Assembly: GCF_000025965.1 (NCBI RefSeq)
Contig: NC_006513.1
Coordinates: 3,775,400 to 3,839,399, forward strand
From: Aromatoleum aromaticum EbN1
Lineage (GTDB): Bacteria > Pseudomonadota > Gammaproteobacteria > Burkholderiales > Rhodocyclaceae
Reading direction: 5' to 3'
DNA: 64,000 nt
Shown here: positions 1 to 64,000 of the stretch, in pieces
How the letters are laid out: each line of letters opens with the position of its first letter
Position numbering within the stretch: position 1 is the stretch's first letter
Translations under genes and position numbers: made by a program
The notes under the pieces: model-generated
What the model was told of the DNA's origin: nothing
The model's database searches: none
What the model saw: the letters and a program-made list of their open reading frames with translations, nothing else

Positions 1-247
1 GTGCTCACTAAAGCATGTCAATTTTATGTTCGCCGGCTACGGTGTATTTTCTAGTTGATCTGAGTTTTGCCCTACATGAAATTGGGCTAGGGCGTTTGGC
101 ATTATGCTTCACAAAACAGATCGCATCGCGTAACTGATGTAGTGGAGTGCCTTCACCGGGGTCGAGCTGGCGGCGGCGATGAGCGCCACGACTGCGGCAA
201 GGCCGAATGAGGTGCGGAGGGCCAATCTCGTCTTGCGTTCATGCCCA
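1..247. other. left-edge non-coding stretch
   Basis: No gene can be supported here. The first 130 bases are clearly more AT-rich than the rest of the window. A 38-codon minus-strand reading frame (109-225) with a TTG start resembles a signal peptide but has no convincing ribosome binding site. Confidence 0.5.
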
Positions 248-1243
248 TCATCGCCTTGCGGATGCACGCATCGGCAGCTTGCCTTTACACTTTGGGTAAG
301 CAGGACACGCCCAGAACGTCCCCCGCTTGTTATCCCGCGTCATCATTTTCACCCCGCAACTCGGACACGTCGGCGTCGTCCAGTCCCCTTCGGTCACAAA
401 CTCCAGCAGCCGCCTGCTCGCGTCCTCCGGCAGGCGCTGCAGCATGGCGAGGAAGAGCTTGCCGTCGAGCAGGGTGATGTGGTTTTCGGTGGCGAAGGCG
501 CGGGCGTCGTCGGTGTAGCCGTTGGGGGCCATGAAGAAGGCCTTGTCGACCTTCTCGTGGGCCATCACGCCGCGCAGTTCGCGCACTTCCTTGACGCCGA
601 CCGGCTTGTTCCAGGCCTTGCACTGGACGATGGCGGTGGCGCGGGTGGGGTCGGTGTCGTCCTGGAAAAGGTGGATGTCGATGCCGCCGTCGGCGCCGAG
701 GCGGGTGGTTTCGGCGCGGATGCCTTTTTCGCGGTAGAAGGCGCAGCAGAGGTCTTCGAAGCGCTTCCATTCGACGCGGTCGAGCACGTCGAGCGACCAG
801 GCGTCGGGGCGCGGCGGACGAAGTGGCGCGCCGGAGGCGATCGACGGGATCCAGGCGCCGTCCTGCGGGGAAGGTGTCGCTGCCGTTGGGTCGGGCTCGG
901 CGGGCTCGGGGGGTTCGCGCCGCCTGGCGTATGGGCGCTCTGCGCCGGCACTGCGCGGCCTGCTTGCCGATCGCTGTAACGGGCTGGCGGCACCCAGCGC
1001 CGGCGCCTGCTTGACGAAGCGGATGACCGCGATGAAGGCGAAGATGAAGGCGACCAGCCAGGCGAGCTGGGTGAACACCGTGCCGATGGGGAGAAGGGCC
1101 GGGCTGCCGGCGAGGAACGCCGGAACAAGCATGGCGCCCCCGAAAACGCTCGCCGCGGCGAGCCCTGCGGAGATCTTCCAGTCCGACCGTACCGCGATGT
1201 CGAGGAGACCCTCGGTCTTTCTTCTGTAGCGACGTCGACCCAT
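248..1243 (-). CDS. membrane-anchored Mrr-type restriction endonuclease domain protein
   Basis: The protein has 331 residues. Two hydrophobic segments (about 24-46 and 53-76) are followed by a Pro/Arg-rich linker and then an Mrr-type nuclease domain with the GADGGID element (Asp189) and the QCK element (207-209), which fit the D...QxK core of the PD-(D/E)xK fold. The last 35 residues form a four-cysteine topoisomerase-type zinc finger. Mrr proteins cut modified or foreign DNA; here the nuclease would sit on the inner membrane, facing the cytoplasm. I chose the ATG at 1243 because GGAGGT lies ten bases upstream; an in-frame ATG at 1282 lacks such a site. No methyltransferase gene is adjacent, which suits a type IV-like or membrane-associated DNA-processing role. 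The true substrate is unknown. Confidence 0.8.
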   Translation of the reverse strand: MGRRRYRRKTEGLLDIAVRSDWKISAGLAAASVFGGAMLVPAFLAGSPALLPIGTVFTQLAWLVAFIFAFIAVIRFVKQAPALGAASPLQRSASRPRSAGAERPYARRREPPEPAEPDPTAATPSPQDGAWIPSIASGAPLRPPRPDAWSLDVLDRVEWKRFEDLCCAFYREKGIRAETTRLGADGGIDIHLFQDDTDPTRATAIVQCKAWNKPVGVKEVRELRGVMAHEKVDKAFFMAPNGYTDDARAFATENHITLLDGKLFLAMLQRLPEDASRRLLEFVTEGDWTTPTCPSCGVKMMTRDNKRGTFWACPAYPKCKGKLPMRASARR

Positions 1244-1492
1244 TCCTGCACGCACCTCCGGCACGCCATCAGGATGAATCACTCACCCGTCCGACATCAT
1301 TTTTTGTGGAAACGGGATGAATGATACATAGCCGGGACCGAGTTTGAACGGCACAAAGTCACTGCGGGGCGCACTGCCCGGGCTACCGGAGGGCCGCCAG
1401 TGCCGCCTTTCTTGACGTCACTCAAGTACTTGTCCGCTTGGCCGAGTATCTTGCTCGCCATATCCCGCCCTGCCCGTCCATCTGCCCCGACC

Positions 1493-1705
1493 ATGGCAAA
1501 GAAATTCCCCCTGCATCCCAAACATCCCGAGCGCATCTGCTGGGGTTGCGACAAGTATTGCCCGACGGATTCGCTTGCGTGCGGGAACGGCTCCGGGCGG
1601 ACGATGCACCCGTCGGAGATGCTCGGCGACGACTGGTACACCTACGGCGACTGGGACCTGGAGCCCGCCGAGGAAGCGAAGAAGCCGGAGGACGGCTCGT
1701 CCTGA
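1493..1705 (+). CDS. DUF3079 family small protein
   Basis: A 70-residue protein beginning MAKKFPLHPKHPERICWGCD. The spacing of its cysteines (CWGCDKYC, then SLACGNG) and the DDWY motif near the end match the DUF3079 family of small cysteine-rich, probably metal-binding proteins. Its function is not known. The ATG at 1493 is preferred over an upstream start at 1400 because family similarity begins exactly there. It ends directly against the remains of an acetyltransferase gene on the other strand. Confidence 0.75.
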   Translation: MAKKFPLHPKHPERICWGCDKYCPTDSLACGNGSGRTMHPSEMLGDDWYTYGDWDLEPAEEAKKPEDGSS

Positions 1706-1842
1706 TAGCCAGGCAGCCGCCAGAAGGGTCTCCGGCACGATGCCCCGATCGAACGTCGCCGGGGGGCGCTTCGGATTGAAGGGTTCGTCGTCGCTGCCGG
1801 TCCACGACGGCATGACCAGCGTGCCGTCGGGGCCGAGGCCGG
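1706..1842 (-). pseudogene. fragment of an AAC(3)-family aminoglycoside N-acetyltransferase
   Basis: Read on the minus strand, about 45 codons encode GPDGTLVMPSWTGSDDEPF, then NPKRPPATFDRGIVPETLL. This pattern (GTLVMPSWT, Phe-x-Pro, D-x-GIVPETL) is the central part of the AAC(3)/YokD antibiotic N-acetyltransferase family, normally about 260-280 residues. There is no start codon: the fragment begins right at the stop codon of the upstream aminotransferase gene and loses similarity at the DUF3079 stop. I read it as a leftover of a deleted gene, not a functional enzyme. Confidence 0.6.
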
Positions 1843-2985
1843 TCAGCCTGCGCGGTTCAGCGCCGCGTCGAGGTACCGGACGGTGCGCTCGACGTCGTGC
1901 AGCTTGTCCAGGCCAAAGAGACCGATGCGGAACGTGCGGAAGTCCGCCGGTTCGTCGCACTGCAGCGGCACTCCGGCGGCGATCTGCAGGCCCTGTACGG
2001 ACAATGCCCGGCCGGACTGGATTTCCGGGTTGCTGGTGTAGCTGACGACCACGCCGGGCGCCTGGAACCCTTCGGCGGCGACGCTCTTGAAACCTTTGCG
2101 GGTCAGCAGCGCACGTACACTGTCGCCCAGTTCCTGCTGTTCGCCGCGCACCTTGTCGAAGCCGTAGTCGCGGGTCTCCTTCATCACGTCGCGCAGCGTC
2201 GTCAGCGCGTCGGTCGGCATCGTGGCGTGATACATGTGGCCGCCGTTCTCGTAGGCCTCCATGATCTGCAGCCACTTGCGCAGGTCGCACGCAAAGCTGG
2301 TGCTCGTGGTGGTCTCGATTTTCGCGCGGGCGCCTTCGCCCAGCATCACGAGCGCGCAGCACGGCGAACCGCTCCAGCCTTTCTGCGGGGCGCTGATCAG
2401 GACGTCGATGCCAAGAGCCTGCATGTCCACCCAGATCGTGCCGGACGCGATGCAGTCGAGCACGAACAGGCCGCCGACCGAATGAACCGCGTCGGCGACC
2501 GCCCGCAGGTAGGCGTCGGGCAGCATCATGCCGCTGGAGGTCTCGACGTGCGGGGCGAAGACCACGTCGGGCTTCTGCTCCCGTATCGTCCGGACGACTT
2601 CCTCGACGGGAGCCGGTGCAAACGCGGCCTGCGGTCCGTCCTCGACGGGGCGCGCCTTCAGGACGATCGATTCGGCGGGGATGTTCCCCATGTCGAAGAT
2701 CTGCGTCCAGCGATAGCTGAACCAGCCGTTGCGGATGACGAGGCACTTGCGGCCGGTGGCGAACTGGCGGGCGACCGCTTCCATGCCGAACGTGCCGCTG
2801 CCGGGGACGACGATCGCGGATTTCGCGTTGTAGACTTCCTTGAGCATGCGCGAGATGTCGTTCATGACACCCTGGAAGGCCCGCGACATGTGATTGAGCG
2901 AGCGGTCGGTATAGACCACCGAATATTCGAGCAACCCGTCCGGGTCGGGATGGCGCAACAAGCCTGGCACTGTGAGCTCCTGCAA
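1843..2985 (-). CDS. class V aminotransferase (alanine-glyoxylate/serine-pyruvate type)
   Basis: A 380-residue PLP-dependent enzyme of fold type I. Features in order are an N-terminal YTDRSLNHMSRAF segment, the GSGTFGMEA loop, the FVLDCIASGTIWVDMQALGID segment containing the PLP-ring aspartate, and the Schiff-base lysine in SAPQKGWSG. Length and motifs match serine-pyruvate, alanine-glyoxylate or 2-aminoethylphosphonate-type transaminases. The exact amino donor cannot be told. It stands alone between two gene fragments (sufU-like upstream, acetyltransferase-like downstream), so context gives no pathway. Inference: central amino acid or glyoxylate metabolism in the cytoplasm. Confidence 0.8.
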   Translation of the reverse strand: MQELTVPGLLRHPDPDGLLEYSVVYTDRSLNHMSRAFQGVMNDISRMLKEVYNAKSAIVVPGSGTFGMEAVARQFATGRKCLVIRNGWFSYRWTQIFDMGNIPAESIVLKARPVEDGPQAAFAPAPVEEVVRTIREQKPDVVFAPHVETSSGMMLPDAYLRAVADAVHSVGGLFVLDCIASGTIWVDMQALGIDVLISAPQKGWSGSPCCALVMLGEGARAKIETTTSTSFACDLRKWLQIMEAYENGGHMYHATMPTDALTTLRDVMKETRDYGFDKVRGEQQELGDSVRALLTRKGFKSVAAEGFQAPGVVVSYTSNPEIQSGRALSVQGLQIAAGVPLQCDEPADFRTFRIGLFGLDKLHDVERTVRYLDAALNRAG

Positions 2986-3110
2986 GAGAAACGGAAGGAC
3001 GGGGCGAGGATACCCGGACTAACTGCCGCGGGCCATCCCCTGCCGGGGGGCGACGAAGTGCACGGGTCCGGGCGATGCGCGGCGGGAAGTTCCGCGGCGA
3101 GCGCGTGTTT

Positions 3111-3251
3111 TCAGTTGCAGCCTGATGCGGTTGCGGGACAGGGGTTGAAGCTTTCGCCGTGCCGGTCCGCGTCCGGCAGCCGACCGAAATTGTGCGGACG
3201 CCGCCCGCTATCGAGGATCACTTCCCGGTACAGGTCGCGCAGCTCACCCAT
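3111..3251 (-). pseudogene. truncated sufU/iscU-like Fe-S scaffold gene
   Basis: Directly behind sufS, overlapping its end by eight bases, a 46-codon frame starts MGELRDLYREVILDSGRRPH and continues NFGRLPDADRHGESFNP. This is the N-terminus of SufU-type scaffolds, which normally continue NPLCGD with the first metal-ligand cysteine and reach about 150 residues. Here similarity stops after NP and a stop codon follows ten codons later. The start and the coupling to sufS look normal, so a sufS-sufU pair was probably cut by a deletion whose right edge is near 3130. The product could not bind a cluster. Confidence 0.7.
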
Positions 3252-4530
3252 CGAACACCTCCCGCACGCGGCGCAATGCGGCAAACAGCGCGTCGACCTC
3301 GTCGTGCGTGTTGTACATCGCGAACGACGCGCGCACCGTCGACGGCAAGCCGAAGCGTTCCATCAGCGGCATCGCGCAGTGGTGCCCGGCGCGGACTGCC
3401 ACCCCTTCATGATCGAGGATCGTGCCGACATCGTGCGCATGGATGTCGTCGAACACGAACGACAGGATCGCCGCCTTGTTGCGCGCGGTGCCGACGAGGC
3501 GCAGGCCCGGGGTCGCGTGCGCCTGCCGGGTCGCGTGCTCGAGCAGCGCGTCCTCGTGCGCGGCGATCGCGGCGATTCCGGTTTCCTCGACGTAGCGGAT
3601 CGCCGCGCCGAGCGCGACCGCGCCGGCGATGTCCGGCGTGCCCGCTTCGAACTTGTACGGCAGCTCGTTGTATGTGGTGCCCGCAAAGCTCACCTGCCGG
3701 ATCATGTCGCCGCCGCCCTGCCACGGCGGCATCGCGTCGAGCAGCGCAGCCTTGCCGTACAGCACGCCGATGCCGGTCGGCCCATAGAGCTTGTGCGCCG
3801 AGAACGCGTAGAAGTCGCAGTCGAGCGCCTGCACGTCGACCGCACCGTGCGGCACCGCCTGCGCGCCGTCGAGCAGCACCGGCACGCCGCGCGCGTGCGC
3901 CATGTCGATGAACTCGCGCACCGGGTTGATCGTGCCGAGCGCGTTCGACACATGCGCCAGTGCGACGATCCGCGTGCGGTTCCCGAGCAGATGCTCGAAC
4001 TCCGCGACGAGCAGTTCACCCTCGTCATTGACGGGCGCGACTTTCAGCACCGCGCCGCTCCGTTCGCACGCGAGTTGCCACGGCACGATGTTCGAGTGGT
4101 GCTCCATGGCGGTGACGAGGATCTCGTCGCCCGGGCGGAAACGTCCGCCGAAACTGTTCGCGACGAGGTTGATCGCTTCGGTTGTGCCGCGCACGAAGAC
4201 GATCTCCTCGCGGTGCGTGGCGTTCACGAAGCGCTGCACCGTGTCGCGCACGGCCTCGAAAGCGTCGGTCGCCTCCTGGCTCAGGCGATGCACGCCGCGG
4301 TGCACGTTCGCGTTGAGTGCGGCGTAGTAATGCGCTTGCGCGTCGATCACGCAACGCGGTTTCTGGCTCGTCGCCGCGTTGTCGAGATAGACGAGCGGCC
4401 TGCCATTGACCTCGCGGGTGAGGATCGGGAAGTCGGCGCGCAGCCGGGCGACATCGAGCGGCGGGACGCTTCCGCCCGCAGCGCCGGTCGCGACACGCAG
4501 CGCGTTCAACTCGTCGGCAGAAGTTCCCAT
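3244..4530 (-). CDS. sufS: SufS-type cysteine desulfurase
   Basis: A 428-residue group II cysteine desulfurase. It removes sulfur from cysteine as an enzyme-bound persulfide for Fe-S cluster assembly. Visible are the PLP lysine in FSAHKLYGPTGIG and the catalytic cysteine in RAGHHCAMPLM near the C-terminus, with an N-terminal NGRPLVYLDNAATSQKP segment typical of SufS. I start at 4530, where similarity begins and a purine-rich stretch lies upstream; 4566 is an in-frame alternative. The scaffold gene that should follow is truncated and no sufBCD genes are in the window. The enzyme may therefore serve elsewhere or be a remnant system beside the complete isc operon. Confidence 0.9.
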   Translation of the reverse strand: MGTSADELNALRVATGAAGGSVPPLDVARLRADFPILTREVNGRPLVYLDNAATSQKPRCVIDAQAHYYAALNANVHRGVHRLSQEATDAFEAVRDTVQRFVNATHREEIVFVRGTTEAINLVANSFGGRFRPGDEILVTAMEHHSNIVPWQLACERSGAVLKVAPVNDEGELLVAEFEHLLGNRTRIVALAHVSNALGTINPVREFIDMAHARGVPVLLDGAQAVPHGAVDVQALDCDFYAFSAHKLYGPTGIGVLYGKAALLDAMPPWQGGGDMIRQVSFAGTTYNELPYKFEAGTPDIAGAVALGAAIRYVEETGIAAIAAHEDALLEHATRQAHATPGLRLVGTARNKAAILSFVFDDIHAHDVGTILDHEGVAVRAGHHCAMPLMERFGLPSTVRASFAMYNTHDEVDALFAALRRVREVFDG

Positions 4531-4904
4531 TCCAGTTCCCCCAGGTCCTCGAGTAGTGGTCCGCACAGGCGCGGAGACAGCCGCGCCTGCAGGCCGGCGT
4601 GAGTAATATCACGAATCCGGAGCGCTCGCCGGCTTCCCCGAAGTTCAGCGGGACGCAGTTCTGTGCGAAAAATTCGATCGTGGCAACCGGTCACGCAACG
4701 GCAATGCCCGCTCGCACGGGCAGGACTCGGACGACGGTCTACAGTAAGAGCGTCGATGAACCGGAAGCTCGCTCCTGCAAGGTAGCGCCCCGGGTGCGCT
4801 GTGCGTACCTGGGATCGGCATCACCAATCTCCCGACGCAGCAGACCACCTTTGGCAGGCGAGGCGCAAGCCAGGTCCCCGTAACTGACAACCGGAGCAAC
4901 GAAC
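4531..4904. other. intergenic region with two hairpins, no gene seen
   Basis: This 374-base gap separates the divergent sufS and PEBP-like genes. It holds a perfect nine-pair inverted repeat (CAGGCGCGG at 4566-4574 with CCGCGCCTG at 4581-4589), which would fall in the sufS leader, and a weaker TGCCCG/CGGGCA hairpin near 4700. A 94-codon plus-strand frame at 4599 shows no recognisable similarity, and I do not call it. Confidence 0.5.
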
Positions 4905-5378
4905 ATGAGCCTGACTCTGAGTTCCACGGCATTTGCCCATGGCGGAGCGGTTCCCGCGACCTACACGTGCGACGGGCGCGACGTGTCCCCTCCCCTGGGC
5001 TGGTCCGGCATCCCGGAAAACACTCGCAGCCTCGCGCTGATCGTCGATGACCCTGACGCGCCGGACCCGGCCGCCCCGCAGCGGACGTGGGTGCATTGGG
5101 TGCTGTACAACATCCCGCCGACGACGGCCGCTCTGCCCGAAGCCGTCGCCATGGCCGACCTGCCGCTCGGCACGCGAGAAGGGACGAACGACTGGAAGCG
5201 CACGGGCTATGGCGGCCCTTGCCCGCCGATCGGCCGACACCGTTACTTCCACAAGCTCTACGCCCTCGACGTCGTCCTCGCCCCTCTTGGTGCACCGACG
5301 AAGGCCGAATTGGAACACGCGATGCAGGGCCACATTCTTGCCGAGGCGGAACTTGTCGGAACGTACCAGCGGCCGTGA
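4905..5378 (+). CDS. YbhB/YbcL-family PEBP-like protein
   Basis: A 157-residue phosphatidylethanolamine-binding-protein family member (bacterial Raf-kinase-inhibitor-like type). Diagnostic segments are CDGRDVSPPLGWSGIP, the ligand-pocket VDDPDAPD motif, WVHWVLYNIP, and GGPCPPIGRHRYFHKLYALD. Bacterial members are small cytoplasmic or periplasmic proteins of poorly known function. No signal peptide is seen. It appears to be a single-gene unit. Confidence 0.88.
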   Translation: MSLTLSSTAFAHGGAVPATYTCDGRDVSPPLGWSGIPENTRSLALIVDDPDAPDPAAPQRTWVHWVLYNIPPTTAALPEAVAMADLPLGTREGTNDWKRTGYGGPCPPIGRHRYFHKLYALDVVLAPLGAPTKAELEHAMQGHILAEAELVGTYQRP

Positions 5379-5589
5379 GCCTGGAAGGCCGCGGGCAACG
5401 TCGTGCATGCGAATTCGAGATCGGGGCGACCGGAACTCGCCTTCGATCGGCCAGTCGCATGAAGGCGCGGGCGGTTGCCCTGCCGGCGGGGTGCTGAACT
5501 GCACCCGGTTTCCGTCGCGGCCGGCGTGCTCGGTCGTCCCGGGCGGCGAACCGCGTCGTTCGGGCGATTTCCACACAGGAGGTATCCCG

Positions 5590-6006
5590 ATGAACAAACA
5601 CAACATCGCCGCCGGTCTGCTGGTTCTCGCCGCCGGGTTGTGGGGCGGCGCCGCAATGGCGCAGGAAGCGGGTCCGGTACTCGATGTGCGGGAATTCGAG
5701 GGTGTGCGCTACATCACCGGCGGCGTCGGCGAGGAAGAGCGCAACCAACTCCTCGCATCCGCGCAGGACTTCAACCTCAAACTCGTTTTCGCCGAAAAGT
5801 CAGGTGATTATCTTGCCGACGTCAACATCGCGATTGCCGATTCGACGGGCCGCAAGGTTCTCGAGGCGAGAGCCGACGGTCCGCTCATGCTGGCCAAACT
5901 GCCCCCCGGCAACTACCGTGTCACGGCGATGGCCAACGGCCGCGAGCAAACCCGACGCGCCAGCGTTGCGCGCACCGGCCAGCGATCGCTGACCTTCTAT
6001 TGGTAA
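5590..6006 (+). CDS. small exported protein with carboxypeptidase-regulatory-like fold
   Basis: A 138-residue protein with a clear Sec signal peptide (MNKHNIAAGLLVLAAGLWGG, cleavage probably after AMA). The mature part reads like one beta-sandwich domain of the carboxypeptidase-regulatory type: a YLADVNIAIADSTGRKVL strand pair followed by GPLMLAKLPPGNYRVTA. Such domains bind partner proteins in the envelope. The start at 5590 has GGAGGT close upstream. Neighbours give no clue, and the specific role is unknown. Confidence 0.7.
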   Translation: MNKHNIAAGLLVLAAGLWGGAAMAQEAGPVLDVREFEGVRYITGGVGEEERNQLLASAQDFNLKLVFAEKSGDYLADVNIAIADSTGRKVLEARADGPLMLAKLPPGNYRVTAMANGREQTRRASVARTGQRSLTFYW

Positions 6007-6048
6007 GCTCGGACGATGCCGGCGCGCCCACAGAGGCACGAACCCTCG

Positions 6049-6786
6049 TCAGGACTTGCAGACTTCCTCGAGGACGCGTCGCACGCGCACCATCGCATCC
6101 TGCAGCACTACTTCGATGCTGTCGAAGAGAATGCCTTTTTCGCTCGCGCCGCGCCCGGCGGCGTAGTTCGCGATGACATTGATCGCGGCATAGGGCAGAC
6201 CGATTTCGCGGGCGAGTGCGGCTTCGGGCATCCCGGTCATGCCGACGAGTTCCGCGCCATCGCGCTCGAGCCGGTCGACCTCCGCGGCCGTCTCGAGGCG
6301 CGGCCCCTGCGTCGCAGCGTACACAGCGCCATTGACGATGTGTTCCCCCGTCGCCATGCCCGCCGCGAGAATCCGCTGGCGCAACGGCTCGTCGTACGGA
6401 TGGGTGAAATCGATGTGATGCACGCCCTCGTCGCCACCTTCGAAGAACGTACTCTTGCGCCCCCACGTGTAATCGATGATCTGGTGAGGCACGACCAGTG
6501 CGCCGGGGCCGAAATCGTCGCGGATGCCGCCGACCGAGGCCACCGAGATGAGGGCCGTGGCCTTGACATGCTTCAGCGCCCACAGGTTTGCGCGGTAATT
6601 GACCAGATGCGGCGGGATCGTATGTCCGTAGCCATGGCGTGCGAGAAAGACCACCGCCCGTTCGCGCAAGCGGCCGAACAACAGTGCTCCGGACGGTTCT
6701 CCGTAAGGGGTGCGTACCACTTCGCGGCGGGCGATCTCGAGCGTCGAAAGCTGCGTGAGTCCGCTACCGCCAATGATTGCGAGCAT
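6049..6786 (-). CDS. S-methyl-5'-thioinosine phosphorylase (MTAP/PNP family)
   Basis: A 245-residue nucleoside phosphorylase. N-terminal [10 protein letters not shown], the phosphate-binding RHG motif ([20 protein letters not shown]), [11 protein letters not shown] and the [10 protein letters not shown] substrate segment place it in the MTAP/PNP family. Length and substrate segment resemble the Pseudomonas enzyme that acts on methylthioinosine, the deaminated by-product of polyamine synthesis, more than eukaryotic MTAP. It is divergent from typA. Substrate choice between methylthioadenosine and methylthioinosine is an inference. Confidence 0.8.
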
Positions 6787-6937
6787 CGGGTCGGTCTCCA
6801 GAAAAACGGCGCCGATTCTAGCATGGGCCCCACGGTCCCCTCGCTCCCTGGTCGGCACGAAAAGAGTGAAGGGCGCGATGCTGCAATGCGGCGGCCGTGC
6901 TAAAATTAAAAACTTTTTCAAAGACTTCTGGACCCAA

Positions 6938-8755
6938 ATGTCCCGCTCCATCCGCAACATCGCCATCATTGCCCACGTCGACCACGGCAAGACCACGCTC
7001 GTCGACCAGCTCCTGCGCCAATCCGGCACCTTTCGCGAGAACCAGCAGGTTTCCGAACGGGTGATGGACTCGAACGATCTGGAGAAGGAGCGCGGCATCA
7101 CGATCCTGTCGAAAAACTGCGCGATCCAGTATGGCGATACTCACATCAACATCGTCGACACGCCGGGACACGCGGATTTCGGTGGCGAAGTCGAGCGCGT
7201 ATTGTCGATGGTCGACGGCGTGCTGCTGCTCGTCGACGCGGTCGAAGGCCCGATGCCGCAGACGCGCTTCGTCACGCGCAAGGCGCTCGCGCTCGGCCTG
7301 AAGCCGATCGTCGTGATCAACAAGATCGACCGTCCGGGCGCCCGCCCCGACTGGGTCATCAACCACACGTTCGACCTTTTCGACAAGCTCGGCGCGACCG
7401 AAGAGCAGCTCGACTTCCCGGTCGTGTATGCGTCGGGCCTGAACGGCTTCGCGATGCTCGACCTCGCGAAGCCGAGCACCGACATGAAGCCGCTGTACGA
7501 AGCGATCCTGGAGCATGTGCCCCAGCCTGAAGTCGATTCCGACGGCCCACTGCAGCTGCAGGTCTGCTCGCTCGACTATTCGACCTACATCGGCCAGCTC
7601 GGTATCGGCCGCATCAAGCGCGGCCGCATCCGTCCGAACCAGGAAGTCGTCGTGATGTACGGTGACGAAAATCGCGGCAAGGCCAAGATCGGCCAGGTGC
7701 TGACCTTCGAGGGCCTCGAGCGCACGCAGACGGAATCGGCCGAAGCCGGCGACATCGTGCTGGTGTCGGGCGTCGATCAGGTCAATATCGGCGTCACGCT
7801 GTGCGATCCCGAGAAACTCGAAGGCATGGAGCCGATCGCGGTCGATGAACCGACGCTGACGATGAACTTCATGGTCAACTCGTCGCCCCTGGCCGGGCGT
7901 GAAGGGAAGTTCGTCACAAGCCGCCAGATCCGCGAGCGGCTCGAACGCGAGCTGCTGAAGAACGTCGCGCTGCGCGTCGAATACACCAACGACTCGGACG
8001 TGTTCCTGGTGTCGGGCCGCGGCGAACTGCATCTGACCATCCTGCTCGAGAACATGCGCCGCGAAGGCTTCGAACTCGCGGTCGGCCGTCCGCGCGTGGT
8101 GTTCCGCGAGGTCGATGGCGTCAAGTGCGAGCCGTACGAGATGCTGACCGTCGACGTCGAGGAAGAGCATCAAGGCGGCGTCATGGAAGAACTCGGCCGC
8201 CGCCGCGGTGAACTGCAGGACATGCAGTCCGACAGCAAGGGCCGTGTGCGTCTCGAATACCGCATCCCGGCGCGCGGTCTGATCGGCTTCCAGGGCGAGT
8301 TCCTGACGCTGACGCGCGGTATCGGCCTCGCGAGCCACGTCTTCGACGGCTACGGCCCGATGGCGGGGCCGATGGGCGAGCGGCGCAACGGCGTGCTGAT
8401 CTCGCAGGACAACGGCCACGCGGTCGCCTATGCGCTGTGGAAGCTGCAGGATCGCGGCCGGATGTTCCTCACGCACAACGATCCCGTGTACGAAGGCATC
8501 ATCATCGGCGTGCATTCGCGCGACAACGATCTCGTCGTCAATCCGATCAAGGGCAAGCAGCTTACCAACGTGCGCTCGTCGGGTACCGACGAAGCCGTGC
8601 GGCTGATCCCGCCGATCCAGTTAACGCTCGAGTCCGCGATCGAATTCATTGCCGACGACGAGCTCGTCGAGATCACGCCGAAGTCGATTCGGCTGCGCAA
8701 GCGTTACCTGACCGAGAACGAGCGCAAACGCGCGGCAAAAGCTGAAAACGCCTGA
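6938..8755 (+). CDS. typA: ribosome-associated GTPase TypA/BipA
   Basis: A 605-residue translational GTPase related to EF-G. It carries the P-loop HVDHGKTT, the G3 motif [12 protein letters not shown] and the G4 motif NKID, followed by the beta-barrel and alpha/beta domains and the TypA-specific C-terminal domain ([16 protein letters not shown]). It acts on ribosomes in stress adaptation and large-subunit assembly. The start is the ATG at 6938, after the divergent intergenic region; a longer upstream frame has no similarity. It ends before a strong bidirectional terminator. Confidence 0.97.
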
Positions 8756-8787
8756 CGCTCATCCCGCGCGGGATGCCGCCGGGCGAC

Positions 8788-8818
8788 AAAAAAGCGCTGC
8801 TTCGACAGCGCTTTTTTT
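8788..8818. terminator. bidirectional intrinsic terminator
   Basis: AAAAAAGCGCTG, a six-base loop, then CAGCGCTTTTTTT: a perfect GC stem flanked by A and T runs. It lies between the convergent typA and galU genes and should work in both directions. Confidence 0.9.
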
Positions 8819-8875
8819 GTCTGCGAAATCCTGAAATCTGCCCGCAGCGGCGCTACCGGGCCGGCACAGCGGAAA

Positions 8876-9748
8876 TCAGCTTCGTTCGGCCAGATACGCC
8901 GCAAACTCTTCGCCGATTTCGGGATGGCGCAGGCCGAGTTCGATGGTCGCTTTCAGGTAGCCCAGCTTTGAGCCGCAGTCGTAGCGCACGCCCTTGAACT
9001 GGTACGACAACACCGCCTCGTCCTTCAGCAACGCGGCGATCGCGTCAGTCAGCTGATATTCGCCACCCGCGCCCGGCTGCAGCGCGCGGATGTGGTCGAA
9101 GATGCGCGGCGTCAGGATGTAGCGACCGACGACCGCTTGCGTCGTCGGAGCATCTTCGGGCTTGGGTTTCTCGATGATCCCGGTCACCCGCTGCACGTCA
9201 CCCTGCTGCGCTTCGGTGCTGACGATGCCGTACTGGCGCGTCTCTTCACGCGGCACGTTCATCGTACCGAGCACCGAACAGCGGTTGTAGTTATAGACGC
9301 CGACCATCTGCTCCATGATCGAGGCAGAGTCCGGGTTGTCGAGCAGGTCGTCGGCGAGGATCACCGCGAACGCTTCGTCGCCGATGACCGGCGCGGCGCA
9401 CAGCACTGCGTGGCCGAGCCCGAGCGCTTCCGACTGGCGGATGTAGATGCAGTTCACGCCTTTCGGCACGGTGCGCTGCACCAGCGCGAGCATTTCCTTC
9501 TTGCCGCGGGCTTCGAGCTCGGTTTCGAGCTCGTAGGCCTTGTCGAAGTGATCCTCGATCGAGCGCTTGGTGCGCCCGGTGATGAAGATCATGTCGGTAA
9601 TCCCGGCCGCGACGGCTTCCTCGACCGCGTACTGGATCAGCGGCTTGTCGACGATCGGCAGCATCTCCTTCGGGCTCGCCTTGGTCGCCGGCAAAAAGCG
9701 CGTGCCCATGCCGGCTACCGGAAATACTGCTTTCGTGACTTTCTTCAT
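8876..9748 (-). CDS. galU: UTP-glucose-1-phosphate uridylyltransferase
   Basis: A 290-residue nucleotidyltransferase that makes UDP-glucose for envelope polysaccharides. It has the signature [20 protein letters not shown] with the downstream [10 protein letters not shown] loop, [10 protein letters not shown] for metal and nucleotide, and [15 protein letters not shown] near the end. The ATG at 9748 is chosen because GGAGAG lies seven bases before it; an ATG five codons upstream is possible. It sits downstream of ligA on the same strand and is convergent with typA. Confidence 0.95.
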
Positions 9749-9794
9749 GCTGTGACTCTCCATTTTGAATGATTCGGTGCAGGCATCGGGTAGG

Positions 9795-12949
<3,155 letters not shown>

Positions 12950-13069
12950 CTTCATTCCCGTTGTGAACGCTTCACCGCCGCCGGCGAGAATCGTCACCAG
13001 TTGTCCTGTAAACAAAAAGAATCGGTCGCCGCCGGTGGTGCGGGCAGGCCGGCAGCGCCCGTTCGTGTG

Positions 13070-16000
13070 TCAGGCTGCGGCCGGCTCGGCCAGGCGCAGC
13101 GCCTCTTCGATATCCACTTCCACGACCCGTGAAACGCCCTGTTCCTGCATCGTCACGCCGACCAGCTGCTGCGCGATTTCCATCGTGATCTTGCTGTGGC
13201 TGATGAAAATGAACTGCGTTTGCGATGACATGCGTTTTACCATCCCGCAGTAACGTTCGGTATTGGTATCGTCCAGCGGCGCGTCGACCTCGTCAAGCAT
13301 GCAGAAGGGCGCAGGGTTGAGCTGAAACATCGAGAATACCAACGCAATCGCCGTCAGCGCTTTCTCGCCGCCCGAAAGCAGGTGTATCGAGGTGTTTTTC
13401 TTGCCCGGCGGCTGGGCGACGATCTGGATGCCGGCGTCGAGAATCTCGTCGCCGGTGAGCACCAGCCGGGCCTGGCCGCCCCCGAAGAGCTGCGGGAACA
13501 GCGTGGCGAAATGCTGCGTGACGGTATTGTAGGTGTCCTGCAGCTGCTCGCGCGTTTCGCGGTCGATGCGGCGGATCGCGTCCTCGAGAGTGACGATCGC
13601 CTGGCTCAGGTCCTCGTTCTGCGCGTCGAGATAACCTTTGCGTTCCTGTGCGCTGCGCAGCTCGTCGAGGGCCGCAAGGTTGACCTGTCCGAGTTCGGCG
13701 ATCTCGCGCGCGAGCCGTGCCACTTCACGCACCAGCCCGTTCTCGCGCACATCGCCGGTAAGCAGCGGCTGCAGCGCCGCTTCGTCCGCCTGCGCTTCAG
13801 CGAGGCGCTCGTCGAACTGCGCGGCGGCAAGCTCCGCCGCCTGGACGCCCAGCCGCAACTCGGCAATGCGGGCGCGCGCCGGGGTCGCCTCCTGCTCGGT
13901 TCGCAGGCGCAGCTCCTCGGTCTGCTTGAGCAGGGACGCGGTCTGTTCGAGCGCGTCGCGCCGCGCCGAAAGCGCCGTCTCGCGGCTCTGACGCAGCGTC
14001 AGCGCTTCCTGCAGCGCCTCGCGGCTGTGGCTGCAGTCGGTCGCGTCGAGTTCACGTCGGCGGGCGTCGAGCTCGGCGGCGATGCGGTCGAGCTGTTCGC
14101 TCGCAAGTTCCGCGTTGCGGGCGATGTCATCGAGCTTGCCGGCGCACTCGCGCTCGGAGAAGCGCGCTTCCTGCAGCTCCCGCGCCGTCGCCTGCTCGAG
14201 CGCGCGCGTCTCGCGCAGCAGGCTGTCGCGCTCGGCAAGCACTTCCATTGCGGCGTCGAGCCGCTCGCGCTGCAGTTCGGCCAGCTCGGCTGAACGCGCC
14301 TGTTCGGTTTCGGCACGCGCGAGCTGATTGCGCTCGCCGGCTTCGAGGTGCACAAGGTCGTCGAGATCGCGCGTGAGCTGGGCGCGGCGCTCGTCGGCGC
14401 GCTGGCGCGCCTGGGTCAGCTTCAGCAGCGCGACCTGTTCGGTGTGGATCTGCTGCTGCATCGATTGCAGCTCGCGCCGCAGCGCGTTGTCGCGCTCCTG
14501 CAGGTTTGCCGCGATCGCTTCGGCTTCGAGCAGCGCGTCGTGCGCCTGCTGCGCCTCGGCTTCCAGCTCGCGCTGGCGATCCGCGAGGGTGTCGATTTCG
14601 CGCTGGCGTTCCATGACGCCGTGGGTGCGGCTGTCCGGAGCGTAATGGACGAGCGCGTGGCGCGTCAGGATCTGCCCGCGCGGACCGACGAGGCAGGTGC
14701 CGGGAGCGAGTTCGGCACGCCGGCCGAGCCACGGTTCGAGTGCATCGACGGCAAAACAGCCGTGCAGCCAGTCTGCGAGCGCGGGACGCAGCGCCGCTTC
14801 CGGCAGGTGCACCCGGTCGATCAGCGCAGTCGCGCCGGAGGGAGGTTCGACCGGCGGGAGCTTCACGTCGTCCCCGTCCGGGAACGCGACTGCGAACGCG
14901 GCCGGCGGTGTCTCGTCGAACATCGCCCGGGTAGCGTCATCGATGGCACCGGTGAGCGCCGCAAGCCGTTCGCGCAGCATCGCCTCCACAGCGGTTTCCC
15001 AGCCTGCATCGACGCGCAGCGCGCGCCACAGCGGCGCCAGCTCGGCGAGGCGGTGGCGCTTCAGCCAGTCGCCGAGCTGCCCCTGCGACTGCACTTTCGC
15101 CTGCAGTTGCACCAGCGCGTCGCGCCGCGCGCGCAGTTCGGTCAGCCGGCGCTGCACCTGGCGTTCGTCGTCCAGTGCGGCCTTCAGCCCCGCCTGTGCC
15201 TGAGGCAGGCGTGCTTGCGTCTGCGCGAGTTCCTGCTGGCGGGCGTCGTGCTCCTCGCGCACGGTGTCCAGCCGGGCTTCCTGCTGCGCGAGCGCCGCCT
15301 CGTCCGGCCCCTCGATCGCGCCGCTGTCGCCCAGGAGGCGCGTCCGGCGCAGCGCGAGCGCGTCGAGCGCACGCATCGTGTTTGCCCGGTTCGCCTCCCC
15401 GACGCGCAGCTGCTGCTCGGTCTGGCCGAGTTCACGGCGTGCGGCCGCGACGGTCGCGTCTGCCGCCTGGCGTGCCGATTCGGTTTCCGGCAAGCGCTCG
15501 GCGACTTCGGCATGGCGCGCTTCGGCCTGCTCGGCACGCAGCACGGCGTTGTCCAGCAATGCGCTCCAGCGCTCGCGATCGCTGCCGAGCGCTTCACTGC
15601 GCGCGCACCAGTGTGCTTCGTCGGTCGCAAGCTGGACGAGACGGGCATCGATACGCTTGCGTGCGTCCTCGAGGTGCCGAAGCTCGGCTTCGAGGCGGCT
15701 GACTTCGGCGGAAATCGCGACGAGGTCGCTCTGTGCCGCGTGCATCGCCTCGGATGCCGAAAAATGCGCAGCGCGGCCCGATTCGACCGCGTTTTCGAGT
15801 TCCTGCAGGCGCGCACTGTCGGATTCCATCTTCGCCGACAGCTGGTTGAACTTGCTCTGCAATCGCGCCTGCTCGCCGCGCGCATCGTTGCGCTTGAGCA
15901 GCCACAACAGCTGCTGGCGCTCGGCATGCGCCGCGCTCAGCGCGCGGAAACGGGCCGCGATCGCGGCCTGCGCGTCGAGGTGGCCGATGCGCTCGCCAAG

Positions 16001-16600
16001 CTCCATGCGGATGTCGTCGAGCCGGGCGAGGTTGTCGCGCGCGTCGGACAGCCGGCCTTCGGTCTCGCGACGCCGCTCACGATATTTCGTGACGCCTGCC
16101 GCTTCTTCGAGAAAGCCGCGCACCTCCTCGGGCCGTGCCTCGATGATGCGCGAGATCATGCCCTGCTCGATGATCGCGTAGGCGCGCGGCCCGAGCCCGG
16201 TGCCGAGGAACAGGTCGATGACATCCTTGCGGCGCACATGGACGTTGTTGAGGTAATACGTCGATTCGCCGCTGCGGTCGAGCACGCGCTTGACCGAGAT
16301 TTCGGCATAGCGCGACCACTGGCCCGCTGCGCGCCCTTCGGCGTTGTCGAACACCAGCTCGACGCTCGCCCGTGACACCGGCTTTCTCGTCGTCGAGCCG
16401 TTGAAGATCACGTCCTGCATCGACTCGCCGCGCAGCGCGCTCGCGCGCGTTTCGCCGAGCACCCAGCGCACCGCGTCGATGATGTTCGACTTGCCGCAGC
16501 CGTTCGGCCCGACGACCCCCACGAGGTTGCCGGGAGTAAGGACGGTGGTCGGGTCGACGAAGGTCTTGAAACCGGCGAGTTTGAGCTTGGAAAGACGCAC
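13070..16600 (-). CDS. smc: chromosome partition protein SMC
   Basis: About 1176 residues. N-terminal Walker A (GPNGCGKSNIIDAVRWVLGE, residues about 31-50), long coiled coils with a hinge in the middle (LPPVEPPSGATALIDRVHLP region), and C-terminal ABC signature LLSGGEKALTAIALVF plus Walker B FCMLDEVDAPLDDTN. It compacts and separates sister chromosomes with kleisin partners, whose genes are not here. No ATG fits; a GTG at 16600 starts exactly at the family N-terminus (MRLSKLKLAGFKTF). An open frame continues far upstream across dapC antisense sequence but is not coding. Confidence 0.95.
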   Translation of the reverse strand: MRLSKLKLAGFKTFVDPTTVLTPGNLVGVVGPNGCGKSNIIDAVRWVLGETRASALRGESMQDVIFNGSTTRKPVSRASVELVFDNAEGRAAGQWSRYAEISVKRVLDRSGESTYYLNNVHVRRKDVIDLFLGTGLGPRAYAIIEQGMISRIIEARPEEVRGFLEEAAGVTKYRERRRETEGRLSDARDNLARLDDIRMELGERIGHLDAQAAIAARFRALSAAHAERQQLLWLLKRNDARGEQARLQSKFNQLSAKMESDSARLQELENAVESGRAAHFSASEAMHAAQSDLVAISAEVSRLEAELRHLEDARKRIDARLVQLATDEAHWCARSEALGSDRERWSALLDNAVLRAEQAEARHAEVAERLPETESARQAADATVAAARRELGQTEQQLRVGEANRANTMRALDALALRRTRLLGDSGAIEGPDEAALAQQEARLDTVREEHDARQQELAQTQARLPQAQAGLKAALDDERQVQRRLTELRARRDALVQLQAKVQSQGQLGDWLKRHRLAELAPLWRALRVDAGWETAVEAMLRERLAALTGAIDDATRAMFDETPPAAFAVAFPDGDDVKLPPVEPPSGATALIDRVHLPEAALRPALADWLHGCFAVDALEPWLGRRAELAPGTCLVGPRGQILTRHALVHYAPDSRTHGVMERQREIDTLADRQRELEAEAQQAHDALLEAEAIAANLQERDNALRRELQSMQQQIHTEQVALLKLTQARQRADERRAQLTRDLDDLVHLEAGERNQLARAETEQARSAELAELQRERLDAAMEVLAERDSLLRETRALEQATARELQEARFSERECAGKLDDIARNAELASEQLDRIAAELDARRRELDATDCSHSREALQEALTLRQSRETALSARRDALEQTASLLKQTEELRLRTEQEATPARARIAELRLGVQAAELAAAQFDERLAEAQADEAALQPLLTGDVRENGLVREVARLAREIAELGQVNLAALDELRSAQERKGYLDAQNEDLSQAIVTLEDAIRRIDRETREQLQDTYNTVTQHFATLFPQLFGGGQARLVLTGDEILDAGIQIVAQPPGKKNTSIHLLSGGEKALTAIALVFSMFQLNPAPFCMLDEVDAPLDDTNTERYCGMVKRMSSQTQFIFISHSKITMEIAQQLVGVTMQEQGVSRVVEVDIEEALRLAEPAAA

Positions 16601-16711
16601 GTCGGAACGGGGGTGAACGGTCGGTTCAGGGCTGTCGAAAGCGCGCCATGATAACATCCCCGATCCACGGCCCCCGCGGCCGACGTCCCGAAATATGCCG
16701 ACACAATTGAC

Positions 16712-17908
16712 GTGAATCCGAACCTCGACCGACTGCAGTCCTACCCTTTCGAAAAATTGCGCAAGCTGTTCGAAGGGCTCACCCCGCCTGCCGGCCTGGA
16801 CACGATCCGGCTGTCGATCGGCGAGCCCCGGCACGCGACGCCGGCCTTCATCACGCAGGCGCTGGTCGACAATCTCGACGGTCTCTCGGCCTATCCTGCG
16901 ACTCAGGGCAGCGACGCGCTGCGAGGCGCGATCGCCGGCTGGCTCGAGCGGCGCTACGGGCTGCCCGCGGTCGACGTCGCGACCCAGGTGCTGCCGGTCA
17001 ATGGATCGCGCGAAGCGCTGTTCGCGTTCGCGCAGTGCGTCGTCGACAGCCGCGGCGGCGCAGCGAAAGTGCTGTGCCCGAACCCGTTCTACCAGATCTA
17101 TGAAGGCGCGGCGCTCCTGGCCGGCGCCGAACCGGTGTTCCTCAACAATCTGCCTGAAAACCGTTTTGGCTCGGACTTCGATTCGCTGCCGGAATCGGTG
17201 TGGCGCGACGTCCAGCTGGCGTTCGTCTGCTCGCCGGGCAATCCGACCGGACGCGTGCTGTCGCTGCAGGAGTGGGCGCGCCTGTTCGAACTTTCCGACC
17301 GCCACGGCTTCGTGATCGCCGCAGACGAGTGCTATTCGGAGATCTATTTCGACGAGAACGCGCCACCGGTCGGCGCGCTGCAGGCCGCACACCAGCTCGG
17401 CCGCGGCGACTTCCGCAATCTCGTGACGTTCTCGAGCCTGTCGAAACGCTCGAATGTGCCGGGCATGCGTTCCGGGTTCGTCGCCGGCGACGCCGCCGTG
17501 CTGAAGGCTTTCCTGCGCTATCGCACTTACCACGGCTGCGCGATGAATCCGGCCGTGCAGGCCGCTTCGGTCGCGGCCTGGAACGATGAAGCGCACGTCG
17601 TCGACAACCGCCGGCTGTACCGCGAGAAGTTCGATCGCGTCACGGCGCTCGTCGCGCGTCACCTGAAAGTCGAACGGCCCGACGCCGGTTTCTACCTGTG
17701 GGCGCAGACGCCGATCCCGGACACCGAGTTCGCCCGGCGCCTGCAGGGTGAATATAATGTCACGGTACTGCCGGGCAGCTTCCTCGCACGCGAGGCGAAC
17801 GGCGTCAATCCGGGCGCCGGCTTCGTGCGCATCGCCCTCGTCGCCCCGACTGCCGAATGCGTCGAGGCGGCCGAGCGCATCGCCGCTTTCTGCCAATCTC
17901 TCCCCTAA
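16712..17908 (+). CDS. dapC: succinyldiaminopimelate aminotransferase
   Basis: A 398-residue class I/II PLP aminotransferase. N-terminal [19 protein letters not shown], the [16 protein letters not shown] segment, [11 protein letters not shown], and the lysine in [17 protein letters not shown] are seen. It transfers the amino group onto N-succinyl-2-amino-6-ketopimelate in lysine and peptidoglycan precursor synthesis. It starts with GTG, since no ATG matches the family start. dapD follows 13 bases later, which fixes the assignment among related aminotransferases. Confidence 0.92.
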
Positions 17909-17921
17909 CGGAAAACTCCCC

Positions 17922-18743
17922 ATGCAAGACCTGCAAAAGATCATCGACGATGCGTTCGAGAACCGTGCGAACCTCTCCCCTTCCGCGGCGCCGGCAGCCG
18001 TGCGCGACGCGGTCGCATCGGTCATCGCCGGACTCGACGCCGGGCGCCTGCGCGTCGCCGAGAAGATCGACGGCAACTGGACCGTCAACCAGTGGATCAA
18101 GAAGGCCGTGCTGATCTCGTTCCGCCTTGCCGACAACGAAGTCATGGCGGGCGGCACGAACCAGTATTTCGACAAGGTGCCGACAAAGTTCGGCGACTAC
18201 ACGCCGGAGCAGTTCCGCGAAGGGGGCTTTCGCGTCGTGCCGCCGGCGGTCGCGCGTCGGGGCAGCTTCATCGGCCGGAACGTCGTGCTGATGCCGTCGT
18301 ACGTGAATATCGGCGCCTACGTCGATGAAGGCACGATGGTCGACACCTGGGCGACGGTCGGCTCGTGTGCACAGATCGGCAAGAACGTGCATCTGTCGGG
18401 CGGCGTGGGCATCGGCGGCGTGCTCGAACCGGTGCAGGCAGGACCGGTGATCATCGAGGACAACGTGTTCGTCGGGGCACGCTCCGAAGTCGTCGAAGGC
18501 GTGATCATCGAAGAGAACGCGGTGCTGTCGATGGGCGTGTATATCGGCCAGAGCACCAAGATCTACGACCGGGCCACCGGCGAGGTCACCTATGGTCGCG
18601 TCCCGTCCGGTGCCGTCGTCGTGCCGGGCAGCCTGCCGTCGGCCGACGGCAAGTACAGCCTGTACTGCGCGGTGATCGTCAAGCGCGTCGATGCGCAAAC
18701 GCGCGCCAAGACCGGCATCAACGAACTGCTGCGCGGCGCCTGA
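17922..18743 (+). CDS. dapD: tetrahydrodipicolinate N-succinyltransferase
   Basis: A 273-residue trimeric left-handed beta-helix acyltransferase. After the N-terminal helical domain ([17 protein letters not shown]), hexapeptide repeats run from [20 protein letters not shown] to [17 protein letters not shown]. It succinylates tetrahydrodipicolinate, two steps before DapE. It lies between dapC and pilU in one plus-strand unit. Confidence 0.97.
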
Positions 18744-18839
18744 TCTCCGCACATCAGGCTGTCGCTGAGCCGGGCGGACAGGCAGTCCGGCTGGTTCAGC
18801 TGTCCGCCCTCCCCTTTTCCGTTCCGGAGACCCGCCGCG

Positions 18840-21204
<2,365 letters not shown>

Positions 21205-21206
21205 AG

Positions 21207-22142
21207 ATGTCCGACCTCCACGACGATTCCGAACACGAGCATGAGCACGAACATGGCCCCCTCGGCGAACTGGTCACGCTGCGCGACTGGCTGCGCTACG
21301 CGGTCACTCGCTTCAATGGCGCCGGCCTGTTCTTCGGCCATGGCTGCGGGGACGCCTACGACGAAGCCGTGTGGCTGCTGCTGCACACGCTGTCGCTGCC
21401 GCTCGACCGGCTCGAGCCGTTCCTCGACGCCTGCATCACGACCGGCGAGCGGGAATCGCTGTTCGCAGTCATCGAGCGCCGCGCCGCGGAGCGCGTGCCG
21501 GCTGCATACATCACAGGGGAAGCCTGGCTGGGCGACTTCCGTTTCCAGGTCGACGAGCGCGTAATCGTTCCCCGCTCGTTTTTCGCCGAACTGCTCGAGG
21601 ACGGTTTCGCGCCGTGGATCGACGATGCCGAAAGAGTCACTTCGGCGCTGGACTTGTGCACGGGCTCGGGCTGCCTCGCGATCCTGATGGCGCATGCGTT
21701 CCCGAATGCGCAGATCGTCGGCGCCGATCTTTCCGACGAGGCACTGCAGGTCGCGCGCGCGAACGTGTCGGATTACGATCTCGACGACCGCGTCGAACTG
21801 CTGAAAAGCGACGTGTTCGCCGGGCTTGCCGGGCGGAGGTTCGATCTCATCATCAGCAATCCGCCGTACGTCACGGCAGACGCGATGGCGACGCTGCCGC
21901 CCGAATACCTGCACGAGCCGCGCATGGCCCTTGCGGCCGGCGAGGACGGGCTGGACATCGTCCGCCGCCTGCTTGCAGGCGCGAAAGCGCACCTCAATCC
22001 AGGGGGCATGCTGGCGGTCGAAGTCGGCCACAACCGGTATCTCGTCGAAGAAGCGTTCCCCGACCTTTCGCCGGTCTGGCTTTCGGCCCAGGGAGGCGAC
22101 GACATGGTTTTCGTGCTGCGCGCCGACGAATTACCGGAGTGA
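21207..22142 (+). CDS. prmB: ribosomal protein L3 glutamine methyltransferase PrmB
   Basis: A 311-residue SAM-dependent enzyme. Motif I is LDLCTGSGCLAILMA and the glutamine-binding motif is ISNPPYV. The N-terminal helical domain (RYAVTRFNGAGLFFGHG) is that of PrmB, not of the release-factor methyltransferase PrmC. It methylates a glutamine of L3 during ribosome assembly. Odd: residues 4-17 form an acidic/His-rich stretch (HDDSEHEHEHEHG), absent from most homologues I know, which could bind metal. Confidence 0.92.
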   Translation: MSDLHDDSEHEHEHEHGPLGELVTLRDWLRYAVTRFNGAGLFFGHGCGDAYDEAVWLLLHTLSLPLDRLEPFLDACITTGERESLFAVIERRAAERVPAAYITGEAWLGDFRFQVDERVIVPRSFFAELLEDGFAPWIDDAERVTSALDLCTGSGCLAILMAHAFPNAQIVGADLSDEALQVARANVSDYDLDDRVELLKSDVFAGLAGRRFDLIISNPPYVTADAMATLPPEYLHEPRMALAAGEDGLDIVRRLLAGAKAHLNPGGMLAVEVGHNRYLVEEAFPDLSPVWLSAQGGDDMVFVLRADELPE

Positions 22143-22145
22143 AAA

Positions 22146-22604
22146 ATGCCCGCCGAACGTCCGATCCTGCTCGTTGAAGACAACCCGGATGATGAAGCCC
22201 TGATGTTGCGGGCCTTCAGCAAGAACAGCATCCGGAATCCCGTTGTCGTCGCGCACGACGGGGTCGAAGCGATCGACTATCTGTTCGGTACCGGCAGCTA
22301 CCAGGGCCGCGACCTTTCGCTGATGCCGGTCGTGGTGCTGCTCGACCTGAAACTGCCCCGCATGGACGGCCTCGAAGTGCTGCGCCGGATGCGGGCGGAC
22401 GAACACACGGGCTTGTTGCCGGTGGTCATCCTCACTACCTCGCGTGAAAGGCAGGACATCCACGAAGCCTACCGGCTCGGTGCGAACAGCTACATCCGCA
22501 AGCCCGTCGATTTCGAGCGTTTCATCCACGCGGTCGGGCAGATCGTCACGTACTGGCTGGCGCTGAACGAAACCGCAGATCCTTCCGGCAACGGCCTTTA
22601 CTGA
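22146..22604 (+). CDS. single-domain response regulator (Rcp1-like)
   Basis: A 152-residue protein that is one receiver domain and nothing else. It begins ILLVEDNPDDEALMLRAF, has the phospho-acceptor aspartate in VVLLDLKLPRMDG, the threonine/serine switch in ILTTSRERQD and the lysine in SYIRKPVDFERF. The DNPDDE start is typical of Rcp1-type regulators that work with phytochrome-like or other hybrid kinases. It follows prmB by three bases; no kinase is adjacent, so the partner is unknown. Confidence 0.9.
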   Translation: MPAERPILLVEDNPDDEALMLRAFSKNSIRNPVVVAHDGVEAIDYLFGTGSYQGRDLSLMPVVVLLDLKLPRMDGLEVLRRMRADEHTGLLPVVILTTSRERQDIHEAYRLGANSYIRKPVDFERFIHAVGQIVTYWLALNETADPSGNGLY

Positions 22605-22701
22605 CTGCTGACTCGCGTCGTTAGCTCCCTGTCAACCCGGCTGGTTTCGGGAGGCAGCGGGGCAGCAGCTCAGGGCGCGGGAACGGAGCCCCACGCGCAA
22701 A

Positions 22702-23190
22702 CTACAGCAGCGCTTCGATATCGCGTGCGATGCTTTCCGGTTTCGTCGCCGGGGCGAAACGCGCGACGACCTGACCATCGCGATCGACCAGGAACTTGGT
22801 GAAGTTCCACTTGATCGCTTCGGTGCCGAGAATGCCGGGCGCGACCGACGTGAGATGCCGGTACAGTGGATGCGCATTGTCGCCGTTTACGTCGATCTTT
22901 TCGCTGAGCGGGAAGCTGACGCCGTAGTTCTTCGCGCAGAACGCAGCGATTTCTTCAGCCCCGCCCGGCTCCTGCCCGCCGAACTGGTTGCACGGAAAAC
23001 CGATCACCGAAAAACCGCGCGGTGCGAACCTGTCGTGCAGTTCCTGCAGTGCCTCGTACTGCGGCGTGAAGCCGCATTCGCTCGCGGTATTGACGAGCAG
23101 CAGCACTTTGCCGCGAAATTCCGCGAGCGGCATCGGCGCCCCGTTGAGCCGCCTGGTTTCGAAATCGAACACGTTTGCCGGGACGCTCAT
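22702..23190 (-). CDS. glutathione peroxidase family protein
   Basis: A 162-residue thioredoxin-fold peroxidase. The peroxidatic cysteine is in LVNTASECGFTPQYEALQ, the glutamine in IGFPCNQFGGQEPG and the tryptophan in IKWNFTKFLVDRDG, so the Cys/Gln/Trp triad is complete. Cysteine replaces selenocysteine, as in most bacterial forms. It starts two bases before the iscX stop codon region on the same strand and may be read through from the isc operon. Confidence 0.93.
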   Translation of the reverse strand: MSVPANVFDFETRRLNGAPMPLAEFRGKVLLLVNTASECGFTPQYEALQELHDRFAPRGFSVIGFPCNQFGGQEPGGAEEIAAFCAKNYGVSFPLSEKIDVNGDNAHPLYRHLTSVAPGILGTEAIKWNFTKFLVDRDGQVVARFAPATKPESIARDIEALL

Positions 23191-23191
23191 T

Positions 23192-23386
23192 TCAGGCAAC
23201 CTCGTCTATCCAGGCCTGCTGGATCGCTTCGAGGACGCGCTCGCCACAATGCTTGGGGTCGTCGTCGAATTCCGGGAGCGCCATCGTCCACTTCATCAGG
23301 TCCACGAAATTCACTTTAGCCGGATCCGTTTCGGGATGGCGTTCGGAGAGCTGGATCGCGATCTCCTGCACTTCGGTCCACTTCAT
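23192..23386 (-). CDS. iscX: IscX, Fe-S assembly adaptor
   Basis: A 64-residue acidic protein starting [20 protein letters not shown] with the conserved FVDLMKW segment and C-terminal EAIQQAWIDEV. IscX binds IscS and iron and tunes cluster assembly. Its ATG overlaps the fdx stop codon. It is the last gene of the isc operon proper. Confidence 0.93.
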   Translation of the reverse strand: MKWTEVQEIAIQLSERHPETDPAKVNFVDLMKWTMALPEFDDDPKHCGERVLEAIQQAWIDEVA

Positions 23387-23727
23387 CAGTGTTTGCCCTC
23401 CCGGGCCATGTTGATCGTGTAGCGGGGAATCTCGATCACCAAGGGCGTCTCGCCAACGAGTGCCTGACAGGACAGGCGCGACTGTGGCTCGAGTCCCCAT
23501 GCCATGTCCAGTAGGTCTTCCTCGGTTTCCTCGGCCTCGGGCAAGCTGTCGAAGCCTTCGCGGACGATGACGTGGCAGGTCGTACAGGCACAGGATTGTT
23601 CGCACGCGTGTTCGATCTCGATGCCGTGCTCCAGCAGGCTTGTGCAGATCGATTTGCCGGGCTCGGCCTCGATGACGCTGCCCTCGGGACAGAGTTCGAC
23701 GTGGGGTAGCACGATGATCTGGGTCAT
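23386..23727 (-). CDS. fdx: ISC-type [2Fe-2S] ferredoxin
   Basis: A 113-residue adrenodoxin-type ferredoxin. Cluster ligands are in [10 protein letters not shown] (C-x5-C-x2-C, with the extra cysteine typical of ISC ferredoxin) and in the downstream LSCQALV segment. It supplies electrons for cluster assembly. Its start overlaps the hscA stop as ATGA. Confidence 0.95.
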
Positions 23728-25592
23728 ACCTGGATCTCATCAACCTTGTGGCCCGCCAGCGCCGAACGGATGCTGTTGTCCATCCGTCGGGCGGCGAATT
23801 CATCGGTGGCACGGGCGAGTGCCTCGATGCCCTTCTTCACAATGCGGGGGTCGTCGCCCGCTGCGAGCTGCTTCAGTTCGGCGATCGCGACCTCGATGGA
23901 CGCGCGCTCGTCGGCGTTGAGGAGCGCACCGTCCTGCTCCAGCGCGTGGGTGGTCGCCTCGATGACCCGTTCGGCCTCGACCTGCTGTTCGCGCAGGGCT
24001 CGAGCATGCATGTCGTCGCCGACGTGCTCGACGCCTTCTTTCAGCATGCTCGCGATCTCGTCGTCGGTCAGTCCGTACGAAGGTTTCACCAGGACGCTCG
24101 CCTCGACTCCGGACGACATTTCGCGCGCCGACACCGACAGCAGCCCGTCGGCGTCGACCTGGAACGCGACGCGGATGCGCGCGGCGCCTGCCACCATCGG
24201 CGGAATGCCCCGCAGTTCGAAACGTGCCAGCGAACGGCAATCCTTGACCATCTCGCGCTCGCCCTGCACGACATGGAAAGCCATCGCAGTCTGCCCATCC
24301 TTGAACGTCGTGAACTCCTGCGCACGGGCAATCGGGAGCGTCGAGTTGCGCGGCACGACTTTTTCGGTCAGCCCGCCCATCGTCTCCAGGCCCAGTGATA
24401 GCGGAATCACGTCGAGCAGCAGCCACTCGTCCTCGTCCTTGCGGTTGCCTGCAAGCACGTTCGCCTGGATTGCCGCGCCGAGCGCGACCACCTTGTCCGG
24501 ATCGAGGTTCGTCAGCGGTTCCTGTCCGAAAAACTCCGCGACCGCGCGCTGCACGTGCGGCATCCGCGTCGCCCCGCCGACCATCACGACGCCCTTCACG
24601 TCCTCCGGCCCGAGGCCCGCGTCGCGCAAGACCTTGCGCATCGGCGCCATGGTCTTGGCGATCAGGTGCTGCGTCATCGTCGCGAACTCTTCGCGAGTGA
24701 CGACCAGATTGACTTCCTCGTCCGACGACAGCCTGGCCCGGATCGGAGCTTCCTCGCTGGCGGTCAGGAGTTCCTTCGCTTCGCGCGCTTTCATCAGCAG
24801 ACGGCGGGAGTCATCGCTCGTCGGCGGTTCGATCGCGGCCTTGTCGAGAATCCAGCAGAACAGGCGGTGATCGAAGTCGTCGCCGCCGAGCGCGGCGTCG
24901 CCGTTGGTCGCCAGCACTTCGAAAATGCCGCGCGACAGCTTCAGGATCGACAGGTCGAACGTGCCGCCGCCCAGGTCGTAAATCGCATAGACGCCCTCGG
25001 ACGCATTGTCGAGCCCGTACGCGACCGCAGCTGCCGTCGGCTCGTTGAGGAGGCGCAGCACGTTCAGTCCGGCGAGCTTCGCCGCGTCCTTCGTCGCCTG
25101 TCGCTGGGCATCGTCGAAATATGCCGGGACGGTGATGACCGCGCCGGTCAGCGGACCGCCCAGGCTCGCTTCGGCGCGGGCGCCGAGCGTCTTCAGGATT
25201 TCGGCTGAAATCTCGACCGGCGTCTTCACGCCCTGCACGGTGCGCAACCGCACCATGCCGCCGGCGTCGATGAAGTCGTAGGGCGTCGATTCAACGTGTG
25301 AAACGTCTTTCAGGCCGCGCCCCATGAAGCGCTTCACCGACATGATCGTGTTCTTCGGGTCGGTGGTGTGGGCAGCGGCCGCTGTCTGGCCGACTTCGAT
25401 CCGTCCATCGGCGTGGTAGCGCACGATCGACGGCAGCATCGAGCGGCCCGCCTCATCGGCGAGACACACGGCGATGCCGTTGCGGACAGTCGCAACGAGA
25501 GAATTGGTGGTACCCAGGTCTATCCCAACCGCGAGCCGGTGCTTGTGCGGCTCGGCGGACTGGCCGGGTTCAGCGATTTGCAGAAGGGCCAT
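23724..25592 (-). CDS. hscA: Fe-S assembly Hsp70 chaperone HscA
   Basis: A 622-residue DnaK-type chaperone with the [19 protein letters not shown] phosphate loop, the [20 protein letters not shown] segment and the [14 protein letters not shown] motif, then the substrate domain and a helical lid. Length and operon position identify HscA, which with HscB releases clusters from IscU onto target proteins. The start overlaps the hscB stop codon by one base. Confidence 0.96.
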
Positions 25593-26125
25593 CAGGTCTC
25601 CAGCGCCTCGAGGGCGTCGTCGATCTCGTGTTGGATTTTTTCCATGAACATCAGCCGGCGGACGATTTCGGCAGCCGCCGCGAAGTCATGGCGCTCGTCG
25701 ATGGTGCGTTCGAGTTCGTCGAACACTTCCCGCGCGTGATGCCGCAGCCGGTGATGCAACTGCGTGAGCTCGTGCCCTTCGCCGGCTGCGCGCGCCTCCT
25801 CCACCGCTTCGCGCCACTCCATCTGTTCCATCAGAAACGCGGAGGACATAGCGGTGTTGGTGTGCAGCCCGGCGTCTACGCCAGCGAGCTCGAGCATGTA
25901 TTGCGCGCGTGGAAGCGGCTTGCGCAGTGTCCGAAAACCTTCATTCACCCGTGTCGCCCACTGCATCGACAGGCGTTTCTCCACGTCCGGCAGGTGCGCG
26001 AAACGGTCGGGATGGACCTGCCCCTGCAGATCGTGATAAGCCATCTCCAGCGCCGCTTCGTCAACGCGAAAACGCCGCGGCAGGCCGAAAAGGGCGAAGA
26101 AATCCTGTTGCAGGTCGATGCTCAT
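25592..26125 (-). CDS. hscB: Fe-S assembly J-domain co-chaperone HscB
   Basis: A 177-residue protein: N-terminal J domain ([20 protein letters not shown], then [14 protein letters not shown] with the essential HPD) and a C-terminal helical IscU-binding domain. It delivers IscU with its cluster to HscA and stimulates ATP hydrolysis. Sixteen bases separate it from iscA. Confidence 0.95.
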
Positions 26126-26141
26126 GGGCTTTGCTCGGAGT

Positions 26142-26465
26142 TCAGACGTTGAAGCTTTCGCCGCAACCGCAAGCGTCCTTGACGTTCGGGTTGTTGAACT
26201 TGAAGCCCTCGTTCAGCCCTTCGCGGACGAAATCGAGTTCGGTGCCGTCCAGGTAGGCGAGGCTTTGCGGGTCGACGATGACCTTGACGCCATGACTTTC
26301 GAAGATCAGGTCCTCGTCATGCATGTCATCGACGAACTCGAGCCGGTAGGCCATGCCCGAACAGCCCGAGGTCTTGACCCCAAGGCGGATGCCGACACCC
26401 TTGCCGCGCTTGGCCATGAATTCCGACACGTGCTTGGCCGCGTTGGTGCTCAGTGTGACGCTCAT
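26142..26465 (-). CDS. iscA: A-type Fe-S carrier IscA
   Basis: A 107-residue A-type carrier. The three cluster/iron ligands are visible: one cysteine in [13 protein letters not shown] and two in the C-terminal CGCGESF. It passes clusters or iron to target proteins. It lies between iscU and hscB as in the classical isc order. Confidence 0.95.
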
Positions 26466-26482
26466 CGTTCAGTCTCCCGAAA

Positions 26483-26863
26483 TCAGCCTTGCTTCTTCTT
26501 GTAGTCCGCCACTGCCGCCTTGATCGCATCTTCCGCAAGGATCGAGCAATGGATCTTGACCGGCGGCAGCGCAAGTTCCTCGGCAATCTGGGTGTTCTTG
26601 ATCTCCAGTGCCTGATCGACGGTCTTGCCCTTGACCCATTCGGTCACCAGCGAGCTCGAGGCGATCGCGGAACCGCAACCGTAAGTCTTGAATTTCGCGT
26701 CCTCGATGACCCCGTCCTTGCCGACCTTGATCTGCAGTTTCATGACGTCGCCGCACGCGGGTGCGCCGACCATGCCGGTGCCGACCCCTTCGTCTTCCTT
26801 GCCGAAAGCGCCGACGTTGCGAGGATTCTCGTAGTGATCCAACACTTTTTCGCTATATGCCAT
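26483..26863 (-). CDS. iscU: Fe-S scaffold protein IscU
   Basis: A 126-residue scaffold with the three ligand cysteines in APACGDVMKL, TYGCGSAIASSS and KIHCSILAEDA, plus the HscA-recognition LPPVK motif just before the last cysteine. The start at 26863 (MAYSEKVLDHYENPRNVG) matches the family; an upstream extension has none. It is the substrate of IscS and of the HscA/HscB pair. Confidence 0.97.
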   Translation of the reverse strand: MAYSEKVLDHYENPRNVGAFGKEDEGVGTGMVGAPACGDVMKLQIKVGKDGVIEDAKFKTYGCGSAIASSSLVTEWVKGKTVDQALEIKNTQIAEELALPPVKIHCSILAEDAIKAAVADYKKKQG

Positions 26864-26889
26864 GTTGTCTTCTCCTGGGGGGATTTCGT

Positions 26890-28101
26890 TCAGTGTGCAG
26901 CCCATTGCACGCTGTCCAGATCGACGCCGTCCTGCACCATTTCCCACAGCGGTGACAGTTCGCGCAGCTTGCCGATCTTCTTGTGCAGCAGGTCGATCGT
27001 GTAGTCGACTTCTTCTTCGGTGGTGAAGCGCCCGATCGTAAACCGGATCGAGCTGTGTGCGAGCTCGTCGTTGCGGCCCAGCGCGCGCAGCACATAGGAC
27101 GGTTCGAGACTCGCTGACGTACAGGCCGAACCGCTCGACACCGCAACGTCCTTGATCGCCATGATCAGCGATTCGCCTTCGACGTACGCGAAAGAGATAT
27201 TCAGATTGTGCGGCACGCGGTGCTCGACGTCGCCGTTGATGTAGGTCGCGTCGATGTCCTGCAGGCCTTTCATCAGACGGTCGCGCAGCGCGCGGATGCG
27301 TTCGTTCTCGACCTTCATTTCCTCGCGCGCGATGCGGAAAGCTTCGCCCATGCCGACGATCTGGTGCGTCGCGAGCGTGCCGGAACGCAGCCCGCGCTCG
27401 TGGCCGCCGCCGTGCATCTGCGCTTCGAGACGTGCGCGCGGCTTGCGCCGGACGTACAGCGCGCCGATGCCTTTCGGGCCGTAGGTCTTGTGTGCCGAGA
27501 ACGACATCAGGTCCACTTTCAGCTTCGACAGGTCGATATCGACCTTGCCCGTCGCTTGCGCCGCATCGACGTGGAAGACGATGCCTTTTTCGCGGCAGAT
27601 CTCGCCGATTTCGGCAATCGGCTGGACCACGCCGATCTCGTTATTGACGAACATTATCGACACCAGCACGGTATCGGCCCGGATCGCATCTTTCAGAACC
27701 GACAGGTCGACGAGGCCGTTCTCCTGCACGTCGAGATAGGTCGCTTCGAAGCCCTGGCGCTCGAGTTCGCGGAACGTGTCGAGCACTGCCTTGTGCTCGG
27801 TCTTGAGCGTGATGATGTGCTTGCCCTTGCCCTTGTAGAACTGCGCCGCTCCCTTGATCGCGAGGTTGTTCGACTCGGTTGCGCCCGAAGTCCACACGAT
27901 TTCCTTGGCATCGGCATTGACCAGCCGGGCCACCTGCTCGCGCGCGTCTTCGACGGCCTTCTCGGCTTCCCATCCATAAGCGTGGGAGCGACTGGCCGGG
28001 TTGCCGAAATGCTCGGTAAGCCACGGGATCATTGCCTGTGCCACGCGCGGATCGACCGGCGTCGTGGCGGAGTAGTCCAGGTAAATCGGAAACTTGAGCA
28101 T
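26890..28101 (-). CDS. iscS: cysteine desulfurase IscS
   Basis: A 403-residue group I cysteine desulfurase: PLP lysine in [19 protein letters not shown] and the mobile catalytic cysteine in [19 protein letters not shown]. It feeds sulfur to IscU, and in other bacteria also to tRNA thiolation. The ATG at 28101 has GGAGG eight bases upstream; an ATG nine codons earlier is less likely. A second desulfurase gene precedes it in the same operon. Confidence 0.96.
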
Positions 28102-28124
28102 CGGGTTCCTCCGTCGATCTGCGT

Positions 28125-29279
28125 TCAAGATTGGACCGCCATTGCGGTCAGGTTATTCAATTCGTTCGTCAGGCGTTCGAAGGTTGCGAGGAAGCCTTCG
28201 ACGTCTGTCAGGGTCGTGTCGCGGCCGAGGCTGACGCGCACCGCACCCCGCGCGGCGTCGCGTTCGACGCCCATCGCGAGCAACGTATGCGACGGCTCGG
28301 GGTTGGCGCTCGAGCAGGCCGATCCGCTCGCGCACGCGAAACCCGCGCGGTCGAGCTTCGCGACAAGCGTTTCGCCATCGAAACCGTCGGCAGCGAAAAA
28401 CGTCGTGTTCGGCAGGCGCGGCGCCCCGGCCGAGAAAATTCTCATGCCGTGCGCCACGAGGCCGGCTTCCAGCCGATCTCGCAATCCCGCCAGGCGCCCT
28501 GCTTCGCTTTCGAGCCGTGCCGTCGCATGTTCGCATGCGACGCCGAAACCGACGATCGCCGCCACGTTCTCGGTCCCGGAGCGCAGGCCGCGCTCCTGAC
28601 CGCCTCCGGCGATCTGCGGCGCCAGCTCGAGTCGCTTGTCGATCACCAATGCACCGGCGCCGAGAGGACCCCCGATCTTGTGCGCGGAGAGCGTCATCGC
28701 GTGCACACCGAGCGCACGAAAATCGACGGGGATCTTCCCGAGCCCCTGCACCGCATCGCTATGAAACCACGTCCCGGCCGTTCTTGCATCGTGCGCCAAG
28801 GCAGCGACATCCTGCAGCACGCCGGTCTCGTTGTTCGCCAGCATCACCGAAACCAGCGACGGCTTCGCATCGAGCACCGCTTTCCAGTCGTCGCCATCGA
28901 TTCGCCCCGCGGTATCGACGGCGATTTCGCGCAGCGTCCAGCCGCCGCGCCGCAGCTGCCTTGCCGGCTCCCGCACGCAGGGATGCTCGATCGCCCCGAC
29001 GGCCACGAGTCCCGGCTTCATCAGTGCTGCCGCGCCCTTGATGAAGAGGTTGTTCGCTTCGGAGCCGCAACTCGTGAAAATCACTTCGGTCGGGTGCGCA
29101 CCGACTGCCGCCGCGACCCGAGCGCGCGCCTCGTCGATCGCCGCCCTCGCCTGCCGCCCGTACTCGTGCCGGCTGGACGCATTGCCGAAACGGGCGTCGA
29201 GCCACGGCAGCATTGCCGCGCGCACGACAGGATCGAGCGGCGTGGTGGCGTTCCAGTCGAGGTAGACGGGGGCGAACAT
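28125..29279 (-). CDS. second, NifS-like cysteine desulfurase in the isc operon
   Basis: A 384-residue group I desulfurase, clearly related to but distinct from the adjacent IscS. It begins [20 protein letters not shown], has the PLP lysine in [16 protein letters not shown] and the catalytic cysteine in [20 protein letters not shown]. All catalytic elements are intact, so it is not a decayed copy. It lies between iscR and iscS with 23-base gaps and so shares the iscR promoter. Possible roles are sulfur supply for another acceptor or a specialised NifS-type function. Which acceptor it serves cannot be told. Confidence 0.88.
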
Positions 29280-29301
29280 GGCTGATGCTTCCGCTTTCGG
29301 T

Positions 29302-29784
29302 TTACGCAGCCGCCACTTCGCGCACCGAGATCATCGCGCGCCGCCGCACGTCCTTCAGCACACTCGTCTCCGATTCGGCCTTGACTTCGCGCATCACCAG
29401 CGCAGCGAGCGTGACCGAATCGAGGTACTCGTACATCCGCTTGTTCAGGTTCGCCCACAGGTCGTGGGTCAGGCAACGTTGTTCGTCGTGGCAATTCTGC
29501 CTGCCGCCGCACTGGGTGGCGTCGAGCGGCTCATCGACCGCGACGATGACGTCCGCGACGGTGATCCGGCTCATGTCACGCGCAAGCCGGTAACCGCCGC
29601 CGGGGCCGCGCACGCTGGACACCAGCTTGTGGCGACGCAGTTTTCCGAACAGCTGTTCGAGGTAGGACAACGAAATCTTCTGACGCTCGGCGATGCCCGC
29701 CAGCGTCACCGGGCCTTCGGTCTGGCGCGATGCCAGATCGATCATGGCGGTTACCGCGAATCGTCCCTTGGTGGTGAGTCTCAT
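29302..29784 (-). CDS. iscR: Rrf2-family Fe-S sensing repressor IscR
   Basis: A 160-residue winged-helix regulator. The recognition region is [18 protein letters not shown] with the wing [12 protein letters not shown]. Cluster ligands are three cysteines in [13 protein letters not shown] and the histidine three residues later, the IscR pattern for a [2Fe-2S] cluster. Holo-IscR represses the isc operon, and an IscR-like site overlaps its own promoter. The ATG at 29784 is preceded by GAGGAG. Confidence 0.96.
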
Positions 29785-29842
29785 GTTAGCTCCTCGCATG
29801 GCGGAGATTGCCGCCCGGGTAAATACCCGAACGTTTCACTCG

Positions 29843-29871
29843 ACTATACGTAACCCGACAAAATCGGTCAA
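29843..29871 (-). promoter_or_regulatory. iscR promoter with overlapping IscR type-1-like site
   Basis: On the minus strand, TTGACC (29866-29871), 17 bases, then TATAGT (29843-29848) make a near-consensus sigma-70 promoter about 58 bases before the iscR ATG. The -35 box and spacer read TTGACCGATTTTGTCGGGT, which has the imperfect dyad expected of an IscR type 1 site, so holo-IscR would block RNA polymerase. Confidence 0.7.
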
Positions 29872-29898
29872 CTACTCCGGGAGCGGATCGCGGCGCGT

Positions 29899-30666
29899 TC
29901 AATCAACCATTTTCGAGAGGCGCTGGGCATCGAATTCGTCGCTCTGCTCGATCGTCGAATCCAGCCTCACACCGGCCTTTTCGAGCTGTTCGACGAGTAG
30001 CTGAATACGACGATCGGTTTCGACCGCGTGATCCAGCAGGCCGTGCATCGCCTTCGCGATCGGGTCGTCCATCTGCTTGGTGACGCCATATGCCGAGAAG
30101 CCCATCTGCTCGGCCTTCTGCTCGCGCGCCTTGTCACGCGCATCGGTGCGTTCCGGATCGATGACGCGGGCAGGATTGCCGACCGCCGTCCTTCCGGCCG
30201 GCACCGGCTTGACGACGACGGCATTGGAGCCGATGCGTGCGCCATCACCGACGGTGAAGCCGCCGAGCACTTTCGCGCCGGCGCCGACGACGACGCCGTT
30301 GCCGAGCGTCGGGTGGCGCTTGGTGCCGCGATACAGCGAGGTCCCGCCGAGCGTGACCGCCTGATAGATCGTGCAATCGTCACCGACTTCGGCGGTCTCG
30401 CCGATAACCACGCCCATGCCGTGGTCGATGAACACGCGTCGGCCTATCGTCGCCCCGGGATGGATCTCGATGCCGGTCAGGAAGCGCGAGATGTGACTGA
30501 CGAAACGGCCGATCCAGAACAGCTCGCGGGTCCACGCCGCGTGCGCGAGGCGGTGGAACATGAGCGCATGCACGCCGGGATAACAGGTCAGCACTTCCCA
30601 AGTGGAGCGGGCGGCGGGGTCGCGTTCGCGAACGCTGGCCAAGTCTTCGCGCAGGCGGCTGAACAT
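29899..30666 (-). CDS. cysE: serine O-acetyltransferase
   Basis: A 255-residue enzyme of the first step of cysteine synthesis. N-terminal helices ([20 protein letters not shown]) precede a left-handed beta-helix with the catalytic histidine region [20 protein letters not shown] and hexapeptide repeats to [22 protein letters not shown]-terminal tail of about 60 residues follows. It sits upstream of iscR on the same strand, a frequent arrangement that links cysteine supply to cluster assembly. Confidence 0.94.
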
Positions 30667-30716
30667 GGGTGATTTACTCCAGGAAACTTCGTTGCAGTAG
30701 TGAATTCCCGACTAGT

Positions 30717-31445
30717 TTAGTCGGGTTTGCGTTCGAGTGCACCCACGATGCCGCGGAGGATATTCACTTCCTCTTTTTCGAGCCGTACGCGCCCGAACAG
30801 GCGCCTGAGGCGCTGCAGCAAGCGCTTGGGATTGGCCGGATCGTAGAAGCCGCTGGCGGTCATCGCACGCTCGAGATGACGGTGAAAGCCCTCGATTTCC
30901 TCGAAGGTCGCGAGATCGGGCAATGGCTCGGCAGGCGGGGTCGGCGACAGCGCTGCCATTCGCAGTTCGTAGCACAGCAGTTGCACCGCAGCGCCGAGAT
31001 TCAGCGACGAAAACGCCGGATTCGCCGGGATCGACACCGGCATCGAGCAGCGTTCGACTTCATCATTCGTCAGGCCGCTCATCTCGGTGCCGAACACCAA
31101 GGCCACGTCGCCCTTTTCGGCAAACGCGACGAGTTCGGGCGCCGCTTCGCGCGCGCTGCGAACCGGCACCGACCGCTCGCGCCGCCGCGCGGTGATCGCC
31201 GCCGACAGGATCGTGCCGTGCAGCGCCTCGTCGAGCGAATCGACGACGCAGGCGCTCTCGAGCACGTCGGTCGCTCCGGAGGCGCGCGCATCGGCGACGG
31301 GATCCGGGAACGCAGACGGCGCGACCAGATACAGACGGGAGAGCCCCATCGTCTTCATCGCACGCGCGGCGGCGCCGATATTACCGGGATGGCTCGTGCG
31401 TGAAAGCACGATACGGATACGGTCAAGCGCGATGGCGCCGTTCAT
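30717..31445 (-). CDS. trmJ: tRNA (cytidine/uridine-32-2'-O)-methyltransferase TrmJ
   Basis: A 242-residue SPOUT-class enzyme. It has the N-terminal RIVLSRTSHPGNIGAAARAM, then LVFGTEMSGLTNDEV and the knot motif SIPANPAFSSLNLGAAVQLL, with a TrmJ-type C-terminal dimer extension. It methylates position 32 of tRNAs. The ATG at 31445 is chosen because similarity begins at once; longer upstream frames overlap suhB. It is divergent from suhB. Confidence 0.93.
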   Translation of the reverse strand: MNGAIALDRIRIVLSRTSHPGNIGAAARAMKTMGLSRLYLVAPSAFPDPVADARASGATDVLESACVVDSLDEALHGTILSAAITARRRERSVPVRSAREAAPELVAFAEKGDVALVFGTEMSGLTNDEVERCSMPVSIPANPAFSSLNLGAAVQLLCYELRMAALSPTPPAEPLPDLATFEEIEGFHRHLERAMTASGFYDPANPKRLLQRLRRLFGRVRLEKEEVNILRGIVGALERKPD

Positions 31446-31523
31446 ATTAAAATCTTGTGTTTTTTCGAATTTTCTTAAGCGGAGGCCCCTTCCGGGCAAC
31501 CTTCGCAAGCGAGACCGACGCGC

Positions 31524-32330
31524 ATGCATCCCACCCTGACCATTGCAGTGAAAGCCGCCCGCCGTGCGGGTACCGTCATCAACCGGGCCTCGATGCAGCT
31601 GGACATCCTGACCGTCCAGACCAAGTCGCCGAACGATTTCGTCACCGAAGTGGACCAGGCCGCCGAAGCGGCCATCATCGAAGTGCTGCGTGACGCCTAC
31701 CCGGAGCACGGCATTCTAGCAGAGGAGTCCGGAGAGTCTGCCGAGTCCGCGAACAGCGAATACCAGTGGATCATCGATCCGCTCGACGGCACGACGAACT
31801 TCATCCACGGCTTTCCGCAGTACGCAATCTCGATCGCGCTGGCGAAGAACGGAGTGCTTGAGCAGGCGGTCGTCTATGACCCGACGCGCAACGAGCTTTT
31901 CACTGCGACGAAAGGTCGCGGCGCTTTCCTCAACGATCGCCGCATCCGCGTTTCCAAGCGCACGCGGCTGAACGACGCACTCATCGGCACCGGCTTCCCG
32001 TATCGCGAATTCGACAACATCGACGCGTACCTGGGAATGTTCAAGGACCTGACGCAGAAGACCGCCGGCATCCGCCGCCCCGGTGCCGCGGCGCTCGATC
32101 TCTCTTACGTCGCGTGCGGACGGCTCGACGGTTTCTGGGAAATGGGCCTGCAGCCCTGGGACATGGCGGCCGGCGTGTTGATGATCCAGGAAGCCGGCGG
32201 ACTCGTCAGCGACCTCGCAGGCGAAGCGGCGTACATGGAAACCGGCAACGTCGTTGCCGGCACGCCCAAAGTGTTCGGCCAGCTGCTGCAGGTGATCCAG
32301 CCGCATCGCACGGCGTCTACCCGGGCCTGA
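31524..32330 (+). CDS. suhB: inositol-1-monophosphatase SuhB
   Basis: A 268-residue lithium-sensitive phosphatase-fold protein. Metal-site motifs are [26 protein letters not shown] and the distal [18 protein letters not shown]. SuhB hydrolyses inositol phosphate and in enterobacteria also joins the rRNA antitermination complex. The start at 31524 ([20 protein letters not shown]) fits the family. Downstream the gene density drops. Confidence 0.95.
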
Positions 32331-32562
32331 TCGTTCGCGGTGGACGACAGGCCGGACAGGATCGAACTGTTAATGGGCGCATTGACGAGATGAAGGTAAT
32401 GAACCCGCTCGCCGATTCTTGAGCCGGTGTACGACGGCGACGCGCCAACCTTGATCCTGCCCCTCCGCTGTGCCAGATTGGGTTTCGGCAATCCGCGCAG
32501 CGGAAGGTGCGACATGAAACATCGGAGCAGCTCACGACAAGCCGTTCGCTGCTGGCGGGCGC

Positions 32563-32886
32563 ATGCCAGAGTGGCTGATCGCGCTGGTTGCGGGTGACGT
32601 CGTGGTGGCCGATCCGCTTGCCCATGCGGAAGCGCGATTCCGGGCCCTCGAGAGCTACCGCGTCACGCTGTGCTCGTGGGCGGTTGACGGTCACCGCCAA
32701 GTGATTCGCTACGCGTGGCATAGACACGGGTGGGTACGGATGGATTTCCTCGAATTGCATCGCATCGCGGTGATGATCTACGACCCCCGGCACGGGCCGT
32801 GCGCGGCTGTCAGCCTGATCGAAACTGTTGACATGAACGACGCTGAGCTCGATATCCCGTTCCCCGAGCACTTTTTCACGCCATGA
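32563..32886 (+). pseudogene. possible remnant of a LolA-like/DUF1571-type exported protein
   Basis: A 107-codon frame whose middle part (ARFRALESYRVTLCSWAVDG, then YAWHRHGWVRMDFLELHRIA and VMIYDP) follows the repeat pattern of LolA-fold outer-membrane lipoprotein-sorting-like proteins: SYRVTL..., then W-x-R-M-D-F and a YDP turn. There is no signal peptide and no good ribosome binding site. The frame stops where such proteins would continue. I read it as decayed or truncated; a short intact protein remains possible. Confidence 0.35.
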
Positions 32887-32938
32887 AGCGCAGAGCAGGC
32901 ACAGCGCAGACATGGCGCCATCACCAAGAGAATGAACC

Positions 32939-33421
32939 ATGGGTCTCGCCAGCGCACGTTTCTTCAGCCTTCTGTTCGCCGCTCTGGCACTGGCTCCGGC
33001 CCTTGCGCATTTGCTGGAACTCCCCAACAAGATCGGTCTCACCCGCGATGATTACCTGACGGTGCAGCAAATCTACAGAGGGTGGGCTTTGCTCGGATTC
33101 GTCGTCGCCGGAGCGCTGCTGTCGACGCTCATCCTCACAGTCATGGTTCGTAAACGTCGCAAGGAATTCATGCTGGCTCTCGTCGGCTTTGCCTGTATTT
33201 TGGCGACGCAAGTCGTGTTCTGGACCTTTACATTTCCGACCAACCAGGCAACAAGCAACTGGACGGTACTACCTGAAGACTGGATGGCGCTTCGAGCGCA
33301 GTGGGAATACTCCCATGCGGCAAGCGCCGCGCTCAACCTCGTCGCCCTGATCGCATTGATCGCTTCAGTCCTGGCCAGCGCCGAAGCGCACACAATCCCA
33401 CCTTGTCGAGCCGGCCGGTAA
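32939..33421 (+). CDS. DUF1772-like small membrane protein
   Basis: A 160-residue protein with four predicted membrane helices (about 5-25, 48-70, 78-98 and 133-150). The arrangement and the TRDDYLTVQQIYRGWALLG and PTNQATSNWTVLPEDWMALR segments resemble DUF1772 (anthrone-oxygenase-like) membrane proteins. Function is unknown. It lies at the left end of the accessory region with no clear operon partner. Confidence 0.6.
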   Translation: MGLASARFFSLLFAALALAPALAHLLELPNKIGLTRDDYLTVQQIYRGWALLGFVVAGALLSTLILTVMVRKRRKEFMLALVGFACILATQVVFWTFTFPTNQATSNWTVLPEDWMALRAQWEYSHAASAALNLVALIALIASVLASAEAHTIPPCRAGR

Positions 33422-33803
33422 AACAGCGCACCTGCGCCTCCAAGGCAGGTGCGAAGCGGGCGCAAGCCCTCAGGCTGAGTTGTGGCCCGGGCGTAGGCTT
33501 TGATGTCGAAGACGTGCAATTTCAGCAACGAGCAATCCGGCTATACAGCGAGCCATGAGCGCTCCCGTGCAGACCGAGCGTGAGTAAAGTAGAGTTTGCT
33601 GCAACAACAGAATGCAATTAACCGTCCGGCAAGACTAATTTCCTTTTGAGGAACCTCAAAGCGTTGCTGTCCTTTCTGGATGGTTAATTGCATTTTGATG
33701 ATTGCATCAACATGCTTCCATTCGCATAACATCTCCCTGAGCTCCCTGCGAAGCCTTTGCACGACCTAGAATAGGACTTCGGCCCGAGTTGACCCGATTG
33801 CCC
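33422..33803. other. intergenic region rich in dyads, no gene seen
   Basis: The 382 bases before the recombinase gene hold a perfect nine-pair hairpin at 33427-33453 (CGCACCTGC/GCAGGTGCG, no T run, so not a clear terminator) and the nested inverted repeat described separately. From about 33580 the sequence is noticeably AT-richer than its surroundings. Confidence 0.6.
33611..33694. repeat. nested inverted repeat upstream of the recombinase gene
   Basis: AATGCAATTAACC (33611-33623) recurs inverted as GGTTAATTGCATT (33682-33694), 13 of 13 bases, with partial extension inwards. Centred between the arms is a second perfect dyad, TTTGAGG-AA-CCTCAAA (33645-33660). The recombinase start codon is 110 bases to the right. 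It could be a recombination site for that enzyme, an operator, or a cruciform-forming element. Confidence 0.6.
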
Positions 33804-34790
33804 ATGACTGCCCCGAGTGCCTCTCTCTTCGATTCTGACCAAGCGTGGCTGACCACCCCGCAGGAAGCGCTTGTCGCTTGGCTGATGGCCCCGGATTTCG
33901 TGATAACGAAGGCAGGGACGCAGCAGCCGCTGCGAGCGTCCTCGGTCGTCGTATATCGGGCGATGGGGAGCAAGTTCGTCCGCGAGGTCCTGCTCGGGGG
34001 AGACGGACGCCCGCTGAAAACCTGGCGGGACGTGGAGGCTGAAGACATTCACACTTTCCTCGCCAGGAACGAACTGAAGCGCGGCATCCGCAACCGGTAC
34101 GTGCGTCTCCTCGAGCGCCTCTTCGACCACTTGATGGCGAAGGGCATTGTTCCCGGCAACCCGGCCAGGGGGTTGGCGATCAAGGAACCCTCGAAGTCCA
34201 ACCAGTATAACGACAAGACACAATGGCTCACCGAGGCCCAGCAGGAAGCCGTGGTGGCCGCCCTGCCACAACCTGAAGGATGGAAAGGCGCGCGGAACCG
34301 GGCACTCGTCGCCACGGTTCTGGGCGGTGGCCTGAAGGTGAGCGAGGTCATCAAACTGACCAACGGCTGCGTCGGCCCCCGTCAGGAGGACGGCAGCCTC
34401 TACATTGATGTTTACCCGGCCGGGGCAGGACGCCGACACCGAACCCGGGTCGCGGTCTTTGCCGCGGCCATCCTGATGGAATGGATGACCACCAGGAAGC
34501 AGCTGACCATCCCAAGCGAACTGCTGTTCCCGGCCAAGCTGGCAGGTGGAGTACTGCACCCGGCGACAGTGTATCGGCAAGTCGCTGCAGTGCTGGCAGA
34601 GGCCAGGATCGACCCGACCCTCATCAAGCGTCGGGGAGCGAGGACCTTGCGGAACACATTCGCCATCAACGAGCTTGAGGAGGGCAAGCAGCCGGAGCTG
34701 GTGGGCGAATACCTCGGTCATCGGGCAGCTCGATCGACCAGGTACTACACGGCGCTGGTACGCAAGCCTTCTCCCTTTCGCGAAAAATAG
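33804..34790 (+). CDS. divergent tyrosine recombinase/integrase
   Basis: A 328-residue protein with an N-terminal SAM-like core-binding domain (about 20-125) and a C-terminal catalytic domain. The layout is that of XerC/D-type recombinases: GGGLKVSEVIKL at the box of catalytic Arg I, ARTLRNTF at box II, LGHRAARSTRYY at the end. Two catalytic positions differ from the family: Lys178 stands where Arg I is expected, and Arg280 replaces the histidine of H-x-x-R. Arg283, His306 and the nucleophile Tyr315 are kept. The ATG at 33804 is preferred to a TTG five codons upstream. It is convergent with the nine-gene operon and follows a nested inverted repeat. It may recombine a special site or be catalytically weakened. 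Confidence 0.8.
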   Translation: MTAPSASLFDSDQAWLTTPQEALVAWLMAPDFVITKAGTQQPLRASSVVVYRAMGSKFVREVLLGGDGRPLKTWRDVEAEDIHTFLARNELKRGIRNRYVRLLERLFDHLMAKGIVPGNPARGLAIKEPSKSNQYNDKTQWLTEAQQEAVVAALPQPEGWKGARNRALVATVLGGGLKVSEVIKLTNGCVGPRQEDGSLYIDVYPAGAGRRHRTRVAVFAAAILMEWMTTRKQLTIPSELLFPAKLAGGVLHPATVYRQVAAVLAEARIDPTLIKRRGARTLRNTFAINELEEGKQPELVGEYLGHRAARSTRYYTALVRKPSPFREK

Positions 34791-34828
34791 ACCTCGACCA
34801 CAGAAATCGTCGGAAGTTGGACGAAAAC

Positions 34829-35221
34829 TTAAGGGACTGGCGCAACGAACTCGCGATGCCGCAACGCAGCTTCGTCCACTGCTTGCTCGAGGGCCATCCC
34901 CTCCTCCATTCCGTCCATGATCATCCGTTGCAGGATGGCGCCGAGCATCTCAACGTTGGCAGCCATGAGCGGTTCGATCTCGCGTAGAAATTCACATGCA
35001 GGCGGGTCGTAAGCGTATGGCGCGAGAAACTCCTCAAGTATGCGACCGGTAGCGAGCGCATAGCACATATCGTAGATCAGGTTGAACGTGCGCTGAAACT
35101 GCAACCCGTCGCTGCTGCCCACGTTCATGCGGATTTCCTCGCCAAGGTCACGCCGAAAATCCGCCAGCATGTACCTCACCTTCGCCCTGACGACGTCTTC
35201 TGCGGTGAATTCCCATTCCAT
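34829..35221 (-). CDS. small acidic helical protein, last gene of the molybdoenzyme operon
   Basis: A 130-residue protein that I do not recognise. It begins MEWEFTAEDVVRAKVRYMLA, is predicted almost fully helical, acidic and Met-rich, and has two cysteines (DMCYA and PPACEFL). There is no signal peptide, so it is cytoplasmic. The ATG at 35221 has GGAGGAGG seven bases before it, which rules out the longer start at 35254. It lies 25 bases after the polyferredoxin gene. A role in maturation or regulation of the oxidoreductase is an inference from position only. Confidence 0.75.
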   Translation of the reverse strand: MEWEFTAEDVVRAKVRYMLADFRRDLGEEIRMNVGSSDGLQFQRTFNLIYDMCYALATGRILEEFLAPYAYDPPACEFLREIEPLMAANVEMLGAILQRMIMDGMEEGMALEQAVDEAALRHREFVAPVP

Positions 35222-35246
35222 GACGACTCCTCCTCCGTGTCTGGGC

Positions 35247-36374
35247 TCAGCCAAAGATAGCGGTGAACGCGTCCTCGTCGTCGCGACAGATCGGACAGGT
35301 TTCCCGTGTGGTATGCGAAACGAAGTGCCGGTCGCAACGCGAACAGCGCTGCTTCGACCTGGCCAGCAGCACTCGGGCGGGCTGTTCCGGCCGAGCGTCG
35401 AAGTTCACATCGGCGTCGAGCACACGCGGCTGACAGACCTCCAGACAAACGGCGCACCCGACGCAGCGGTCGGTGTCGAACTTGAGTTGCCAGTCGGCAG
35501 GCGACTCCTCGATCTCGATTGCCCCCGTCGGACAAACCCGAAAACAGGCTTCGCAGGTGGTGCAACCGGGCTGCAGCGACAATGCCATCAGTGGCAGCGC
35601 TTCGTGAAGGGGGACCGAAAACGGCTGGTCATCCCGGCGCTCGCACACGATCTGCAACAGTTCGCGGCGCTCGGGCAGTGCGTACGCTCCCGGTCGTATC
35701 GCCTTGTCGGGTGTAGGCAGCGAAGATGAGGTGGGTTCAGTCGCCTGAGCCAGCTCGTCCGCCCCGCGACCGACCAGGCGGCGGAACCATTGTCGACGGC
35801 TCGCCGCGAAGCTGCTGCCTCTCTCGATGGTCGGCGGCGATGTATTTCCAGACTCCACCTCCGGGGCGACCCAGTCAGCGCGGGCATCCGCTGTTCCAGC
35901 CGCTTTTGTCAGAACCTCGCAGGCCTCCAGATTGAGCGCGAGCTGCGCAGCGCCCCGTGCACCGTGCGCGCACTCGCCGCAATGACTCGCGCCGCGCATC
36001 GTCACCGGAATTCGGCGTTTCGCCAGATACGCCAGGCTGCCCGCATCCACCGCACCAAGGCAGGGTACGACCGCGTCGGCGTCGGCGACGGCGACGGCGC
36101 CGGAAGGCGCGCAGGCGATCGTGAAACGATCCTGTCGAATCGCCTGCCGCAACATGTCCATCGGCTTGAAACCGCCACTTGCCAAAGCATCGGTGGGACA
36201 GGCCGTCACGCACAGCGCGCAGTTCTGGCAGCGAACAGAGTCGATGGTGACGCCCTCGTCGGAGAGGATAATCGCCTCGTGAGGACAGGCCGCCGTACAA
36301 CGTCGGCATTCGCTGTACCGAAAGCGGTAGCGGGTGCAGCGGCTGGCGCGAAACTCAGGGTAGGCGATGCTCAC
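35247..36374 (-). CDS. polyferredoxin with C-terminal zinc-ribbon-like motif
   Basis: A 375-residue cytoplasmic Fe-S protein. The N-terminal pair of cluster motifs is an irregular C-x9-C-x2-C-x3-C (13-30) and a regular C-x2-C-x2-C-x3-CP (49-59). A middle region has further cysteines (ASHCGECAHG). A C-terminal pair, CTTCEACFRVCP and CVGCAVCLEVCQ, would hold two more [4Fe-4S] clusters, and the tail CSRCDRH...CPIC is zinc-ribbon- or rubredoxin-like. The GTG start overlaps the stop of the rhodanese-like gene (GTGA), showing translational coupling. It may pass electrons between cytoplasmic donors and the membrane complex, or assist cluster insertion. No domain reveals a substrate. Confidence 0.75.
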   Translation of the reverse strand: MSIAYPEFRASRCTRYRFRYSECRRCTAACPHEAIILSDEGVTIDSVRCQNCALCVTACPTDALASGGFKPMDMLRQAIRQDRFTIACAPSGAVAVADADAVVPCLGAVDAGSLAYLAKRRIPVTMRGASHCGECAHGARGAAQLALNLEACEVLTKAAGTADARADWVAPEVESGNTSPPTIERGSSFAASRRQWFRRLVGRGADELAQATEPTSSSLPTPDKAIRPGAYALPERRELLQIVCERRDDQPFSVPLHEALPLMALSLQPGCTTCEACFRVCPTGAIEIEESPADWQLKFDTDRCVGCAVCLEVCQPRVLDADVNFDARPEQPARVLLARSKQRCSRCDRHFVSHTTRETCPICRDDEDAFTAIFG

Positions 36375-36841
36375 TTGGGCGCCGTCCGTAGTTGCTGCAA
36401 GGCCGGCCCCTGCTCGCAGGTGTTCTTCGGTATGACGAACTGGACCGCCCTCCCCCCCGGCGGCTCTGCGCTGATGGCACTGACGACACTCTCCCAGGCA
36501 TCGACACCCCCCTCGACCGCGAAAACGGTCTTGCCAGGGTGGGCAGCGGCAATTTTTTCGGCCACGCTCAGAGCCCTGGCATCATCATCGGCAACCACCA
36601 CGACCGCGGCGACCGGATCGATTCGGATGCCTTCGCGATAGACCAACGCTTCCGCGATCGCGCGGGATTGTCGCTGCGCGTCACTGCGCGCATCGATCAC
36701 GCAACACGGGGGACTGGCACGCAATGCCAGCTTGAGCTGGGTCTCGTTGCGCAGGCTTGCCGCCGCCTGAGCGGGCGCGGTAACGCCGATGAAAGTGGCG
36801 ACGATCAGGGCATGAATGATGAATTTCGCCCGCATGGTCAT
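36371..36841 (-). CDS. periplasmic rhodanese-like protein lacking the catalytic cysteine
   Basis: A 156-residue protein with a Sec signal peptide (MTMRAKFIIHALIVATFIGV, cleavage after AQAAA). The rest follows the rhodanese fold: CCVIDARSDAQ, an AAVVVVADDDARALSVAEKI strand-loop-helix where the active-site loop should be, and the closing VFAVEGGVDAWESVV. The loop reads ADDDAR, so the persulfide-forming cysteine is missing. An unusual Cys-Cys pair stands just before the first conserved Asp-Ala-Arg. Start and stop overlap both neighbours. It may bind a sulfur or metalloid ligand, or be a structural or redox partner, not a sulfurtransferase. Confidence 0.7.
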   Translation of the reverse strand: MTMRAKFIIHALIVATFIGVTAPAQAAASLRNETQLKLALRASPPCCVIDARSDAQRQSRAIAEALVYREGIRIDPVAAVVVVADDDARALSVAEKIAAAHPGKTVFAVEGGVDAWESVVSAISAEPPGGRAVQFVIPKNTCEQGPALQQLRTAPK

Positions 36842-37527
36842 GCGTCCTCGACAGCAGGTGAGACGGCGTCGGACGGCGACACGGCCGGCAGCAACTCGGC
36901 ACGTCGCGCAAAGAGACTTGGCGACAGCGCAATCTGCGCCGCCTTGCCGTATGCCACCCAGTCGGCGAGCGCCGGTTCGGATTGCCGACGCGGCGCAATC
37001 CACAGACGTTCGCCCAGATCCTCTACCAGGCCTGCGCACAGGTTGAGATCGGTGTCATCGACGATGTCGACCTGCACGAGCGCGATCGAGACGCCGCGCT
37101 TCTTCATCTCGCCGAGCCACCAGTTCGCCCGGATATCCGTTGCACTGTCGTCGGCGCGCAGGATCTCCCAGCCCGCTTCGCACAGCGATGGCGTCACGAC
37201 GCGAAAATCGGCATTCGATACCATGTCGAATGACCATGCGACCTCCATGCGACGCGCGGGAACGAAAACACCGATCCGCTCGGCGCCAAACCGCGCAACG
37301 AGCCTTGGAACAAGTTCCGCGTCGCGCAGCGCGGCCTCTCCGAGCAACACCCGCCGAGCGCCGGCGGCGAGCAGCTCACTTGCCCGCGCCTCGCCTTCAG
37401 CGGGCAGGATGATTGCGACGGCCGAGGCGAGCCGAGCGCCAACGGCATCTCCATCGATGACGAACACCTCTGCATCGACATCGGGCGGAGTCTCGGAGGC
37501 GCCGACAAGGCATGCGCATCGGATCAT
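36838..37527 (-). CDS. unrecognised 229-residue protein of the molybdoenzyme operon
   Basis: I do not recognise a family with confidence. The protein is soluble, without signal peptide, and alternates hydrophobic strands and helices (VFVIDGDAVGARLASAVAII, GARRVLLGEAALRDAELV, RIGVFVPARRM, SIALVQVDIVDDTDLNLCAG, LGERLWIAPR). This is compatible with a beta/alpha barrel; the VDIVDDTDL segment faintly recalls HisA/HisF-type barrels, a weak hint only. It overlaps its neighbours by four bases on each side (ATGA), so it is firmly part of the operon. Function unknown. Confidence 0.7.
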   Translation of the reverse strand: MIRCACLVGASETPPDVDAEVFVIDGDAVGARLASAVAIILPAEGEARASELLAAGARRVLLGEAALRDAELVPRLVARFGAERIGVFVPARRMEVAWSFDMVSNADFRVVTPSLCEAGWEILRADDSATDIRANWWLGEMKKRGVSIALVQVDIVDDTDLNLCAGLVEDLGERLWIAPRRQSEPALADWVAYGKAAQIALSPSLFARRAELLPAVSPSDAVSPAVEDA

Positions 37528-37976
37528 GACGGCAGCTCTCCATTGTGCTCGAACTTCGCGTAAACAAAGGGAAACATAGGGTTCTCGCCGGCCGCTGGCA
37601 GCGATGCGATCAGCGGGCGTAGTTCCTGGAGCGAGCCGATGATCGGATCGATCTGCACACCCAGAAAGTGCGGCCGGTACTTGCCGAGCACCACGAGCGC
37701 ATTGTCCAGCAACAGCAGCGCGCCCTCCTGGTTGTGGTTCTGCGTGAAGAACAGCGCAAGCGTGGCAAACGCAAGCCCCTGCAGAAACTCGGCCTCGGGG
37801 TCACGCGTGCCCAGCACGCAGTTGCGGATCAATCTCGACCAGCGTTCATTGAGCAGGTCGTGCAGTGCGCAGAGTTCGTTGCCGTTCCACAGCGCAGCGA
37901 CTTCCGTCCAGTCGATTTCCGACAGCACCTGGCGATCGGGCGCAAGAATGGGTCGGGTTTGAAGATCGAGCAGCAT
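37524..37976 (-). CDS. DUF309-family protein
   Basis: A 150-residue cytoplasmic helical protein. The segments ALWNGNELCALHDLLNERW, EFLQGLAFATLALFFTQNHN and NALVVLGKYRPHFLGVQIDP follow the DUF309 pattern: a helix with H-x-x-L-E/N-x-x-W, then F-L-Q-G-L and a P-x-x-x-G turn. The family's role is unknown. I start at 37976, 17 bases after the TorD-like gene, because similarity begins there. Its presence in a molybdoenzyme operon suggests a maturation or stability factor; that is inference. Confidence 0.7.
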   Translation of the reverse strand: MLLDLQTRPILAPDRQVLSEIDWTEVAALWNGNELCALHDLLNERWSRLIRNCVLGTRDPEAEFLQGLAFATLALFFTQNHNQEGALLLLDNALVVLGKYRPHFLGVQIDPIIGSLQELRPLIASLPAAGENPMFPFVYAKFEHNGELPS

Positions 37977-37993
37977 GGTCGGGTCCCTCGCCG

Positions 37994-38830
37994 TCAACGC
38001 AGGTCGTGAAGCGTATGCACGGGGGCCGCACGGCTCGGGCCCGTTGGTGCCCCTTCGCAACTGTTGCAGACGGGCTCGTCGGGGTTGAACTCCACCCGGA
38101 TCTCGGCCTTCGGCACGACTGCCCGACCGTGGTCGAGATCGTCGATGCGCAACCCCATCGCCGCGATTTCCTCGTCCGCGAACCCACCCAGGAAACGCGC
38201 CATCTCGCGATAGAACGAGTGCTCGGCTGCCTGCTCGATCAAGCGCGCATAGCCGCGCACCCAGCGCCCCAGGTGCTGCGTCCAGAAGCGCTTCACCTCG
38301 CGTTCCAAACGCCGGTAATCGGCCTCATCGCCGCGCGCGAGGGCCAGGCTGCAGCGCTCCAGCAGCTCGGCAACGAACATGAGCTCGACTCCGAGCTGGT
38401 CCGGAAACACCTCGAAGCGGCCCTTGTGCAACGCGAAACCCCACTTCGCGTAGGTCTGCCCGACCTTGAAATGCGGGTCCTGCCTGTAGCGTCCGGTCAG
38501 CCGCACCGACTCGACCGGTGGAAAGCCACCGGTCGCCGCGAACAGCGTCGTGTATTCGCACGCCAGACGCTCGACCAGGGACTCGGTGTCCGGCAAGGTG
38601 AAATCCACATCGAATCGCACCCCCACGCCGGCAAGGCTTTGCAGCACCTCCGGCCGGCGCATCGCCTGCACGAACGACGGCCCCGGTTCCTCGACGAAAG
38701 CGCCCGCCAGCAACCGATACACATCCGCGCGGGCCGCACACTCGGCGCCCAGCTCAGCGGGCAAAAGGCGTGGTCCGGCGAAGTCGGCCGATACGCCGTC
38801 GTCTTCGATCGCAAGCAAGGTTTTCAGCAT
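37994..38830 (-). CDS. TorD/DmsD-family molybdoenzyme chaperone
   Basis: A 278-residue all-helical protein. The RADVYRLLAGAFVEEPGPSF start, the LACEYTTLFAATGGFPPVES segment and the GVELMFVAELLERC helix are those of TorD-like chaperones, which bind the Tat signal of the catalytic subunit and hold it until cofactor loading. It lies 12 bases after the catalytic-subunit gene. A C-terminal CNSC pair is an addition not usual in TorD and might bind metal. Confidence 0.85.
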   Translation of the reverse strand: MLKTLLAIEDDGVSADFAGPRLLPAELGAECAARADVYRLLAGAFVEEPGPSFVQAMRRPEVLQSLAGVGVRFDVDFTLPDTESLVERLACEYTTLFAATGGFPPVESVRLTGRYRQDPHFKVGQTYAKWGFALHKGRFEVFPDQLGVELMFVAELLERCSLALARGDEADYRRLEREVKRFWTQHLGRWVRGYARLIEQAAEHSFYREMARFLGGFADEEIAAMGLRIDDLDHGRAVVPKAEIRVEFNPDEPVCNSCEGAPTGPSRAAPVHTLHDLR

Positions 38831-38842
38831 GGTGGCTCCTGT

Positions 38843-41476
38843 TCAGTGTCCGCCGGACGCCTTGGGCTTCACGCTTTCCGGCCCCGCCCAGGCCGCCATC
38901 TCGGGGTGCATCCTGCGATGCAGGTCCCCGGTGTACGCGTAGCGCATGGTTTCCTTGTAGGCCGCGTAATGCTTGTCCCAGTCGCCCTGGATGTCGCCGT
39001 ACTTGTCGTCCGGTCCTGCCTTGCTGACCTTCACCACGGTGTCGTACCAGCCCTGTGAGCCGCCGATCGGATCCGCGACTACCGGGATGATCGCGTTCGG
39101 ATGCACGCCGCGGTCGTCCCACCACACGTTGTCGAGGTCGGGATCATCGGTGCCACCGAAGGCCGGCTTGTCCTTCAGCTTCAGCGTCGCCAGCCTTCCA
39201 TATTCCCAGTGGCCGAAACCGGTCGCGATCGAGATCACCTTCGGGTGGATGCCTTCAGTGACGTAGGCCTTGGTGACGAGATAGCCGACCGAGCTCTCGA
39301 CCCGCACCAGGTCGCCGGTCCTCACGCCGAGCTTCTTCGCCGTCTCCGGGTTCATCCAGGCCGGGTTGCTGTGCGCGATCTCGGCCAGCCACTTCACCGC
39401 CGCCGTGCGGGATTGCTTGTGCACGTTGAGCTTGAAGGTCGACAGGATCATCTCGTCGTCCTTCATGGTTTCGTGCCACGGGATGCGCTTGAAGGTGGGC
39501 ATCGGATTGAAACCGTACTCGGCCCACTCATCGACGCGCACGTTGATCAGCCGGTTGCCGGTGGGGAAGCCCACGTAGTCGCGGCCGTTCCGGCGGATGC
39601 CGATCGCCTTGCCGTTCTTCGTGATCAGTCCGTGCGCGTCCACCATCGCGCCTTCCATGTCGGTGGCCGACAGTTCCTTCTTGTACAGGCTGTACTCGGC
39701 CTGGATCTCACGCCCGGTCTTGTCGGTGACCTTGCCGGTCCTGGGGTCGAGCGTGCCGTAGATCGGCCACACGCCGTGCTTCTTCAGAAAGTCGAGCCCG
39801 CCCGCCTCCTTCAGCCCGGGCACGTTGTCGAAGTGGTGGCGCATGTAGTCTTCGCCATCCTTGAACTCCCAGAACTGTTTCATGCCGCGAGAGCCGTCCG
39901 GGTCGAGCTTCCAGATGATGTCGCGCAGCAGAACACGGTTCTCGCGCGATTCGCCGAGCGACTTGTGCACCGGCTGGCGGATGCCCAGCCACGGCCACAG
40001 CGAGTTCGGCATCGACTCGGGCTCCCAGCGCTCGAGGTAGGGGCAGTCGGGCAGGATGATGTCGGCCAGCGCCGTCTCCTCACCCATGTGCGAGCTCATC
40101 GAGATGAAGTACGGGATCAGCTTCTCGTCGCGGTACAGCTTGCCCCACACCGCCTGCGCGCCCGGGTTGGTGTAGACCGGGTTGTCCTGGTAGGTGAAGG
40201 CGACGTTGATCTTCTGCCGCCCCTCGGCAATCCAGAACGGCACCAGGTGGCTGACCTTGTGCGCGGCGAGCGGATACTCGGGAGGGTGCGCGAGCACTGA
40301 ATCCTGCGTCGGTCCCGGCGGCTGCGGCATCGGCTGCGGCCAGCCCATGCCGCGCGGCAGACAGTAGCCGCCACGCTTCTCCACGTTGCCGGTGATGATC
40401 GGCAGCATCATGCAGGCCTTTTCGTTGTACGAGCCGTACAGGTGCTTGGCCGGGCCACGGTAGGTGAACAGCGTCGCCGGCTTGGTGGTGGCGAACTCGC
40501 GCGCGATGCGCTCGATCGTCTGCACCGGCACGCCGGAGATCTTCGATGCCCACTCCGGGGTGTATTGCGCGTAGTGCGCCTTCAGTTCATCGACCGTGAC
40601 GTTGGTCCAGGTGTCGATGAACTCGCTGTCCTGCAGGTCCTCGCGCAGGATCACGTGGCCGATCGCCAGCGCCACCGCGCCGTCGGTGGCGGGGAACACC
40701 GGAATCCACTCGTCCGAGAAACCGGCGGTGTTCGACAGGCGCACATCGAAGGTGACGATCTTCATGTGGTTGTCCACCCGGCCTTCGGTCACGCGCTGGG
40801 ACAACGGATTGTGGAAGTAGGCCGCCTCGAGGATGTTGGAGCCGAAGTTCAGCACGTACTTGGCGTTGGCGAAGTCGGGCGTTTCGATGTCCGGCCCCCA
40901 GGTCGGCTCCTGGCCAACTTTCTTTGACGATTCGCACACCGAGGTGTGATTGAGCACGGTCGCCGAGCCGAGCGTCTTCATGAAACGCTCGAGTGTGCCG
41001 CCGGTGCGGTTGCGCCCCCACTTCAGCATGATCGTGTTGGGGTCTTCCTTCAGCGCGGCATCGAGCTTCCCGGCGACCTCGGTGAGCGCTTCGTCCCAGG
41101 TGATGCGCTTCCACTTGCCCTCGCCGCGTGCCCCGATCCGCTTGAGCGGATACAGGATGCGATCGGGGTCGTAGCTGTACCACATACCGGAATTGCCCTT
41201 GGCGCACAGGCGGCCGCGCGTCGAGACGTGTTCCGGATTGCCTTCGAGTTTCACGACGCGATCGTTTTCGACGTAGGCGATGGCGCCGTCCTGGATGTTG
41301 CAGACATGGCAGTTCACCGGGATCGCCTTGCGCTCGGCGGCGTTGGCCGGGTTGAAATCCTTGCCCCCCAGTTCGTTTTCCATTGCGTGCAGCAATCGGG
41401 GTGCGGCGGCTGCCGCGGCCGTGGTGCCGGCACTGACCTGCAGGAAGGTGCGGCGGGTGATTTTCGGGAAGTCCAT
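38843..41476 (-). CDS. Tat-exported molybdopterin oxidoreductase, catalytic subunit
   Basis: An 877-residue DMSO-reductase-superfamily enzyme with bis-MGD cofactor. A Tat signal (TRRTFLQVS, residues 7-15) sends it to the periplasm. The Fe-S motif is Cys56-x2-Cys59-x3-Asp63-x27-Cys91: the third cysteine is replaced by Asp with spacing otherwise exact. Cys181 in SVCESSKK is at the place of the Mo-ligand cysteine of the PsrA/PhsA/TtrA/ArrA group. Later cofactor segments include FTYRGPAKHLYGSYNEKACM, YFISMSSHMGEETALADIIL, and the C-terminal cap with MNPETAKKLGVRTGDLVRV. Order Fe-S, anchor, catalytic subunit recalls ttrBCA and srdBCA. Candidate substrates are selenate, arsenate/arsenite, tetrathionate or polysulfide, and PadB (phenylacetyl-CoA oxidation) has similar architecture. 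I cannot choose among them. Confidence 0.9.
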   Translation of the reverse strand: MDFPKITRRTFLQVSAGTTAAAAAAPRLLHAMENELGGKDFNPANAAERKAIPVNCHVCNIQDGAIAYVENDRVVKLEGNPEHVSTRGRLCAKGNSGMWYSYDPDRILYPLKRIGARGEGKWKRITWDEALTEVAGKLDAALKEDPNTIMLKWGRNRTGGTLERFMKTLGSATVLNHTSVCESSKKVGQEPTWGPDIETPDFANAKYVLNFGSNILEAAYFHNPLSQRVTEGRVDNHMKIVTFDVRLSNTAGFSDEWIPVFPATDGAVALAIGHVILREDLQDSEFIDTWTNVTVDELKAHYAQYTPEWASKISGVPVQTIERIAREFATTKPATLFTYRGPAKHLYGSYNEKACMMLPIITGNVEKRGGYCLPRGMGWPQPMPQPPGPTQDSVLAHPPEYPLAAHKVSHLVPFWIAEGRQKINVAFTYQDNPVYTNPGAQAVWGKLYRDEKLIPYFISMSSHMGEETALADIILPDCPYLERWEPESMPNSLWPWLGIRQPVHKSLGESRENRVLLRDIIWKLDPDGSRGMKQFWEFKDGEDYMRHHFDNVPGLKEAGGLDFLKKHGVWPIYGTLDPRTGKVTDKTGREIQAEYSLYKKELSATDMEGAMVDAHGLITKNGKAIGIRRNGRDYVGFPTGNRLINVRVDEWAEYGFNPMPTFKRIPWHETMKDDEMILSTFKLNVHKQSRTAAVKWLAEIAHSNPAWMNPETAKKLGVRTGDLVRVESSVGYLVTKAYVTEGIHPKVISIATGFGHWEYGRLATLKLKDKPAFGGTDDPDLDNVWWDDRGVHPNAIIPVVADPIGGSQGWYDTVVKVSKAGPDDKYGDIQGDWDKHYAAYKETMRYAYTGDLHRRMHPEMAAWAGPESVKPKASGGH

Positions 41477-41500
41477 TTCGAGATCTCCTTGCCTGGCCGG

Positions 41501-42352
41501 TCAGTACAGGGTCTGCAACTGTTGGGGGCCCATCAGCAGCGCGTAACGCAGCGCCGCCCCGCCCGCGAGCACGAGCAGGCCGGCCAGCACCACACCGAAC
41601 TGCTGGCGGCCGAAAGGCGCGAGCAGCAGCGCGATCGGCGCTGCGGTGCCGGCAACGATGCCGATCCCGACGAAGATCAGTCCCATCGTGCCAGTCGTGA
41701 GGATCAGGTAAGTCAGCTCCTGCGCCGAGCCGCCGTAGTGGGTCGTGCCGAGGATGGACACCAGCATCACGCCGACCGCGCCGGTCGACCACAGCAGGTA
41801 CTGGCGCAGCGTGGCCTGGGTCGCAGCGTTGCTGCCAGCCAGCAGGGACGCCACTGCGGAGCCCGATGCTATTGCCATCGCAACGAACAGCACCGGCATG
41901 ATCGGGGTGTTCCACACCGGCCGCGACTGATGCACCGTGAGGTCGAAGCCGGTGTAGATCGGCAGGCCGAGCGCCAGCAGCGCCGCGATTGCCGCCAGCC
42001 ACCTGCCGCCCCCGCCCCGGCGCAGCACGAACAGATAGGCCACCAGCGCGATGCCGAAGGCGACGATGTTCAGCGCCCCCCAGGCCAGCGGCGAGCCGAA
42101 GTTGAGATAGAAGGGATTGAGGATGTTGAGAAAGCGCAGCGGCTGGGACAGATCCACGATCAGCAGCACGCCGCCGATCACGAGCAGGGCGAGCGCGCCC
42201 CAGGCCGCACTCGCGCGGATCGGCCTGAGCGCTTCGTCGTGCCACGACAGGAAGGACAGGAAAGCCAGGCCGGCGACGATGCCGATGACGAAGAAGTAGA
42301 TCGCGTAGGTCGCGTGCCACGACACATCGTGGAACCAGACGTAGTCACCCAT
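41501..42352 (-). CDS. NrfD/PsrC-type membrane anchor subunit
   Basis: A 283-residue membrane protein with about eight hydrophobic helices and short loops, beginning MGDYVWFHDVSWHATYAIYF. Length and helix pattern match NrfD/PsrC/TtrC-like quinone-binding subunits without haem. It anchors the periplasmic Fe-S and Mo subunits and exchanges electrons with the quinone pool. It lies ten bases after the Fe-S gene and 24 before the catalytic one. Confidence 0.88.
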   Translation of the reverse strand: MGDYVWFHDVSWHATYAIYFFVIGIVAGLAFLSFLSWHDEALRPIRASAAWGALALLVIGGVLLIVDLSQPLRFLNILNPFYLNFGSPLAWGALNIVAFGIALVAYLFVLRRGGGGRWLAAIAALLALGLPIYTGFDLTVHQSRPVWNTPIMPVLFVAMAIASGSAVASLLAGSNAATQATLRQYLLWSTGAVGVMLVSILGTTHYGGSAQELTYLILTTGTMGLIFVGIGIVAGTAAPIALLLAPFGRQQFGVVLAGLLVLAGGAALRYALLMGPQQLQTLY

Positions 42353-42362
42353 GGTTGTCTCC

Positions 42363-43073
42363 TCAGATGTCGAAGTGGCGCTTGAACGCGGTGCGCTCCT
42401 GCTCCATCACCTCGGGTTGGCGGTAGGCGTCGCGCGGGAACTCGGTCGCATTGCGATCGGCGCCGATGTAGAAGACGTGCGGCTTGGTTCCTTCCTCGGG
42501 GCGCAGCACCTGGGTGGCGTGGGTCGCCACCAGATACGAAACCTCGCTGTTGGGATCGTTGAGGTCGCCGAAGATGCGCGAGCGCCCGATGCAGGTCTGC
42601 ACGCAGGCCGGCACCAGGTTCTGGGTGACGCGATGGAAGCAGAAGGTGCATTTGTCGACCACCTTGGTGATCGGCGTGTAGGTCCGGTGCGAGGGCAGCA
42701 TGAAGCGCGCGTTGTAGGGGCAGGCCGCCATGCAGCTACGGCAGCCGATGCAGCGCTCGTAGCGTTGCAGCACGAAGCCGCCGTCGTCCACCTTGAAGGT
42801 GGCCTCCACCGGGCAGCTGCGGACGCAGGGCGGATCGTCGCAGTGGTTGCACAGCCGCGGCAGGAAGTGCTTCTTCACGTTGGGGTACTTGCCGACCACC
42901 TTGTACGGCACCCAGGTGCGATTGACCCCGAGCGGGGTGTCGTACTCAGCCTTGCACGCCACCTGGCAGGCCATGCAGCCGATGCAGCGACGCGTGTCGA
43001 CCACCATCGCGAACCGGCGCTTGCCCGGCACCTCCCTGGTCTCGATCGGCGAGACCCTGAGTTCTTCACTCAT
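42363..43073 (-). CDS. four-cluster Fe-S electron-transfer subunit
   Basis: A 236-residue protein of the DmsB/NrfC/TtrB type. Four complete cysteine groups are seen: C30-x2-C33-x2-C36-x3-C40, C75-x2-C78-x4-C83-x3-C87, C108-x2-C111-x2-C114-x3-C118 and C142-x2-C145-x11-C157-x3-C161, enough for four [4Fe-4S] clusters. There is no signal peptide of its own, so export would be with the Tat-bearing catalytic subunit. It is the first gene of the operon, about 90 bases downstream of the transcription start expected from the sigma-54-type promoter. Confidence 0.92.
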   Translation of the reverse strand: MSEELRVSPIETREVPGKRRFAMVVDTRRCIGCMACQVACKAEYDTPLGVNRTWVPYKVVGKYPNVKKHFLPRLCNHCDDPPCVRSCPVEATFKVDDGGFVLQRYERCIGCRSCMAACPYNARFMLPSHRTYTPITKVVDKCTFCFHRVTQNLVPACVQTCIGRSRIFGDLNDPNSEVSYLVATHATQVLRPEEGTKPHVFYIGADRNATEFPRDAYRQPEVMEQERTAFKRHFDI

Positions 43074-43176
43074 GCTTTCACCTCCGTTGAATGCCGCCGC
43101 GTGCTCCGCGTTCGAGATGGCGATTCACGGCTCGCGATCGCTTGGCCGTGAACGCCTCCCTCCACGCTTGAACATG

Positions 43177-43192
43177 TGCAATAACCGGACCA
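43177..43192 (-). promoter_or_regulatory. sigma-54-type promoter of the molybdoenzyme operon
   Basis: The minus strand reads TGGTCCGGTTATTGCA, which aligns with the -24/-12 consensus TGGCACG-N4-TTGCW with exact spacing (GG and GC ten bases apart) and two mismatches. It points towards the Fe-S subunit gene. The divergent NtrC-type regulator with GAFTGA makes a sigma-54 promoter here expected. Confidence 0.7.
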
Positions 43193-43269
43193 TGAACAGG
43201 GAAATAGGCGAAAGGCCATGGCGTGCAAGGGATTGCGAAAACCACCGCCCCGCCGCCCCGGCTGCCGGC

Positions 43270-43285
43270 GTTACAGCGCCGTAAC
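43270..43285. promoter_or_regulatory. proximal GTTAC-N6-GTAAC dyad (probable enhancer site)
   Basis: GTTAC, six bases, GTAAC: a perfect dyad centred 87 bp upstream of the -24 GG of the operon promoter. It is repeated at 43314-43329. Distance and spacing suit binding sites for the NtrC-type activator encoded at 45694-47034. Confidence 0.65.
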
Positions 43286-43313
43286 ATCGCTGTCGATTGC
43301 TGCGCTGCAAGCT

Positions 43314-43329
43314 GTTACCGCTGCGTAAC
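43314..43329. promoter_or_regulatory. distal GTTAC-N6-GTAAC dyad (probable enhancer site)
   Basis: A second perfect GTTAC-N6-GTAAC dyad, its centre 44 bp (about four helical turns) from the first, so both would lie on one face of the helix. It also lies 18 bp upstream of the possible -35 box of the divergent sensory operon, so it could serve autoregulation. Confidence 0.65.
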
Positions 43330-43346
43330 GGCGCCCTCCGCACCTG

Positions 43347-43376
43347 CTGACAGGACGCAGGATCGGCGCCTATCAT
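43347..43376 (+). promoter_or_regulatory. possible sigma-70 promoter of the sensory operon
   Basis: CTGACA, 18 bases, TATCAT. The -10 box ends only seven bases before the ATG at 43384, so a transcript from here would be nearly leaderless. This makes the assignment tentative. Confidence 0.35.
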
Positions 43377-43383
43377 CGTCGCC

Positions 43384-44262
43384 ATGGACCGAGACGTTGC
43401 CCTTCTCGAAGCCTGCGGCCGGCGCGCATTCCTGCGAGACGTCGGCGCTTTGGCAGCACTGACGGCGCTGCCCGCCCATGCTGCAGACTTCCCGGTGCGC
43501 ATCGGCCTGACACCGGTCTTTCTCGACGACCAGATGAGTTTCCTGAGCCAGTGGAGACGCTGGCTGGAGGTGAAGCTGGGGCGCACCGTCGTGTTTGTCC
43601 AGCGCGGCAGCTATCGCGAAGTCATCGATCTGCTTCGCTCCGGCAAACTCGATTTCGCCTGGGTGTGCGGTTATCCCTATGTGCGCCACCGCCAGGAACT
43701 GAAGCTGGTGGCAGTGCCGCTGTGGCGGGGCGAGCCCTGCTACCAGTCCTACCTCATCGTGCCAGCCGACGACGCCCGAACGACGACGCTCGCCGAGCTG
43801 CGTGGCAAGGTATTCGCCTACTCCGACCCCGACTCGAATTCAGGCTATCTCTACCCGCGCTACCTGCTCACCACGCAAGGCGAAAATCCCGACAATTTCT
43901 TCTCGCGCAGTTTCTTCACGTGGGCGCATCGCAAGGTGGTCGAGGCAGTCGGCATCGCATTGGCCGACGGCGGGGCAGTCGACGGCTATGTCTGGGAGAC
44001 GCTCGTCGAATTGCACCCGGACCTTACCCGGAGCACGCGCGTGATCGAGCGCTCGCCGCCGCTCGGTTACCCGCCTTTCGTCGCCCGGTCGGACATTCCG
44101 GCAGTCGAACTGGCACGCTTTCGCGGCGTCCTGCTGGACATGGCGGTCGATCCCGAAGGCATGGACCTGCTCCATCGCCTGCGCCTCGACGGCTTCATCC
44201 CGGGCAAACCGGAGCTGTTCGACGAGATTGCACGCATGGCCGCGCGCGTGAAAAATCCATGA
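43384..44262 (+). CDS. PhnD-like periplasmic ligand-binding protein (sensor partner)
   Basis: A 292-residue protein of the PhnD/substrate-binding type II fold. The N-terminus GRRAFLRDVGALAALTALPA is a Tat-like signal. Binding-protein features are RIGLTPVFLDDQMSFLSQWR, GSYREVIDLLRSGKLDFAWV and SDPDSNSGYLYPRYLL. Two cysteines, Cys95 (WVCGYP) and Cys119 (GEPCYQSYL), lie near the expected ligand cleft. No transporter genes follow; instead a kinase gene overlaps its stop codon. This is the pattern of AioX/ArxX proteins that present arsenite to a kinase, and of the PhnD-like part of TtrS. I infer that it presents the inducing substrate to the kinase. Confidence 0.85.
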   Translation: MDRDVALLEACGRRAFLRDVGALAALTALPAHAADFPVRIGLTPVFLDDQMSFLSQWRRWLEVKLGRTVVFVQRGSYREVIDLLRSGKLDFAWVCGYPYVRHRQELKLVAVPLWRGEPCYQSYLIVPADDARTTTLAELRGKVFAYSDPDSNSGYLYPRYLLTTQGENPDNFFSRSFFTWAHRKVVEAVGIALADGGAVDGYVWETLVELHPDLTRSTRVIERSPPLGYPPFVARSDIPAVELARFRGVLLDMAVDPEGMDLLHRLRLDGFIPGKPELFDEIARMAARVKNP

Positions 44263-45707
44263 AGACGCTCGGCGACCTGTCACTGCGCTGGAAGATTCCG
44301 CTGCGCGTCGTGGCGGCAGTCCTGGGCACGGCGCTCGCAGTCACGGTCGCGCTGGTCGCGCGCGACTATGACATCGTGCGCCAGAACCTCGAAGGCCACG
44401 CGCGCAGCATGGGACGGGTGCTGGCGCATACGCTCGTCATGCCGGTGCTGCACGACGACATCTGGCGTGCCTACGAGATCCTGCAGTCGGCTCATGAGCC
44501 CAACCCCGCCGCCCCGGAACTGCAGGCGCTGGTCGTACTGGTGACGGATGCGGATTATCGCGTCTTCGTGTCGACCCGGCCGCGCGCGTTTCCCATCGGC
44601 ACCAGCGCTGCGGCGCCGGGTGGGGCCTACGGCTTGTTGCGCGCCGAAATCTCGCGCGGCAGTCCGGCCGATCAGCGCATCCTCGAGTCTGCCGACAGCC
44701 CGCTGTTCTTCATCATGACCCCACTGATCGCGGACGGCGTCGCGCTCGGCCACGTCATCCTCGCCTACGCCCAGCCGGCGCTGCTTCCCCGTTTCCTCGG
44801 CCAGGTCGGGCGGGCAGCGTGGGTCACCCTGGTGGTGCTTCTCATCCTCCTCCCGGTGTCCTGGATGTGGGCGCGACGCACCGCGCAGCCCCTGCTGCGC
44901 CTGGCGGGAGCGATGAAGCAGATCCCGCTCGAGCTCGAGGCGGCCCGGCTCGCGGACCTTCCGCGCAGCGGCGACGAGATCGGCCAGCTCGGTGAAGCCT
45001 TTCGCCGCATGGTGGCGGAGATGCAGGTCAAGCAGGAGATGGAACGGCAGATGCTCAGCTCGGAGCGGCTCGCAGCGATCGGTCGACTGACTGCCGGCAT
45101 CGCACACGAGATCAACAATCCCCTCACCGGCATGCTCACGGCGATCAATACTTTTCAGCGCCACGGGGCGGATCCGCAGCGCGCCGAGCGCACGCTGTCG
45201 CTGCTGCAGCGCGGGCTGACGCAGATCCGCAACACCGTCAGCGCCCTGCTTGTGGAAGCGAAAGTCGAAGACCGCTTCTTCGCTCCCGAGGACATCGACG
45301 ACCTGGTGATTCTGGTCGAAGCCGAAGCCCATGCGCAGGCCGTGCGCATGGTCGTCGACGGGCGCATTGCCGAACCTGTTCCGCTCCCGGCGACCCTGCT
45401 GCGGCAGATCGTGCTCAATCTGCTGCTCAACGCGGTCGCAGCGGCGGGCGAAGGCGGCACGGTGCGCCTCAATGCCTACAGCTCGCCACAGCAGCTGACG
45501 CTCGCCGTCTTCAACGACGGCGCGCATATCGAGCAGCGGGAAATGGCCTATCTGTTCGAGCCCTTCGCGACCGGGAGGGAGACCGGACACGGCCTGGGGC
45601 TGTGGATCGTGTATCAGATCACCCGACAGCTCAACGGCGAAATAGCGGTTGAAAGCGAACCCGGCGCCACGACGTTCACCATCGAGATTCCCTATGGCAA
45701 ATCCTAA
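44259..45707 (+). CDS. membrane sensor histidine kinase
   Basis: A 482-residue kinase: membrane helix at about 13-35, periplasmic sensor domain, second helix at about 183-204, HAMP (about 205-262), then HisKA with His283 in GIAHEINNPLTGM and a catalytic domain with N box RQIVLNLLLNAVAAAGEGG and G box GRETGHGLGLWIVYQI. The ATG overlaps the stop of the PhnD-like gene as ATGA, and the gene overlaps the regulator gene by 14 bases, so all three are translationally coupled. The sensor domain probably touches the ligand-bound binding protein. Confidence 0.92.
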   Translation: MKTLGDLSLRWKIPLRVVAAVLGTALAVTVALVARDYDIVRQNLEGHARSMGRVLAHTLVMPVLHDDIWRAYEILQSAHEPNPAAPELQALVVLVTDADYRVFVSTRPRAFPIGTSAAAPGGAYGLLRAEISRGSPADQRILESADSPLFFIMTPLIADGVALGHVILAYAQPALLPRFLGQVGRAAWVTLVVLLILLPVSWMWARRTAQPLLRLAGAMKQIPLELEAARLADLPRSGDEIGQLGEAFRRMVAEMQVKQEMERQMLSSERLAAIGRLTAGIAHEINNPLTGMLTAINTFQRHGADPQRAERTLSLLQRGLTQIRNTVSALLVEAKVEDRFFAPEDIDDLVILVEAEAHAQAVRMVVDGRIAEPVPLPATLLRQIVLNLLLNAVAAAGEGGTVRLNAYSSPQQLTLAVFNDGAHIEQREMAYLFEPFATGRETGHGLGLWIVYQITRQLNGEIAVESEPGATTFTIEIPYGKS

Positions 45708-47034
45708 CGAGACGCGGTCGAGGCTCTGTCTGATCGAGGACGACGAGATCATCGGCGAATCCCTCACCGACCGCTTTCGGCTCGAAGGCTTCGATGTCGA
45801 TTGGTGCCGTACCGGCGTCGAAGCCAGGGCTGCGCTTGCCGCGCACCGCCACGCGGTGGTCATCAGCGATATCCGGCTGCCCGACTGCAACGGTGGCGAG
45901 CTGTTCCTCGATCTGCTCGCATCGGTGCCTATGCTGCCACCCTTCCTGTTCATGACCGCCTTCGGCAGCATCGATCGCGCTGTCGAACTGATCAAGGCCG
46001 GCGCCGCAGACTACATCACCAAGCCCTTCGACCCGGATGCGCTGATCGCCAAAGTGCATGCGCTGGCCGAGGGCTACGGGGCGAGACAACCCTTGGCGAG
46101 TGCAGAAGTCCTGGGCGTGTCACCCGCGATGCGACGGATCGCCGAATCGCTGCCCCGCCTCGCCCGCCACGCCGACAGCCTGCTCATCACCGGGGAGTCG
46201 GGCGTCGGCAAGGAACACGTGGCGCGCCTGTTCCACCGCTACGCTGCCGGTCCGCAGGCACCGTTCGTCGCCGTCAATTGCGCCGCCATACCGGACACCC
46301 TCCTCGAGGCGGAACTGTTCGGCTACGAGAAGGGTGCGTTCACCGGCGCGACCAAGGCGAGGCGGGGCTATTTCGAGCAGGCAGGCGGAGGCACCGTGTT
46401 CCTCGATGAAATCGGCGATATGCCCCTGTCGATGCAGGCCAAGCTGCTGCGCGTGCTGCAGGAACACAGGCTGCAGCGCCTGGGCGGCGAAGCCCCGCTC
46501 GCCGTCGAGTTCCACCTGGTCTGTGCGACGCATTGCGATCTCCGGGCAATGGTCGACGAAGGCCGCTTTCGCGACGATCTCTACTACCGCATCCACGTCA
46601 TTCACCTGCGCATTCCGCCGTTGCGCGAACGCCGGGAAGACATTCCCTGGTTCGTGCATCACTTCGTTGACGCTTTCAATCGCGCCCACCCCGAGGAAAA
46701 GCGGCGCATCGACCCGCGCACCGAGGAAGCACTCACCCGCTATGCGTGGCCGGGAAACGTCCGCGAACTGAAGCATGCGGTCGAGCGCGCCTGCATCCTG
46801 TCCCCTGGCCCGCTCCTCGGGGCCGACGCGTTCTTCGGCGAAGGACTGGACGCAGGTCCTGACCAACCCCCGCCTTCACGTCCGCTGGCCGACTACCTGA
46901 TGGATTGCGAACGCGATTACCTGCACATGGTCCTCGAGCAGCACGGCGGCCACATGACCCGCACTGCCGAGGCGCTCGGCATTACGCGCAAGACGCTGTG
47001 GGAAAAACTGCGTCGCCTCGGGCTTCAGGCGTGA
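45694..47034 (+). CDS. NtrC-family sigma-54-dependent response regulator
   Basis: A 446-residue protein. The receiver domain has the acidic pair in LIEDDE, phospho-acceptor Asp59 in VVISDIRLPD and lysine in YITKPFD. The AAA+ domain has Walker A GESGVGKEH, the sigma-54 contact loop GAFTGA (214-219) and FLDEIGDMPLSMQAKLLRVL. The C-terminal Fis-type helix-turn-helix is TRTAEALGITRKTLWEKLRR. It should bind the two GTTAC-N6-GTAAC dyads and activate the sigma-54-type promoter of the divergent operon. Confidence 0.93.
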   Translation: MANPNETRSRLCLIEDDEIIGESLTDRFRLEGFDVDWCRTGVEARAALAAHRHAVVISDIRLPDCNGGELFLDLLASVPMLPPFLFMTAFGSIDRAVELIKAGAADYITKPFDPDALIAKVHALAEGYGARQPLASAEVLGVSPAMRRIAESLPRLARHADSLLITGESGVGKEHVARLFHRYAAGPQAPFVAVNCAAIPDTLLEAELFGYEKGAFTGATKARRGYFEQAGGGTVFLDEIGDMPLSMQAKLLRVLQEHRLQRLGGEAPLAVEFHLVCATHCDLRAMVDEGRFRDDLYYRIHVIHLRIPPLRERREDIPWFVHHFVDAFNRAHPEEKRRIDPRTEEALTRYAWPGNVRELKHAVERACILSPGPLLGADAFFGEGLDAGPDQPPPSRPLADYLMDCERDYLHMVLEQHGGHMTRTAEALGITRKTLWEKLRRLGLQA

Positions 47035-47094
47035 CGCGACCACCTCACTGAGTGAGCGCGGCGCATCATCCTGGGCAAGACCTTTCCTCAGGAC

Positions 47095-47337
47095 TTACGC
47101 GGCAGCCCGGATCCACTCGGCAACGCTCGCGGGCGTCGGGATGCGCCCGGACGACACAAGCTTATCGTTGATCACCAGCCCCGGCGTCTTCAGCACGTCG
47201 TAGGCGATGATCTGCTGCATGTCGGTGACCTTGGCGATCTCCGCCTCCACACCGGTGGCGGCAACCGCCTCGCGTGCGACTTCCTCGAGCTTGCGGCAGT
47301 TGGCGCAGCCGGGGCCGAGAACCTTGATGCTGAGCAT
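47095..47337 (-). CDS. small thioredoxin-fold redox protein
   Basis: An 80-residue protein of the thioredoxin_3 (redox-active disulfide protein 2) family. The active site is Cys11-x2-Cys14 in GPGCANCRKLEEV, and the cis-proline segment is VLKTPGLVINDKLV. It begins two bases after the permease stop codon, so the two are a pair. Such pairs occur widely in metalloid-resistance regions; the redox partner is unknown. Confidence 0.85.
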   Translation of the reverse strand: MLSIKVLGPGCANCRKLEEVAREAVAATGVEAEIAKVTDMQQIIAYDVLKTPGLVINDKLVSSGRIPTPASVAEWIRAAA

Positions 47338-47339
47338 GA

Positions 47340-48809
47340 TCAGACTCCTTTCAGTGGGGACGGGGTTGCGTGACGGCGGACCAGTGACAGCAGCACTGCC
47401 AGCACGGCGATGAAGCCCGCCAGATACAGGGCGAGCGAAAGCAGCGGCGCACCGTCGATCCAGGCGCCGTAGGTGAGCCCGGCTACCGCGCTGAACAGCG
47501 CCACCAGGCCGACGTAGGTGAAGGTTTTCCGGCGACCGATGATGGCCGAGATGATCAGGATGCTCTGCAGCGACAGTTCGGGGTCCGACATCAAGTAGGC
47601 GAGCAGCGGCCCGCGGTGCATGCCGAGGTCGAGGAACATTTTCGCAATCGGCACTTCCACCAGGGTGGGAAAGTACATGAACACGCCGAACGCGACGCCG
47701 GCGAAGTTGCCGGCGGCGGAGTTGGTGCCCGCCACCATCTCGATCCATTCCGGGCGAATCAGCATGCGGATCATGCCGACGATGAACACGCCAATCACCA
47801 GCAGCGGGAAGATCTGCTTCACGAAGCGCCACGACTCCCACAGCCAGTCGCCCAGTTGCTGTTCAGACAGGCGGTGTCGTGCGATCGCATACAGTGCTGC
47901 CAGACTGATGGCGACCGCAAAGAACTTGCCAGTCACCCCCACACGCAAGCCCTCGGGCACTGCCTGCACCGACAGCGCGGCCACCAGCAGCGTTACCGCA
48001 ATCAACACGAGACTGACCCACGTCCAGGCATTGGGTCCGTCCTGGATGTTCTCCAGCCCACGCCAGGCGCTGAAGCCGATCGAGGCCAGCAGCGCGATCA
48101 GTACCACGCCCTGCACCGACACGCCCTCCTCGCCCTTCGCCGCGTCGTAGGGGACAAGTCGATCGAGCACGCCCTGCCAGGCCTGCGCATCACCGAGCGG
48201 CAGGTCGAGATGAACGTAGGTGCCGGTCAGCACGCCGAGCTTCAACGTGCCCGCGAGCAGCAGCGCAACCCAGACGAACAGGAACACCAGCGCCATGCGC
48301 CCCATGCCCTCGCCCTGGGCGGCGAACGGACTGTCCGTGGCCAGATCGTGCGCGGCATCATCGGCGCGAAAGATCAGCGCCATGATCAGCCCGATGCCAA
48401 TGCCGAAGATCAGCGACAGCACGAAGCGCGCAATCGCCAGGTCCGGTCCGATGATGCCGCCGGTGTAGACCAGCGCCAGAATGTTGGCCGCCGGGGCGAA
48501 GAACAGGAAGGTGATCGCCGGCCCGAGGCCCGCACCCTTCTTGTAGATGCCCGCGAACAGCGGAACGATGGTGCAGGAGCACACCGCCAGTAGCGAGCCA
48601 GCCGCCGCTGCCGCCGGATAGGATACGGCTTTCGGCGAGTTGCGCCCGAGGAAGCGGGTGACGGTCTCTTTCGGGATCAGCGCCGCCATCGCCCCGGCAA
48701 TGAAGAAGGCCGGCAGCAGGCACAGCAGCACGTGTGCTGCGAGATAGGCGGCCAGATTGCCCAGCCCGCCGTAGAAAACAGGAAGAACCCAGGAAAGCAT
48801 GTTGTCCAT
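47340..48809 (-). CDS. YraQ/ArsP-type permease (DUF318)
   Basis: A 489-residue membrane protein with at least ten hydrophobic helices in two halves. The signature AVCSCTIVPLFAGIYKKGAG in the first half and the FMYFPTLVEVPIAKMFLDLG repeat in the second identify the DUF318 permease family, which includes the organoarsenical exporter ArsP. The adjacent thioredoxin-fold gene supports a thiol-linked transport role. It lies convergent to the sensory operon. A link with the molybdoenzyme system is plausible but not proven; no regulator gene of its own is present. Confidence 0.82.
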   Translation of the reverse strand: MDNMLSWVLPVFYGGLGNLAAYLAAHVLLCLLPAFFIAGAMAALIPKETVTRFLGRNSPKAVSYPAAAAAGSLLAVCSCTIVPLFAGIYKKGAGLGPAITFLFFAPAANILALVYTGGIIGPDLAIARFVLSLIFGIGIGLIMALIFRADDAAHDLATDSPFAAQGEGMGRMALVFLFVWVALLLAGTLKLGVLTGTYVHLDLPLGDAQAWQGVLDRLVPYDAAKGEEGVSVQGVVLIALLASIGFSAWRGLENIQDGPNAWTWVSLVLIAVTLLVAALSVQAVPEGLRVGVTGKFFAVAISLAALYAIARHRLSEQQLGDWLWESWRFVKQIFPLLVIGVFIVGMIRMLIRPEWIEMVAGTNSAAGNFAGVAFGVFMYFPTLVEVPIAKMFLDLGMHRGPLLAYLMSDPELSLQSILIISAIIGRRKTFTYVGLVALFSAVAGLTYGAWIDGAPLLSLALYLAGFIAVLAVLLSLVRRHATPSPLKGV

Positions 48810-49043
48810 GACACGAACTCCGGCGAAGGCTTGCCGCCCGGACTGCGATCAACTTCACTTTTGACTGAACGCTACCGAACTCGCCGGTCGACGACAAGGC
48901 GGCGAACACAGCGCGAGTTGGACGCCAATGCGCCTTCCAGAATGAAATTGAGGGCGGTTCGACAGACCTGCTTGACGTGGAGCATACCTGCGCCCTGGAG
49001 TCCCTTGAGCTTGCCCGTTCTGCTGACAGCTTCCCAAATGCCG

Positions 49044-49241
49044 TTATTGTACAGGACGGCTTTCTCCTCCGCGTTGGGGACGGCAGAACCTCTGCGGCGC
49101 CACCGCAAGAGCGGCGTTGAACTTGCTCGACATGTTCTGGAAGGCGATCAGCGCGGTAAGCTCGATGATCGCGTCGTCGCTGAAGTGCGACTTCAGGCGG
49201 ATCATCATGGTGTCATCGACCGAGCTGTGCAATTCCTCGCC
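49044..49241 (-). pseudogene. C-terminal remnant of a carboxymuconolactone-decarboxylase-family gene
   Basis: The minus strand encodes EELHSSVDDTMMIRLKSHF, then SDDAIIELTALIAFQNMSSK and FNAALAVAPQRFC. This is the C-terminal third of CMD/AhpD-like proteins, with the IxELTALIAFQNxSSKFNxAL pattern. The upstream part with the CxxC redox motif is absent; a stop codon precedes in frame. It is a fragment that cannot work as an AhpD-like enzyme. Confidence 0.6.
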
Positions 49242-49271
49242 AGGGGCGGAACACCGGGAGACGGGCGTCGA

Positions 49272-49373
49272 TCACGCGCTCCGTCGCGCACGCAAGAACG
49301 TCCTGGTCTGGCCTTCCATCGTGACCTGAAACGCCTTGTCGTATTCATTGCCGCATACATCACATCGCGCCAT
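49272..49373 (-). pseudogene. truncated small zinc-binding protein gene
   Basis: A 33-codon frame begins MARCDVCGNEYDKAFQVTME, the start of a small zinc-ribbon-like protein family usually of 50-60 residues, which continues TFDSFECAIHALAP with a second cysteine group. Here the sequence diverges after TFLRAR and stops. It abuts the decayed CMD-family fragment, so one rearrangement probably damaged both. Confidence 0.55.
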
Positions 49374-49550
49374 GTCTCTCTCCCGACGAACTGTCAGCGA
49401 ATGCGGCGGCGGAACGACCCGCGCCGCAACGAACGGACCCACAGGGCCCGGATAACGAGGGTGCGGAAGAGTCCCGCTCCGCGCGTCCCCCTGCAATCGC
49501 CCTTCCCGGCTTCGACCCGACCCGGCGATCCGGCCTCCCGCGCCCGGCAC

Positions 49551-50891
49551 TCACATTCCACTCGGATACGTCTCCATCTGTTCCGGGCTTTCGCTGTGCT
49601 TCCACATCGTCGACGGGTCGAGCGGCGTCAGCGCGCGCGTGCGGTCGAAGTGGATCACCGCGTCGAACTGCTTCGCGATGTCCGCGTAGAAATAGTGGCT
49701 GACGCGCTCGCTCCCCGGCAGATAGATGACGCCGATCGCGCGCTCGAGCCGACGCTCTCGCCGTAGCGCGGGCACGCGGTCGCTGGCGAGCAAGAAACGC
49801 TCGACCCCGATGTCGTGGAAAACGCGCTCGAAGCTCTCCGGGTGCGAATCGCGGACGCGCTTGAGCTCCGCCGGCGAATCCCAGTCGGAGGCCGCCGTGA
49901 CCGTTCCGGCGTGGGTCGTGAAGCCGATCAGGCGGGCGTGCTCCGCGCCGAAGCGCTGGCGCACGAGCTGGCCGAGGTTGTGCTCCCCGGCCTCGCCCAT
50001 TTCGGTGCGCCGCGCATCACCCAGATGCGAGTTGTGCGCCCATACCGCGATTTTCGCCGGCCGGCCGCGGCTGCTGTCGAGGTGCCCGAGCAGGTTCTCG
50101 AGCGTTTCGGCCATGTGCGAATCGCGCCGGTTCCACGATTCGTGGCGGCCGGCGAACATGCTGCGGTAATACGCCTCGGCGTTCGCCGCGACACGCGCAT
50201 TCTGCTGCGCGTAGAAAAGCTCGTCGGCGGCCGCGATGCCGTCGTGATGCAGGTAGCGCTCGGGGTCGCCGGTCAGCTCCGCGAGCTGGCGCAGTACCTC
50301 GCGCTCGCAGTGCTCGACCAGGCCAAACGTCGTCGCGTAGCCGTAGCGCTGCGGGTCCTCGGCGATGTGGTCGAAGCACGCATAGCGCGCGCGGGCACGC
50401 TTCGCGGCCTCCGGGTCGACGGTTTCGAGGTAGCGCACGACCGCGTCCATCGACGCACGCAGGCTGTAAAGGTCGAGGCCGAAGAAGCCGACACGCTCGT
50501 CCGCGCCGCGGCTGCTATTCACCTGCCGCAGCCATTCGATGAATGCCGCCACCTCGGTATTGCGCCACATCCAGCGCGGAAACCGTTGGAATCCGCCGAG
50601 CGCTGCGTTCGCGTCGGCGTCGTCGCTACCGCCCTGCGCATACCGGCTCGCGCGCAGCGAATCCGGCCAGTCCGCCTCGACTGCGACGGCGTCGAAGCCC
50701 TTTTCGGTAATCAGCCGTTGGGTGATTCCGGCACGCGCAGCGTAGAACTCGTGCGTGCCGTGACTGGCCTCGCCGAGCAGCACGAGCCGTGCATCGCCGA
50801 TCAGCGCGAGCAGTCGGTCCCAGCGACCGGTGCCGTCCTTCAACGGCTCGATCGCGCTCGCGACCGCCCTGGTGATGTCACGTTCCCCCAT
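49551..50891 (-). CDS. erythromycin esterase-family hydrolase
   Basis: A 446-residue protein of the EreA/succinoglycan-synthesis-related superfamily. The active-site elements are LVLLGEASHGTHEFYAARAG, DAVAVEADWPDSLRASRY and AVWAHNSHLGDARRTEMGE. Many members are not antibiotic esterases and have unknown substrates. AAGGAGGAAAAAACC precedes the ATG at 50891, so that start is secure. It sits between gene remnants at both ends, suggesting an acquired or relict position. Confidence 0.85.
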   Translation of the reverse strand: MGERDITRAVASAIEPLKDGTGRWDRLLALIGDARLVLLGEASHGTHEFYAARAGITQRLITEKGFDAVAVEADWPDSLRASRYAQGGSDDADANAALGGFQRFPRWMWRNTEVAAFIEWLRQVNSSRGADERVGFFGLDLYSLRASMDAVVRYLETVDPEAAKRARARYACFDHIAEDPQRYGYATTFGLVEHCEREVLRQLAELTGDPERYLHHDGIAAADELFYAQQNARVAANAEAYYRSMFAGRHESWNRRDSHMAETLENLLGHLDSSRGRPAKIAVWAHNSHLGDARRTEMGEAGEHNLGQLVRQRFGAEHARLIGFTTHAGTVTAASDWDSPAELKRVRDSHPESFERVFHDIGVERFLLASDRVPALRRERRLERAIGVIYLPGSERVSHYFYADIAKQFDAVIHFDRTRALTPLDPSTMWKHSESPEQMETYPSGM

Positions 50892-51039
50892 GGTTTTTTC
50901 CTCCTTCCAACCGATAGGACTTCGGCAGGACGAACGACGGGGAGTTCTGCGGCCGGGAATTGCGCAAGTACCCAGTCGGTCCGCAGCCACTCGGGCGCCG
51001 GCGCCAACCCGGACGTGGAAAGGTAGCTGCTCCGTCACC

Positions 51040-51195
51040 AGCTATCTGCCGCATCCGCGCATCGACGGGACTTTTGTAGCGATAGAGCCAGGTCCTTCGC
51101 CGGGCGGTGGTGTCCACCCGCAGGCCGGGGAATTCCGGACTGGTAAGATGCTGCCCCGCGGCTAGCAATTTGACCGCGCGCGCATCGAATACCAT
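51040..51195 (-). pseudogene. N-terminal remnant of a phage/island integrase
   Basis: From an ATG at 51195 the minus strand reads MVFDARAVKLLAAGQHLTSP, then EFPGLRVDTTARRRTWLYRY and KSPVDARMRQI. This is the arm-type DNA-binding N-terminus (DUF4102 type) of tyrosine integrases of about 400 residues, with the GLR-V...R-W-x-YRYKSPVD-RMRQ pattern. Similarity ends after about 50 codons. It occupies part of the 477-base gap between the esterase-family gene and mutS; the rest of that gap shows nothing recognisable. Confidence 0.6.
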
Positions 51196-51368
51196 GGCGT
51201 AGGGGCGTAACTTTCCAGGCAAGTCCGAACTGAGCGTCAACCATTCGCGTGAGGACGGCGTAGCTTCCCTCCCACCCAGCGGAAAAGTTACGTCAAGCCA
51301 GCGAGTCCAGGGCGAGTTCATCGAGTGTAGATACAGAACGGAGAAGGCACCGAGGGCGGCAGAGTTCT

Positions 51369-54008
51369 ATGGGAATGAGTGAAATAGCGAAAGCAGCACA
51401 GAAAGATAAAGCAATCGGCGGAGCCGATAGGGACAGTCACACTCCCATGATGCAGCAGTATCTCCGCATCAAGGCGCAGCATCCTGACACATTGCTGTTC
51501 TACCGCATGGGGGACTTCTACGAGCTGTTCTTCGATGACGCGGAGAAAGCCGCGCGGCTGCTCGACATCACGCTGACGACACGCGGGCAGTCGGCCGGCA
51601 CGCCGATCCGCATGGCCGGAGTGCCTTTCCACGCGGTCGAACAATACTTGGCGCGGCTCGTCAAGCTCGGCGAATCGGTCGTGATCGCCGAGCAGGTCGG
51701 CGAGCCGGGAGCGACCAAGGGGCCGATGGAGCGCGCGGTGAGCCGCATCGTGACGCCGGGCACTTTGACCGACGCGGCGCTGCTGGACGATCGCATCGAC
51801 TCGCTGCTGCTCGCGGCCACCCTGCACCGCGGCGTGCTCGGGCTCGCGTGGCTCAATCTCGCCAATGGCGACCTGCGGGTGATGGAATGCCCGGCCGAGC
51901 AGTTGCAGGCGCAGTTCGAACGGCTGCGCCCCGCCGAAGTGCTGGTGCCGGACGGGCTGGCGCTGCCGCTGGTCGAATCGCTGTCGCCGGTGCTGCGCCG
52001 GCTTGCCGACTGGCAGTTCGACGCGGGCAACGGTGAACGCCTGCTGACCGCTCATTTCGGCACTCGTGACCTGGCCGGCTTCGACGCCGAAGGCCTGCCG
52101 GTTGCACTCGCCGCCGCAGCCGCGCTGTTCGAGTACGCGCGCAGCACGCAGCGCCAGAGCCTCGAGCACGTCACCGGACTGCGCGTCGAGCGCGAAGCCG
52201 AATACCTGCGCCTCGATGCGGCGACACGGCGCAACCTGGAACTGACCGAGACTCTGCGCGGAGAAGCGTCGCCGACGCTGTTTTCGCTGCTCGATTCATG
52301 CATCACCAGCATGGGCTCGCGCTGGCTGCGGCATGCGCTGCATCACCCGCTGCGCGACCGCGGAGTCGCCGCGCAACGCCACGGGGCGGTCGGGGAACTC
52401 GCCGGATCGGACGCCGGCGCCCCCGCGGATATCGGGGACGCGCGAATGCTCGGCGCCGTCCGCGCTGCGCTGCGCGGAGTCGCCGACGTCGATCGCATCA
52501 CTGCGCGGATTGCGCTGCGCAGTGCGAGGCCGCGCGATCTGGCGGCGCTGAGCGACAGTCTCGCGCGACTGCCGCAACTGCATGCCGCGTTGGGCACCCC
52601 GCAGGCTCCGCTGCTTTGCGACCTGCTCGCCGCGATCGCGGTGCCGGACAATGCGCTCGATCTCCTCGTGCGCGCCGTCGCCGCCGAGCCGGCCGCCGCA
52701 GTGCGCGACGGCGGCGTGATCGCTCCCGGGTTCGACGCGGAGCTCGACGAGCTGCGCGGCATCCAGTCGAACTGCGGCGAATTCCTGCTGGCCCTCGAAG
52801 TGCGCGAACGCGAACGCAGCGGCATCGCGACCCTCAAGGTCGAATTCAACAAGGTGCATGGTTTCTACATCGAGGTGAGCCACGCGAACACTGGCAAAGT
52901 GCCCGACGACTACCGCCGCCGCCAGACGCTGAAGAACGCCGAGCGCTACATCACGCCGGAACTGAAGGCGTTCGAGGACAAGGCGCTGTCGGCCCAGGAG
53001 CGCGCGCTTGCCCGTGAGAAGCTACTCTATGAAGCGCTGCTCGAAGCGCTCGCCGCGCATATCCCGGCGTTGCAGCGCATCGCCCGCGCGCTCGCGTGCC
53101 TCGACGGTCTGGGCGCGTTCGCCGAAGCTGCCGTGCGCCACAGCTACGTCTGCCCGCAGTTTTCCGCGCAGCCGGGCGTCGACATCATCGGCGGCCGCCA
53201 TCCGGTCGTCGAGCGACAGGTCGAAGACTTCATTTCCAACAATTGCCGCCTCGCACCGACGCGCCGCATGCTGCTGATCACCGGACCGAACATGGGCGGC
53301 AAATCGACGTTCATGCGCCAGGTCGCGCTGATCGCCCTGCTCGCTCACGTCGGCGCGTTCGTGCCGGCGCGAAGCGCCCGCCTCGGCCCGCTCGACGCGA
53401 TCTTCACCCGCATCGGCGCATCCGACGATCTCGCCTCAGGCCGCTCCACGTTCATGGTCGAGATGACTGAGGCGTCGGCGATCCTGCACGGCGCGACCGA
53501 ACAGAGCCTCGTGCTGATGGACGAGATCGGCCGCGGCACTTCGACTTTCGACGGGCTCGCGCTGGCATTCGCAATCGCCCGTCACCTGCTCGAGAAAAAC
53601 CGCTGCCTGACGCTGTTCGCGACGCATTACTTCGAGCTCACCCGCCTCAACGGCGACTACCCGGAATGCGCGAACGTGCACCTCGACGCCGTCGAACACG
53701 CGCACCGCATCGTGTTCCTGCACGCGGTCGAGGACGGGCCCGCAAGCCAGAGCTACGGCATTGAAGTCGCGGCGCTCGCCGGCATTCCGGGCTCGGTTGT
53801 GCGCGAGGCGAAACGGCGCCTGCGCGCACTCGAGAACCGCGAAGTCGGCAATGGGCCGCAGGCGGACCTCTTTGCCGCGCTGCCGGATCGTGAACCCGCG
53901 ACGCCGTCGCACCCGGCGCTCACCGCGCTGGCCGAACTTGACCCCGACACACTGAGCCCGCGCGAGGCGCTCGAACGCCTGTATGCGCTGAAACGGATGA
54001 CCGCATGA
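51369..54008 (+). CDS. mutS: DNA mismatch repair protein MutS
   Basis: An 879-residue protein: N-terminal mismatch-binding domain with the wedge [15 protein letters not shown], connector, lever and clamp domains, then the ABC-type ATPase with Walker [29 protein letters not shown] and [16 protein letters not shown], and a dimerising C-terminus. It starts mismatch repair. The 24 residues before HTPMMQQYL are longer than in many homologues; an internal Met there is an alternative start. Its end overlaps the next gene as ATGA. Confidence 0.97.
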
Positions 54009-54760
54009 GCACCCCGATCGACATCAGCGAAGATCGCGGCGTCCGCTATCTTCATTTCGGCTCTGAATGGATCCAGGGCGCGATGCGCATCCGCCGGCCG
54101 CATGCGCTCGAACTCGCCTACACGCGCGAGATGATGGCCGGCCTGCTGCTGCGCGACGCCTTCGAATGGCCGCGCAACGCACTCGTGATCGGCCTGGGTG
54201 CCGCCTCACTGGTGCGTTTCCTGCATCGCCACTGTCCGCAAACGCGCATCCAGGTCGTCGAGATCGAACCTCAGGTCGTCGCGGCTGCCCGCCAGTTCTT
54301 CCGCTTGCCGCCCGAGGACGCACGTTTTTCGATCCACGTCGGCGACGGCGCCCGCTACGTGACGGAAACCGACAACCGCTTCGACCTGATCCTCGTCGAT
54401 GGCTTCGACCGCCACGCGCGGGCCGGCGTACTCGACACTGCGCCGTTCTACGCCGCGGCGCGCGTGTGCCTGTCGGACGCGGGACTGATGTCGACGAACC
54501 TCTTCGGCCGCTCGCGCGGGTTTCGCGCCAGTGTCGAGCGGATCATCGACGCATTCGAGAATCGCGCGATCGCGTTTCCTTCGTGCGACAGCGGCAACGT
54601 CGTCGCATTCGGCGCGCAAGGCGAAGAGATCGCCGTGCCGGTAACGGAGTTGCGCGAACGCGCCCGGGCATTGAAAGACCGCGCCGGCCTCGACCTCGGC
54701 CCGACCGTCGCCCGGCTCGAACAGGCGGGCAGTCTGCCGGGTGGCCGGCTGATCCTGTAG
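54005..54760 (+). CDS. spermidine synthase-like protein
   Basis: A 251-residue Rossmann-fold protein. It begins with a strand-rich part ([20 protein letters not shown]) and has the nucleotide motif [20 protein letters not shown], the acidic [15 protein letters not shown] and the aspartate in [13 protein letters not shown]. These match SpeE-like aminopropyltransferases, but the canonical Y-x-E-x-L-x-H...GGGDG motifs are changed (GLGAAS replaces GGGDG), so true spermidine synthesis is doubtful. It is coupled to mutS by overlap. Confidence 0.75.
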
Positions 54761-54795
54761 CCGCGCCTGCGGTCGCTTCAGAGGCCCTCGTCCTG

Positions 54796-55515
54796 TCAGG
54801 CCGCGGCCGCTTCAGGTTCGGGCGCGATCCACAGGCAGGTGCCTTTCGTCCCTTTCGCGATGTCCTGCAGCACCCGCTCATGTTCGGCCAGCTCCTCGCC
54901 GCTCGCGCGGAGCACTTTCAGCGGAGGCCGATCGACGAGCACGCCTCCAGCTTCGGCGCTGCCCGGCACAGGCTCTTCGAGCACCATGATCAGGCTCTCC
55001 TGGCCGCGCGTCATCGCCAGGTAGACTTCGGCGAGCAGCTCCGCGTCGAGCAGTGCGCCGTGCAGCGTCCGGGACGCGTTGTCGATCTGGTGCCGGTCGC
55101 ACAGCGCGTCGAGCGACGCCTTCTTGCCCGGGTTCTGCTCCTTCGCCATCTTCAGCGTATCGATGACACCCGCGCAAAGGCTGTCGAGCTTTCCGCGCCC
55201 GAGCCGCGACAGCTCGTGGTTCAGGAAGCCGACGTCGAAGCTCGCGTTATGGATGATCAGTTCGGCGTCGCGGATGAAATCCTCGAACTCGGCCGCGATG
55301 GCGCTGAACGTCGGCTTGTCGGCAAGGAAATCCTCGGTAATGCCGTGCACCGCGATCGCCTCGGCATCGATGCCGCGCTCCGGGTTGATATAGACGTGGT
55401 AATGCCGCCCGGTCAGGTTGCGGTTCAGCAACTCGACGCAGCCGATTTCGATGACGCGGTCGCCGTTGCGCCAGTCGAGTCCGGTGGTTTCCGTGTCGAG
55501 GACGATCTGTCTCAT
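54796..55515 (-). CDS. dnaQ: DNA polymerase III epsilon subunit
   Basis: A 239-residue DEDDh 3'-5' exonuclease. The catalytic motifs are IVLDTETTGLDWRNGDRVIE, HNASFDVGFLNHEL and HGALLDAELLAEVYLAM. The C-terminal stretch would bind the polymerase alpha subunit. It proofreads during replication. It lies next to rnhA on the same strand, the arrangement found in many proteobacteria. Confidence 0.95.
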   Translation of the reverse strand: MRQIVLDTETTGLDWRNGDRVIEIGCVELLNRNLTGRHYHVYINPERGIDAEAIAVHGITEDFLADKPTFSAIAAEFEDFIRDAELIIHNASFDVGFLNHELSRLGRGKLDSLCAGVIDTLKMAKEQNPGKKASLDALCDRHQIDNASRTLHGALLDAELLAEVYLAMTRGQESLIMVLEEPVPGSAEAGGVLVDRPPLKVLRASGEELAEHERVLQDIAKGTKGTCLWIAPEPEAAAA

Positions 55516-55551
55516 GCGTTTTTCCCCAATATTGTTCCAGGCGCCCTGGCT

Positions 55552-56013
55552 TCACCCTGCGACAGCCGCGCCCTGCCGGCGCACCGCGTCGACGCCGCGG
55601 CGCGCGAGTTCGTCCGCGCGCTCGTTCTCGACATGGCCGGCATGCCCCCGGACCCACACCCACTGCACCTGATGACGGCTCGCGGCTTCGTCGAGCGCGC
55701 GCCACAGATCCTCGTTTTTCACCGGCGCCTTTGCCGCGGTCTTCCAGCCACGCGCCTTCCAGCCGTGGATCCACTCGGAGATGCCTTTCTGCACGTACTG
55801 GCTGTCGGTATGCACGCGCGCGACGACCGGGCGCTTGAGCAGTTCGAGTGCCCGGATCACCGCAAGCAGCTCCATGCGGTTGTTCGTCGTGTGCGGTTCG
55901 CCACCCCAGATTTCCTTCTCGTGAGCCCCCGAGCGCAGGATCGCGCCCCAGCCGCCGGGCCCCGGATTGCCGCTGCAGGCGCCGTCGGTGAATATTTCGA
56001 TTTGATCGGTCAT
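55552..56013 (-). CDS. rnhA: ribonuclease HI
   Basis: A 153-residue RNase H with the metal ligands in [31 protein letters not shown] and VHTDSQYV, plus the handle region with [12 protein letters not shown]. It removes RNA from RNA-DNA hybrids. Its ATG overlaps the stop codon of the methyltransferase gene upstream. Confidence 0.96.
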
Positions 56014-56750
56014 TTAGTCTTCTGTACTCCGCCCGTCACCTGGCGCCCGCGCTGGGCCACCGGCGAGAGCCGTTTCGCTGCGGCGCGACGATCGCGCCAG
56101 TTGGGGGTGATCAGGCGCATCCCCTGCACTCGCTTGATTCCCTGAATGATGTAGGTGCCCCCGAATATCGGCCACCAGCGGTCCCCCGCCTTGTCGATGA
56201 ATCGCCAGCGTTCGAGCCATTTCCCGCTCGTGACCGCGGGCGCGTAGCAGCCGAAACTGCCGGACTGGGTTTCGAATCCGAGCAGCGCGAGCCAATCCTT
56301 CGTCCGGCGCACGGACAGGTACTGTCCACGCCACGGGAATGCGCCGTCGTCGCGTGCCAGCAGGCGGCGCACGCCCCACAGGCTGAGCGGGTTGAAGCCG
56401 CTGATGATGGCGTGGCCCTCGGGCACCAGCACGCGTTCGACCTCGCGCAGCACCTGATGAGGGTTCGGCGAAAACTCGAGCACGTGCGGCAGCAGCACCA
56501 GATCGAGCGTGGCGGTGGCGAACGGCAGCGCTTCCGCGTTGGACATCACTTCGGCCTCGCCCAGCCGCGCGCAACGGAAGCGAAACGGCATGCGGTTGCC
56601 GCGCAGGAACTCGTGCTCGGGGAGCCCGATCTGAACTGCGTTGTAGCCGAAAATATCGGCCACCAGGACGTCGAACCTGGCCGATTCCCACTGCAGCAGG
56701 TATTGTCCCTGCGGGGTTTCAAGCCAGTCCGACAGACTGAGGATGGACAT
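56010..56750 (-). CDS. class I SAM-dependent methyltransferase (gloB-linked)
   Basis: A 246-residue protein with a type 11 methyltransferase core: [20 protein letters not shown] followed by [20 protein letters not shown]. The usual glycine-rich motif I is not clear; the N-terminal part is [20 protein letters not shown]. This gene type is regularly found beside gloB and rnhA in proteobacteria, as here. The substrate is unknown. The gene is divergent from gloB, and the two start regions overlap. Confidence 0.8.
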
Positions 56751-57540
56751 GAACGATCAGCACTCAAAAATCGGCAGCATCGAAATTATCCCTCTCCCGG
56801 CGTTCCGGGATAACTACCTGTGGCTGCTGCGTTGCGGCCAGCTTGCAGCGGTCGTCGACCCCGGTGACGCGGCAGTCGTCGAAGACGGTCTCGCGGCGCA
56901 GGGACTCGACCTTTGCGCGATCCTGCTGACCCATCACCACGCGGATCACGTCGGGGGCGTCACCGAACTGATCGCAAGCCGCGACATCCCGGTGTTCGGC
57001 CCGGCTGCGGCCGACATCCAAGGCGTGAACAATCCGGTTGCCGAAGGCGACGAAGTCAGTCTCGACCGACTCGGCATCCGCTTTCGCGTGCTCGAAGTGC
57101 CCGGCCATACCGCAAGCCACATCGCCTATCTCGCGCCGGGCCTCCTGTTTCCCGGCGACACCCTCTTCAGCGCCGGCTGCGGGCGGCTGCTCGGCGGGAC
57201 TGCCGCCCAACTTCACGCTTCGCTGCGCCGCCTCGCAGATCTGCCCGGCGACACCGCCGTGTATTGCACCCATGAGTATACGCTCGCCAACCTCGCGTTT
57301 GCGCGTGTCGCCGACCCCGGGAATCCCGAGCGGGACGAGTGGCTCGTCGAATGCGAGGCGCGGCGCGATGCGGGGCGCCCGACCCTGCCGACCACGATTG
57401 CACGCGAGCGGCGCGTGAACCCCTTCCTGCGCACGGGTGAACCGGCAGTGATGGGCGTGATCGCCGATCGCACCGGCGTGCGTCCACGCGATTCGCTCGA
57501 ATGCTTCGCGGCCCTGAGGGCCTGGAAGGACGTTTTCTGA
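56749..57540 (+). CDS. gloB: hydroxyacylglutathione hydrolase (glyoxalase II)
   Basis: A 263-residue metallo-beta-lactamase-fold enzyme. The binuclear metal site is LTHHHADHVGGV, with further ligands in EVPGHTASHIAYL and FPGDTLFSAGCGRL, and the C-terminal glutathione-binding domain contains THEYTLANLAFA. It splits S-lactoylglutathione in methylglyoxal detoxification. I choose the ATG at 56749; one two codons earlier is possible. Its stop codon lies inside a 12-bp direct repeat. Confidence 0.95.
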   Translation: MNDQHSKIGSIEIIPLPAFRDNYLWLLRCGQLAAVVDPGDAAVVEDGLAAQGLDLCAILLTHHHADHVGGVTELIASRDIPVFGPAAADIQGVNNPVAEGDEVSLDRLGIRFRVLEVPGHTASHIAYLAPGLLFPGDTLFSAGCGRLLGGTAAQLHASLRRLADLPGDTAVYCTHEYTLANLAFARVADPGNPERDEWLVECEARRDAGRPTLPTTIARERRVNPFLRTGEPAVMGVIADRTGVRPRDSLECFAALRAWKDVF

Positions 57541-57619
57541 GGGCCCCAGGAAACGGCTTTGCCGTTTCCGCCCCCCGAGGGGGACAAGAAAACTTGGGGC
57601 GGCCCGGCGTTTTCTGAGG
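57531..57619. repeat. palindromic intergenic element flanked by 12-bp direct repeats
   Basis: CGTTTTCTGAGG occurs at 57531-57542, covering the gloB stop, and again at 57608-57619. Between the copies lie a perfect hairpin (GGAAACGGC-TTT-GCCGTTTCC, 57549-57569), a GC-rich dyad (CCCCCCGAGGGGG) and a GGGCCCCA/TTGGGGC pairing. It looks like a REP-type mobile intergenic element or a terminator-bearing repeat. Confidence 0.55.
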
Positions 57620-57721
57620 CGAAAAACCGCTGTCCGCGCCCCGTCATCGACACCGGTTTGACGCCCCCTCGCCCCTGCCCTAGAGTCCACCCTCTTTTTC
57701 CTCTCCCGGGGCGCCGGCTCG

Positions 57722-59206
57722 ATGGCGATTCGTTTCGCAAGCCTCCTGTTTCTCGTGTTCCTGGGCATCGCTTCGGGGTCTGTCGTGGCATCCACGGATT
57801 CGGCGACGCCGACTCTCTCGCCGGAGCCGGGCACAACTACCCTTATGGTCGGCGATGACACCGCTCCGGACGGTCTGAAGATGCCTCGCGGACCAGTCCT
57901 CGAACTGACGGACCCTCCGCAGCGCGTGCTCACGCTCGACCTCACCCGTGACGCCAACGACATATGGGACCGCATTCGCCGCGGTTTCGGCATGCCGGAC
58001 CTCGACAGCGAGCTGGTCGCCGAACAGCAGCTTTTTTACATCAACCGTCCGGGTTTCCTGAAAAAGGTTTTCGAGCGCGGCGGGCGCTATCTCTACCACA
58101 TCGTCGACGAACTCGAACGCCGCGGCATGCCGACCGAGCTCGCGCTGCTGCCGATGGTCGAAAGCAGTTACAACCCGATGGCTTATTCGCCCTCGCACGC
58201 GGCGGGGCTGTGGCAGTTCATCCCCTCGACGGGGCGGAACTACAACCTCACGCAGGACGCGTGGGTCGACGAGCGGCGCGACGTGATCGCTTCCACCGCC
58301 GCGGCGCTCGACTACCTGCAAACGATCTATGACATGCATGGCGACTGGCATCTCGCGCTCGCCTCATACAACTGGGGCGAAGGTGCGGTCGGCCGCGCGA
58401 TCCAGCGTAACCTGGATGACGGGCTTCCAGCCGAATACAGCCATCTGCGCATGCCTGGGGAAACGCGTAACTATGTCCCCAAGCTGCAGGCGCTGAAGAA
58501 CATCGTCGCCCAGCCCGAGTTGTACCGCTTCGAACTTCCCTACGTGCCGAACAGCCCCCACTTCGTCACTATCGACACTCCCACGACGATCGAACTTGCG
58601 ACCGCGGCCCGCCTTGCCGGAATGCCGCTCGACGAGTTCCTCGCCCTGAACCCCAGCCACAACCGTCCGGCAGTGACCGAAGGCAGTGCGCTTGTCGTGC
58701 CCGTCGATCGCGCCGAACAGTTCCAGCTGCGGCTCGCCGAACATCAGCGCAACGGGACGCAGTGGCGCACGTATGAATTGCAGCGGGGCGAGACGCTCGC
58801 CTCCGTGGCGCAGGCTTTCGGCCTGTCGCTGAACCAGCTCTACCAGATCAACCGGCTCGACGCGCGCAGCCGTGTCAGCGCCGGCTACTCGCTACTCGTC
58901 CCCGACGGCGTCGAGCCGGGCCATCCGTCCGGCGATGTGCTCGAAGAGGCCGGCTCCCCGGCGCACTCGATCGTCCCGCGGCTGACTGGCGGCAAGACCG
59001 TCAGGATGGATGCGAAGGGCACGGACAAGTCGACCGCGACGAAAGGCACGAAACCCGCGGCAAAGAAGGGAGTCAAGCGCCGAGCCGACAAAGGCGCTGG
59101 AACTTCTGCGAAGAAAACTCCAAGCGTGCCGGCGGCGAAAAAGATGAGCGGCGGAGCTGCGAAACCGACTTCGGGCAAGAAGCAGCCGCAAAAAAACCAG
59201 CGCTGA
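57722..59206 (+). CDS. mltD: membrane-bound lytic murein transglycosylase MltD
   Basis: A 494-residue exported protein. A signal peptide (MAIRFASLLFLVFLGIASGS) leads to an SLT domain with catalytic Glu in LPMVESSYNPMAYSPSHAAG followed by LWQFIPSTGRNY. A LysM domain follows (TYELQRGETLASVAQAF...YQINRL). The last 65 residues are a Lys/Ala/Pro/Thr-rich basic tail resembling histone H1 tails, beyond the usual MltD end. It cleaves peptidoglycan glycan strands in the periplasm; the tail may bind anionic polymers. No lipobox cysteine is apparent, so it may be soluble in the periplasm. Confidence 0.93.
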   Translation: MAIRFASLLFLVFLGIASGSVVASTDSATPTLSPEPGTTTLMVGDDTAPDGLKMPRGPVLELTDPPQRVLTLDLTRDANDIWDRIRRGFGMPDLDSELVAEQQLFYINRPGFLKKVFERGGRYLYHIVDELERRGMPTELALLPMVESSYNPMAYSPSHAAGLWQFIPSTGRNYNLTQDAWVDERRDVIASTAAALDYLQTIYDMHGDWHLALASYNWGEGAVGRAIQRNLDDGLPAEYSHLRMPGETRNYVPKLQALKNIVAQPELYRFELPYVPNSPHFVTIDTPTTIELATAARLAGMPLDEFLALNPSHNRPAVTEGSALVVPVDRAEQFQLRLAEHQRNGTQWRTYELQRGETLASVAQAFGLSLNQLYQINRLDARSRVSAGYSLLVPDGVEPGHPSGDVLEEAGSPAHSIVPRLTGGKTVRMDAKGTDKSTATKGTKPAAKKGVKRRADKGAGTSAKKTPSVPAAKKMSGGAAKPTSGKKQPQKNQR

Positions 59207-59313
59207 GAAGAGAGCGCAGAGCGGATAAATCGTTCGCCCACAACAGGGCATCCCGGGCGGAAAAGGCAAATGCCGGGGCCTTGGAAGCCCGAAACCCTCT
59301 GCTGCGGTCGCAT

Positions 59314-61377
59314 TCAGCGCGGCCAGTGGCAGCGGACGATCTGGCCCCCGCCGCGGGCGGTCTCACCCGGATACTGTCTCCGGCAGATGTCCGTCGCATG
59401 AGGGCAGCGCGGATGGAAATGACAGCCGGCGGGCGGATCGAGCGGCGACGGCAGGTCGTCGCCCGGCGGGGCCGACCGGACGCCAGGCACTTCGTCATCG
59501 ACGCGCAGTACCGCCGCGAGCAAGGCCCGGGTATACGGATGTGCAGGCGCGGCGAGCACGCGTTCGACCGGGCCACGCTCGACGATTCGGCCGAGGTACA
59601 TCACCGCCACGTCGTGCGCGAGCCAGCTCACGACTCCCAGGTTATGAGTGATGAAAAGATACGCGAGACCGAACTCGCCCTGCAGCTCGCGCATCAGGTT
59701 GAGGATCTGGGCCTGCACCGACACATCCAGCGCGCTCGTCGGCTCGTCGCAGACGAGCAGCCGCGGTGACACCGCGAGCGCACGGGCAATCGCGATGCGC
59801 TGGCGCTGGCCGCCGGAAAACTCGTGCGGATAGCGCAGCTTCATCGCTGGCGTGAGTCCGACCCGCTGCAGCAGGTCGTCGATGCGCTGCGCCCGCACCT
59901 GTCGGTCAGGCTCGACGCCGAGCGCGAGCATGCCTTCTTCTATGATCTGGCCGACACGCATGCGCGGGTTCAGCGACGCGAATGGATCCTGGAATACCAT
60001 CTGGAACGAACGGCGCAATGGTCGCAGTGCCGTGCGCGACAGCCCGGTGATCGGCGAGCCGTCGAGAAAAACCTCGCCGGCGCTCGGCGCGACGAGCTGC
60101 AGGATCGCCTTGCCGGCCGTCGTCTTGCCGCAGCCGGACTCGCCGACCAGCGCCAGCGTTCGGCCCGCGGCCAGCGTCAGGCTGACCCCGTCGACCGCCT
60201 TGATGCTTCCCACTTGGCGTCGCAAAAGGCCTTTTCGCACCGGAAAATGCACTTTCAGATCGCGCACGTCGAGCAGCGGCGCCTGCGCGGTGCGCCGCGC
60301 GGTGTCGGAGAACGCCTCGGCTGCCGGCATCGCTGCGTCTGCCGCAAACCGGCCAGCCGAATAAAGATGACAGCGCACCGCCTGCCCGTCCCGCCTCTCC
60401 CAGACCGGCGCTTCGCGGCGGCACACGTCGAAAGCCTCGGGACAGCGGTCGGCAAAACGGCAGCCGACGAAGTCGCGGTCGAGCGTCGGGACGTTGCCGC
60501 CGAGCGCCGCGAGCGGACGCTGACGCTGCGCGTCGGTCGGCAGCGCCGCGAACAGCTTGCGCGAATACGGGTGCAACGGGCGGCGGAAAAAATCGCTGCG
60601 ATTTCCCGTTTCGACCAGTTCGCCTGCATACATCACGCCGATTCGCTGCGCCATCCGCGCCACCACGCCCAGGTCATGCGTGATCAACAGCATTCCCATG
60701 CCGCGCTCGGCCTGCAGGCGGGCGAGGAGATCGAGCACCTGCGCCTGGATCGTGACGTCGAGCGCCGTGGTCGGCTCGTCGGCGACGAGGAGCTCCGGCT
60801 CGCCGGCGAGCGCGATCGCGATCATGACCCGCTGCTTCATACCGCCCGAGAACTGGAAAGGATAGTCGTCGAGGCGCCGTCCCGCGTCCGGGATCCCGAC
60901 TGATTCAAGCAGCCGGCGCGCTTCGGCGCGCGCGGATGCACCATCGAGGCCGCGATGGTGCGCGAGCACCTCACCGATCTGGCTCATGACCGTCATCACG
61001 GGGTTGAGGCTCGTCGAAGGCTCCTGGAAGATCATTGCGATCTGCCCGCCGCGCACTTCGCGCATGCGCGCCTCGGTCAGGCGCAGCAGGTCGCGCCCGG
61101 CAAAGCGTACCTCGCCGCTCGCGATGCGCCCGCCGTCGGGTAGCAGGCGCAGCAGCGCCAGCGCCGTCATCGACTTGCCGCAGCCCGATTCACCCAGCAG
61201 CGCGAAGGTCTCGCCGCCCGTGATCGAGAACCCCACGCCGTCGACCGGCCGTACCGGATTTTCGTCCGGCCCGATCAGCACGCGCAGCCCGCTCACCTCC
61301 AGCAGCGGGCCCTGCAGCTCGCACGGGGGTTCGCCAGCAGGGCAGCCGGTTTTCTCGATCGTTTCGGTCATCGTCAC
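59314..61377 (-). CDS. fused duplicated oligopeptide ABC transporter ATPase (YejF/DppDF-like)
   Basis: A 687-residue protein with two full nucleotide-binding domains. NBD1 has GESGCGKSMTALALL, FSGGMKQRVMIAIALA and LLVADEPTTALDVT. NBD2 has GESGCGKTTAGKAIL, FSGGQRQRIAIARALA and LLVCDEPTSALDVS. A C-terminal oligopeptide-transporter domain with its CXXXXXC cysteine pattern follows each (DRCPEAFDVCRREAPVW and PRCPHATDICRRQYPG). The layout is that of YejF-type ATPases for peptide or nickel import. No permease or binding-protein gene is adjacent, so its partners must lie elsewhere. Confidence 0.9.
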   Translation of the reverse strand: MTMTETIEKTGCPAGEPPCELQGPLLEVSGLRVLIGPDENPVRPVDGVGFSITGGETFALLGESGCGKSMTALALLRLLPDGGRIASGEVRFAGRDLLRLTEARMREVRGGQIAMIFQEPSTSLNPVMTVMSQIGEVLAHHRGLDGASARAEARRLLESVGIPDAGRRLDDYPFQFSGGMKQRVMIAIALAGEPELLVADEPTTALDVTIQAQVLDLLARLQAERGMGMLLITHDLGVVARMAQRIGVMYAGELVETGNRSDFFRRPLHPYSRKLFAALPTDAQRQRPLAALGGNVPTLDRDFVGCRFADRCPEAFDVCRREAPVWERRDGQAVRCHLYSAGRFAADAAMPAAEAFSDTARRTAQAPLLDVRDLKVHFPVRKGLLRRQVGSIKAVDGVSLTLAAGRTLALVGESGCGKTTAGKAILQLVAPSAGEVFLDGSPITGLSRTALRPLRRSFQMVFQDPFASLNPRMRVGQIIEEGMLALGVEPDRQVRAQRIDDLLQRVGLTPAMKLRYPHEFSGGQRQRIAIARALAVSPRLLVCDEPTSALDVSVQAQILNLMRELQGEFGLAYLFITHNLGVVSWLAHDVAVMYLGRIVERGPVERVLAAPAHPYTRALLAAVLRVDDEVPGVRSAPPGDDLPSPLDPPAGCHFHPRCPHATDICRRQYPGETARGGGQIVRCHWPR

Positions 61378-61397
61378 AGGATAACGGAGCAGACAGG

Positions 61398-61419
61398 AAA
61401 AGGGCCGCTTGCGCGGCCC
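61398..61419 (-). terminator. intrinsic terminator after slyD
   Basis: On the minus strand GGGCCGC, a four-base GCAA loop, GCGGCCC and then TTTT. It follows the slyD stop by about 25 bases and precedes the ABC ATPase gene. A separate perfect 16-base palindrome (AGGATCGGCCGATCCT, 61429-61444) touches the slyD stop codon. Confidence 0.75.
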
Positions 61420-61443
61420 CCTTCGTGCAGGATCGGCCGATCC

Positions 61444-61932
61444 TCAGTGGTGGTGCCCGCCGGCCCCGTGAACGTGACCGTGAGAGAGTTCTTCGGCGGT
61501 TGCCGGGCGCACTCCCGCGACGGTGACATCGAACACGAGAGCCGTGCCGGCGAGCGGGTGATTGCCGTCGACGACGACCTTGCCTTCGGCGATGTCGGTG
61601 ATGTCGGTGATGCGGTAGATCATCTCCTCTTCGCCGTCGTCGCTGACGCGTTCGAACGACATCCCGACCTCGATGTTGTCGGGGAACTGGCCCACTTCCT
61701 CGACCAGCACCAGTTCTTCGTCGTAGTCGCCAAAAGCGTCTTCGGGCTGCAGCTTGATCTTGAGCTGGTCGCCGACCTTCTTGCCGTGCAGCGCTTCTTC
61801 CAGCGCCGGGAAGATGCCGTCGTAGCCGCCGTGGAGGTAGACCAGCGGTTGCTGACCGTCGTCGATCATGTTGCCGTCGGGATCGACGACGGTGTAGTTA
61901 AGCGTTACCACGCTGTTCTTGACGATTTCCAT
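61444..61932 (-). CDS. slyD: FKBP-type peptidyl-prolyl isomerase, SlyD-like
   Basis: A 162-residue protein. The FKBP core starts MEIVKNSVVTLNYTVVDPDG with GYDGIFPALEEALHGKKVGD, and the inserted chaperone flap runs through QPEDAFGDYDEELVLVEEVG. The C-terminus is short and His-rich (GHVHGAGGHHH), suited to nickel or zinc binding as in SlyD. It folds proteins and assists metalloenzyme maturation. I chose the second ATG (61932); 61938 is equally possible. Its start lies inside the end of bcp. Confidence 0.9.
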   Translation of the reverse strand: MEIVKNSVVTLNYTVVDPDGNMIDDGQQPLVYLHGGYDGIFPALEEALHGKKVGDQLKIKLQPEDAFGDYDEELVLVEEVGQFPDNIEVGMSFERVSDDGEEEMIYRITDITDIAEGKVVVDGNHPLAGTALVFDVTVAGVRPATAEELSHGHVHGAGGHHH

Positions 61933-62410
61933 GTGCATTCTCTGTTTGCAGTTTCCTGACCAGTTCGAAAACCCCCGCCACGTGGCCGCGGGGTGAAACG
62001 TCGTGGAGCATGTGGCGAATGACGCCTTCCTTGTCGATGACGAAAGTCGTCCGCACCACCCCCATCTTCTTCACACCGTCGACTTCCCTCGGCTGCCACA
62101 CGTGGTAGAGCCGGCAGACCTCCCTCTCGACGTCCGAAAGCAGGCGTACCGACAACCCGTGCTGGTCGCGAAACTCGGCGTGGGTCAGGCAATCGTCGGG
62201 ACTCACACCGACCACGATGCAGTCGTGACGGGCGAAATCTTCTTCGTGATCGCTGAAGTCAGCCGCCTGGCGCGTGCATCCCGGAGTGTTGTCGCGCGGA
62301 TAAAAATAGAGGACCACATGATGTCTGCCGCGTTCCGCGGCGAGATCGAAAACCTCCATCTCCGCATCCGGCAATGAAAACGCTGGCGCCATCTCACCGA
62401 TCTGCAGCAT
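61898..62410 (-). CDS. bcp: thioredoxin-dependent peroxiredoxin, Bcp/PrxQ family
   Basis: A 170-residue peroxiredoxin. The peroxidatic cysteine is in YFYPRDNTPGCTRQAADF. The resolving cysteine five residues later, seen in E. coli Bcp, is replaced by Ala, so it is a one-cysteine variant or uses Cys in HDCIVV, DDCLTH or EVCRLY. It reduces peroxides. The ATG at 62410 has AGGGGG upstream. It overlaps slyD by 35 bases, so both are coupled. Confidence 0.92.
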   Translation of the reverse strand: MLQIGEMAPAFSLPDAEMEVFDLAAERGRHHVVLYFYPRDNTPGCTRQAADFSDHEEDFARHDCIVVGVSPDDCLTHAEFRDQHGLSVRLLSDVEREVCRLYHVWQPREVDGVKKMGVVRTTFVIDKEGVIRHMLHDVSPRGHVAGVFELVRKLQTENAHGNRQEQRGNA

Positions 62411-62503
62411 GTGATCCCCCTGACGTGCGAAAGATTCTAACGGAGAGCCGAAGCGAACTCTACCGGTAACCGGGGCAGATCGCAGCGTCACGAGAAAGCC
62501 TTT

Positions 62504-62836
62504 TCACCGGGCGCTGCGACGCCAGGTCGCGGGCGGCAGTCCGACCAGGCGCTTGAAGGCACGCGAAAACGCGGCTTCCGATTCGTAGCCGACATCGAGC
62601 GCGATCGAGGCAACGGTTCGGCTGGTCTCGCGCAACAGGCGCGAACCCACCTGGATGCGCCAGTTCGCGAGGTAGTGCATCGGCGGTTCGCCGAGGAACT
62701 GCACGAACCGCTCGTGCAGCGCCGAGCGGGACAGCCCGACTTGCTGGCCGAGTTCCTCGATCGTCCACGGGCGCTCGGGGTATTCATGCAGGAGAGCAAG
62801 CGCGCGGCCGACATAGCGGTCGCGCAGGCCCGCCAA
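62504..62836 (-). pseudogene. C-terminal DNA-binding half of an AraC-family regulator
   Basis: The minus strand encodes GWLAGLRDRYVGRALALLHE, two helix-turn-helix units (WTIEELGQQVGLSRSALHER and TVASIALDVGYESEAAFSRA) and FKRLVGLPPATWRRSAR. This is the complete AraC DNA-binding domain of the cupin_6-type regulators of about 300 residues. The N-terminal cupin domain and a proper start are missing; similarity ends at about 62850, where a methyltransferase fragment on the other strand begins. It is probably a deletion remnant. Confidence 0.7.
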
Positions 62837-62844
62837 CCAGCCGG

Positions 62845-63198
62845 ATCGGCGAACTGTTCCGCGTGATCGGCGCCCACGTACCGCCCCCGGCCGGCCTGCG
62901 CTCGCCGTTGCGGTGGGGCGATGAACCGTATCTCGTCGAGTTGTTCGGCCCCCACGCCGCCGACATCCGCTGCGCGCGCCGGTCGTTCAACTTCCGCTTC
63001 CGCTCCGCGGCCCACTGGATCGAGGTCTTCCGCACCTACTACGGACCGACGCACAAGGCCTTCGCGGCGCTGGACGGCGACGGGCAGGCGCAGCTTCACG
63101 CCGACCTGTTGCAACTGCTCGAATCCCGCAATACGGCGGGGCCGGATTCGCTGGTGATTCCCGGTGAATACCTCGAAGTGGTGGTCACGCGGCAGTAG
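62845..63198 (+). pseudogene. C-terminal half of a SAM-dependent methyltransferase
   Basis: From 62845 the plus strand reads IGELFRVIGAHVPPPAGLRS, then FGPHAADIRCARRSFNFRFR and HWIEVFRTYYGPTHKAFAAL, ending PGEYLEVVVTRQ. This is the C-terminal part of a methyltransferase type whose full form (about 270 residues) has the SAM-binding motif upstream and WTPEGFIG just before IGxLFR. The SAM-binding half is absent. The junction with the AraC remnant is within about ten bases of 62845. Confidence 0.65.
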
Positions 63199-63345
63199 CG
63201 CAGCGGCGTAAAACACACCCGTCCCGTGTTTTTTCCCGGTGCCCGGCGCGACACGCGCCGGCCCTCCGAGCCATGACAAGTGACGGGCCGAGGACCGGGC
63301 CGAAGCAGCGAGACGGCAACAAGCGGAAAACGAAACGGAACGGAT

Positions 63346-64000
63346 TCAATGGCTCTTGTGATCGATCCTTTCCCGGCTGCGCAGGAAGTCCACAACCTGC
63401 TCGGGGGGCAGCGGGCGGCTGATCAGGTAGCCCTGCAGCTCGTTGCACTTGAACAGGCGCAGGAACTTCGCCTGCTCCTCCTCCTCGACACCTTCGGCGA
63501 TCACCTTGAGATCCAGCGAATGGGCGAGCGAGATGATCGTTGCCACGATCGTCATGCTCTCGGGCGTCGTCGCCATCGTCTCGATGAACGACTTGTCGAT
63601 CTTCAGGGCGCCGACCGGCAGCTTCGCCAGGTAGCCCAGCGACGAGTACCCGGTGCCGAAATCGTCGATCGCGATGTCTCCGCCCATGAGCCGGATCTCG
63701 CTCAGCTTGGCGATATTTTCCTGCATCTCCGTCATCACCATGCTCTCGGTGATCTCGAGATCGACATGCCGCGCGTCGCCATTGGCTTCCTCGATCGCGC
63801 AGCGCACGGATTCGACGAAGTTCTTCTGCTGCAACTGGATCGCGGACACGTTGACGGCAATGCGGGGCGGATCGATCCCCGTTGCCCGCCAATCATGCGC
63901 GTCGGCGAGCGCCCGTCGGATCGCCCATAGCCCCACCTGCAGGATCATCCCGGTCTCTTCGAGGATCGGAATGAACTTGTCCGGCTGCACCAGGCCGACC
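63346..64000 (-). CDS. EAL-domain protein (c-di-GMP phosphodiesterase), C-terminal part
   Basis: The coding frame runs off the right edge of the window, so only the last 218 or so residues are seen. Visible EAL-domain motifs are VDLEITES, IAIDDFGTGYSSLGYLAKLP, ALKIDKSFI and KVIAEGVEEEEQAKFLRLF, followed by QGYLISRPLPPEQ. The metal and catalytic residues in these motifs (Glu, DDFGTG, Lys, EGVE) are intact, so activity is likely. Upstream sensor or GGDEF domains would lie beyond position 64000. It breaks down the second messenger c-di-GMP. Confidence 0.9.
   Translation of the reverse strand, partial: VGLVQPDKFIPILEETGMILQVGLWAIRRALADAHDWRATGIDPPRIAVNVSAIQLQQKNFVESVRCAIEEANGDARHVDLEITESMVMTEMQENIAKLSEIRLMGGDIAIDDFGTGYSSLGYLAKLPVGALKIDKSFIETMATTPESMTIVATIISLAHSLDLKVIAEGVEEEEQAKFLRLFKCNELQGYLISRPLPPEQVVDFLRSRERIDHKSH

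Follow-up and report, generated by a model that had tools for sequence, protein, structure and literature searches.

Which substrate is served by a nine-gene molybdoenzyme operon that faces a divergent binding-protein, kinase and sigma-54-activator unit? The question arose in the window, a stretch of 64,000 nucleotides from Aromatoleum aromaticum EbN1, a well-studied laboratory denitrifier. A sequence-only reading had described this layout and proposed an anaerobic respiratory reductase or oxidase for a metalloid or sulfur oxyanion, leaving the substrate open. The ORF listing of the window confirmed the twelve ORFs at their places and strands, with several starts refined by eye, and the layout is conserved among related loci. 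The Mo, NrfD, Fe-S, TorD-like, kinase and regulator identities stood, whereas the DUF309-like protein reached only 21.4 bits against a cut-off of 27, and the rhodanese-like protein, named from reading its sequence, matched nothing in Pfam or NCBIfam at E 0.001.

Table 1 Features of the locus, with positions in the window.
Feature	Position	Strand	Basis or remark
B subunit, electron-transfer Fe-S protein	42363..43073	-	16 Cys, room for four [4Fe-4S] clusters
C subunit, NrfD/PsrC-type membrane anchor	41501..42352	-	PF03916, 110.5 bits
A subunit, Mo-bisPGD catalytic subunit with Tat motif	38843..41476	-	PF00384/PF01568/PF04879
D, TorD/NarJ-type chaperone	37994..38830	-	PF02613, 64.7 bits
DUF309-like protein, possible maturation factor	about 37524..37976	-	sub-threshold match; start by eye
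229-residue protein, HisF/HisA-related	36838..37527	-	profile comparison
Rhodanese-like protein, probably exported	36371..36841	-	identity and start by eye
Polyferredoxin, ArxB2 homologue	35247..36374	-	27% over 357 aa, 79.7 bits to Sulfuricella ArxB2
Small helical protein of no known family	34829..35221	-	all-helical model (pLDDT 94.2); start by eye
X, putative AioX/ArxX-type arsenite-binding sensor	43384..44262	+	profile scores and pocket residues
S, ArxS/AioS-type histidine kinase	44259..45707	+	HisKA/HATPase; start by eye
R, ArxR/AioR-type sigma-54 activator	45694..47034	+	Sigma54_activat and HTH_8; start probably 45694
Sigma-54 (-24/-12) promoter-like element TGGTCCGGTTATTGCA	43177..43192	-	103 bp ahead of B start codon
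Palindrome GTTAC-N6-GTAAC, putative R-binding box 1	43314..43329	-	sequence pattern
Palindrome GTTAC-N6-GTAAC, putative R-binding box 2	43270..43285	-	sequence pattern
Adjoining ArsP_1-type permease	47340..48809	-	PF03773, 225.5 bits
Adjoining ArsE/MTH895-type thioredoxin-like domain	47095..47334, gene start approximate	-	TIGR00412, 92.2 bits (cut-off 62)

The twelve genes form a conserved unit. The nine structural genes keep the same order and strand in 40 of the 43 loci that extend far enough to the right, and the divergent X-S-R trio is found in 42 of the 43 that extend far enough to the left. The small helical protein was undetected in L041, L050 and L056; the trio is absent from L040 and sits at the opposite end of the structural genes in L033 and L041. 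When the best few candidates per genome were scored in 300 genomes, eight (the carriers) held an orthologue of the Mo subunit, and exactly these eight held the HisF-related protein at full length (at least 249.8 bits); ten others gave 26-39 bit matches to part of its profile, which we took as true HisF. This co-occurrence, together with the conserved gene order, rules out chance neighbours, and the accessory genes are conserved partners elsewhere too.

The A subunit has Cys181 as Mo ligand, R155, H177, T178 and K186 in its pocket and GHWEYGR at 755-761. Aligned with references, this active site (R, H, T, C, K and GHWxYGR) resembles that of ArrA (R, H, S, C, K and GHWAYGR), whose residues bind arsenate, and differs from that of the best solved structure match, 2vpw, which is listed as a thiosulfate reductase and is without the R/H/K pocket. 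Since two PhsA-like rows also carry Lys at the place of K186 and ArxA has mostly Glu or Val there, this Lys is not peculiar to arsenic enzymes. The first Fe-S site (FS0) reads C56-C59-D63-C91, with Asp replacing the third Cys in all 59 of 59 Mo-subunit sequences.

Every NCBIfam score of A fell below its cut-off: PhsA, the best match, gave 338.6 bits (cut-off 694), ArrA 177.3 (1600), TtrA 133.3 (1750) and AioA 39.2 (359). TtrA, PhsA/PsrA, ArrA, ArxA and AioA were thus rejected as identities for A on cut-offs or clades. Kinship with PadB of the phenylacetyl-CoA dehydrogenase PadBCD was likewise rejected, the Mo gene that lies a few kb ahead of padI giving 44.6 bits over residues 52-281 in a pairwise comparison. 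In two trees, the Mo subunit formed its own clade outside every reference clade in them, which supports the earlier reading; SrdA, SrrA and AnrA (Se and Sb enzymes) and the PadB candidate were not among the rows. An AU test, run after the first tree on one of the groupings that reading had proposed, rejected joining the Mo subunit to ArxA/ArrA (p 5.6e-10). The deep position of the clade varied, being beside ArxA/ArrA (86) in the first tree and with TtrA (83/46) in the second. The rows comprised 17 of 62 orthologues; several paralogues from the window's own genome were omitted from the first tree, and 14 further rows, 7 of them orthologues and the other 7 long-branched or partial, from the second. 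Many reference rows lie below their own family cut-offs, the TtrA-like ones below that of TtrA; their labels come from the best match or from context.

For the sensor, X scored 231.8 bits with AioX, 125.6 with ArrX and at most 47.2 with phosphonate/phosphite binders, and it is 45% identical to AioX. Seven arsenite-pocket residues of AioX/ArxX have been published, and in the same work both proteins bound arsenite alone among ten oxyanions, including antimonite, selenate, tetrathionate and thiosulfate, and ArrX bound arsenate and phosphate (PMC5908839). Across 52 X sequences (the window, KH32C and 50 loci), the residues Y88, C106, Y131, S161, S163, H192 and D210 occur in 52, 51, 52, 52, 51, 52 and 52, and the window has all seven. 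A hydrophobic loop absent from ArrX, V56-F57(I), is kept as well (V in 50 of 52; F in 40 and I in 11), with V and F in the window. Against Sulfuricella, the trio is 53% (ArxR), 41% (ArxS) and 50% (ArxX) identical. By sequence, the protein described earlier as PhnD-like is therefore a putative arsenite sensor of AioX/ArxX type, and the divergent unit, present as described, a trio of ArxXSR/AioXSR type. XSR modules track their host more than the enzyme served (PMC5908839), so the chemistry cannot be read from the sensor alone. Upstream of the operons, a sigma-54 promoter was found in 43 of 52 cases versus 1.06 in shuffles, and the GTTAC-N6-GTAAC palindrome in 39 of 52 (raw count). This pattern was not found in the Arx promoters of Cereibacter and Sulfuricella; the Arx promoter of carrier G020 has two such palindromes.

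The flanks added evidence for an arsenic link. The gene acr3 occurred in 8 of 60 loci versus 0.12 expected, one of acr3, arsA, arsD or arx in 12, and any arsenic-type gene in 22; the other 38 had none in flanks that are short, about 7 kb in total per locus. Matches to 'phoB' were taken as the receiver domain of R and excluded from all counts. Permease genes similar to the adjoining ArsP_1 type were present in 13 of 60 related loci and the ArsE/MTH895-type domain in 12, and the KH32C plasmid was counted with this evidence. Acr3 exceeded its cut-off in seven of the eight carriers versus none of five genomes with 39-42% relatives; carrier G148 had no acr3 match at E<=1e-50, and in the window's own genome acr3 lies 0.84 Mb from the operon. 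AioA exceeded its cut-off in one carrier, and five of the eight had no ArrA/ArxA-type match at E<=1e-50; the window's own genome had neither by these thresholds. The nearest non-orthologous relatives of A showed no arsenic link. With a sensor of the arsenite-binding type and flanks enriched in arsenic genes, the choice of substrate, at first left open, narrows to arsenic. Selenium or sulfur oxyanions appear less likely, with SrdA, SrrA and AnrA absent from the tree.

The closest parallel in layout is Arx, with ArxB2ABCD and divergent ArxXSR (for example in Sulfuricella pSCD and Azoarcus CIB and, by gene context, in Cereibacter ORIO). Shared features are X-S-R with a sigma-54 activator (divergent in Sulfuricella), a Tat-type start on the Mo subunit, the Fe-S subunit, NrfD anchor, TorD chaperone and B2-type polyferredoxin, as well as moaA and adjoining ars genes in some loci. 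However, the order is B-C-A-D rather than B2-A-B-C-D, the catalytic subunit is 26.6% identical to that of ORIO and lies outside the ArxA clade, and FS0 of A carries Asp63. The accessory set had been thought to be without known parallel. It is partly paralleled, since the polyferredoxin, near the operon end, is a full-length ArxB2 homologue; for the DUF309-like, HisF-related, rhodanese-like and small helical proteins, none of the Arx proteins compared was a significant match. The rhodanese-like protein has no Cys in its active-loop region but a Cys-Cys pair and an invariant Cys142, and the HisF-related protein was apparently recruited to enzyme maturation. With Aio (AioBA with AioXSR) the locus shares the XSR module, yet it has an NrfD anchor and no Rieske-type gene was seen in the operon. 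With Arr (ArrAB, ArrXSR) it shares the aligned Mo-pocket residues and the GHWxYGR motif, although the score of X to ArrX is about half that to AioX. Psr/Phs and Ttr are likewise NrfD-type complexes, and Ttr has the B-C-A order and a PhnD-like sensor domain, but clades and pocket differ.

The earlier proposal thus holds for a respiratory, probably substrate-induced molybdoenzyme and becomes more specific. We consider it reasonably probable, though far from assured, that this is an arsenite-induced respiratory complex, most likely oxidising periplasmic arsenite to arsenate with electrons passing to the quinone pool, a third type of arsenite oxidase beside Aio and Arx. Activity and direction are what we infer, an oxidase being favoured over a reductase. 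Periplasmic arsenite would bind X at the equivalent of AioX Cys106, judging from the AioX-like pocket; X would activate S, and S would phosphorylate R, as in AioXSR. R could then bind the GTTAC-N6-GTAAC boxes and drive the sigma-54 promoter upstream of B, both elements being visible in the DNA. D, the ArxB2-like polyferredoxin and the DUF309-like, HisF-related and small helical proteins would mature the A-B unit, which would leave via Tat with B carried along. A would oxidise arsenite at its Cys-ligated Mo-bisPGD, and electrons would run through FS0, with its Asp, and the clusters of B to quinone at C and from there to nitrate or oxygen. More speculatively, the rhodanese-like protein, with its Cys-Cys pair, could keep arsenite ready for A or for the sensor.

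Three of the eight carriers (G020, G150 and G182) also have ArxA within about 9-18 kb, and a second arsenite oxidase there would be superfluous, which tells against this reading. These cases, the arx genes adjoining loci L053 and L068, the separate XSR of each enzyme in G020 and the distinct FS0 and clade would suit an oxidase for other trivalent or thiolated species (thioarsenite, methylarsenite or antimonite), arsenite-induced via X and acting as a complement to the Arx or Aio of the same island. We regard this as unlikely: the pocket of X is that of the arsenite-specific AioX/ArxX, which did not bind antimonite (PMC5908839), and five of the eight carriers have no ArxA/ArrA-type match at E<=1e-50.

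A respiratory arsenate reductase, a new Arr type with arsenite as inducer, is more doubtful still. In its favour, the aligned active-site residues are closest to those of ArrA, Lys186 included, and menaquinone is possible in the four of eight carriers where menD exceeded its cut-off. Yet X carries the AioX/ArxX loop that ArrX lacks, G132 and G035 gave no menD or mqnC match at E<=1e-20, and the window's own genome has no menD and one sub-threshold MqnC-like frame; arsenate reduction with ubiquinol is uphill. There is only a slim chance of a polysulfide-, thiosulfate- or tetrathionate-type sulfur enzyme, lying in arsenic islands by chance or for thioarsenic detoxification. PhsA and 2vpw as best matches speak for it, as do relatives of A at 30-32% in Rhodococcus and haloarchaea that adjoin TusA/DsrE or rhodanese genes, and hosts such as Sulfuritalea and Sulfuricella, names of sulfur oxidisers. 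The arsenite-type sensor, conserved boxes, acr3 enrichment and a pocket that 2vpw lacks stand against it, and besides A the window's own genome encodes a TtrA-like protein (1191 bits, under the cut-off of 1750).

Aio and Arx are the enzymes to which arsenite oxidation by bacteria is ascribed (PMC6549141), and we found no description of the present system in the open-licence papers searched. It may give bacteria a third means of gaining energy from arsenite. On slightly better than even terms, we propose that a third class of respiratory arsenite oxidase evolved separately and spread among denitrifiers and sulfur oxidisers of the Beta- and Gammaproteobacteria. This class would carry Asp in FS0, have maturation proteins of its own (HisF-related, DUF309-like, small helical and Cys-Cys rhodanese-like) and have escaped aioA/arxA surveys of arsenic cycling. 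If so, nitrate-respiring hosts hold a third enzyme and gene surveys undercount arsenite oxidation. In this locus a putative arsenite sensor is also coupled with one more enzyme lineage, whose FS0 cluster is a naturally occurring variant with Asp.

All reading frames of the sequence-only reading were found where it had placed them, and Pfam agreed with its Mo subunit, NrfD anchor, Fe-S subunit, TorD/NarJ-type chaperone, kinase and sigma-54 activator. Its DUF309 label has a match, although one scoring under the Pfam cut-off, and we kept its rhodanese-like label, although neither Pfam nor NCBIfam gave a match. The Fe-S subunit B contains 16 cysteines, and in 57/57 loci extending that far the Mo subunit shows the Tat motif RRxF. 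Through one pattern scan of species genomes we obtained 60 loci with a Mo-subunit identity of 75-97%, the closest named relative being A. buckelii (97%). Going by record titles, the hosts are nearly all Beta- and Gammaproteobacteria; the exceptions are one titled Bradyrhizobium and one titled Phycisphaerae, the latter perhaps misbinned. The nine structural genes are complete and ordered in 40 of the 43 loci with enough flank, and the divergent trio is present in 42 of the 43 with enough flank on the opposite side. A Mo-subunit orthologue occurs in 8/300 genomes of the order (seven plus the window's own), below which an identity gap leads to the next relatives at 42%, and the full-length 229-residue protein has the identical set of 8/300 genomes, so that the accessory genes, as had been proposed, behave as conserved partners. 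Directly past the operon end lies a tyrosine recombinase gene, matched at only one of the 60 loci (A. buckelii, L009), which hints at an island border.

The PhnD-like sensor protein X reached 231.8 bits with AioX and 125.6 with ArrX, and no phosphonate/phosphite binder exceeded 47.2. Each of the seven pocket residues given for AioX of Rhizobium NT-26 in PMC5908839 is retained in 51 or 52 of 52 X sequences, and the loop separating AioX/ArxX from ArrX is retained too. According to the same paper, of ten oxyanions tested AioX and ArxX took arsenite only, whereas ArrX took arsenate and phosphate. The kinase and the activator are full-length homologues of Sulfuricella ArxS (41%) and ArxR (53%), respectively. 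Judged by sequence, the cluster's regulator is an arsenite switch. A -24/-12 element (score of at least 9 out of 11) was found in 43/52 intergenic regions ahead of B, against a mean of 1.06 and a maximum of 4 in shuffles and 2/52 in the reverse direction; background on AioXSR and RpoN can be found in PMC7533571. The palindrome GTTAC-N6-GTAAC is present in 39/52 of these regions, counted without a shuffle control, and twice upstream of arxB2 in genome G020, while a pattern scan gave none ahead of arx in Cereibacter or Sulfuricella.

Positions of putative promoter elements and neighbouring or related genes
Feature	Position	Sequence
-24/-12 element	43177-43192	window
GTTAC-N6-GTAAC palindrome	43270-43285	window
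GTTAC-N6-GTAAC palindrome	43314-43329	window
Tyrosine recombinase	33789-34790	window
Erythromycin-esterase-like protein	49551-51038	window
Mo gene of PSR-like paralogue	7248-9770	L069
Third Mo enzyme of G020 island	8006-10666	L131

The flanks of the 60 loci were searched with a library of genes from annotated arsenic islands, and 22 loci had at least one arsenic-type gene: acr3 in 8, arsR in 9 (some matches below 50% identity), arsC of either type in 7, arsA in 2, arsD in 1, an ArsP-type permease in 13, an ArsE-type thioredoxin in 12 and arx in 2. Twelve loci had acr3, arsA, arsD or arx. If acr3 were as dense in the 420 kb of flank as in the 8 carrier genomes, 0.12 copies would be expected there, versus the 8 loci found, a surprise that is overstated because the loci are related. 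On plasmid pAZKH of Azoarcus sp. KH32C, one small gene separates the cluster from a regulator-arsC-arsD-arsA-acr3 set, and in the window the activator gene is followed by genes for an ArsE-type thioredoxin-like domain and an ArsP_1 permease. Over-cut-off Acr3 occurs in 7/8 carriers versus 0/5 genomes with the 39-42% relatives. Against an arsenic link count the 38/60 loci whose flanks had no arsenic-type gene and the 0.84 Mb distance of the window genome's own acr3.

Other neighbours were also recorded. The gene moaA (GTP 3',8-cyclase) occurs in 12/60 loci (L012, L013, L030, L041, L042, L044, L045, L049, L052, L054, L056 and L060), and likewise adjoins Sulfuricella arx. PstB-like phosphate-transport ATPase genes, assigned by eye, flank L010, L031, L043, L059 and L066; a phosphate-gene link is reportedly also seen in published arsenic islands (PMC3834237). 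The distant erythromycin-esterase-like protein of the window (39.4 bits against a cut-off of 750) is probably not a resistance gene. The G020 arsenic island, spanning two adjoining 20 kb stretches (L130 and L131), holds, besides the cluster, arxB2ABCD together with a second X-S-R unit, as well as ArsC, Acr3 and a third Mo enzyme whose partners were judged by eye to be Fe-S and cytochrome-like.

The catalytic subunit stayed far below the curated cut-offs of PhsA (338.6 bits against 694), ArrA (177.3 against 1600), TtrA (133.3 against 1750) and AioA (39.2 against 359). In two trees, of 50 and 36 rows, the orthologues formed a single clade with full support, apart from the ArxA/ArrA, TtrA-like and 2vpw-like rows in both, and forcing them together with ArxA/ArrA cost 71.7 log units. 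The placement left to a phylogeny by the earlier reading thus came out as a separate clade, but its deep position differs between the trees, which were built without the Se and Sb enzymes SrdA, SrrA and AnrA. Against the families and rows compared, the enzyme is, as far as its sequence tells, none of the known ones. In 59/59 loci extending that far, the first Fe-S site has Asp63 in place of its third Cys, a position at which Cys is found in ArxA, ArrA, 2vpw and the 39-42% relatives. R155, H177, T178, C181 and K186, unchanged in 59/59 loci, resemble R, H, S, C and K of ArrA, which we take to be arsenate binders, and the GHWxYGR motif is common to both enzymes. The Lys at the K186 position is also present in two PhsA-like rows and is missing from most ArxA rows.

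Two further Mo enzymes were noted. A PSR-like paralogue (36-39% identity) near 593 kb of the window's own genome (L069) is accompanied by a kinase/NtrC pair and by genes that look cytochrome-like by eye, and has Gly aligned, uncertainly, at the Mo-ligand Cys. Thermomicrobium, Rhodococcus and haloarchaea (L105, L106, L107, L110) share a more distant family, 30-33% identical, in which a Mo subunit is paired with a large Fe-S protein; its neighbours are TusA/DsrE in Rhodococcus and rhodanese/TauE in haloarchaea, and no sulfur gene was seen beside it in Thermomicrobium.

We favour the oxidation direction, because the sensor is of the arsenite type and the hosts are known as denitrifiers. The ubiquinone argument for this direction is only partial: neither menD nor mqnC was matched in genomes G132 or G035, and the window's own genome lacks menD but has a sub-threshold MqnC-like frame. 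In 3/8 carriers ArxA lies near the cluster, so that the substrate may be another arsenic species.

Among the accessory proteins, the polyferredoxin is homologous over its full length to ArxB2, whose role is described as unclear in PMC6549141. The 229-residue protein was modelled with a confident fold (pLDDT 90.5), and its profile retrieves HisF (E 1.9e-9). The rhodanese-like protein has no Cys in the active-loop region in 48/49 sequences, a Cys-Cys pair in 42/49 and one more Cys in 49/49; these cysteines could possibly form an arsenite-binding site. The model of the small protein is entirely helical (pLDDT 94.2), and its sequence gave no significant match in the Protein Data Bank (best E 0.76).

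We found no description of the cluster in the accessible text of open-licence literature, subscription papers and preprints being outside this scope, nor in the portions available of PMC6683785, PMC6549141, PMC6620896, PMC10100899, PMC5908839, PMC7533571 and PMC4207700. In such portions, PMC6683785 and PMC6549141 name no arsenite oxidase other than Aio and Arx, PMC6620896 argues that a further enzyme is necessary in Thioalkalivibrio and proposes a Soe-like one, and PMC10100899 reports unnamed novel branches with best matches including PsrA/PhsA/SrrA-like ones.
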